Positions 1 to 32,914 of a stretch of 32,914 nucleotides of DNA are shown one piece after another. The notes beneath the pieces were generated by a model, which saw only the letters and a list, made by a program, of their open reading frames with translations, was not told the DNA's origin and searched no databases. The position numbers were made by a program, and so were the translations under genes. The DNA is from Alphaproteobacteria bacterium (lineage in GTDB: Bacteria; Pseudomonadota; Alphaproteobacteria; Micropepsales; Micropepsaceae). The number at the start of each line of letters is the position of its first letter. Positions within the stretch are counted from its first letter, which is position 1. The stretch covers positions 5,949-38,862 of the forward strand of contig PMKE01000030.1 in assembly GCA_003158585.1 (NCBI GenBank), written 5' to 3'.

Positions 1-1548
1 GCGCTGATGCGCCAGGCGCAATCGACAAAAAAGGGCGTCAAGGAATCCGGCGGCACGCCGCGCGAGTTTTGCACCATCTCGGTGACCGACGGTATCGCGA
101 TGGGCCATGAAGGGATGAAGTCGTCGCTGGTCAGCCGCGAAGTGATCGCCGACAGCGTGGAACTGACCATGCGCGGGCACTGCTACGACGCGCTGGTGGG
201 CATCGCGGGCTGCGACAAGTCTCTTCCCGGCATGATGATGGCGATGCTGCGCCTCAACGTGCCGAGCGTGTTCCTCTATGGCGGCTCGATCATGCCCGGC
301 AAGTTCAAGGGCAAGGATGTGACGGTGGTCGACATCTTCGAGGGCGTCGGCCAGCACGCCGCGGGCAAGATGAGCGTTTGCGATCTCACCGATCTCGAAC
401 AGCACGCCTGCCCGGGCGCGGGCGCCTGCGGCGGTCAGTTCACCGCTAACACGATGGCCTGCGTCGCCGAAGCGATCGGCTTGGCGCTGCCTTATTCCTC
501 CGGCCCGCCGGCGGAAGTTCTGGCGCGCGACGATTTTGCCCTGAAGGCGGGGCAGGCGGTGATGAACCTGATCGAAAAGCGCATCCGGCCGCGCGACATC
601 TGCACCCGTGCCGCGTTCGAGAATGCTGCGGCGGTGGTTGCGGCGACCGGCGGCTCGACCAACGCCGCGCTGCATCTGCCGGCGATGGCGAACGAGGCGG
701 GCATCAAGTTCGATCTGTTCGACGTGGCGGACATCTTCAAGCGCACGCCGTACCTTGCTTCTCTCAAGCCGGGCGGGCTCTACGTCGCCAAGGACATGTG
801 GGAGGCGGGCGGCGTGCCGATGCTGATGAAGACGCTGCTCGACGGCGGCTATATCGACGGCTCCTGCATGACGGTGACGGGCAAGACCGTCGCCGAGAAC
901 CTGAAGGATGTGGTGTTCAATGCGAACCAGAAGGTGATGAAGGACGTGGCGCACGCGTTGGGTCCGACGGGCGGCGTGGTCGGCCTGCGTGGCAATCTCG
1001 CGCCCGAAGGCGCCATCGTGAAGATCGCGGGCCTCAAGCATCTGAAGCATCGTGGACCGGCGCGAGTGTTCGACTGCGAAGAGGATTGCTTCGCGGCTGT
1101 GCAGGCGCGCAAGTACAACGAAGGCGATGTACTGGTCATCCGCTACGAGGGACCGAAAGGCGGGCCGGGCATGCGCGAGATGCTGTCCACCACGGCGGCA
1201 CTGTACGGGCAGGGTGTTGAGAACATCGCGCTAATCACCGACGGGCGCTTTTCGGGCGGCACGCGCGGGCTGTGCATCGGTCACGTCGGGCCGGAAGCGG
1301 CGGACGGTGGACCCATCGCGCTGCTCAAGGACGGCGACATCATCGTCATCGACGCCGAGAAGGGCACGATCCAGGTCGAGCTTTCCGACGGCGAATTGGC
1401 AGCTCGCAAAGCCACGTGGAAGCGCAAGGCTCCGGCCTTCGGCTCGGGCGCGCTGCACCGCTATTCCATCAACGTCGGACCGGCGCGCTATGGCGCGGTG
1501 ACAACGCCGGGCGCGGCTGGCGAGGTGCGCGTCTACGCCGACATTTGA
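1..1548 (+). CDS. ilvD: Dihydroxy-acid dehydratase, 5' end outside window
   Basis: Dehydrates 2,3-dihydroxy acids to 2-keto acids in valine, leucine and isoleucine synthesis, using an Fe-S cluster in the cytoplasm. The frame is open from base 1 and the first visible residues already correspond to roughly residue 55-60 of a full IlvD, so the N-terminus lies upstream of the window. Visible family motifs are the cluster cysteines in GCDKSLPG and in [16 protein letters not shown], and the C-terminal [19 protein letters not shown] block. The C-terminus is complete and ends in a TGA. Related sugar-acid dehydratases of the IlvD/Edd family are the main alternative, but the C-terminal block favours IlvD. 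The next gene starts about 60 bp downstream behind its own SOS box, so it is probably a separate transcription unit. Confidence 0.9.
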
Positions 1549-1590
1549 TGCGATCTTTTTAGCTGGTCCTGCTCGTTGTTCGCCCCGTAT

Positions 1591-1605
1591 GTTCCTGTTA
1601 TGTTC
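1591..1605 (+). promoter_or_regulatory. LexA (SOS) box, GTTC-N7-GTTC
   Basis: The sequence GTTCCTGTTATGTTC is a perfect match to the direct-repeat LexA operator used by Alphaproteobacteria. It ends 5 bp before the ATG of the Y-family polymerase at 1611, a typical place for a repressor site controlling a DNA-damage polymerase. The closeness of box and ATG, with no Shine-Dalgarno sequence between them, suggests a leaderless or very short-leader transcript. Confidence 0.8.
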
Positions 1606-1610
1606 TTATC

Positions 1611-2906
1611 ATGGCAGGGACGGCGGCGCAAGCGAAACCGGCGCGCGGGCAGGATGCGGCCCGGCTGCGCTGGCTGTTCCTTGATCTGAACGCCTATTTC
1701 GCCAGCGTCGAGCAGCAGGAAAATCCGAAGCTGCGCGGCAAGCCGGTGATCGTCACCCCTGTGGCCTCGGACGCCACCTGCGCCATCGCCGCAAGCTATG
1801 AGGCAAAAGCCTTCGGCATCCGCACCGGCACGCCGGTGTATGAGGCGCGGCGGCTGTGCCCCGGTCTCAAGACCGTCAACGCGCGGCACGATGTTTATGT
1901 CGAATACCACCACCGCATCGTGGACGAGATTGAGCGCCATCTGCACGTCACCAAGGTGGAATCCGTTGACGAAGTGGCCTGCGAGCTGCTGGGCTCCGAG
2001 CGGCGCACCGAGAACGCCGTGGCGCTCGCCCGCGAAACGCAACAGGGAATCCTGAAGCGCGTCGGCAAATGTTTGCGGTCCTCGGTGGGGCTGGGCCCCA
2101 GCGTGCTGCTCGCCAAGACGGCCAGCGACATGAAGAAGCCCGCGGGGCTCACCGTGTTGGGGGCGGACCGGTTGCCCGAGGCCATCCTGGGCCTCGATCT
2201 CGAGGACCTCGCGGGGATCGGACGCAACATCAAACGGCATCTGCTGGCTGCCGGTGTGAACGATGTTGCGACATTGTGGGCGCTCACGCCGTCGCGCGCC
2301 CGCGCTATCTGGGGCTCCATCGGCGGCGAGCGGTTCTGGTACGCGCTGCACGGCGTCGATCCGCCGGAAATCGCAACGCACCGGCAGTCGATAGGGCACA
2401 GCCATGTGCTGGGACCTGCGCTGCGCAACCGCTATGCCGCCTATCGCGTGGCCCGCCGGCTGCTGGCGCGCGCCGCCAGCCGCCTGCGCCGCGCCGAGCA
2501 CAAAGCGGGCAGGCTGGTGCTGTGGCTGCACGCGGACGGCGAGGGTTATCGCGAGAACGCCGAGCGGTTCTCCCACACCGCCGACACCTTCGCCCTGCTG
2601 TTCGCGCTCGACCGCCTGTGGAACTCCATCGTAGGGTCGGAGGAGGTTCTGCCCGTCAAGCATATCGGGATCAATCTTTTCGACCTCATTCCCACGGCCG
2701 GCATCGCGCCGGACCTGTTCGGCTGGACTCCCGACATCGACGAACGGCCGGAGCGTCTGCGCCTGTCGCTGGCCATCGACCGCCTCAACCAGCGTTACGG
2801 CGTGGACACGGTCGCCATAGGTGCGCCGCCCGCCGGGCTGCCCGCCTATATGGGCGCGAAAATCGCCTTCAACCGCATCCCCGAACGGCCGGATTTCTCC
2901 GGCTGA
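1611..2906 (+). CDS. Y-family (DinB/UmuC-like) translesion DNA polymerase
   Basis: Predicted error-prone polymerase that copies past DNA lesions. The palm carries DLNAYFASVEQ (catalytic Asp25, steric-gate region Tyr29-Phe30) and ESVDE (Asp120-Glu121), so all metal-binding acidic residues are present. LGPSVLLAKTASDMKKPAGL around residue 160-180 is the conserved block that precedes the helix-hairpin-helix (DLAGIGRNIKRHL). At 431 residues it has a full length for the family, including the little-finger region. The canonical YSIDEAF block reads ESVDEVACEL here, so it belongs to a divergent subgroup rather than classical DinB. The only in-frame ATG is at 1611. An SOS box directly upstream indicates LexA control. 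No imuA or dnaE2 neighbour is visible. Confidence 0.85.
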   Translation: MAGTAAQAKPARGQDAARLRWLFLDLNAYFASVEQQENPKLRGKPVIVTPVASDATCAIAASYEAKAFGIRTGTPVYEARRLCPGLKTVNARHDVYVEYHHRIVDEIERHLHVTKVESVDEVACELLGSERRTENAVALARETQQGILKRVGKCLRSSVGLGPSVLLAKTASDMKKPAGLTVLGADRLPEAILGLDLEDLAGIGRNIKRHLLAAGVNDVATLWALTPSRARAIWGSIGGERFWYALHGVDPPEIATHRQSIGHSHVLGPALRNRYAAYRVARRLLARAASRLRRAEHKAGRLVLWLHADGEGYRENAERFSHTADTFALLFALDRLWNSIVGSEEVLPVKHIGINLFDLIPTAGIAPDLFGWTPDIDERPERLRLSLAIDRLNQRYGVDTVAIGAPPAGLPAYMGAKIAFNRIPERPDFSG

Positions 2907-2981
2907 AGTCATATTAACCCTGGGTGAGGCGCGTCTCGACAGGGCGCGCCGGTCCTCTACAATCTACGCCAGAGGGTGGGG

Positions 2982-4214
2982 ATGCCGCGTTACGGCTGGA
3001 CTCTGGATAATATACTTGGCCGTTTCATGACCGTCGCCTCGGCAATCCTCGCGACGGCGTCGATCAGCATGGGTACGGCGTATCTGATCGAAACGCGCCA
3101 CCATGCCGGACCTGCAGCACCTTCCGCGGAAATGCAGCGCGCCGTGAAGGCCGAAGTCGCTCCGGCGCCTGGCACGCCGCTATGGTTCTCCACGGAGTAC
3201 AAACCCGGAGACCGCCGTCTGGTCGACATCGTGGCCGGCGGTGACGTGATGATGGGGTCGATCGATTCCGGCCTCAATCCGGCGATCAAACCCGACGCCG
3301 ACGCCGCCGCGCTGATCGGTGCGAAGCTGGCGGCGGTCTTCCGCCATGCGGACATCGCCTTCGTCAATCTGGAAGGGCCGCTCTACGACGGACGGGATGT
3401 CTCGACGAAGGATTGCGAACATTGCTTCTCGTTCCGCAGCCCGGTCTATTACGCCGACGTGCTGGAGAGCCTGCACATCAGGGCGGTGAGCCTCGCCAAC
3501 AACCACAGTGGAGACTATGGCGAAGCGGGGCGCGCCTCCACGATGACGGCGCTCAGAAAACGCGGCATCGGCTTCGGCGGCCTTGACCGCGACGGCGCCC
3601 GCGCGGCGGAGCTTCGTCTCGCGGATGGGCGGAGCGCGGCCGTCATCGCCTTCGCCCCCAACAACGGCACGCTGGACATCAACGACATCCCATCGGCTGC
3701 GGAACGCATCCGCGCACTGAAGAAGGCGCACGATCTGGTAATCGTGTCTTTCCACGGCGGCGGCGAGGGCTGGGACCATGTGCATGTCGCCAGTGGCAAC
3801 GAGGAGTTTGCAGGCGAGGACCGTGGCGACGTCGTGGCCTTCGCGCACGCCGCCGTCGATGCGGGCGCGGACATCGTGATCGGGCAGGGGCCGCACGTGC
3901 CGCGCGCGGTGGAGATTTATCGCGATCATCTGATCGCCTACAGCCTCGGCAACTTCTGGACCTATGAAGGTGTCATGTCCTACGCGGTATCGGGCCTCGG
4001 CCCGGTGCTGGAAGCGTGGCTGGCGCCGGACGGAACCGTCGCCGGATTTACTATCCACTCGACGCGGCAGGCGGGCCTCGGTGTGCCCCATCTCGATCCC
4101 GACGACGAAGCCGCGCGCTATGTGCTGTATCTGACACGCAGCGATTTTCCCCGCACGGGGGCGAAAATCGACAACGCCTTGGAGAACGGACCGTTAAGGA
4201 ATTCAGGCTCTTGA
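2982..4214 (+). CDS. CapA-family (PGA_cap) metallophosphoesterase-like protein, membrane anchored
   Basis: Member of the CapA/poly-gamma-glutamate capsule family, whose fold is that of calcineurin-like phosphoesterases. A hydrophobic segment at about residues 17-37 looks like a signal anchor, placing the domain outside the cytoplasm. Family motifs are GGDVMMG (about 86-92), NLEGPL, SLANNH, VSFHGGGEG, GQGPHVPRAVE and YSLGNF. The ATG at 2982 is chosen because AGAGGGTGGGG lies just upstream; a GTG at 2976 is in frame but would overlap that site. There are no capB or capC neighbours, so poly-gamma-glutamate synthesis is not supported; the substrate is unknown. Ends about 100 bp before the DUF885 gene and may be co-transcribed with it. 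Confidence 0.85.
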   Translation: MPRYGWTLDNILGRFMTVASAILATASISMGTAYLIETRHHAGPAAPSAEMQRAVKAEVAPAPGTPLWFSTEYKPGDRRLVDIVAGGDVMMGSIDSGLNPAIKPDADAAALIGAKLAAVFRHADIAFVNLEGPLYDGRDVSTKDCEHCFSFRSPVYYADVLESLHIRAVSLANNHSGDYGEAGRASTMTALRKRGIGFGGLDRDGARAAELRLADGRSAAVIAFAPNNGTLDINDIPSAAERIRALKKAHDLVIVSFHGGGEGWDHVHVASGNEEFAGEDRGDVVAFAHAAVDAGADIVIGQGPHVPRAVEIYRDHLIAYSLGNFWTYEGVMSYAVSGLGPVLEAWLAPDGTVAGFTIHSTRQAGLGVPHLDPDDEAARYVLYLTRSDFPRTGAKIDNALENGPLRNSGS

Positions 4215-4312
4215 GGCAGGCCGATGTGTATTCACAACAACGAAGGTGACGCGGATTTAGCTTCCCTGAATACTTGAAATGCCGGAAGCTCGGTTGCAGG
4301 GGTGATGCGGGG

Positions 4313-6181
4313 ATGGACATAAATAAGCACTGGGCCGTGCCTGCCGCGGCGGCGGCGGCGGTCCTCGCGCTGATCGCGGGCATGTACCTTGCGTACCAGA
4401 CGGTGTGGGGAACGCCGCTGCGCGTCCGCGACCTGCTGCTGCGTCAGGCGATCCAGCAGTTGCGCGAAAGCCCGCAGGCGATGACCCAGGTCGGCATCAT
4501 CGACGGCGCCTGGTACGATTTCTCTAGCGACGAACTCGACCGCTATTCCCTCGAGGAACGCAAGCGTATTTTCGAGCGCACGCGCCGCTACGATGCCGAA
4601 CTCGCCGCCTGGGATCCCATCCCCATTTCGGAGCAAAACCGACTCTCGCTCGACATCGTGCGCTGGAGCTATGCGCGGACGCTGGCCGACGCCAAATATC
4701 CCTGGCTCGGCGCCAACAACCGGCTTTACCCCGTGGAGCAGGCGTTCGGAATCCAGAAGGATCTGCCGAACTTCCTGCTCTCGACGCACCAGATCAAGAA
4801 CGCACGGTTGGCGCGGCATTACGTGGCGCGGCTCGAAGCGTTGGGCGGCGTGCTGGATGCAGTGCGCGAGGACATCGCGCGGCAGGCGGACGAGGGCGTG
4901 ATCGCCCCCGATTTCATCATCGACGACTCCATCGCGCAGATGAAAGCCTTCATCGCGCCGGTCCCGGGCGAGAACCCGCTCGTCACGCATCTGGCGGAGA
5001 AAACCGAAGCCATCGGCATGGGCAGCGAGGAACGCAACGCGCTGATCAACCGGGCCGTAGCGGCCATGCTGGAGACCGTCTATCCCGCCTACCGGCGCCT
5101 GATCGAAGAAGAAGGGGCGCTGCGCAAGCGTGCTACGCACGACGCCGGGGTATGGCGGCTCAAGGACGGTGCCGCCTATTACGCCGACCAGCTCAAGACC
5201 CTCACCACCACCAACATGACGCCGGACCAAATCCACGCCTACGGCCTCAGCGAGGTCGCGCGCATCACGGCGGAGATGGACGGCGTTCTCAAATCCATCG
5301 GACGGACGGAAGGCACGGTCGGAGAGCGGATGAACGCGCTGATGGCTGATCCGCGTTTTCTCTACCCCAATACCGATACCGGCCGCGGCGCCATGCTGGC
5401 GCGATATGAGCAAATCCTCGGTCGCGTGAAATGGATGCTGCCCGGATACTTCTCGCACATTCCGAAAATCCCGCTGGAAGTGCGCCGCGTTCCCATCTTC
5501 GCCGAACAAGGTTCGGCCGGCGCCTACTACGAACGGCCTTCGCTCGACGGCGGACGGCCGGGTGTCTTCTTCGCCAACCTGCGAAATACCGCAGAGGTGC
5601 CGATGTGGGCGATGCCGACGCTCGCCTATCACGAGGGCATTCCGGGCCATCACATGCAGATCGCCACGGCGACGGAGATCGAGGATCTGCCGTTCCAGCG
5701 CCGCCTCTCATACTTCCCGGCGTTCGGCGAAGGCTGGGCGTTGTATGCCGAGCGTCTGGCGAAGGAGATGGGGCTGTACGCGGGCGATCCCTATGGCGAT
5801 CTCGGGCGGCTCCAGTCCGAGCTGTTCCGCGCCGCCCGGCTGGTTGTGGACACCGGCATCCACGCCAAGCGATGGTCGCGCGAACAGGCGATCGCCTACA
5901 TGCAGACAACCACCGGCATGGCGAACTCGGACGTCACTGCGGAAGTAGAACGCTACGTGGTGTGGCCGGGGCAAGCCTGCGCCTACAAGATCGGCATGAA
6001 GGCGATCCTGGGATTGCGCGACCAAGCAAGGCGCGAACTCGGCCCGAAGTTCGACCTGAAGGAGTTCCACGCCGTGATGCTTGAGAACGGGGCCATGCCG
6101 CTATGGTTGGCGCAACGGAATGTCGACCGGTGGATTGCGGGGAAAGTCGGGTTTTCCGCGAATGCGGCAGACTCGCGTTAG
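4313..6181 (+). CDS. DUF885 family putative zinc metallopeptidase
   Basis: A 622-residue protein of the DUF885 family. The signature YHEGIPGHH (His440-Glu441 with His446/His447) resembles a zinc-binding HExxH-type helix and is the main functional clue; a second conserved stretch FGEGWALYAERL follows, with a Glu suitable as metal ligand. An N-terminal hydrophobic segment (about residues 7-28, alanine-rich) is a signal peptide or anchor, so it probably acts in the periplasm. The ATG at 4313 is preferred over the upstream in-frame ATG at 4274 because GGGG precedes it and the protein then begins directly with the signal sequence. Substrate unknown; family members are thought to be carboxypeptidase- or oligopeptidase-like. 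The deacetylase gene follows 83 bp downstream. Confidence 0.85.
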   Translation: MDINKHWAVPAAAAAAVLALIAGMYLAYQTVWGTPLRVRDLLLRQAIQQLRESPQAMTQVGIIDGAWYDFSSDELDRYSLEERKRIFERTRRYDAELAAWDPIPISEQNRLSLDIVRWSYARTLADAKYPWLGANNRLYPVEQAFGIQKDLPNFLLSTHQIKNARLARHYVARLEALGGVLDAVREDIARQADEGVIAPDFIIDDSIAQMKAFIAPVPGENPLVTHLAEKTEAIGMGSEERNALINRAVAAMLETVYPAYRRLIEEEGALRKRATHDAGVWRLKDGAAYYADQLKTLTTTNMTPDQIHAYGLSEVARITAEMDGVLKSIGRTEGTVGERMNALMADPRFLYPNTDTGRGAMLARYEQILGRVKWMLPGYFSHIPKIPLEVRRVPIFAEQGSAGAYYERPSLDGGRPGVFFANLRNTAEVPMWAMPTLAYHEGIPGHHMQIATATEIEDLPFQRRLSYFPAFGEGWALYAERLAKEMGLYAGDPYGDLGRLQSELFRAARLVVDTGIHAKRWSREQAIAYMQTTTGMANSDVTAEVERYVVWPGQACAYKIGMKAILGLRDQARRELGPKFDLKEFHAVMLENGAMPLWLAQRNVDRWIAGKVGFSANAADSR

Positions 6182-6264
6182 CCATACCGAACATGAGCTT
6201 TTTCTTGCCCAAACGGACGGCTCTACCTAGACTGGTTCGGAACGCGATGCGGGGGCCTGCGTCC

Positions 6265-7134
6265 ATGCGGTTGCTAACACGTCTTTGCGCGGCGGCGACG
6301 CTCGCCCTGCTGTCCACGGCTGCCGTCGCCAGCGACCGCCCCGGCCAGATGGAACTCGCGTGGTTCCAGAAGGGCAGCATCTTCCATTCTGGCCTGCGCG
6401 ACGCGCACACCATTGCGCTCACCTTCGACGACGGCCCCAACATCTACACGAGCCAGGTGCTCGACGTGCTCAAGGCGAACAACATAAAGGCGACGTTCTT
6501 TATCGTCGGCCGCATGGCGAAGACGCATCCCGACATCCTGGCCCGCATCGCCGCCGAAGGGCACCTTCTAGCCAACCACACGGGCTCCCATCCCATGCTT
6601 ACGAGCTCGTTCGACGCCGATCCCGAGGCGCTGGTCTCCCAGATCAGAATCACGCACGACGACATCGCACCGCTGATGAAGCCGACCGACAAGCTCTATT
6701 TCCGCGCGCCCTACGGCTTGTGGCGGTCGGCCCATGCCGCGATCCTCAACGCCGATCCCGTGCTGCGCAATTATGTCGGGCCGATCTACTGGGACATAGG
6801 CGGCGACATATCCATGCAGGACGGCTATGTGATGAGCGCGGCGGACTGGGACTGCTGGCGCCACAAATGGACCGCGCAGGTCTGCGCCAAAGGTTATCTG
6901 CGCGAAACCCGCCGCCGGGACGGCGGCGTCGTGCTGATGCACTGCATCCACCGCCAGTCGGCCGACCTCGTGGCCTCCATCGTGCCGCCCATGATCGAGG
7001 AAGGCTACCGCTTCGTGCGCCTCGACGAAGTTCCCGAGTACAAGCAGTACGAAACGCCGCAACCTGCGCCAGTGGTGGTCGCCTCTGCGCGAAGGGGCGG
7101 CATCGTCCTGGTGAGGTCCGAACTGGTGAAGTGA
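6265..7134 (+). CDS. Polysaccharide deacetylase (CE4/NodB domain), secreted
   Basis: Predicted metal-dependent deacetylase of N- or O-acetylated glycans such as peptidoglycan or an exopolysaccharide. The start at 6265 gives a classical signal peptide (MRLLTRLCAAATLALLSTAA, cleavage near residue 22) with GCGGGGG upstream. NodB motifs are TFDDGP (53-58, catalytic and metal Asp), NHTGSHP (His105, His109 metal ligands), FRAPYG (Arg147), DIGGDI, and VVLMHCIH. All five CE4 motifs are therefore present and the enzyme is probably active. It shares strand and spacing with the CapA-like and DUF885 genes upstream, which hints at an envelope-related cluster. The exact glycan substrate cannot be read from the sequence. 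Confidence 0.88.
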   Translation: MRLLTRLCAAATLALLSTAAVASDRPGQMELAWFQKGSIFHSGLRDAHTIALTFDDGPNIYTSQVLDVLKANNIKATFFIVGRMAKTHPDILARIAAEGHLLANHTGSHPMLTSSFDADPEALVSQIRITHDDIAPLMKPTDKLYFRAPYGLWRSAHAAILNADPVLRNYVGPIYWDIGGDISMQDGYVMSAADWDCWRHKWTAQVCAKGYLRETRRRDGGVVLMHCIHRQSADLVASIVPPMIEEGYRFVRLDEVPEYKQYETPQPAPVVVASARRGGIVLVRSELVK

Positions 7135-7145
7135 TCTCACTAAAC

Positions 7146-7235
7146 TGGAGGATGGGGAGGGTTTCGAACCTCCGAGACCGTTTCCGGTCTGCAGGGTTTC
7201 AAGACCTGTGACTTAAACCACTCGGCCACCCATCC
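7146..7235 (-). tRNA. tRNA-Ser (anticodon UGA)
   Basis: Read on the - strand, this is a class II tRNA of 90 nt with encoded CCA. It has acceptor GGATGGG/CCCATCC, U8-G9, a D arm beginning GCCGAGTGG, anticodon loop CTTGAAA (UGA) and a long variable arm with the stem GACC/GGTC, which together identify serine. It is imperfect: C11-U24 in the D stem, U31-C39 in the anticodon stem and A51-C63 in the T stem are mismatched, and position 73 is U rather than the G usual for serine tRNAs. It lies between the deacetylase and rlpA genes. Confidence 0.8.
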
Positions 7236-7345
7236 GTCGGGCAGGACAAGTTCCGAACCCGGCAACATAGCGCAAGGCAAGGCGCATTGAGCGCGCGCGG
7301 GCCATCGTTTACGATTTGACCTCCGGAGAGGGGTGAATCGGCACG

Positions 7346-8284
7346 ATGCGTTGCATATCGGGTAGAATTTGTGCGGTCGCGTTTGCCGCTCTGGCGGCCG
7401 GCTGCGCCACGAGCGAGCGGCCTCCCAGCGTGACGGTTCCGTCCAACACCGGCGTCTATCGCGTCGGCAATCCCTACCAGATCGGCGGCACTTGGTATTA
7501 CCCGCGCGAGCAGCCCGATTACGACGAGACCGGCATCGCCTCCTGGTACGGCCCCGGTTTCTACGGCAACACCACGGCCGACGGCGAAGTGTTCACGGCG
7601 CAGGACCTGACGGCGGCGCACCGCACGCTGCCCATGCCGGTAAACGTACGCGTGACCAATCTCGACAACGGCGAGTCGCTGATCGTGCGCGTCAACGACC
7701 GCGGACCCTTCGCCAAGAGCCGCATCATCGACGTGTCCGAGCGAGCCGCCAAGCTGCTCGGTTTCTACGGCCAGGGCACGGCGCGCGTGCGCGTGCAGTA
7801 CGTCGCGCGGGCCGATCTTCCCACCGGCCAGCCGCAACCCTTCGGCGCCGGAACGCCGGTAGAGGTCCAAAACGCCGTTCCTGCGGCGCCGGCGGCTGGA
7901 ACCGTCGAAACCGGTGCGCTTCCTCCCATCCCTGGAACGAATCAGGCTCCCGCCAAACCGGTTGCTTCGCTGCCCAAGCCTGCCGTTTCCGCCCCCGCGG
8001 CGAGCGACGCAGGCGCGCTGCCCACCGGGCAGGTGAGCCGTGTGGCGGTGCCCGTGGCGACGCGTCTGTACGTGCAAGTCGGCGCTTTCGGCAATTACGC
8101 GAACGCCGCGCGGCTGGCGGCGCGCCTCGGCCCCGATGTTAAGATTTCGGCCATTCAACGGAACGGACAAACGCTCTATAGAGTGCGCTCCGGCCCGTTC
8201 GAGACGACGGACCTTGCAGACGCGGCGTTGTCGAGGCTGATGAGCCTCGGCGCGAACGACGCGCAGATCGTCGTCGATCAATAG
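7346..8284 (+). CDS. rlpA: RlpA family septal lytic transglycosylase lipoprotein
   Basis: Peptidoglycan enzyme expected to cleave denuded glycan strands at the division septum. The N-terminus is a lipoprotein signal with lipobox LAAGC (Cys20), giving an outer-membrane anchor. The double-psi beta-barrel domain spans about residues 62-155 and keeps the residues important in characterised RlpA: Glu81 (DGEVF), His92 (AAHRTLP) and Asp118 (VNDRGPF). A proline/alanine-rich linker leads to a C-terminal SPOR domain (about 236-312, starting RLYVQVGAF), which binds septal peptidoglycan. GAGAGGGG lies upstream of the ATG. The following gene is a D,D-carboxypeptidase 25 bp away, a common alphaproteobacterial pairing that puts two wall-remodelling enzymes in one operon. 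Confidence 0.93.
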   Translation: MRCISGRICAVAFAALAAGCATSERPPSVTVPSNTGVYRVGNPYQIGGTWYYPREQPDYDETGIASWYGPGFYGNTTADGEVFTAQDLTAAHRTLPMPVNVRVTNLDNGESLIVRVNDRGPFAKSRIIDVSERAAKLLGFYGQGTARVRVQYVARADLPTGQPQPFGAGTPVEVQNAVPAAPAAGTVETGALPPIPGTNQAPAKPVASLPKPAVSAPAASDAGALPTGQVSRVAVPVATRLYVQVGAFGNYANAARLAARLGPDVKISAIQRNGQTLYRVRSGPFETTDLADAALSRLMSLGANDAQIVVDQ

Positions 8285-8309
8285 GCCAGTTTCTCCCGGG
8301 AGGGCTTTC

Positions 8310-9497
8310 ATGCCGCGACTGCGTGTTCTGCTTTTCATGCTTCCGTTCATCGCTGCGCTTTCCGCCGTGCCGGCACAGGCGGTGATGAACACCAACGCCG
8401 AGCACGCGCTCGTCATGGACGCCGCCACCGGCCAAGTGCTGTGGGCGAAGGACGGCTTTTCGCCCATGCCGCCCGCCTCGATGTCGAAGCTGATGACGCT
8501 GGAGCTGCTGTTCCAGCGGATCAAGGACGGGCGCGTGAAGCTGACGGACACCTTCCTGGTTTCCGAGCGGGCGTGGCGCGAGCGCAGCGGCTCCACCATG
8601 TTCGTCAACATCGGCGACCGCATCTCGGCCGAGAACCTGATCCGCGGCATCATCACCCAGTCGGGCAACGACGCCTGCATCGTGGTCGCCGAAGCGCTCG
8701 GCGGTTCGGTGGAAGGCTTCGTGGACCTGATGAACAAGCGGGCCAAGGAGATCGGCCTGACGGGCTCGCATTTCGTCAATCCCGACGGGCTCGACGTGCC
8801 GCCGGGGCAGATCATGACGGCCTACGACCTCGCCAAGTTGGCGCGGCATCTCATCCGGGATTATCCGACGCTGTATCATTTTTTCAGCGACCGCAGTTTC
8901 ACTTGGCAGGGCATCACCCAGCCGAACAGGAACCTCGTGCTGGACACCTTTCCCGGCACCGACGGGCTGAAGACGGGGCATCTGGAATCTTCGGGCTACG
9001 GCATCACCGTCTCGGCGGTACGCAACGGGCAGCGGCTGATCGTGGTGCTCAACGGGCTGCGCTATCCCGATCTCGAAAAGACCGGCGGCAAGAGCAAGGA
9101 CTGGTTCGCCGAACGCCGCCGCGCCGACGAAGCCGCGCGCGTGCTAGGCATGGCGTTCCGCGAGTTCCGTTCCTATCAACTCTTCAAGGCGAACGAGATC
9201 GCGGGCAACGTCCCGGTGTGGGGCGGCAGCAGCAAATCGGTTCCCGTGACGGCGCGCGTGCCCGTCGCGGTGACGATGCAGGTCGACTCGCGGCCCGGCT
9301 TGCGCGTGGCGCTGCGCTACAACGCGCCGGTAGCGGCACCGATCGCCGAGGGACAGCAAGTCGGCACCTTGACGATCACGGCCCCCGATTTTCCGGGCCT
9401 TAGCGTTCCCGTCTATGCCGCGCAGGAAGTGCCGCGCGCCGGCCTCTTCGGTCGCATGATAACGGGCCTCAAGGCGCTCATCAGAGGCGGCGGATGA
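8310..9497 (+). CDS. D-alanyl-D-alanine carboxypeptidase (PBP5/6-like, peptidase S11)
   Basis: Periplasmic penicillin-binding protein that trims the terminal D-Ala from peptidoglycan pentapeptides. It has a cleavable signal peptide (cleavage after AQA, about residue 24) and the three serine-acyltransferase motifs SMSK (Ser57-Lys60), SGN (118-120) and KTG (221-223). The C-terminal part matches the PBP5 C-terminal beta-rich domain, and the last residues (GLFGRMITGLKALIRGGG) form an amphipathic tail like the membrane anchor of PBP5. A strong GGGAGG Shine-Dalgarno precedes the ATG. Its stop overlaps the tmk start, so the two are translationally coupled. The symbol dacA/dacC cannot be assigned with certainty. 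Confidence 0.92.
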   Translation: MPRLRVLLFMLPFIAALSAVPAQAVMNTNAEHALVMDAATGQVLWAKDGFSPMPPASMSKLMTLELLFQRIKDGRVKLTDTFLVSERAWRERSGSTMFVNIGDRISAENLIRGIITQSGNDACIVVAEALGGSVEGFVDLMNKRAKEIGLTGSHFVNPDGLDVPPGQIMTAYDLAKLARHLIRDYPTLYHFFSDRSFTWQGITQPNRNLVLDTFPGTDGLKTGHLESSGYGITVSAVRNGQRLIVVLNGLRYPDLEKTGGKSKDWFAERRRADEAARVLGMAFREFRSYQLFKANEIAGNVPVWGGSSKSVPVTARVPVAVTMQVDSRPGLRVALRYNAPVAAPIAEGQQVGTLTITAPDFPGLSVPVYAAQEVPRAGLFGRMITGLKALIRGGG

Positions 9498-10132
9498 TGG
9501 CCAAACGCGGCCGCTTCATCACTTTCGAAGGCGGCGAGGGCACCGGCAAGTCCACCCATGCGCGGCGTCTAGCGCAGACGCTGGAGAAGCGCGGCATTTC
9601 CGCCATCGTCACACGCGAGCCGGGCGGCTCGCCGGGCGCGGAGGAAATTCGCTCGCTGCTGGTCAAGGGCGAGCCGGGACGGTGGGACGTGCTCACCGAA
9701 ACGCTGATGCTGTATGCGGCGCGCCGCGACCATGTCGAACGCACCATCAAACCCGCGCTGGCGAAGGGGCAGTGGGTGATCTGCGACCGATTTGTCGACT
9801 CCTCCTATGCCTATCAGGGCGCGGGCCGCGGCCTCGACCGCGAAACCGTGCGGCGGATCGAAACCATCGCCATCGACGATTTCAAGCCGGACTTCACCAT
9901 CGTCCTCGACCTGCCTCCCGAGAAGGGACTGGCGCGCACCGCCGGCCGCGGCACCGCCGAGACGCGCTTCGAGAGCTTCGACGCCGGATTCCACGCCCGG
10001 ATGCGCAAGGCGTTCCTCGACATCGCGCGGCGCGCGCCGGAACGCTGCATCGTGATCGACGCGGACAAGGACATGGACGATGTCGCTGCGGCGATCTTTG
10101 CTGCCGTCAAGGGCCGGTTCAAGCTAAGGTAG
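9494..10132 (+). CDS. tmk: Thymidylate kinase
   Basis: Phosphorylates dTMP to dTDP in dTTP synthesis. It has P-loop GGEGTGKS (13-20), the dTMP-binding REPGGS block, the conserved CDRFVDSSYAYQG motif, and an arginine-containing LID region (GRGTAETRFES). Length (212 residues) is normal. ATG at 9494 overlaps the preceding stop, and an ATG at 9497 follows immediately, so the start is certain to one codon. The gene pair tmk-holB that follows is widely conserved in bacteria, and here it sits within the rlpA-to-MBL run. Confidence 0.95.
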   Translation: MMAKRGRFITFEGGEGTGKSTHARRLAQTLEKRGISAIVTREPGGSPGAEEIRSLLVKGEPGRWDVLTETLMLYAARRDHVERTIKPALAKGQWVICDRFVDSSYAYQGAGRGLDRETVRRIETIAIDDFKPDFTIVLDLPPEKGLARTAGRGTAETRFESFDAGFHARMRKAFLDIARRAPERCIVIDADKDMDDVAAAIFAAVKGRFKLR

Positions 10133-10135
10133 CTG

Positions 10136-11194
10136 ATGGCCAAACGAACGCGTGCCCAGGAATCCGTCGAGATCGACCGCGTAGAAGGCGCGCCGCATCC
10201 GCGCGAGACGGCGCGTCTCGTGGGTCAGGACGCGGCGCTCGCCGTCGTGTCGCGCGCCCTGCGCAGCCGCCGCCCGCCGCAGGCATGGCTGATCTGCGGA
10301 CCGCCGGGCGTGGGCAAGGCGACGCTGGCCTATCGCATCGCGCGCTATGTGCTGGCATACGGCGCGACCGACAAAGGCCCCGCCGATCTTTCGGTGCCCG
10401 CGAGCGACCGCGCCTCGATCCAGGTGGCTGCGGGATCGCATCCGGGCCTTCTGGTGCTGAAGCGCGGCCTCAACCCCGAGACGGGCAAACTGATGACCGT
10501 GCTGTCCGTCGAAGAAGTACGCAGGCTCAACGGTTTCTTCGGCATGACCTCCGGCGCGGGCGGCTGGCGCGTGGTGGTGGTCGACACCGCCGACGACATG
10601 AACGAGAACGCGGCGAACGCGCTGTTGAAACTGCTGGAAGAGCCGCCGTCGCGCGCCATGCTGCTCTTGCTGTCGAACACGCCGGGAAGGCTTCTGCCGA
10701 CCATCCGCTCGCGCTGCCAGCGCCTCAGTTTGCGCACGCTCGGCGACGCGGACATGGAAAGCGAACTGGCGAAACTACTGCCTGATACGGCCGCCAAGGA
10801 TCGCAAGGCGCTGGTGAAGCTGGCGGGCGGCTCGCTCGGCGCGGCGTTGCGCCTTGCCGGCGGCGACGGAGTGGAACTGGCGGGCCAAGCCGACCGGCTG
10901 ATCGATACGGCGTCGTCGCCGGATATTCCCGCGCTGTTCGCCCTGGCGGACAAGCTCGGCCGCATTACCGACGGTCTCGACATGCTGGGCGGCTTCCTGG
11001 TGCAGGTGCTGGCGGATCGCATCCGGACAAAGGCGCTCGGCGGACAGCCGAAGTTGAACAAATGGGTCGACGCGCACGAAAAACTGCGCCGCAGCTTCGC
11101 GCGCAGCGATGCGCTGCACCTCGATCCTCGCCAGACGCTGCTTTCCGCCGCGCGGGAGCTGAACGCCGCGACGCGGCGGGCGGGAACGGTATGA
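10136..11194 (+). CDS. holB: DNA polymerase III subunit delta'
   Basis: Clamp-loader subunit that helps open the sliding clamp at replication forks. The N-terminal AAA+ domain has P-loop GPPGVGKA at about residue 55-62, then a Walker B-like segment VVVVDTADDMNENAANALLKLLEEPP typical of delta' (the NENAANALLKxLEEPP signature). The C-terminal part is the helical collar domain. It starts 4 bp after tmk and its stop overlaps the tatD start, so tmk, holB and tatD form one translational unit. Confidence 0.93.
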   Translation: MAKRTRAQESVEIDRVEGAPHPRETARLVGQDAALAVVSRALRSRRPPQAWLICGPPGVGKATLAYRIARYVLAYGATDKGPADLSVPASDRASIQVAAGSHPGLLVLKRGLNPETGKLMTVLSVEEVRRLNGFFGMTSGAGGWRVVVVDTADDMNENAANALLKLLEEPPSRAMLLLLSNTPGRLLPTIRSRCQRLSLRTLGDADMESELAKLLPDTAAKDRKALVKLAGGSLGAALRLAGGDGVELAGQADRLIDTASSPDIPALFALADKLGRITDGLDMLGGFLVQVLADRIRTKALGGQPKLNKWVDAHEKLRRSFARSDALHLDPRQTLLSAARELNAATRRAGTV

Positions 11195-11973
11195 TGCTGG
11201 TCGACAGCCATTGTCACCTCGAATACGACAGCCTCGCCGCCGATGCGGACGGGGTGATGGCGCGCGCCAAGGATGCCGGCGTCGGCTTCTGCGTCACCAT
11301 CGGCACCAAGCTCGCGAATTTCCCCAAGACCCGGGCGGTGGCGGAGCGCTTTGCCAACGTCTGGTGTTCGGTCGGCGTGCATCCGCACGAGGCCGCCGCC
11401 GAACCGCTGACCGACGCGGAGCCCTTAATCGAGCGCACGCAGGATCCCAAGGTGATCGGCATCGGCGAGACAGGCCTCGACTATTACTACGATCATTCGC
11501 CTCGTGACGAGCAGGCGGCCAACTTCCGCGTCCATATCGACGCCGCGCGCCGCACCGGACTGCCGCTGATCGTCCACACCCGCGACGCCGAGGACGACAC
11601 CATCGCCATCCTGCGCGAGGAAATGGAGAAAGGCGCTTTCACGGGCGTGCTGCATTGCTTCACCGGCTCGCAGAAGCTGGCCAAAGCGGGTTTGGCACTC
11701 GGGTTCTACGTTTCCGCCTCCGGCATCATCACCTTCAAGAATTCGGAAGCGCTGCGCGCGGTGTTCCGCGAAGTACCGCCGGACAGGCTTCTGGTCGAGA
11801 CAGACTCGCCTTATCTCGCGCCCGCGCCGCATCGCGGCAAGCGCAACGAGCCGTCCTTCGTGGCGCACACCGCCGCGGCACTTGCGGCCGTCAAAGGCGT
11901 GACGCAGGATGAAATTGCGCGCACCACTACCGACAATTTCTTCCTCCTCTTCACAAAGGCCGTGCGGCCATGA
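11191..11973 (+). CDS. tatD: TatD family metal-dependent hydrolase (DNase)
   Basis: TIM-barrel metallohydrolase; characterised TatD proteins are 3'-5' exonucleases acting on single-stranded DNA or RNA. Metal ligands are visible as HxH in DSHCHLEYD (residues about 7-9), Glu in GIGETGLDYYYD, His in VHTRDAED, His in GVLHCFTGS and Asp in VETDSPYLAP. The ATG at 11191 overlaps the holB stop and places the first HxH correctly near the N-terminus; longer readings would overlap holB by over 100 bp. Length (260 residues) is normal. It overlaps the next gene by 4 bp (ATGA). Confidence 0.93.
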   Translation: MMLVDSHCHLEYDSLAADADGVMARAKDAGVGFCVTIGTKLANFPKTRAVAERFANVWCSVGVHPHEAAAEPLTDAEPLIERTQDPKVIGIGETGLDYYYDHSPRDEQAANFRVHIDAARRTGLPLIVHTRDAEDDTIAILREEMEKGAFTGVLHCFTGSQKLAKAGLALGFYVSASGIITFKNSEALRAVFREVPPDRLLVETDSPYLAPAPHRGKRNEPSFVAHTAAALAAVKGVTQDEIARTTTDNFFLLFTKAVRP

Positions 11974-12791
11974 GCAAGAACCTCGACGTCACCATTATGG
12001 GCTGCGGTTCCTCGGGCGGCGTGCCGCGGCTCGGCGGCGCCGACGGCAGCGGGCACTGGGGCGCCTGCGACCGCGACAATCCCAAGAACCGGCGCAGCCG
12101 TTGCTCCATCCTGGTGCAGCGGCACGGCGGAGAGGGCGTGACGCGCGTCCTGGTGGACACCTCGCCCGACATGCGCGAGCAGCTTCTGCGCGCGCGTGTT
12201 GCTGCGCTCGACGGGGTGCTCATCACCCACGACCACGCCGACCAGCTCCACGGCATCGACGATTTGCGCCTCGTCGTGCAGCAGCAGCGCCGCATCGCCG
12301 AGATCTATACCGACGCCAAGACGGCGGAGAGCGTCATGTCGCGTTTCTCCTATTGCTTCGTGCAGCCGGAAGGCAGCGAATATCCGCCCATCGCCAACAT
12401 GCACGCCATCCAGCCGCTGAAACCGTTTGCCATCGAGGGGGCAGGGGGAACCGTGCCGGGGCTGGCCTTCGTTCAGACCCACGGCGCGGTCAATTCTCTT
12501 GGGTTCCGCTTCGGACCGGTTGCCTATTCCGCCGACGCGAACGAGCTGGACGAGGCGGCCTTCGCCGCTCTGGAGGGCGTCGAATGCTGGATCGTGGACG
12601 CGCTACGCTACACGCCGCATCCCAGCCACGCCCATGTCGCCAAGGCGCTCGAATGGATCGCGCGCGTCGCACCCAAGCGCGCCATCCTTACCAATCTTCA
12701 CCTCGATCTGGATTACGAAACCCTCGCCCGCGAACTGCCCGAAAACGTAGAGCCGGCCTATGACGGGTTCACCGTCACGGCCGGGCTCTGA
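11970..12791 (+). CDS. MBL-fold metallohydrolase, PhnP-like
   Basis: Metallo-beta-lactamase-fold hydrolase of the group that regularly follows holB-tatD in Alphaproteobacteria and is related to the phosphodiesterase PhnP. The metal motif is THDHADQLHGID (His87, His89, Asp91), with a Gln where many family members have a further His, and a later TNLHLDLDY block supplies downstream ligands. The N-terminus MGCGSSGGVPR and the CDRDNPKNRRSRCS segment are typical of this subgroup. The cellular substrate is not established; a cyclic phosphodiester is a reasonable guess from PhnP. It is the last gene of the run and is followed by a convergent intergenic region. Confidence 0.88.
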   Translation: MSKNLDVTIMGCGSSGGVPRLGGADGSGHWGACDRDNPKNRRSRCSILVQRHGGEGVTRVLVDTSPDMREQLLRARVAALDGVLITHDHADQLHGIDDLRLVVQQQRRIAEIYTDAKTAESVMSRFSYCFVQPEGSEYPPIANMHAIQPLKPFAIEGAGGTVPGLAFVQTHGAVNSLGFRFGPVAYSADANELDEAAFAALEGVECWIVDALRYTPHPSHAHVAKALEWIARVAPKRAILTNLHLDLDYETLARELPENVEPAYDGFTVTAGL

Positions 12792-12860
12792 CGCGAGGTC
12801 TACAGTCCCGGGGATTTAGTTGAAATGGGGATTCCACCTTGTCGGTTCAAGAGGTGCGGC

Positions 12861-13008
12861 GAAAATTATTTTCTCACGCCCCTCGAAGAAGAATCTGCGA
12901 GCGCAATCAGCGCGTAAGCGCGCGCGCACAGGTGCGCCGGACAAAAATCTATTCAAACTCACTCGCAATTTGAGTGCGAAGCGAGCAGGGCGACGGAAAA
13001 TAATTTTG
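12861..13008. repeat. Short interspersed element candidate with 12-bp terminal inverted repeats
   Basis: The 226-bp convergent gap between the MBL gene and the small basic gene contains a 148-bp block bounded by AAAATTATTTTC (12862-12873) and its inverse GAAAATAATTTT (12996-13007). The interior has further short palindromes, CACTC/GAGTG (12960-12964 and 12972-12976) and CTCGC/GCGAG. It is AT-richer at its edges than its surroundings. This could be a MITE-like or REP-type repeat, or a bidirectional terminator region; no coding evidence is seen. A second copy elsewhere in the genome would be needed to confirm a repeat family. Confidence 0.35.
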
Positions 13009-13017
13009 GGTTCGGTG

Positions 13018-13239
13018 CTACCGGCCCTGATGCCTGAACATGCGGCCTTTGGCCTGCATGCCTGCGAAGTTCTTGGGGCCCTTGCCGGGGAATTGCTTCG
13101 GCAGATTTGGCGGGACGCCGCCGACGGGAACCTTCAGCGGGCGTTTTTGTTCGTCGTGAAGATGTTGCGCAACCGGTTTCTGTTGCTCGGGCTCGACCGG
13201 GGGGTCGTTCTTCTCGGTTTTCTTCGGTTTCTTAGGCAT
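13018..13239 (-). CDS. Small basic, proline/lysine-rich protein of unknown function
   Basis: I do not recognise this gene. It encodes 73 residues beginning MPKKPKKTEKNDPP, rich in Lys, Pro and Gln, without hydrophobic segments, ending KGRMFRHQGR. It is predicted disordered and cytoplasmic. Evidence that it is real: a strong AGGAGG sits at ideal spacing before the ATG at 13239, and the gene follows the site-2 protease in the same direction with a gap of about 30 bp. An overlapping frame on the other strand has no ribosome-binding site and is judged spurious. Confidence 0.55.
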   Translation of the reverse strand: MPKKPKKTEKNDPPVEPEQQKPVAQHLHDEQKRPLKVPVGGVPPNLPKQFPGKGPKNFAGMQAKGRMFRHQGR

Positions 13240-13269
13240 ATGGCCTCCTGCCAAATTCCAACCCGCGGA

Positions 13270-13893
13270 TTATACGCCCTGATCCGGCTTGGAGTCAGGT
13301 GAATCGGTAGGGGCAGGTTGGCGGTGCCATTTCAGGGTGTTGCGCCGACGCCCGAAGCCGAGCAGGCGCAAGGCCCATTTCTCCGGCAGCAGACCCGCCA
13401 GCACCTTGCTGCCGTCTAGCGGCGGAATCGGGATCAGGTTGAAGACGCCGAGTATCAGGTTGAAGGCGACCGAAGTAGACAGGGCCGTCATCATCCATTG
13501 GGGGGCGGCATAGTGGAAACCGCCATAGAATAACGCCCCCGAGACTGCCGCCAGGGCGAAGTTGGCAGCCGGCCCGGCGGCGGCCACCAGCATCATGTCG
13601 CGCTTGAAGTGTCTGAGTTTCGTCCAGTCCACGGGCACCGGCTTGGCCCAGCCGAACAGGAACGGGGAATGGATCAGGTAAAGGACGGCGGGGAGGATGA
13701 TCGTGCCGACGAGGTCGATGTGCCGGATGGGGTTCAGGGAGACGCGGCCTAGGCGCTTGGCTGTATCGTCGCCGCAGGCAGCGGCGACGAAGCCGTGTGC
13801 GGCCTCGTGGAATGTGATTGCAATCAGCGCCACGACGAAGATGGGCAGGACGGAACCGATGTCGGCGACGATCGAGAGGATGTTCTGGGGCAT
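13270..13893 (-). CDS. Site-2 protease family (M50) membrane metalloprotease
   Basis: Intramembrane zinc protease of the compact, cyanobacterial/Rv-type S2P group. It has HEAAH (His29, Glu30, His33) within the first long hydrophobic helix and NLIPIPPLDG near residue 152-161 supplying the third ligand Asp160; about five hydrophobic segments are visible. The protein has 207 residues from the ATG at 13893, normal for the short family without PDZ domain. Upstream in-frame sequence runs into the prophage and is not conserved-looking, so 13893 is preferred. A TATATAAT stretch lies about 15 bp before the ATG, possibly a -10 of a short-leader promoter. The prophage junction is only about 45 bp upstream of this start, so integration replaced everything further upstream. 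Confidence 0.85.
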   Translation of the reverse strand: MPQNILSIVADIGSVLPIFVVALIAITFHEAAHGFVAAACGDDTAKRLGRVSLNPIRHIDLVGTIILPAVLYLIHSPFLFGWAKPVPVDWTKLRHFKRDMMLVAAAGPAANFALAAVSGALFYGGFHYAAPQWMMTALSTSVAFNLILGVFNLIPIPPLDGSKVLAGLLPEKWALRLLGFGRRRNTLKWHRQPAPTDSPDSKPDQGV

Positions 13894-13936
13894 GACACCG
13901 ATTATATAGGGCGCCCGCCCCTCGTATACAGATGTA

Positions 13937-13964
13937 ATTGCCCATAATATATCGTGTTCCTTGG
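13937..13964 (+). other. attL: left prophage junction, dif-like XerC arm with degenerate XerD arm
   Basis: Left arm ATTGCCCATAA and central TATATC match the right junction except for one base of the arm. The right arm GTGTTCCTTGG lacks the TTAT...GAA...T pattern of an XerD site. This is read as host XerC arm plus central region joined to phage-derived sequence. The 13-bp core CCCATAATATATC is at 13941-13953 and recurs at 24756-24768. Confidence 0.7.
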
Positions 13965-14489
13965 CCTTATGCTTATTAGTTCCCCTTTCGGCCAAATCGA
14001 ATATTGATGGGCAATGGTCAGTACAATGACTAACCTTGTGCAAATCAGGTCCCTACGAGTCCGATCGGATCGTGACGCGACCGTCAGACGCCCTCAAGAG
14101 GGGTAGGGCGGTTCCGGCCCGTTCGGGCGCATTAAATTTAGCTACAGTAATTAGGGTTAATCGAGCGACCCGCTAAAGGTGCCGCACAGTAATCGCGGCG
14201 CCCCCTACCCCTATTGAACCGCCCTAATTCCGGTGCGTGTGCTGTCCGCGCCCACCAGCGGTGGGCGCCTTCGCGGGCAGGGGCGGGGGTATCCGCCGGG
14301 AAGCGTGAAGCCCCCGCCCCCACCCGCCCAGGCCGTGAGCTTTGCCCGCACACCCTGCCGGGAGCGTGCGGGATTTGAGGGACGGCAGGGGAGGGCTCCG
14401 ACCCAAGACGGGGCCTTCCCCCCGGACCCGTCCCTGAAACATCCCCCGGCTCGGCGCGAAGCGCGCACAACGCGAAGGACAAACCCACC
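13965..14489 (+). other. Non-coding, hairpin-rich left end of prophage; candidate replication origin and leader
   Basis: This 525-bp stretch has no convincing gene. The first part (to about 14095) shows only a short TTGGCC/GGCCAA pair. Then come an inverted repeat TAGGGCGGTTC (14104-14114) with GAACCGCCCTA (14216-14226) and a nested AGGGGTAGGG/CCCCTACCCCT pair; a perfect 9-bp hairpin GCGCCCACC-AGC-GGTGGGCGC (14248-14268); a 10-bp stem GGGGCGGGGG/CCCCCGCCCC (14280-14289 with 14311-14320); CCCGCAC/GTGCGGG (14345-14351 with 14366-14372); and GGGACGG/CCGTCCC (14379-14385 with 14428-14434). Such clustered hairpins and repeated TAGGG-type motifs beside an early replication operon suggest an origin for the nicking initiator or a structured leader. 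This is inference; no nick site is identified. Confidence 0.45.
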
Positions 14490-14897
14490 ATGTCAAAGAC
14501 TGTCGGACACCTAACCCCGTTCAAGGGTCAATCGGGCGAAGGCTACAAGGGCGAGCTGACCCTGCATTCCTGCCGGGGGCAGATTGCCCTCAAGCCCGTC
14601 GAAGAAAAACGCAGCGACCGCTCCCCCGATTTCACCGTGTTGATTGACCGGGAAGGGCAGGGCAACGGCTGGCAGGAATACGGCCTCGCGTGGGTCAAGA
14701 AGCCCGCGAACAAGACGGCTTATCTCTCGATCCTGATTGACCATGAGAGCCTGCCCGCTCCGTATAACGTCGCCGCCTTCCCCCCGTTGGACACAGCGAA
14801 AGACCCTCGGCACGTCATCGTGTGGGGGCGTCCGCGCGGCGGCAAGGTGGCCCTAGACGCCGCCTCGACACTCCCCGACGACGAAATCCCGTTCTAG
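14490..14897 (+). CDS. DUF736-like protein with SSB-type acidic C-terminal tail
   Basis: 135 residues. The body follows the DUF736 pattern seen on plasmids and integrative elements: a start like VGHLTPF, then GYKGELTL, SPDFTVLID, GLAWVKK, AYLSILIDHESLPAPYNVAAF and VIVWGRP. The last six residues DDEIPF match the acidic tip of single-stranded-DNA-binding proteins, which recruits host replication and repair proteins. It is therefore a good candidate for a phage ssDNA-binding or ssDNA-protecting protein supporting replication by the Rep encoded downstream. AAGGA lies 10 bp before the ATG. It is the first gene of the + strand operon, directly after the hairpin-rich region. DUF736 membership is from pattern recognition, and DNA binding is inferred. 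Confidence 0.65.
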   Translation: MSKTVGHLTPFKGQSGEGYKGELTLHSCRGQIALKPVEEKRSDRSPDFTVLIDREGQGNGWQEYGLAWVKKPANKTAYLSILIDHESLPAPYNVAAFPPLDTAKDPRHVIVWGRPRGGKVALDAASTLPDDEIPF

Positions 14898-14907
14898 GAG
14901 ACGTGCC

Positions 14908-15147
14908 ATGAGCGAACGTCGAATAGCGATCACCTACTTTGACCGGGCGGGTTACGTGCTGGCGCGCGGCACTACGCTCATGCTGACTGACCCTGTTCTA
15001 CCTGGATGGGTTGAAAAAGAGGTCACTTTTCACGCGCCAGGATCGGCACATTCGGCATTGGTGCATTCACGCCTTCAGTGTGAACCGATGCTTTATGACC
15101 TGTCCAAGCTTCCGAACCGGACGCCACTACACGGCGCGGCAGGGTAA
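14908..15147 (+). CDS. Phage protein of unknown function, 79 residues
   Basis: I do not recognise this protein. It begins MSERRIAITYFDRAGYVLARG, has no hydrophobic segment long enough to span a membrane, and appears to be a small soluble alpha/beta protein. Its Shine-Dalgarno AGGAGA overlaps the stop of the DUF736-like gene, and the ATG lies 10 bp after that stop, so the two genes are likely translated from one message. Its place between the putative ssDNA-binding protein and the initiator suggests a role in replication or early takeover, but nothing in the sequence proves this. Confidence 0.6.
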   Translation: MSERRIAITYFDRAGYVLARGTTLMLTDPVLPGWVEKEVTFHAPGSAHSALVHSRLQCEPMLYDLSKLPNRTPLHGAAG

Positions 15148-15153
15148 GGGCGA

Positions 15154-15495
15154 ATGAGCATCGTCTGCCCGCCGTCACTGGTGACTGTCACCTTGGATGC
15201 GGACTGCAAAGTCCGCCTCCGGGGGATCGCCCTGGCCCCGAACGTTCAGAGTGCTGCCCGCGACATTCAGCAGGATAGCTACAGACGGTCCTGGAAGCTC
15301 GGCGGGGCGCTTATCGTCAACGCGACTCTGGACCCTTCCGACATCATCGAGCGTCTGACAGACGTGCTCCTAATGCCCGCTACGCGGGGGATGGGCGCCC
15401 TTATGACGGATCAAGAATTTGACCTCTGGAGGCACCCCCAACCCCCCGCCCGTCTAACAGGGGGGGTTGGGCGTACAAGACCCGAACCGTTCTAA
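15154..15495 (+). CDS. Phage protein of unknown function, 113 residues
   Basis: I do not recognise this protein. It begins MSIVCPPSLVTVTLDADCKVRLRG and contains the stretch SDIIERLTDVLLMP; no transmembrane segment or catalytic motif is seen. AAGGG is upstream of the ATG, 6 bp after the previous stop. Its C-terminal codons (PQPPARLTGGVGRTRPEPF) encode the strong hairpin at 15437-15471, so the tail sequence may be constrained by RNA or DNA structure rather than protein function. Its TAA is 1 bp before the GTG chosen for the Rep gene. Confidence 0.6.
   Translation: MSIVCPPSLVTVTLDADCKVRLRGIALAPNVQSAARDIQQDSYRRSWKLGGALIVNATLDPSDIIERLTDVLLMPATRGMGALMTDQEFDLWRHPQPPARLTGGVGRTRPEPF
15437..15471 (+). 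repeat. Perfect 11-bp-stem hairpin at the end of the gene before rep
   Basis: CCCAACCCCCC (15437-15447) pairs perfectly with GGGGGGTTGGG (15461-15471) around a 13-nt loop. It ends 25 bp before the GTG proposed for rep and includes the only upstream TTG alternative. It lacks a following T-tract, so it is not a classical terminator. It could hold back translation of rep, stop or slow polymerase, or be a strand-specific nicking or priming structure. Confidence 0.6.
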
Positions 15496-15496
15496 A

Positions 15497-16813
15497 GTGC
15501 GCGACCTTCCCCAAATCCCACTGACTGACTGCCCGTCGTCATACGCGCGATTGCTTGCGCACGGGTGGGATACGCTGCAAGAGGCTTACGATCTCGCCAT
15601 GACGCCCGCCCTGGTCGGGCTGCTCACAGACGCGAAGGCGGCGGCGGAAGCGTCGGACAAAAAACGCGAAGGGCTGGCGCCCCTCTCTCTCGGCGACGTG
15701 GCGTACCACGTCCGCGCGACCGGTACGAAGGGTTATCGCTGGCAACTTGAGTGCGACGATTACCTGCTCCTGTTCGCCAATCCCGATACAGATTGGCCGG
15801 TGTCGATTCGCTACACGGCGGCGGGCCTCTGGAAGCACGGGCCGGAAGCGTTGCGCACGCGAGCGCTAAAGAGCCTTGCGGCGTACACGACACCCAACAC
15901 GCCGGACTTCATGCGCGTGACGCGCGCCGATTACTGTTTCGATTTCCATTCGCCTGCCTTTTTTGCGGAGTTCAGTCCGGGCGCGTTGCAGCGTGCCGTC
16001 GTCTGTCATTCATCGTGCAAGGTGCGGGAAGTCGGGGCCGGAAATTCTGTGCGGTCAATGTTGGACCGTGGCGAGACGTTGGACGTTAGTAAAAAATCGA
16101 AACTGAGAGTGTCGGTCCATGACAAGACGTTGCGGATTAGAGAGCCGGGCGGCAAGACGTGGGTGTATGATTTATGGGCTCAGGACGATGACTATTCCAC
16201 TTGGTCAACGTCGCATCGCGGCGAGACGCTCGACATCGGCAAAAAATCGAGCCTGCAAGTCTCGGTCTATGACAAGACGCTCGAAATCACGGAAGCCAGC
16301 GGCAAGACGTGGTTCTATGACCTTTGGGCGCGCGATGCGGACGGCGAAGTGTTTGACAGCGATGTAGCGCGCGTCGAAATCCGCATGTCGTCGGAGTTTT
16401 TGAAAGAGCGCAACGTCAGACGCTCCCATGAGCTCATGGCGCAGCGTCCGCAGCTACTTGTAGAGGCTCTATACAATCGGCGCCTGACCGTTCCGTCAGA
16501 TACGGACGGCAACCGGCGGCGCTGGCCGATGCACCCGCTTTGGAGCGAGGCCGTCCGCATGTCAGGCGCAACTGCCATGCTGCCGATAGGGCGCAAGCTG
16601 ACGGGCGCACGCGAGGCCGTCGTCAAGCAACTGCGGGCGCAGTTTCGCGGATTGATCCGCACCATGAGCGCGGCGCAATTCGGCGAGTACAATGAGGACA
16701 AGTTACGCGACACGCTGGCGAACGTCTGGAAAGAAACAACCGATGACCCGGAGCATGCGCGCAAACTGTCACAGGCATTGTTGCGGTATGAAGATTTAGA
16801 GGAGGCTCACTAG
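15497..16813 (+). CDS. Replication initiator, Rep_trans-type (RstA-like), with internal duplication
   Basis: Predicted rolling-circle-type initiator. The region VTRADYCFDF (Arg143, Asp145, Asp149) and the later block VSVYDKTLE...VARVEIRMSSEFLKERNV (Tyr258, Arg292, Glu294) follow the R-D-x-x-x-D, YDK and RxE pattern of the phage replication initiation family (PF02486) used by filamentous phages. Length 438 residues. A 43-residue segment is duplicated in tandem with a 50-residue period (190-232 and 240-282); the YDK tyrosine is replaced by His208 in the first copy. The start is uncertain: GTG at 15497 is 1 bp after the preceding stop and suggests coupling; TTG at 15467 is in frame but inside the hairpin. 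Charged C-terminal helices follow. PM2 itself also encodes a rolling-circle initiator, of a different family. Confidence 0.7.
   Translation: MRDLPQIPLTDCPSSYARLLAHGWDTLQEAYDLAMTPALVGLLTDAKAAAEASDKKREGLAPLSLGDVAYHVRATGTKGYRWQLECDDYLLLFANPDTDWPVSIRYTAAGLWKHGPEALRTRALKSLAAYTTPNTPDFMRVTRADYCFDFHSPAFFAEFSPGALQRAVVCHSSCKVREVGAGNSVRSMLDRGETLDVSKKSKLRVSVHDKTLRIREPGGKTWVYDLWAQDDDYSTWSTSHRGETLDIGKKSSLQVSVYDKTLEITEASGKTWFYDLWARDADGEVFDSDVARVEIRMSSEFLKERNVRRSHELMAQRPQLLVEALYNRRLTVPSDTDGNRRRWPMHPLWSEAVRMSGATAMLPIGRKLTGAREAVVKQLRAQFRGLIRTMSAAQFGEYNEDKLRDTLANVWKETTDDPEHARKLSQALLRYEDLEEAH
16064..16342 (+). repeat. Tandem 129-bp imperfect duplication inside rep (period 150 bp)
   Basis: The copies are at 16064-16192 and 16214-16342, separated by 21 bp. 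By hand alignment the encoded 43-residue copies share 30 identical residues, including RGETLD, KKS, VSV, DKTL and GKTW-YDLWA. Nucleotide divergence is mainly at third positions, with the first copy more AT-rich, so the duplication is old and both copies have been kept in frame. Confidence 0.9.
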
Positions 16814-17068
16814 ATGAAATGCCCTATCTGCGGCGCAGACGCGACCGTGACAATTCACACCCGGAAAAAACGCAAAGGCGAAACGCACGTCATGCGGTGC
16901 TCGGCCGGACATACGAAAATCTTAAAGCTGTCCGAACGGGAGGCAGCGCCGCCGTCGCTGCCGTTGGAAGAAACGCCGCCGCCTTCCGCAATCGAGCCGG
17001 AAGCTAAAAAAAAATCTGAACCCAGAACCCTCTTTGAGCAATTCGTCTCAACCGTCTTTGGAGAGTGA
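16814..17068 (+). CDS. Zinc-ribbon protein, possible transcription regulator
   Basis: 84 residues. The N-terminal half has CPIC (Cys3, Cys6) and, after about 23 residues, CSAGH (Cys29, His33), a zinc-ribbon spacing resembling Ogr/Delta-type phage late activators. The second half is proline- and lysine-rich, probably disordered, and ends in a helix-like LFEQFVSTVFGE. AGGAGG precedes the ATG, which directly follows the rep stop. A run of nine A residues (17006-17014) encodes the triple lysine and is a possible slippage site. Control of the downstream structural genes is a reasonable inference for such a protein in this place, but not shown. Confidence 0.6.
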   Translation: MKCPICGADATVTIHTRKKRKGETHVMRCSAGHTKILKLSEREAAPPSLPLEETPPPSAIEPEAKKKSEPRTLFEQFVSTVFGE

Positions 17069-17071
17069 CGC

Positions 17072-17543
17072 CATGAACGAACACCCGGAAGATACGACGG
17101 CGGGCGCGGCGATGACTGACGACACTATCGCTGAAATTCCCGTCGCGCCTTTAGAGCACCCGGAGGCCGTGCAATATGCCGATGACATCGGCACGGTCGC
17201 GGGCCTGATGACGGCCGATGAATTTTTCGCGTTTTTCTCGCAATCGTTCACGGTCGCGGGCGGCGTGTACGGCATGGTCACCATGTCGCCGCCGCTACAA
17301 TCGCTGATGACGGCGGGCGAGCTAGCGACGGCGCGTCCGGCGTCCGATGCGATCTATGGCATGGCGTCTAAGTTCTCATGGCTGCAATTCCTCATACGCA
17401 AAGAGGGCGCGTGGATTGCCCAGGCGGCGGCGCTTGCGGCGTTCGGGATGCAGCTATCTGTCGCCGTCATGGCGGAACTCAAGGCGCGCACTCCCATTCC
17501 GCAACCGGCGAACGACAACGCGACGGCGGCGGAGGCGGTGTAA
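17072..17543 (+). CDS. Phage protein of unknown function with a hydrophobic C-terminal half
   Basis: 156 residues from the ATG at 17072 (GGAGAG upstream). The first 50 residues are acidic. The middle carries FFAFFSQSFTVAGGVYGMVTM, and residues around 115-135 (WIAQAAALAAFGMQLSVAVMAEL) are hydrophobic or amphipathic enough for a membrane helix. I do not recognise the family. Its place directly before the packaging ATPase region suggests a virion membrane or assembly protein. The zinc-ribbon gene ends 3 bp before it. Confidence 0.6.
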
Positions 17544-17737
17544 TGCGCTACAACTTCATGCGAACGATGGCGAGCATGGCGGCGCTGTTTACGATTTCGT
17601 CGCCTCTCTTGAGTGTGCTCGATTTCGATATGCCCGTGTTGCCGTTGCGAGCGGGCAGGGCACCTATCGGGCGTAAGTCCCACCATCAAAAGCGGCGCAT
17701 CATGTTAGTCGCGCGCAATCGGCGGCGGGCGCGTTGA
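17543..17737 (+). CDS. Small basic protein with N-terminal hydrophobic segment
   Basis: 64 residues starting with an ATG that overlaps the preceding TAA (TAATG). Residues about 8-25 (TMASMAALFTISSPLLSVL) are hydrophobic; the C-terminal half is strongly basic (GRKSHHQKRRIMLVARNRRRAR). The combination suggests a membrane-attached protein whose tail contacts nucleic acid or lipid head groups. No family recognised. Its stop overlaps the TTG start of the ATPase, so translation is probably coupled. Confidence 0.5.
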   Translation: MRYNFMRTMASMAALFTISSPLLSVLDFDMPVLPLRAGRAPIGRKSHHQKRRIMLVARNRRRAR

Positions 17738-18375
17738 GAGAAATCGTTTCGATCAATGGCGGCACCGGATCGGGCAAGACGACGCTTGCCCGGCAGATTA
17801 TCGCGGACAAATTCCGCGCGGTGTTAATCGACCCGGCGGGCGATAAGTCTTGGCATCGTTCCGGCTTCCGTCCGGCGCGCGACATGCCGCAACTCTCGAA
17901 GGCGATAGCGGCACATTGGCGAGACGGCTTCCGTCTCGTGCTCGTGCCGCCTGCCCACCTTTGCGCGGAAGCTCTGGACTGCGTGTCGTTGCTCGTGCTC
18001 GCTTATCAGGGGCGGCTCTATCGCGGGCGTGACGCGGACAACGTGTCGTTGATCGTGGACGAAATGGCGGAGTGCTACTCTAACGCGCACGCCATGCGAA
18101 GCGATCTTCGCGGCTTTCGGCAAGTGATCTTACAGGGGCGTCACTTCGGGATTTCCGTGTACGGAATAACGCAGCGCCCGGCCGATGTGGCGGCGCAGTT
18201 TCGTGACAACTGCGATCCTGCTTATTACTTCCAACTTTTCGACGACACATCGCGCGTTCGGATCATCGGCAAGCTCGGGCGCGAGTACAGAGAAGCGCTG
18301 CGGGGCTTGCAGAAATTCGAGTATCTCAAGGTATCGGCGGGGCAGGTGACAAAGGGGCGTACCCAGAAAAACTGA
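17734..18375 (+). CDS. Genome-packaging ATPase, FtsK/HerA superfamily (PM2 P9-like)
   Basis: 213 residues, the compact size of packaging ATPases of membrane-containing tailless phages. Walker A is GGTGSGKTT (9-17), Walker B is VSLIVDE (104-110, Asp109-Glu110), and GRHFGISVYGITQRP (135-149, Gln147) is the conserved strand and sensor that follows it in the HerA/FtsK group. It is expected to sit at a special vertex and pump DNA into the capsid. The start is TTG, overlapping the preceding stop by 3 bp, with a GGCGGCGGG stretch upstream. Zot-type proteins of filamentous phages share the superfamily, but the absence of a transmembrane segment and the proximity of a P2-like capsid gene favour a packaging ATPase. 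Confidence 0.75.
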   Translation: MREIVSINGGTGSGKTTLARQIIADKFRAVLIDPAGDKSWHRSGFRPARDMPQLSKAIAAHWRDGFRLVLVPPAHLCAEALDCVSLLVLAYQGRLYRGRDADNVSLIVDEMAECYSNAHAMRSDLRGFRQVILQGRHFGISVYGITQRPADVAAQFRDNCDPAYYFQLFDDTSRVRIIGKLGREYREALRGLQKFEYLKVSAGQVTKGRTQKN

Positions 18376-18399
18376 GTCCGGTCAACAATTTGCCTCAGA

Positions 18400-18427
18400 T
18401 TGCAACTGTCACCGTTTCTGATACACT
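18400..18427 (+). promoter_or_regulatory. Possible promoter of the structural gene block
   Basis: TTGCAA (18400-18405) and TACACT (18422-18427) are separated by 16 bp in the 96-bp gap between the ATPase and the next gene, the first sizeable gap of the operon. The fit to sigma-70 consensus is moderate. It would drive the tiny membrane protein and the major capsid gene. Confidence 0.35.
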
Positions 18428-18440
18428 TAGCGATGCATGA

Positions 18441-18471
18441 AGCTTCCCGGCTAACTAACGCGGGAGCTTTT
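18441..18471 (+). promoter_or_regulatory. Hairpin enclosing the ribosome-binding site of the next gene
   Basis: AGCTTCCCG (18441-18449) pairs with CGGGAGCT (18461-18468) with one bulged T, followed by TTTT and then the ATG at 18472. The right arm contains GGGAG, the Shine-Dalgarno of the downstream gene, so folding would hide it. The stem plus T-run also looks like a weak terminator; either would let the phage adjust capsid-block expression. Confidence 0.4.
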
Positions 18472-18600
18472 ATGCTCAATCTCACAAGTCTGGCCGGTCA
18501 GGTCTGCATCGTTGCGGCGGGCGTCTTGCTCGCCGGGATACTGATGAACCTGTACCCCAAGCTCCCGATCATTTCGACGGCCCTTAAGGGCTTCGATTGA
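18472..18600 (+). CDS. Tiny single-span membrane protein, 42 residues
   Basis: The product is almost entirely one hydrophobic helix (about residues 10-30, QVCIVAAGVLLAGILMNLY) followed by a short tail. GGGAG at 7 bp upstream supports the ATG at 18472. It lies between packaging ATPase and major capsid protein, where PM2-type phages encode virion membrane proteins. No catalytic motif. Function inferred from size and position only. Confidence 0.55.
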   Translation: MLNLTSLAGQVCIVAAGVLLAGILMNLYPKLPIISTALKGFD

Positions 18601-18637
18601 GCGTGCGCCCCCCCTTCATCTTCGGAGCCTGAAACCT

Positions 18638-19519
18638 ATGGCACTCAAACCCATCTTTTCGCCTTGCGTCACGCAGCGGCTTAGGATGCCGACCGTCAAC
18701 AACGTGGCCGCTTCTTCGATGGCAACCGTCACGCTGACGCCCGGTTATCGTTACCGGCGTCTGCATTTGGTCTATGGCGGTACCACGTTCACGCCGACCA
18801 ACATGACCGGCATTCGTCTCTACGCGGACAATGAGTTAATTCAAAGCCTCTCCGGCACGCTGCGCGACATGCTCAATCAATTCGACAAGATGCCCGCCGC
18901 GTCCACCTACAAGGATTTGGTGATTTCGTTCGAGCGTATCGACATGACCGATCCCGACGCGCGGTATCTGACCTGCATCAACACCGGGAGCAAGTCGAAG
19001 GGCGTTCAGTCCAAATCGGGCATTATGAACTTGCGCTTGGAAATCGACATCAATTCCGGTGCCAGCGCTCCGACACTCGACATTTACGCCGACGTGATGG
19101 ACGTGAACGTCGAACAATCCCGCCTCATGCCGCGTATCGACACTTATTCGGAAAACGTGGCGGCAACCGGCGAGTTCCTTCACGCCAATTCGTCGCGCTA
19201 TGTCGGCGACAAGCTGCGCCCCTATGTGACGCGCATTACGCTTGGCGACACCTCGTCCAATATCACGGCGCTCCGCTTGCGCCGGAACAACGAAGATATT
19301 GTCGCGCTGCCCACGGCGGTGCTGCAATATAGCCAGGTTGCGGAGCTTCGCCGCGCGCCGCAGTCCGGTTATGTGGCGTTCGATACCGGCGACATGGGCG
19401 AGTACTTCAACATCATCGACCCGATCCACATGAGCACCTTCGAGGTGCGTTCGACGCACGCCGCGACGAACGCTTCGCTGCCGGTGATTGTGGAGAGCCT
19501 GGGGCCGTGCGCTTCGTAG
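18638..19519 (+). CDS. Major capsid protein, PM2 P2-like double jelly-roll
   Basis: 293 residues, close to the 269 of PM2 P2. The N-terminal segment has the pattern of this family: RMPTVNNVAASSMATVTL, then RYRRLHLVYGG, TGIRLYADNELIQ and TLRDMLNQFDKM, similar in order and spacing to P2 (IPNVAAGN..., IDLRYSG..., VRVELDGRLL). A second half repeats the layout with YVTRITLGD and NEDIVALPTAVLQ, consistent with two jelly rolls, and the sequence is rich in beta strands. No signal peptide or membrane helix. CGGAGC precedes the ATG. It would form the pseudo-hexameric trimers of the icosahedral shell around an internal membrane. Homology is from pattern recognition, not a search. Confidence 0.75.
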   Translation: MALKPIFSPCVTQRLRMPTVNNVAASSMATVTLTPGYRYRRLHLVYGGTTFTPTNMTGIRLYADNELIQSLSGTLRDMLNQFDKMPAASTYKDLVISFERIDMTDPDARYLTCINTGSKSKGVQSKSGIMNLRLEIDINSGASAPTLDIYADVMDVNVEQSRLMPRIDTYSENVAATGEFLHANSSRYVGDKLRPYVTRITLGDTSSNITALRLRRNNEDIVALPTAVLQYSQVAELRRAPQSGYVAFDTGDMGEYFNIIDPIHMSTFEVRSTHAATNASLPVIVESLGPCAS

Positions 19520-19540
19520 TATCGTAGCGGAGGCATTCCT

Positions 19541-19882
19541 ATGCCCGATTTTACGGACGGTATCGACCTGACCGACGACAAAAATTCTATCGGAGGAATT
19601 GCGTCATCGGTAGGCAGCGGCGTTGTGTCCGCGCTTGGCGGCGGCGACTCCGGTATCGGCTCGTTCTTGAGCAATCTCGGAACTACTGCCGTCAGTACTT
19701 TGGGGACCATCTTCACGACCCAGGCGCAGACTGCCGCCTATATCGCGAAGCTGAAGGCACAAACACAATCTTATGCCACGACGGCGACTGTCTCTGCCGC
19801 GACGGGCGGCGGGACCGGAATCAACTGGACGCTGCTCATCGTGATAATCGCCGCCGTCGCATTGTTCATGGAAAAAAGGTGA
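19541..19882 (+). CDS. Putative virion membrane protein, Gly/Ser/Thr-rich with C-terminal anchor
   Basis: 113 residues. The first 95 are small-residue-rich (Gly, Ser, Thr, Ala) with a helix-like TTQAQTAAYIAKLKAQTQ in the middle, followed by a C-terminal transmembrane helix (WTLLIVIIAAVALFM) and a short basic tail EKR. GGAGG lies upstream of the ATG, 22 bp after the capsid gene. Immediate location after the major capsid protein suggests a structural protein of the internal membrane. No specific family is recognised. Confidence 0.6.
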   Translation: MPDFTDGIDLTDDKNSIGGIASSVGSGVVSALGGGDSGIGSFLSNLGTTAVSTLGTIFTTQAQTAAYIAKLKAQTQSYATTATVSAATGGGTGINWTLLIVIIAAVALFMEKR

Positions 19883-19885
19883 CGC

Positions 19886-20092
19886 ATGTCCACTTGGAAT
19901 GACAACTACGCTGCCCCTGCTTATGCGGTGTTGCACCCGGCAAAGACGACGCCCGCGGGCGAAAAAACCGTCGCGGCCGGACACGAAGCGACGCTCTCGA
20001 CCGCTTTGGCCGTGCGGCCGTTCGGCGTGCACCCGCTCGTCTTGATCGGCGGTGCGGTGCTCGTCTGGTACGTGTTTATCCGCAAGCGGTGA
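19886..20092 (+). CDS. Tail-anchored small membrane protein, 68 residues
   Basis: A polar N-terminal half is followed by one C-terminal hydrophobic helix (PLVLIGGAVLVWYVFI) and the tail RKR. AAGGTGA is just before the ATG. Topology (soluble head, C-terminal anchor, basic end) is the same as in the neighbouring genes at 19541, 20099 and 21664. Likely a minor component of the phage membrane; no motif allows a narrower call. Confidence 0.55.
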   Translation: MSTWNDNYAAPAYAVLHPAKTTPAGEKTVAAGHEATLSTALAVRPFGVHPLVLIGGAVLVWYVFIRKR

Positions 20093-20098
20093 TCCGCC

Positions 20099-20299
20099 GT
20101 GAGCCTGCTTCCGTCGCTTGGGTTGAGTACGACCTCCACGCCGGTTTCTTCGGCGCCTGGGGGCGAAGTGCTGTTCGGCGATATCAATGTCGGGGCGGCG
20201 GCGGATATAGCGGCGGCGGGCGAAATCGTGCGGCTGAATTGGCCGCTGATAATCGCGGTGGGCGTCGGGATTTATCTCGTCTGGCGTATGAGGCGGTGA
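20099..20299 (+). CDS. Tail-anchored small membrane protein, 66 residues
   Basis: It starts at GTG (20099), 6 bp after the previous stop. Residues 1-40 are polar and glycine/alanine-rich; LIIAVGVGIYLVWRMRR forms a C-terminal membrane helix with a basic end. The stop is directly followed by the ATG of the next gene. Same build as its neighbours; putative virion membrane protein. Confidence 0.5.
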   Translation: MSLLPSLGLSTTSTPVSSAPGGEVLFGDINVGAAADIAAAGEIVRLNWPLIIAVGVGIYLVWRMRR

Positions 20300-20515
20300 A
20301 TGTGCGGCGGTTCTAAATCCACGCAACAGACGCAGGCGAGCGAGACCGTCAACACGACGTATACGGATTACGGCGCGATCAAATCCGCGACCGAAATCCT
20401 GGGGCAAGCGCAAGAGCTGGTAGCGGCGCAAACCATGTCGCCGCAAGAGCAGACGATGCAGCTCCTTGTCGTCGGCGGCGTCTTGATCGGGGTTGCCCTG
20501 GTACTGAAGGATTGA
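20300..20515 (+). CDS. Tail-anchored small membrane protein, 71 residues
   Basis: The N-terminal 50 residues are polar (rich in Thr, Gln, Ser, Glu) and the last 20 form a hydrophobic helix (LLVVGGVLIGVALVL) ending in KD. It starts with the ATG immediately after the preceding TGA and ends 3 bp before the next ATG. The MCGG start resembles nothing known. Probably a virion membrane protein by context. Confidence 0.5.
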   Translation: MCGGSKSTQQTQASETVNTTYTDYGAIKSATEILGQAQELVAAQTMSPQEQTMQLLVVGGVLIGVALVLKD

Positions 20516-20518
20516 GCA

Positions 20519-21106
20519 ATGGCGCGCATTACCAATCAATCTGTTACGCTGGCAGCGGGCGCGTCGCGCTACGTCGATTTTGACGGCGATTGGCTGGCGC
20601 TGACGGCCTCGACGGACACCATTACGGTACAATTCGATCAAGAAGCGCCCGTCGATATTTGGGCGCTCTGTGTCTATGAGCAAAAGTACGCGAGTTTGAA
20701 GTTCAACAATCCCACGGCGGCGTCTGTCACCTTCCGCTTTCAGGCGGGCGTCGGTCCTAAGCCGTATTTCCCGCCCGTCGCGGCGAGTGTGTCGCTTGCG
20801 ACGCGCGCGACGACGCTGATAACGCTGGCGCCGGTTGCGGTGACCCAGAACACACCGATCATAGTTGTCGCTGCGAACGCGCTTAATTACCGCGTCATGC
20901 TGCAAACGGATGCGAGTGGCAACACTGTGGCGGGCGATGCAAATGTGTTGCCGCCTGGCGGCGGGACGCAGCGCGGCGTGAATATCCCGACGGTAGCCGC
21001 CGCCGGAAACCCGCCGTTGATTTTTTATACGCAGTCGGACGTGTACGCCAACACGTCGGGTGCAACCGTTCATGTCTATCCCACCATTGAGAGGTACACG
21101 GCATGA
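20519..21106 (+). CDS. Beta-rich virion protein candidate (spike or penton)
   Basis: 195 residues with no membrane helix or signal peptide. The sequence alternates hydrophobic and polar residues throughout (SVTLAAGASRYVDFDG, TITVQFDQEAPVDIWAL, SVTFRFQAGVG), as expected of a jelly-roll or beta-sandwich. The C-terminal half is rich in Thr, Asn, Pro and Gly like receptor-binding domains. In the PM2 lineage the only soluble beta-rich proteins besides the major capsid protein are those of the five-fold vertices, so a penton or spike is the best guess. It is translationally coupled to the hydrolase gene (4-bp overlap). Confidence 0.5.
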   Translation: MARITNQSVTLAAGASRYVDFDGDWLALTASTDTITVQFDQEAPVDIWALCVYEQKYASLKFNNPTAASVTFRFQAGVGPKPYFPPVAASVSLATRATTLITLAPVAVTQNTPIIVVAANALNYRVMLQTDASGNTVAGDANVLPPGGGTQRGVNIPTVAAAGNPPLIFYTQSDVYANTSGATVHVYPTIERYTA

Positions 21107-21660
21107 TCGGCGAATTGCTCGTTGCGGTGTTGCTCGGGGTTGCGATTTTTGCCGTGTTGCAACAGCTAAACCCCGTCACGGTGAACGGCGCCGTTCTGCC
21201 GAGCGACGACGTGCTGAACGACGTGAGTACGCTATTCAACGACACGGCGGGCAGTCTGTCGTCGGGCGATGGCGTCGAAACCCTGGCGCGCACCATCTGG
21301 GGCGAGGCGAGGGGAGAGAGTGACGCGGGCAAGATTGCCGTGGCCTCAGTTGTACGCAATCGCGCGACGGCGGGTCTTTTGTCCGGCTGGCCTTCGGACA
21401 TCGCGGGTGTTTGTACGCAACGCTTACAATTCTCTTGTTGGAATTCAAACGATCCGAACCGGCCATTGCTTCTTTCCGTGACTGAGGCGGACCCGACCTA
21501 TGCTCGCTGTCTCGAAATCGCGGCGGGGGTTGTCAGTGGCACAATCCCCGACAACACGGGTGGCGCGACCTGTTACTACAACCCGGCCGTGGTAACGCCT
21601 TCGTGGGCCGCGTCCATGACCGTGACGGCGCGTATCGGCAATCATCTGTTCTTGAGGTAG
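21103..21660 (+). CDS. SleB-type cell-wall hydrolase, membrane anchored
   Basis: 185 residues. An N-terminal transmembrane helix (ELLVAVLLGVAIFAVL) anchors a catalytic domain beginning at about residue 58: LARTIWGEARGE (Glu68, Glu72), then GKIAVASVVRNRA and QRLQFSCWN, the core of the Hydrolase_2 (PF07486) family of peptidoglycan hydrolases related to spore-cortex SleB. It should cut the peptidoglycan glycan strand. The anchor and its place among virion proteins suggest a virion-bound enzyme that opens the wall during entry, although release at lysis is also possible. ATGA overlap with the preceding gene. Confidence 0.82.
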   Translation: MIGELLVAVLLGVAIFAVLQQLNPVTVNGAVLPSDDVLNDVSTLFNDTAGSLSSGDGVETLARTIWGEARGESDAGKIAVASVVRNRATAGLLSGWPSDIAGVCTQRLQFSCWNSNDPNRPLLLSVTEADPTYARCLEIAAGVVSGTIPDNTGGATCYYNPAVVTPSWAASMTVTARIGNHLFLR

Positions 21661-21663
21661 GTC

Positions 21664-21867
21664 ATGCCGGTCATTCTCGGAATTGAACTAGGCGACTGGC
21701 TGCTTGCGGGCGGCGTCGGCTGGCTGGCCGCAAACGCATCGGGCGCCGTGGAAGGCACTACTGAGGGCGTTGCGGCGGGCGTGCAAGGTGCAACGTCCAA
21801 TCTGCTGACCATTGCCATGATCGGCGGCGCCGCCGCGCTGCTTTACGTTTTGCTGCGCAAGGGTTGA
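21664..21867 (+). CDS. Small membrane protein with two hydrophobic segments, 67 residues
   Basis: The N-terminal part (ILGIELGDWLLAGGVGWLAA) is amphipathic to hydrophobic, the middle is Gly/Ala/Thr-rich, and the end (LLTIAMIGGAAALLYVLLRKG) is a clear membrane helix with basic tail. Starts 4 bp after the hydrolase stop. The sequence resembles small holin-like or virion membrane proteins; position next to the hydrolase makes a holin possible but unproven. Confidence 0.5.
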   Translation: MPVILGIELGDWLLAGGVGWLAANASGAVEGTTEGVAAGVQGATSNLLTIAMIGGAAALLYVLLRKG

Positions 21868-21871
21868 GACG

Positions 21872-22009
21872 ATGAAAACCAACACGATCATCATAGTCGC
21901 CGTCGTCGCCGTCGTCGCGTTCTTCGTGTGGCAGCGCTACAGCGCGTCGGAAATCGCTGCCGTGACACACAAAGACTTGGTGAAGGTGCTGAACGGAAGT
22001 GAGAAATGA
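21872..22009 (+). CDS. Tiny N-terminally anchored membrane protein, 45 residues
   Basis: MKTNTIIIVAVVAVVAFFVW is a transmembrane helix at the N-terminus followed by a charged 25-residue tail ending LNGSEK. The stop overlaps the next ATG (ATGA). A valine/alanine repeat in the helix is encoded by a GTCGCC-type repeat. Putative virion membrane protein. Confidence 0.5.
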   Translation: MKTNTIIIVAVVAVVAFFVWQRYSASEIAAVTHKDLVKVLNGSEK

Positions 22010-22287
22010 GCGACCGCAACGTCACCTTGATCGTCACTCTCGCCGGGCTTGGCGTGCTCGCGTATCTCTACATGACGCGCGCGCAACAGGGTTACGCCAT
22101 TGTGACGGAAGGCGGCGATACGTCGTCGGATGTGAAAAGCGAACTCAATAAAATCGCGGACTTCGGAACGAGTGTGGTCAAGCAATCCGTCGCCAATGTA
22201 GCGGCGGGCGATCCGACCGGCACGGGGAGCGATTGGCTTAATTGGCTGTTGGTTTCGCCGTTTGCGCTGTTGGCAATCCTTCCATGA
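22006..22287 (+). CDS. Small membrane protein, 93 residues, N- and C-terminal helices
   Basis: An N-terminal helix (VTLIVTLAGLGVLAYLYM) is followed by a polar region with SDVKSELNKIADFGTSVVKQSV, and a C-terminal hydrophobic stretch (WLNWLLVSPFALLAILP). It overlaps both neighbours by 4 bp. No family recognised; probably part of the phage membrane. Confidence 0.5.
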   Translation: MSDRNVTLIVTLAGLGVLAYLYMTRAQQGYAIVTEGGDTSSDVKSELNKIADFGTSVVKQSVANVAAGDPTGTGSDWLNWLLVSPFALLAILP

Positions 22288-22598
22288 ACGTCACGCGAAA
22301 CATGGCGCTCCTTGTTCTCGCCGTCGCGGGCGCGGGCCTTTGGCTTTGGCTGCGCCACTCCGCGACGCTCGAAAGCGTCTCGACGGGCAAGGCCGTGTCG
22401 TCGGCTGACGTGCTCAAAGGGGTACTGACGACGACGGCGGCGGCTGAGACGGCAGCGACGACGCAACAGGCGGCGACGACACAGACGCCAGCGGCGGCAG
22501 CGGCGGCGCAAGAAGAGGGCGTCGGCAATGAACCGTTTACCGGGCAACCGCTCCATGACGGGGTGTTGTTAGCTCTACAAAAGGCGTTCAACCTATGA
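22284..22598 (+). CDS. N-terminally anchored membrane protein with Ala/Thr-rich stalk, 104 residues
   Basis: An N-terminal helix (MALLVLAVAGAGLWLWL) is followed by a long low-complexity region of Ala, Thr and Gln (residues about 50-75), then a short C-terminal domain ending HDGVLLALQKAFNL. The low-complexity stretch may be a flexible stalk. ATGA overlaps on both sides. Candidate virion membrane or vertex-associated protein. Confidence 0.5.
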   Translation: MNVTRNMALLVLAVAGAGLWLWLRHSATLESVSTGKAVSSADVLKGVLTTTAAAETAATTQQAATTQTPAAAAAAQEEGVGNEPFTGQPLHDGVLLALQKAFNL

Positions 22599-22732
22599 GC
22601 GATTGGCTGACGTTCGACACTAAGACGACGCTAGGCAATATCGAAATCGGCGTGGCGCAGGGCCTCGGCTTTGCGATCATGTACGTCCTGATCGTTCATG
22701 TTCTTTGGGAACGGGGGCTGGCGAAACGATGA
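22595..22732 (+). CDS. Tiny membrane protein, 45 residues
   Basis: A polar start (MSDWLTFDTKTTLGNIEIG) leads into one hydrophobic helix (LGFAIMYVLIVHVLW) and a basic tail RGLAKR. It is in a 4-bp overlap chain with both neighbours, which is the main argument that it is translated. No family recognised. Confidence 0.5.
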   Translation: MSDWLTFDTKTTLGNIEIGVAQGLGFAIMYVLIVHVLWERGLAKR

Positions 22733-22902
22733 TTGATTTTCTCGCCATTGCCGCCGTGCTCGGGGTTCCGGCTAACGCTGCCATTGTCATCGTTGCGTTC
22801 TGGATGATTGACCGGCGGCTCATTCGTATAGAGACGGCCTGCCAGCTCCGCTGCCAGATCGCGGGCGTCTCGTATTCAGTTCTGGCGGCAAAAAAAGAGT
22901 GA
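22729..22902 (+). CDS. Small membrane protein, 57 residues
   Basis: Starts at the ATG at 22729 overlapping the previous stop. The first 25 residues form a hydrophobic helix (FLAIAAVLGVPANAAIVIVAFWMI), followed by a basic and cysteine-containing stretch (RRLIRIETACQLRCQI) and a charged end. The layout resembles small accessory holin or virion membrane proteins. No family assigned. Confidence 0.5.
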   Translation: MIDFLAIAAVLGVPANAAIVIVAFWMIDRRLIRIETACQLRCQIAGVSYSVLAAKKE

Positions 22903-22910
22903 GGCTCACA

Positions 22911-23228
22911 ATGGAAATGAAGAAAGCAACTACCGGCACCAGTCCCGACGCGCTGCTGTCGCGCATCGCCGCATTGGAAGCTATCGCGCTTCCGATGCTG
23001 TCGATCATCTTCCCTTCGTTCGCTCGCTACGTTCCGGCCGCGACCGCTTTGACCGGCGCCGCGCATGAGGTGGTAAAGGCGTTCGAGGTGGACGGCTTGT
23101 CCCACGCGGACGCGGTGGCGAGCTTTGCCGCTGTCGCCGCTCCGCCGCTTCCGGCTCCGCCTGCGCCGTCTGCCGACGAAATCGCGGCGGCGCGTGCGAT
23201 CCTGTCCCGCGTCCCTGTGGAGGCGTAG
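22911..23228 (+). CDS. Phage protein of unknown function, 105 residues
   Basis: Mostly helical, with a moderately hydrophobic centre (ALPMLSIIFPSFARYVPAATALTG) and a proline-rich linker (APPLPAPPAPSADE) before a final helix (IAAARAILSRVPVEA). GAGG is upstream of the ATG at 22911. Neither a clear membrane span nor catalytic motif is present. It lies between the membrane-protein chain and the basic peptide; a virion or assembly role is inferred from position only. Confidence 0.5.
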   Translation: MEMKKATTGTSPDALLSRIAALEAIALPMLSIIFPSFARYVPAATALTGAAHEVVKAFEVDGLSHADAVASFAAVAAPPLPAPPAPSADEIAAARAILSRVPVEA

Positions 23229-23232
23229 GCCG

Positions 23233-23325
23233 ATGGTGAAGCGTATCCGCCGCCGTCGCGCGGCCAAGCCGAAACGCCGGGTGCGTAGGAAGCGCAAGAC
23301 GCTGTTCCAGAAGCTCCTGGGTTAG
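23233..23325 (+). CDS. Arg/Lys-rich 30-residue peptide, possible DNA-condensing protein
   Basis: Sixteen of 30 residues are Arg or Lys (start MVKRIRRRRAAKPKRR), with a short hydrophobic end LFQKLLG. It starts 4 bp after the previous stop and the next gene begins 2 bp after its own stop, so it sits cleanly in the operon. The composition is that of protamine-like or virion core peptides which neutralise packaged DNA, with the C-terminal segment possibly touching the membrane. Function is inferred from composition. Confidence 0.5.
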   Translation: MVKRIRRRRAAKPKRRVRRKRKTLFQKLLG

Positions 23326-23327
23326 CG

Positions 23328-23840
23328 GTGAGCGTCCGCCCGGCAGTCCCGGCCGACGTGTCGGCCCTTTGCACGATGGGCGTGGCGATGGCTCTTGAGG
23401 GGAGCTATCGCCACTTGCCCGTCAATGTCGAAAAGTCGGCCGCGAAGTTCCGGGCGTGGATTGCCGATCCTGATTATTGCGTCCTGGTCGCCATGCATGA
23501 CGGCAAGGTGATCGGCTTCGTGATCGGCTTCGTGGCCTCGCACGACTTCCACGACGGGCTAGGGGCCTGGGATAAGCTGTTCTATCTCCGACCGGAGGCG
23601 CGCGGTTCGGGGTATGCCTACAGGCTCTATAGAGCGTTTCGGCAATGGGCGGCGGCCAAGGGTGCGCTCGACGTGTGGCCGGGCGTTTCGACGGCAGACG
23701 GCAAGGCGGTGCAATTCTATCAGCGCATGGGCCTGGAGGCCGTGGGGGTGCTGTTCAGGGATCCTCTCAGCGATAATGCTGAAGTAGCAACATCGCAATT
23801 AGCATCCCAAGGACAACAGCCAGAAGCACCCTGCGGTTAG
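23328..23840 (+). CDS. GNAT family N-acetyltransferase
   Basis: 170 residues, GTG start. Typical GNAT layout: an N-terminal VRPAVPADV strand-helix, VLVAMHDGKVIGFVIGF (motif D/A strand), RPEARGSGYAYRLYRAF (acetyl-CoA pyrophosphate loop, R-G-S-G-Y-A) and KAVQFYQRMGLEAVGVLF (motif B). It would transfer acetyl from acetyl-CoA to an amine of an unknown target, for example a virion or host protein. GNAT genes of this kind occur as late accessory genes in alphaproteobacterial phages. Its last 74 bp overlap the converging small membrane gene on the other strand. Confidence 0.8.
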   Translation: MSVRPAVPADVSALCTMGVAMALEGSYRHLPVNVEKSAAKFRAWIADPDYCVLVAMHDGKVIGFVIGFVASHDFHDGLGAWDKLFYLRPEARGSGYAYRLYRAFRQWAAAKGALDVWPGVSTADGKAVQFYQRMGLEAVGVLFRDPLSDNAEVATSQLASQGQQPEAPCG

Positions 23841-23916
23841 CTTTCTGTTCCCGAATACGCTTCCAGCGGGCCTTCATGACTTTGGAGCGATTGGACACCT
23901 TCGGCGGTGTGCTCAT
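23767..23916 (-). CDS. Small basic membrane protein, 49 residues
   Basis: A very basic N-terminal half (SNRSKVMKARWKRIREQKANRR) is followed by a membrane helix (VLLAVVLGMLIAMLLL). GGAGGAA lies upstream of the ATG at 23916, which overlaps the stop of the preceding gene (ATGA). The end overlaps the convergent GNAT gene by 74 bp. By its accessory position it could be an immunity or exclusion factor expressed in the lysogen; there is no direct evidence. Confidence 0.5.
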   Translation of the reverse strand: MSTPPKVSNRSKVMKARWKRIREQKANRRVLLAVVLGMLIAMLLLQHYR

Positions 23917-24317
23917 GGCTTCCTCCGGCAGGGGTATTCCTCTGCGAGCGCGCGACCGATGAAATCCTGAATATCGTAGGTGCGTGCCTTGTCCGGGTGT
24001 CGTTCGGCATAGGATTTTAGGACTGCGGTAATGTTGCCGGGCTGCGCGGCCTTGGGGATGCAGAATCGTATGTGTTGTTCGGCGAGACGCTGTCCTATGT
24101 CCATCGCCTTTGCGCCTTCGCCAAAGCGTGTGCAATTTGGTTCGCAGTAGGTGAGCACTTCACCGGCGTTCATCGGCCCTCCGGTCTGTCCGGGCCTGGC
24201 CGGTTCAAAGGCCAGGCCGGCCGAAGTAGTCATTACAATCGACAGTGCGCAGGCGGCGAGCAACGAGGCGCGAGACGTGATTTTCCGATAGCCCGTGGTG
24301 TGCTGCAATCTTGGCAT
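23913..24317 (-). CDS. Secreted Rap1a/Tai-like protein
   Basis: 134 residues with a signal peptide (hydrophobic core SLLAACALSIVM, cleavage near residue 36, AGLA). The mature part follows the Rap1a/Tai family layout: MNAGEVLTYC, then RFCIP, then a helix NITAVLKSYAERHPD and ALAEEYPC with paired cysteines. Rap1a proteins are periplasmic immunity proteins against secreted toxins, so a protective or exclusion role for the lysogen is conceivable. The start at 24317 overlaps the upstream regulator gene by 113 bp; a shorter start inside the signal sequence cannot be excluded. No T6SS effector gene is nearby. Confidence 0.6.
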   Translation of the reverse strand: MPRLQHTTGYRKITSRASLLAACALSIVMTTSAGLAFEPARPGQTGGPMNAGEVLTYCEPNCTRFGEGAKAMDIGQRLAEQHIRFCIPKAAQPGNITAVLKSYAERHPDKARTYDIQDFIGRALAEEYPCRRKP

Positions 24318-24753
24318 TGGTCCATCCCTTCCATGCTTGAATGAGTATCAGGCGGTTGCGTTGAGCCTTGAGGGCGGCGCGGGAGTGCGTGCGCTCATCG
24401 GCCAGGACGGCCTTGGCGTCGCTCGGGGTGAGGTTGAGGGTCCGGCATAGCCCGTCGATGATGGCCGGGTCCGACGCGCCGTGAAGTGAGCGCATCGCGG
24501 CGGCGTGAATGACGCGGGCGCGGCGCTCGGACTCGCGCTTGACCGTCGCGCTGCGCTCGACCGTCTCAGCGTGGCGGCGTAATTCGTCTGCTTCGCGGTC
24601 CAGGCGGGCCGCGATCTCACGCATTTCTTGTGGTGACACAGCCCCCCGGTGCGCTCCGTTCCCGTCGCGTTCCCCCGCAAATATATTTCGCTCGCGAAGG
24701 GAAAGTAATCGGGGGTTGTGGTGACTGTCCATACTCTTACTGCCGCGCATCAT
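24205..24753 (-). CDS. HTH-containing putative transcription regulator at the right phage end
   Basis: 182 residues. The N-terminal two thirds are highly charged and helical (PQEMREIAARLDREADELRRHAETVERS, coiled-coil-like). The C-terminal part ILIQAWKGWTNAKIAAHHGLSENHVSRLV is a clear helix-turn-helix of the sigma-region-4/recombinase type. It is the first gene of the leftward module and its ATG overlaps the attR repeat by 2 bp, so its promoter must lie in the dif site and host flank. A lysogeny or accessory-module regulator is likely. Start could also be the ATG at 24732. Confidence 0.6.
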   Translation of the reverse strand: MMRGSKSMDSHHNPRLLSLRERNIFAGERDGNGAHRGAVSPQEMREIAARLDREADELRRHAETVERSATVKRESERRARVIHAAAMRSLHGASDPAIIDGLCRTLNLTPSDAKAVLADERTHSRAALKAQRNRLILIQAWKGWTNAKIAAHHGLSENHVSRLVARRLRTVDCNDYFGRPGL

Positions 24754-24779
24754 TTCCCATAATATATCTTATACGAATT
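24752..24779 (+). other. attR: complete dif-like site (XerC arm, 6-bp core, XerD arm)
   Basis: XerC arm ATTTCCCATAA, central TATATC, XerD arm TTATACGAATT. The two arms are inverted partners: the reverse complement of the left, TTATGGGAAAT, agrees with the right in 8 of 11 positions, as expected for dif. The XerC arm is phage-derived and the XerD arm host-derived, so a working dif would be retained after integration. It separates the last phage gene from mazG; the rest of the gap to 24861 holds nothing obvious. Confidence 0.7.
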
Positions 24780-24861
24780 TGATTGATGCGATTGGTGTTG
24801 GCTTTGCACTAAAAACAAAGCGCTATTCCCTATCCGCCCCCCGCCATGTTGAATCCGGGAA

Positions 24862-25662
24862 ATGGAAAAAACGAATCACTCCAAAGGTATCGAGTCGCTT
24901 CTTGAGATCATGCGGCGGCTACGCGACCCGGCCTCCGGATGTCCGTGGGACCGCGAGCAGGACTTCTCGACCATCGCGCCCTACACCATCGAGGAAGCCT
25001 ACGAAGTGGCCGGCGCCATCGAGGACGCGGACTGGGCGCACCTCAAGGACGAGCTGGGCGACCTGCTGTTCCAAGTCGTATTCCACGCCCGCATGGCCGA
25101 GGAACGCGGGCTGTTCGATTTCTCCGGTGTCGTGGACGCCATTGTTTCCAAGATGATCGCCCGTCATCCTCATGTGTTCGGGGGAAAGGAACGGCCAGAG
25201 GATGCTGCGGCCCAGACCGTGGCCTGGGAGGAGCAGAAGCGCGCCGAGCGCGCGGGCAAGCACGCCAGCCTGCTGGATGACGTGCCGCACGCCCTGCCCG
25301 CCCTCACCCGCGCCAAGAAGCTTCAACAGCGCGCCGGAACCGTCGGATTCGATTGGGAAAGCGCTCCGAAGGTGGTGGAGAAAATCGCAGAGGAAGCCGG
25401 CGAGATCGTCGAGGCGCAGGCGGCAGGCGCCGGGGCCGACAAGCTGGAAGAGGAAGTTGGCGACCTGTTGTTCGCCGTCGCCAATTTGTCGCGACACTTG
25501 AAGGTGGACCCGGAAAAGGCCCTGCGCAGCGCCAATGCCAAATTCGTCCGCCGCTTCCGAGCCATCGAGGCCGGACTTGCGGCGCGTGGACGGACTACTG
25601 CCGAGGCCACCCTCGACGAGATGGAAGTGCTTTGGCAGGAAGCGAAGAAAGACGAGAAATGA
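24862..25662 (+). CDS. mazG: Nucleoside triphosphate pyrophosphohydrolase
   Basis: Hydrolyses (d)NTPs to monophosphates and pyrophosphate, cleaning aberrant nucleotides and affecting ppGpp metabolism. Two MazG repeats are visible: PASGCPWDREQDF...IEEAYEV...LKDELGDLLFQVVFHARM in the N-terminal half, and KVVEKIAEEAGEIVEA...LEEEVGDLLFAVANL in the C-terminal half, with the ExxE and ExxD magnesium residues in both. At 266 residues it is full length compared with E. coli MazG (263). GGGAA precedes the ATG. First host gene to the right of dif, and the only + strand gene of that flank. Confidence 0.93.
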   Translation: MEKTNHSKGIESLLEIMRRLRDPASGCPWDREQDFSTIAPYTIEEAYEVAGAIEDADWAHLKDELGDLLFQVVFHARMAEERGLFDFSGVVDAIVSKMIARHPHVFGGKERPEDAAAQTVAWEEQKRAERAGKHASLLDDVPHALPALTRAKKLQQRAGTVGFDWESAPKVVEKIAEEAGEIVEAQAAGAGADKLEEEVGDLLFAVANLSRHLKVDPEKALRSANAKFVRRFRAIEAGLAARGRTTAEATLDEMEVLWQEAKKDEK

Positions 25663-25681
25663 CCTCCCCCTTGCGGGGAGG

Positions 25682-27028
25682 TTAAGAGGGGCTGCCAACA
25701 CCCTGCTCTATTGTGATTTTCTTGCCGAAGCGGTGCTCGAATTTCTCGAGTTCTGCCGCGGTGGCGCTGAGGGTCAAGAGGAGCTTGGTGCCGCCGCTGG
25801 TGCGGCGCTTCAGAACGCGGCCGTGGCGGTAGACCCAGGCCAGACCCTCGCCGTCGGAGGTGTCGAGCGTCAGGCGGAACACGATGTTGGCACCTGTCAC
25901 AGAGGTTTCGAAACGGCTCAAAAGCTCAGATAGTCCTTCGCCGGTCAGCGCCGACACCGCGGCGGGCGCATCGGGCCTAACGCCCCTCGCCAGCATCCCG
26001 TCGCGTACCCCTTCGTCCAGCAAGTCGATCTTGTTCAGGATTTCGATGAATGGCCGCTCCCTGCCCGGTTCCACGCCCAGTTCAGACAGCACTTCAAGAA
26101 CGTCCACCTTTTGTGCCTCGCTCTCCAGATGGGCCGCGTCGCGGACATGGGCGATGAGGTCGGCCTCCAGCACCTCCTCCAGGGTGGCGCGGAAGGCAGC
26201 GACCAGCTCGTGCGGCAGGTCGGCAATGAAGCCGACGGTGTCGGAGAGGATCGCCTTCGTCCCGCCCGGCAGGCGGATGCCGCGCATGGTGGGGTCGAGG
26301 GTGGCGAACAGCACGTCCTTGGCGAAGACGCCCGCCGCCGTCAGCTTGTTGAACAGGGTCGATTTGCCCGCGTTGGTGTAGCCGACCAGCGCGATCACCG
26401 GGAACGGCACGCGCTTGCGCGCCTTGCGCTGGAGGCCGCGGGTGCGCTTCACGCCCTCCAGCTCGCGGCGGATCTTGGCGAGGCGCTCGCCGATCAGCCG
26501 CCGGTCGGTCTCGATCTGGGTTTCGCCCGGCCCGCCCAGGAAGCCGAAGCCGCCGCGCTGGCGCTCCAGATGGGTCCACGTCCGCACCAGACGGCTGCGC
26601 TGATAGGTCAAATGGGCAAACTCGACCTGGAGGCGGCCTTCGCGGGTGCGCGCCCGCTCGCCGAAAATCTCGAGGATCAGCGCGGTGCGGTCCAGCACCT
26701 TCGACTTCCAGTCCCGTTCGAGGTTGCGCTGCTGCACCGGCGAAAGCTGTGCGTTGACGACAACGACCTCGGGCTCCAGCCCGCGCGTCTCCGCTGCAAT
26801 CTCCTCGACCTTGCCGCTGCCGATCAGCGTCGCGGGGGTCGCGCGCCCCAAGGGTACGATGTGCTCGCCGATCACGACGAGGCCGATGGCCTTCGTCAGG
26901 CCCACCGCTTCGGCCAGGCGTGCCTTGGCATCGCGATCCAAAGTCTCGCTGCTGCGCGACTTGGGCTCGACGTGAACGACAATCGCCGTGCGCGGGCGCG
27001 CGGCGGACGCATGTCCGGTTGCGGTCAA
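25682..27028 (-). CDS. hflX: GTPase HflX
   Basis: Ribosome-associated GTPase that splits stalled ribosomes. The N-terminal HflX domain includes GSGKVEEIA and VVVNAQLSPVQQRNLE, then a coiled region with QRGGFGFLGGPGETQIETDRR, and the G domain with G1 GYTNAGKS (216-223), G3 DTVGFI and G4 NKIDLL. 448 residues. It lies 2 bp downstream of hfq, the usual hfq-hflX pairing. The ATG at 27028 has no strong Shine-Dalgarno of its own, consistent with coupled translation from hfq. Confidence 0.95.
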   Translation of the reverse strand: MTATGHASAARPRTAIVVHVEPKSRSSETLDRDAKARLAEAVGLTKAIGLVVIGEHIVPLGRATPATLIGSGKVEEIAAETRGLEPEVVVVNAQLSPVQQRNLERDWKSKVLDRTALILEIFGERARTREGRLQVEFAHLTYQRSRLVRTWTHLERQRGGFGFLGGPGETQIETDRRLIGERLAKIRRELEGVKRTRGLQRKARKRVPFPVIALVGYTNAGKSTLFNKLTAAGVFAKDVLFATLDPTMRGIRLPGGTKAILSDTVGFIADLPHELVAAFRATLEEVLEADLIAHVRDAAHLESEAQKVDVLEVLSELGVEPGRERPFIEILNKIDLLDEGVRDGMLARGVRPDAPAAVSALTGEGLSELLSRFETSVTGANIVFRLTLDTSDGEGLAWVYRHGRVLKRRTSGGTKLLLTLSATAAELEKFEHRFGKKITIEQGVGSPS

Positions 27029-27030
27029 GG

Positions 27031-27279
27031 CTAGGCGGTCTCGACGGCGACTTCCTGCTCCTGGAGCTGTATCGGCCCCATCGGCATGACGGTCGAAATC
27101 GCGTGCTTGTAGACAAGCTGGGCTTGTCCGTCGCGGCGCAGAAGCACGCAGAAATTGTCGAACCAGGTGATGTTTCCCTGAAGCTTCACCCCGTTCACGA
27201 GAAAGATCGTGACCGAGGATTTGCTTTTCCGGACTGCATTCAAAAACGTATCCTGCAGGTTTTGTTGTTTTTCGCTCAT
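27031..27279 (-). CDS. hfq: RNA chaperone Hfq
   Basis: 82-residue Sm-like protein that binds small RNAs and mRNAs as a hexamer. Sm1 motif region [30 protein letters not shown] includes the conserved QDxFLN and VNGVKLQG; Sm2 is YKHAIST with the RNA-contacting YKHA. The conserved [13 protein letters not shown] links them. GGGTAG lies upstream of the ATG. The short C-terminal tail is typical of Alphaproteobacteria. About 125 bp of non-coding sequence separates it from the aminotransferase gene and probably contains its promoter. Confidence 0.97.
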
Positions 27280-27405
27280 TTTTCTACCCGTCTGCTTATT
27301 GGCCCCGCGTCCCCCGCGAAGCGTGCCGGTGCAGCATAAGGCCTAAGCTCGCCCGGGTGAAACCCCCGGGGAGGCACCGTCTGCGAATTGACATGAGTAT
27401 GGTTC

Positions 27406-28278
27406 TTACAAGTGACCGCCGTAGAGTTCCGCGATGCGGCGCGTCAGGGGGCCCGGCTTGCCGTCGCCGATGGGGCGCCCGTCTATGGCCACGATGGGGA
27501 TGGCTGCCGCGGAGGCCGCGGTCAGAAAGGCCTCGCGCGCTCCCGCTGCCTCTTCGGGCGTGAAGCGGCGCTCCACGACGGGAACCTGCGCCTCGGCGGC
27601 AAGCTCCAGCAACACGCGGCGCGTGACGCCCGGAAGGATGGCGTTGGACAGATCGCGCGTCACCAGCCGGCCTTCGGCATCGACGATCCAGGCCGTGGTG
27701 GAGGCACCCTCCGTCACGAAACCTTCGGAATCGAGCAGCCAGACCTCGAAGGCCCCTGCCCGGCGCGCCTTCGTCTTGGCCATCAGGTTCGCCAGGAGCT
27801 GCGTGGATTTGATGTCGCAGCGGGCCCAGCGCTCGTCCGGCGCGGTGATGACCGAGATGCCTTCGACGCGGCGGCGCGCGATCGCGGCGGTGTCGAGCGG
27901 ATGCACGGTGACGATCAGCGTCGGCTTGGGTTGATGCTTGGGGATCGGATGATCGCGGCGGACGGCACCGCGAGTCACCTGGAGATAGAGAAGCCCGTCG
28001 CGCACGCCGTTACGCCGCACAGTCTCGTGCAGGACCAGCTTGAGCGCGCCGCGGCCCATCGGCATCGCCATCTCGATTTCGCGGAGGGAACGCTCCAGCC
28101 GGTCGAGGTGTTCTTCCAGGTCGCGCAGACGGCCGGTTTCGATGCGCAAGGCTTCATAGACGGCGTCGCCGAGCTGAAGCCCGCGGTCCTCGATATGCAC
28201 GCCCGCCTCGCCGTGGCGCAGATAGCGGCCGTCGACATAGGCGATGCGTCCGGGTGGTTTGCGGGATGGCCAGGGCAT
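27406..28278 (-). CDS. D-amino-acid aminotransferase, class IV PLP enzyme
   Basis: Transfers amino groups between D-alanine and 2-oxo acids (D-glutamate formation for peptidoglycan). The PLP lysine is Lys157 in CDIKSTQLLANLMAK; the downstream EVWLLDSEGFVTEGAS gives the PLP-binding Glu, and the N-terminal YVDGRYL...HIEDRGLQLGDAVYEALR is the family start. The ATG at 28278 gives 290 residues, the normal length; longer in-frame sequence would run into ntrX. In Alphaproteobacteria this gene often sits between ntrX and hfq. A branched-chain aminotransferase-like activity is the alternative, but the RCDIKS motif favours D-alanine transaminase (dat). Confidence 0.88.
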   Translation of the reverse strand: MPWPSRKPPGRIAYVDGRYLRHGEAGVHIEDRGLQLGDAVYEALRIETGRLRDLEEHLDRLERSLREIEMAMPMGRGALKLVLHETVRRNGVRDGLLYLQVTRGAVRRDHPIPKHQPKPTLIVTVHPLDTAAIARRRVEGISVITAPDERWARCDIKSTQLLANLMAKTKARRAGAFEVWLLDSEGFVTEGASTTAWIVDAEGRLVTRDLSNAILPGVTRRVLLELAAEAQVPVVERRFTPEEAAGAREAFLTAASAAAIPIVAIDGRPIGDGKPGPLTRRIAELYGGHL

Positions 28279-28283
28279 GCTCG

Positions 28284-29699
28284 TTACGCGTTGAACCCTT
28301 CCCGACCCGAGAAGTTCGAGCCGACGCCCAGCGATTTCAGCTTGCGGTGCAGCGCCGAGCGTTCCATGCCGATGAAGGCGGCGGTGCGAGAGATGTTGCC
28401 GCCGAAGCGGTTGATCTGCGCCACGAGGTAGTCGCGTTCGAAAATCTCGCGCGCTTCGCGCAGCGGCAGCGAAATGACGAGATCGCTGCGTCCCGTCCCG
28501 CTCCACGAGCCGTTGGAACCGAGATCGGAGGGCAACAGATCGGCGGAAATTGCCTGCGTCGTGTCGTCGGTCGCCAGGATCAGCAGCCGCTCCACCACGT
28601 TGCGCAACTGGCGGACATTGCCCGGCCAGCTATGTGCCTGGAGCACCGCCATCGCGTCGTCGCCGATCTCGCGCGTGGCGAGGCCCGACGCCGCCGACAG
28701 GCGCTTCATGAAGTGCTGGACCAGTTGCGGGATATCGTCGCGGCGTTCCGCCAGCGGCGGCACGCGCACGGGCACGACGTTGAGGCGGTGATAAAGGTCC
28801 TCGCGGAAACGGCCTGCGCCGATCTCGGCGCGCAGGTCGCTCGAGCTGGAGCTGATGACGCGCGCATCGACCTGGACGCGCGTCGTGCCGCCCACCCGCG
28901 TGAAGGTCTGGTCCACCAGCACGCGCAGCACCTTGCCCTGGGTTTCCAGAGGCATGTCGCCGACTTCGTCGAGAAACAGCGTGCCGTTGTGCGCCAGCTC
29001 CAGGACGCCAATCTTGCGCGGACCGTCGGTGGGTTCGGCGCCGAACAGTTCCACCTCGATGCGGTCGGGTTCCATCGTGGCGCAGTTCACCGCCACGAAA
29101 GCGTTGGCGGCGCGGCGCGAACGGGCGTGGATCAGGCGCGCCAACAGCTCCTTGCCCGAGCCGGGAGCACCCGAGATGAACACGCGGCTGTTGGTCGGCG
29201 CGATCTTCTCCACCGCCTGGCGGATCTGCGCTATGGGGGAGGACTGGCCGACCAGTTCCGTCTCGTCGCCGGCCTTGAGTTTCAGCTCCTGCACCTCGCG
29301 CCTGAGGCGCGCCGCTTCCAGCGCCCGCTGTACGACATGGATCAGGCGGTCGGCCTTGAACGGCTTTTCGATGAAATCGTAGGCGCCCTTCTTGATCGAC
29401 GCCACCGCAGTCTCGATGGTGCCGTGGCCGGAAATCATCACCACCGGCAGGTCCGGCTGCTCGCGCTTCAGGGCGTCGAGTACCTGGATGCCGTCCTGCT
29501 TGCTGCCCTGCAGCCAGATGTCGAGCACCAGAAGCTGCGGCCGCCGCTGCCGCACGGCGTTGAGTGCTGCCTCGCTGTCCCCCGCCACGCGGGTTTCGTA
29601 GCCCTCGTCGTGGAGGATGCCGGCAATCAGGTCCCGAATATCCTCTTCGTCGTCGACGACGAGAATCTCAGCTGCGAGAGACAATCCGCTCTTGCTCAT
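28284..29699 (-). CDS. ntrX: Nitrogen-regulation response regulator NtrX
   Basis: 471 residues. Receiver domain (residues 12-125) with acidic pocket DDEED and phosphoacceptor Asp60 (LVLDIWL); AAA+ domain with Walker A GAPGSGKE (177-184) and Walker B GTLFLDEVGDM; C-terminal Fis-type helix-turn-helix NISRTAAFIGMERSALHRKLKSLGV. The sigma-54 contacting GAFTGA loop is missing (FGAEPTDGPRKIG in its place), as is usual for alphaproteobacterial NtrX, which does not act as a standard sigma-54 activator. It overlaps ntrY by 32 bp and forms a two-component pair controlling nitrogen and envelope-related genes. Confidence 0.94.
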   Translation of the reverse strand: MSKSGLSLAAEILVVDDEEDIRDLIAGILHDEGYETRVAGDSEAALNAVRQRRPQLLVLDIWLQGSKQDGIQVLDALKREQPDLPVVMISGHGTIETAVASIKKGAYDFIEKPFKADRLIHVVQRALEAARLRREVQELKLKAGDETELVGQSSPIAQIRQAVEKIAPTNSRVFISGAPGSGKELLARLIHARSRRAANAFVAVNCATMEPDRIEVELFGAEPTDGPRKIGVLELAHNGTLFLDEVGDMPLETQGKVLRVLVDQTFTRVGGTTRVQVDARVISSSSSDLRAEIGAGRFREDLYHRLNVVPVRVPPLAERRDDIPQLVQHFMKRLSAASGLATREIGDDAMAVLQAHSWPGNVRQLRNVVERLLILATDDTTQAISADLLPSDLGSNGSWSGTGRSDLVISLPLREAREIFERDYLVAQINRFGGNISRTAAFIGMERSALHRKLKSLGVGSNFSGREGFNA

Positions 29700-31947
29700 C
29701 GGTCACACCTTTTTCACGCAAACTGCGCTGTTTCAGCGGGAGCGACAGAGTCACCTGCGCTCCCTTTGCATCTTCCGGGGCGTCTTCGAGAAGGATCTCC
29801 CCGCCGTGGTCTTCCATGATCTTGCGCACGATGGCGAGGCCGAGGCCCGTGCCCTTGGCGCGCGTCGTGACATAGGGTTCCGTCAGGCGATGGCGGTGCT
29901 CCGCCGGCAGGCCGATGCCGTTGTCCACCACCTTGAAGGCGACGTTGGACTCCGTCGCCTCGATCGTCACCGCGATGCGGCCCGGCGTGTCGTCGCCGTT
30001 GTCAACGCGAGAGCCGATGCCTTCCGTCGCGTTCTTGATGACGTTGATGAGCGCCTGACTGACCAGCCGCCCGTCGCATTCGAACCACACCAGTTCCTTC
30101 GGCAGATGCGTCTCGAAGGCGATCTGCGGATGCGACACGCGCTGGAGGAAGACGGCCTGCTGAAGCAGCTCCTGCGCGTTCTCGCGCTTCATCACCGGCG
30201 ACGGCATGCGCGCGAAGGACGAGAACTCATCTACCATGCGTCCGATGTCGCCCACTTGCCGGATGATCGTGTCGGTGCATTGCTCGAAGACCTCGCGGTC
30301 TTCGCCGGCGGCACCGCCGTATTTGCGCTTCAGCCTTTCGGCGGCAAGCTGGATCGGCGTCAGAGGATTCTTGATCTCGTGCGCGATGCGGCGCGCGATG
30401 TCCGCCCAGGCCGCGGTGCGCTGCGCCGAGACGAGATCGGTGATGTCGTCGAAGGTCACGACGTAGCCGCTGGCGCGAGGACCCTGTTCGCTCGCCACCT
30501 GTACGCTGAGCTTGCGGTTCGTCCCCGTGCGCTTGATCGCAGCCTCGCCGCTCGAACGCGCCGCAGGCTCCTGGATGGCGCGGCGGATCAGCGCCGCAAG
30601 CTCCGGCACCGCTTCCGCATAATGCTGGCCTTCCAGCTCCTCGGGCTCGGCGTTGAGCAGGCGCGCGGCGGCGCGGTTGACGATGGTGATCTGGCCGTCG
30701 GCATCGACGCCGATCACCCCGGCGCTGACGCCCGCCAGCACCGTTTCGGTGAAACGGCGGCGTTCGTCGATCTGCGTGTTCGCGGCGATCAGTGCGCTGC
30801 GTTGCGTATCCAGTTCATGGGTCATGCGGTTGAACGCAGTTCCGAGCGTACCGATCTCGTCGTCGTCGCGCTCGACTTCCACTTGCACCTTCAAATCGCC
30901 CTTGGAGACGCGCTCCGACGCGCCGATCAGCCGCGAGATGGGGCGCACCAGACGGTTTGCCGCCCACAGTCCGAGCCAGATGGCCGCCAGGAGGATGACG
31001 AGCGAGATAACTCCGTAAAAGCCCGCGAAGGCGAGCTGAACGTTGGAACGGCTGCTTTCCAGGTTACGGTATTGGGCGACGACCTCTTGCGTGCGCTGGT
31101 AATAGCCGATCACCTTCGGTTCGACGACGCGCACGACGAGCAGATAGGCGTCCTTCAGCAGATTGATCCGCACCAGCGCATGCACGATGCCCCTGTCCGG
31201 ATCGCCGTCGATAACGATGTTGCCGGCACGCGCGGCGGCATAGGCTTCGGGTTTCGGCAACAGCTTCGCGGAGTACTGCACCTTGGCGTGTCGGATCGGG
31301 ACGCTGCTGCCCAGCAGATTGCCTTTGCTGTCGATGATGAACGAAGCCTGCAGGCCGTGGCTCTTCGTCATGTCCTGTAATTTGGCGAACATGATTTCGA
31401 GATGGACCTTGTCGTGCGTGATGTCGAAAATCTCCGGGTCGTTCTGCAACCCGTTGGAGATCTCCGCGGCGTCGTTGAAAATGTTGCGTTCGTGTTCGAC
31501 CTGGTAGGCCTGGGCCACGTTCAAGGCGCCGCTGATGGCTTCCTTGACGTGCGAGGAGAACCACAGCTCCACGCCGAGATTGAGAGTCACCGCCGCGAAG
31601 ACGGCGACGAGAATTGCCGGCACGACGGCGATGGCGCTGAACATCGTGACGAGCCGAACATGCAGTTTGGCTCCCGCCCTGCCCAGCCTGCGATCGCCCC
31701 ACAGCCGGACCAGCCGCCAGACCACCAGCCCGCCGAGCGACAGGACCATCGCCAGGGTGATGAAAAGCAGCACGACCAGAACGGAGGGCTGAAGGCTCGA
31801 CGGATTCAGTCCCGTCAGGATGAAGTAGATGCCTCCCCCCGACAGAACCAGCACCGCAACGCCCAAGGCCAGCCAGGACGCTCCCGACAAGCCATAATAT
31901 GTTGTGCTGCGCAGATGTGGCGCGTTTGCTTCGTTATCTGTGGTCAT
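29668..31947 (-). CDS. ntrY: Sensor histidine kinase NtrY
   Basis: 759-residue membrane kinase partner of NtrX. Several N-terminal membrane helices (ALGVAVLVLSGGGIYFIL, VVLLFITLAMVLSLGGLVVW, FSAIAVVPAILVAVFAAVTL) precede a periplasmic sensor region; another helix (GVISLVILLAAIWLGLWAA) leads to a HAMP domain, a PAS domain (VLAGVSAGVIGVDADG), the H box AHEIKNPLTP with phosphoacceptor His, and ATPase boxes NVIKNATEG, VVDNGIGLP and GTGLGLAIV. The ATG at 31947 is preferred over TTG at 31953. A gap of about 155 bp separates it from ntrC, so it may have its own promoter. Confidence 0.94.
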   Translation of the reverse strand: MTTDNEANAPHLRSTTYYGLSGASWLALGVAVLVLSGGGIYFILTGLNPSSLQPSVLVVLLFITLAMVLSLGGLVVWRLVRLWGDRRLGRAGAKLHVRLVTMFSAIAVVPAILVAVFAAVTLNLGVELWFSSHVKEAISGALNVAQAYQVEHERNIFNDAAEISNGLQNDPEIFDITHDKVHLEIMFAKLQDMTKSHGLQASFIIDSKGNLLGSSVPIRHAKVQYSAKLLPKPEAYAAARAGNIVIDGDPDRGIVHALVRINLLKDAYLLVVRVVEPKVIGYYQRTQEVVAQYRNLESSRSNVQLAFAGFYGVISLVILLAAIWLGLWAANRLVRPISRLIGASERVSKGDLKVQVEVERDDDEIGTLGTAFNRMTHELDTQRSALIAANTQIDERRRFTETVLAGVSAGVIGVDADGQITIVNRAAARLLNAEPEELEGQHYAEAVPELAALIRRAIQEPAARSSGEAAIKRTGTNRKLSVQVASEQGPRASGYVVTFDDITDLVSAQRTAAWADIARRIAHEIKNPLTPIQLAAERLKRKYGGAAGEDREVFEQCTDTIIRQVGDIGRMVDEFSSFARMPSPVMKRENAQELLQQAVFLQRVSHPQIAFETHLPKELVWFECDGRLVSQALINVIKNATEGIGSRVDNGDDTPGRIAVTIEATESNVAFKVVDNGIGLPAEHRHRLTEPYVTTRAKGTGLGLAIVRKIMEDHGGEILLEDAPEDAKGAQVTLSLPLKQRSLREKGVTDEQERIVSRS

Positions 31948-32102
31948 GCCCAACCGCGTCTAAGCGGCGTGCCCCTTGCTAAGTAGCGAGTGCCGCTTCG
32001 TAAACCGGGAGTGTAGCGCATTCGCAACCTGTTGCAAGAATGCAGCGATGCAAGCCGACAACACAGTTAAATGCCCCCACAATAGGGCGGTAATTCGTGG
32101 TT

Positions 32103-32914
<812 letters not shown>

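Follow-up and report, generated by a model that had tools for sequence, protein, structure and literature searches.

The prophage and its integration site

The window, as the whole 32,914-nucleotide stretch of DNA analysed is called here, lies on contig PMKE01000030.1 of a Micropepsaceae genome and holds an integrated element bounded on both sides by dif-type sequences (Table 1). The original prediction of a PM2-type capsid module is borne out by the P2_N and P2_C domains of the capsid protein and by the packaging ATPase encoded next to it. This pair of genes marks the Vinavirales, while a SleB-type cell wall hydrolase together with an alphaproteobacterial host (the relatives are alphaproteobacterial as well) marks the Mestraviridae or clade A. 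By gene content, the element is a member of Vinavirales, probably nearest in type to clade A (PMC9502842). The DUF736 gene next to the replication initiator (Rep) also occurs in the related elements L053, L054, L055, L128 and L132. A Rap1a immunity-like ORF (PF18602, 2.7e-8) is found within the prophage at 23913-24317 on the minus strand.

Table 1. Features of the element and its surroundings, in window positions
Feature	Position	Strand	Evidence or remark
Integrated element of PM2-like (Vinavirales) type, 10.84 kb including both junctions	13937..24779	.	dif-type junctions at both ends; empty locus in congeners; P2 capsid, ATPase and endolysin inside
Left junction, CCAAGGAACAC GATATA TTATGGGCAAT	13937..13964	-	core and XerD-type arm as in right junction (16/17); XerC-type arm degenerate
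Non-coding leader, candidate origin region	14040..14490	+	strong predicted single-strand DNA folding, z = -4.7 vs shuffles
DUF736 protein	14490..14897	+	PF05284 8.9e-14; repeatedly adjacent to Rep in related elements
Predicted Rep_trans rolling-circle replication initiator, 438 aa	15497..16813	+	PF02486 2.8e-9; fold match 4CIJ/4CWC; conserved catalytic residues
R143-x-D145-x-x-x-D149 motif, predicted metal ligands	15923..15943	+	invariant in 11 relatives
Copy 1 (extra) of 50-aa tandem duplication, with His208 in the position of the catalytic Tyr	16058..16207	+	30/50 aa and 96/150 nt identical to copy 2
Copy 2 of 50-aa duplication, carries catalytic YDK (Tyr258)	16208..16357	+	comparison with copy 1
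Y258-D259-K260, predicted nicking tyrosine	16268..16276	+	invariant in 11 relatives; Tyr invariant in 25
R292-x-E294 motif	16370..16378	+	invariant
Packaging ATPase (P9-like)	17734..18375	+	phrog_2666 9e-21
Major capsid protein (MCP), double jelly-roll, PM2 P2 family	18638..19519	+	PF18628 (P2_N) 3e-19; PF25513 (P2_C) 1.6e-16
SleB-type cell wall hydrolase (endolysin)	21103..21660	+	PF07486 5.6e-22
GNAT acetyltransferase	23328..23840	+	PF00583 9.7e-14
HTH protein at right end, likely regulator	24205..24753	-	weak HTH_23 5.3e-5, below cut-off
Right junction, AATTCGTATAA GATATA TTATGGGAAAT, complete chromosomal-type dif, 28 bp	24752..24779	-	19/22 vs dif consensus
Host mazG	24862..25662	+	adjoins dif in congeners too

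The ATPase gave a marginal Zot score (22.5 bits; P-loop), but an inovirus identity for the element was rejected: the capsid is of the P2 type, phrog_2666 fits the ATPase better, and the element ORFs scanned had no match to coat or secretin genes. Likewise, no recombinase profile was found among the ORFs scanned, a set that takes in part of the small ORFs.

The two junctions share a 17-mer, ATTKCCCATAATATATC, whose only occurrences in the window are those at 13937 and 24752 (0 in 100 shuffles). The right junction is the sole CATAAN6TTATN3AA site in the assembly, and its 28 bp are identical in an element-free congener (L078/L138). In element-free congeners, the gene order tmk-holB-tatD-MBL-dif-mazG-hflX-hfq places dif upstream of mazG, and nine congeners and one confamilial genome each contain exactly one match to the pattern, with none for a reversed control pattern. 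The dif junctions of the original prediction are thus real, and the element is inserted exactly at the single-copy chromosomal dif upstream of mazG. As the left site is degenerate in one arm and keeps the core and the other arm, a single full working dif remains, the right one beside mazG, which is the arrangement that Xer-using phages leave after integration. Integration probably depends on XerCD. A GC-skew switch at dif was not found on the 52-kb contig, which lends no support there to dif being the replication terminus.

Including the one in the window, seven PM2-like elements are flanked by dif sites. By arm assignment, the phage site of the window has kept the XerD-type arm, and those of the six others (L051, L053, L054, L055, L126 and L069) have kept the XerC-type arm. 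L069 (G255:C1, 8524-18657), which has a Rep_trans gene and provides the only 22/22 dif match, combines a distant packaging ATPase with the lack of a recognised P2 capsid, and its capsid is possibly of yet another divergent type. In several different alphaproteobacteria, PM2-like elements (that of the window, L126, L054, L130 and L132) lie in the same dif-bearing holB-tatD-MBL // mazG neighbourhood, a locus that appears to be a shared integration hot spot. An M50 site-2-type peptidase gene (13270-14043) sits between a conserved host gene (13018-13254) and the left dif junction of the window; it lies mostly beyond that junction, outside the element, and was not found at this locus in the element-free congeners L138-L144.

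The replication initiator and its internal duplication

The Rep ORF runs from a GTG start at 15497 to a stop codon ending at 16813, and a longer TTG-started form from 15467 is also listed. A PF02486 search across its own genome passed over the protein, but hmmscan picks it up at 37.3 bits, above the curated Pfam cut-off of 29.6 bits. The AlphaFold2 model (mean pLDDT 79.5) retrieved 4CIJ (E 2.7e-9) and 4CWC (E 9.1e-6) in a fold search, followed by TATA-binding proteins, which are expected because the Rep_trans fold is TBP-like. At the sequence level, the Rep family profile also reached 4CIJ, a Geobacillus Rep_trans structure, but weakly (E 0.006), whereas phmmer of Rep against PDB gave no useful match. 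With RepDE of S. aureus (4CWC) and the Geobacillus Rep (4CIJ), the protein has in common the fold, the catalytic tyrosine, the acidic residues and the RxE motif. It differs from both in its extra N- and C-terminal parts and in a 50-aa duplication, and is too distant from them for pairwise sequence detection.

The catalytic pattern originally proposed was right in its components, namely an acidic motif, YDK and RxE, but not in its spacing, which is R-x-D-x-x-x-D and not R-D-x-x-x-D. Motif invariance was scored over 11 full-length relatives; D25 is conserved, as are Y258, D145/D149 and E294. A P12-like identity was rejected, as PM2 P12 belongs to PF05840 (E 7e-124) and the hhalign probability of P12 against Rep is 0.2%. 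Further, no Phage_GPA/HUH profile matched Rep in the profile scan. The assignment to Rep_trans and the separation from PM2 P12 thus both stand, and the matching profile is not that of an unrelated family. Collectively, profile, fold and residues indicate an intact Rep_trans (PF02486) rolling-circle initiator, with origin nicking and rolling-circle replication as its predicted functions. Initiators of this type are familiar mainly from plasmids and filamentous phages.

The duplicated segment surrounds the catalytic tyrosine and was found in the Rep of the window only, the insert being absent from all relatives compared. The two copies differ with a dN of 0.35 and a dS of 1.47 (dN/dS about 0.24), which suggests that the duplication is old and has been kept under constraint; copy 1 may perhaps form a second DNA-contact hairpin. 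An internal duplication could also leave Rep impaired, and one may ask whether the element is a decaying prophage whose initiator is inactive for this reason. That the insertion is peculiar to this Rep and that the model is of low confidence at residues 180-242 would fit such decay. However, the ORF is open, copy 2 holds all catalytic residues, the copies have diverged at the dN/dS given above, and the capsid, ATPase and lysin genes are intact, so that decay is improbable.

Distribution and phylogeny of the initiator

A class-wide search found the P2_N capsid gene in 10 of 385 alphaproteobacterial genomes, and in seven of these, that of the window included, a Rep_trans gene lies no more than a few kb from the capsid gene. 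Rep_trans is therefore the usual initiator of the alphaproteobacterial PM2-like elements found. No phage matched the element in megablast, and single-sequence searches of viral contigs with Rep alone or the capsid protein alone found no related loci. A search with the Rep alignment (species genomes and viral contigs) brought to eight, the window included, the PM2-like elements with the same Rep subfamily, counted with both capsid and ATPase genes present; it also found a truncated ninth element in Ferrovibrio (L132) and two true inoviruses (L131 and L098).

Rep_trans has been listed among the replication proteins of Vinavirales, in which replication genes are often displaced (PMC9502842), and movement of rep genes among PM2-like phages is already published (PMC9502842, PMC1950889). 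In our data, the grouping by Rep is mirrored neither in the capsid tree (label W needs 5 changes; shuffled mean 5.6) nor in the ATPase tree (5 changes; shuffled mean 5.8), implying that rep genes have been swapped between PM2-like phage lineages; it should be noted that both trees have few well-supported branches and that the capsid tree is poorly resolved.

Of the two inoviruses, L131 (MAG BRZ_CT bin99) encodes Zot (101 bits), a secretin, and coat and pIII-like proteins, and L098 (IMG/VR) encodes Zot (1.2e-34) and a secretin 61% identical to that of L131. In place of the P2 capsid gene of the window element, they have Zot, secretin, pIII-like and coat genes, yet their Reps match its Rep from end to end (28-29% identity, E 1e-49 to 1e-59) and fall in the same subfamily. 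Neither showed a dif-like pair. Adjoining the inovirus Rep gene of L060/L131 is a divergently oriented Recombinase ORF (PF07508, L060:7486-8775), apparently without the N-terminal catalytic part.

The 11 Reps (eight PM2-like, two inovirus and one from the truncated element) form one clade (99/99 and 100/100), within which those of L131 and L098 are sisters and stand beside the PM2-like L052 (98/96 and 99/97). A tree constrained to keep the PM2-like rows (L132 among them) separate from the inoviruses is 14 to 19 log units worse, with AU p values of 0.058 and 0.067, or 0.021 when the truncated Ferrovibrio row L132 is left out; AU support for the nesting is thus borderline. Grouping all inovirus Reps as a single clade is rejected (p 0.002), and those of Pf1 and a Synechococcus inovirus lie at the far end of the tree, separated from the Rep of the window by the longest internal branch. 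The tree points to transfer from PM2-like phages to inoviruses as likelier than the reverse, with moderate support only, because L052 and L131 are AT-rich rows of deviating composition, which can make them attract each other.

These relationships bear on the original proposal that an inovirus-like element had supplied replication and Xer integration jointly, as a single module. Integration at dif is common in inoviruses. Rep_trans is common among them too (PMC6668415), and the expected phylogenetic link exists in so far as L131 and L098 carry the same Rep subfamily. However, these two nest within the PM2-like rows and showed no dif-like pair, and the Reps of Pf1 and Synechococcus are far off. 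Other dif-flanked PM2-like elements, for which a search had originally been suggested, were found with Reps in two distant subgroups, and the phage Jorvik has dif-like sites with an unrelated replicase. Rep and Xer use are therefore not linked, and in PM2-like phages recourse to Xer/dif is better seen as a common trait in its own right. With Rep_trans in Vinavirales already reported (PMC9502842), acquisition of both traits in one step from an inovirus-like element is very unlikely.

For the initiator alone, two histories have to be weighed. It may have crossed directly from one virus realm to another, with alphaproteobacterial PM2-like dsDNA phages as donors and filamentous ssDNA phages of that class as recipients, which we put forward tentatively; if true, an ssDNA virus replicates with the initiator of a dsDNA phage. 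Alternatively, related alphaproteobacterial plasmids or integrative elements could have supplied Rep to PM2-like phages and to inoviruses on separate occasions, without any direct transfer between viruses. Exchange of Reps between inoviruses and plasmids is known, and plasmids have been proposed as the source of many phage Reps (PMC6668415). The sister Rep group, moreover, is made up mostly of elements without an MCP gene and of loci on plasmids (L002, L003 and L064 are examples), and the DUF736-Rep pair is present in the MCP-less L064 as well. Such independent uptake is possible, though we lean against it, as the 11-row clade itself yielded neither plasmids nor integrative elements. A search of open-access main texts on Rep_trans in inoviruses and in Corticoviridae or Vinavirales found no report of the sharing of this Rep subfamily.

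Relation to known phages and proposed life cycle

Vinavirales clade A, or Mestraviridae (PMC9502842; ICTV 2025, PMC12451628), includes the Rhodobacter phage Jorvik (PMC10589892). Like the window element, its members combine a PM2-type capsid protein and ATPase with a SleB-type lysin and alphaproteobacterial hosts, and have genomes of about 10 kb without a recognised integrase. Jorvik also has dif-like attachment sites (PMC10589892), but its site is in the RuBisCO region and its replicase is short and P1-RepL-like, whereas the window element occupies a single-copy dif beside mazG and encodes a Rep_trans protein with an internal duplication. Similarly, the NO16-like Asemoviridae of Vibrio have a PM2-like capsid and proposed XerCD/dif integration (PMC9966536), but their hosts are Gammaproteobacterial and their capsid protein is only about 25-29% identical to that of the window. 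PM2 itself (Corticoviridae) has in common with the element the P2 capsid, the P9 ATPase and the gene order Rep-ATPase-P7-P2, and differs in its initiator, the HUH protein P12 (PF05840), which has no similarity to the Rep of the window.

The locus is thus very probably a temperate PM2-like prophage with a Rep_trans initiator drawn from an exchangeable pool and with dif/XerCD integration. In the life cycle that we propose, the phage would supply its own initiator and no recognised integrase, and its circular genome would recombine with the chromosomal dif through the host XerCD. As attP would match dif in the core and one arm and be degenerate in the other, integration would keep a full working dif at the right junction. 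Once the phage has excised, Rep would use Tyr258 to nick the double-strand origin and, remaining covalently bound there, would drive rolling-circle replication of the circle, which the P2 capsid would then take up. As an exchangeable replication cassette, the rep gene would belong to a pool common to alphaproteobacterial PM2-like phages, plasmids and integrative elements. At least one exchange with inoviruses of the same class would have taken place, with the PM2-like side as the more likely donor.

The pairing of Rep_trans, PM2-type capsid and dif is recurrent and already described in this phage group, and is not a one-off transfer from a filamentous phage. Its parts (Rep_trans in Vinavirales, replacement of replication genes and XerCD/dif integration) are known for the group, as is their combination. 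The element shows again that in small phages the capsid, the initiator and the integration route are separate, exchangeable parts. It also adds two concrete cases: the reuse of the mazG-side dif by several PM2-like elements, and one Rep subfamily common to PM2-like phages and inoviruses of a single class, a specific sharing that is a modest addition. Finally, the integration mechanism of most Vinavirales prophages has been called unclear (Yutin et al. 2022, PMC9502842), and XerCD/dif-like integration has been published for Jorvik (PMC10589892) and NO16 (PMC9966536); the seven dif-flanked elements support the XerCD answer proposed for these two phages.
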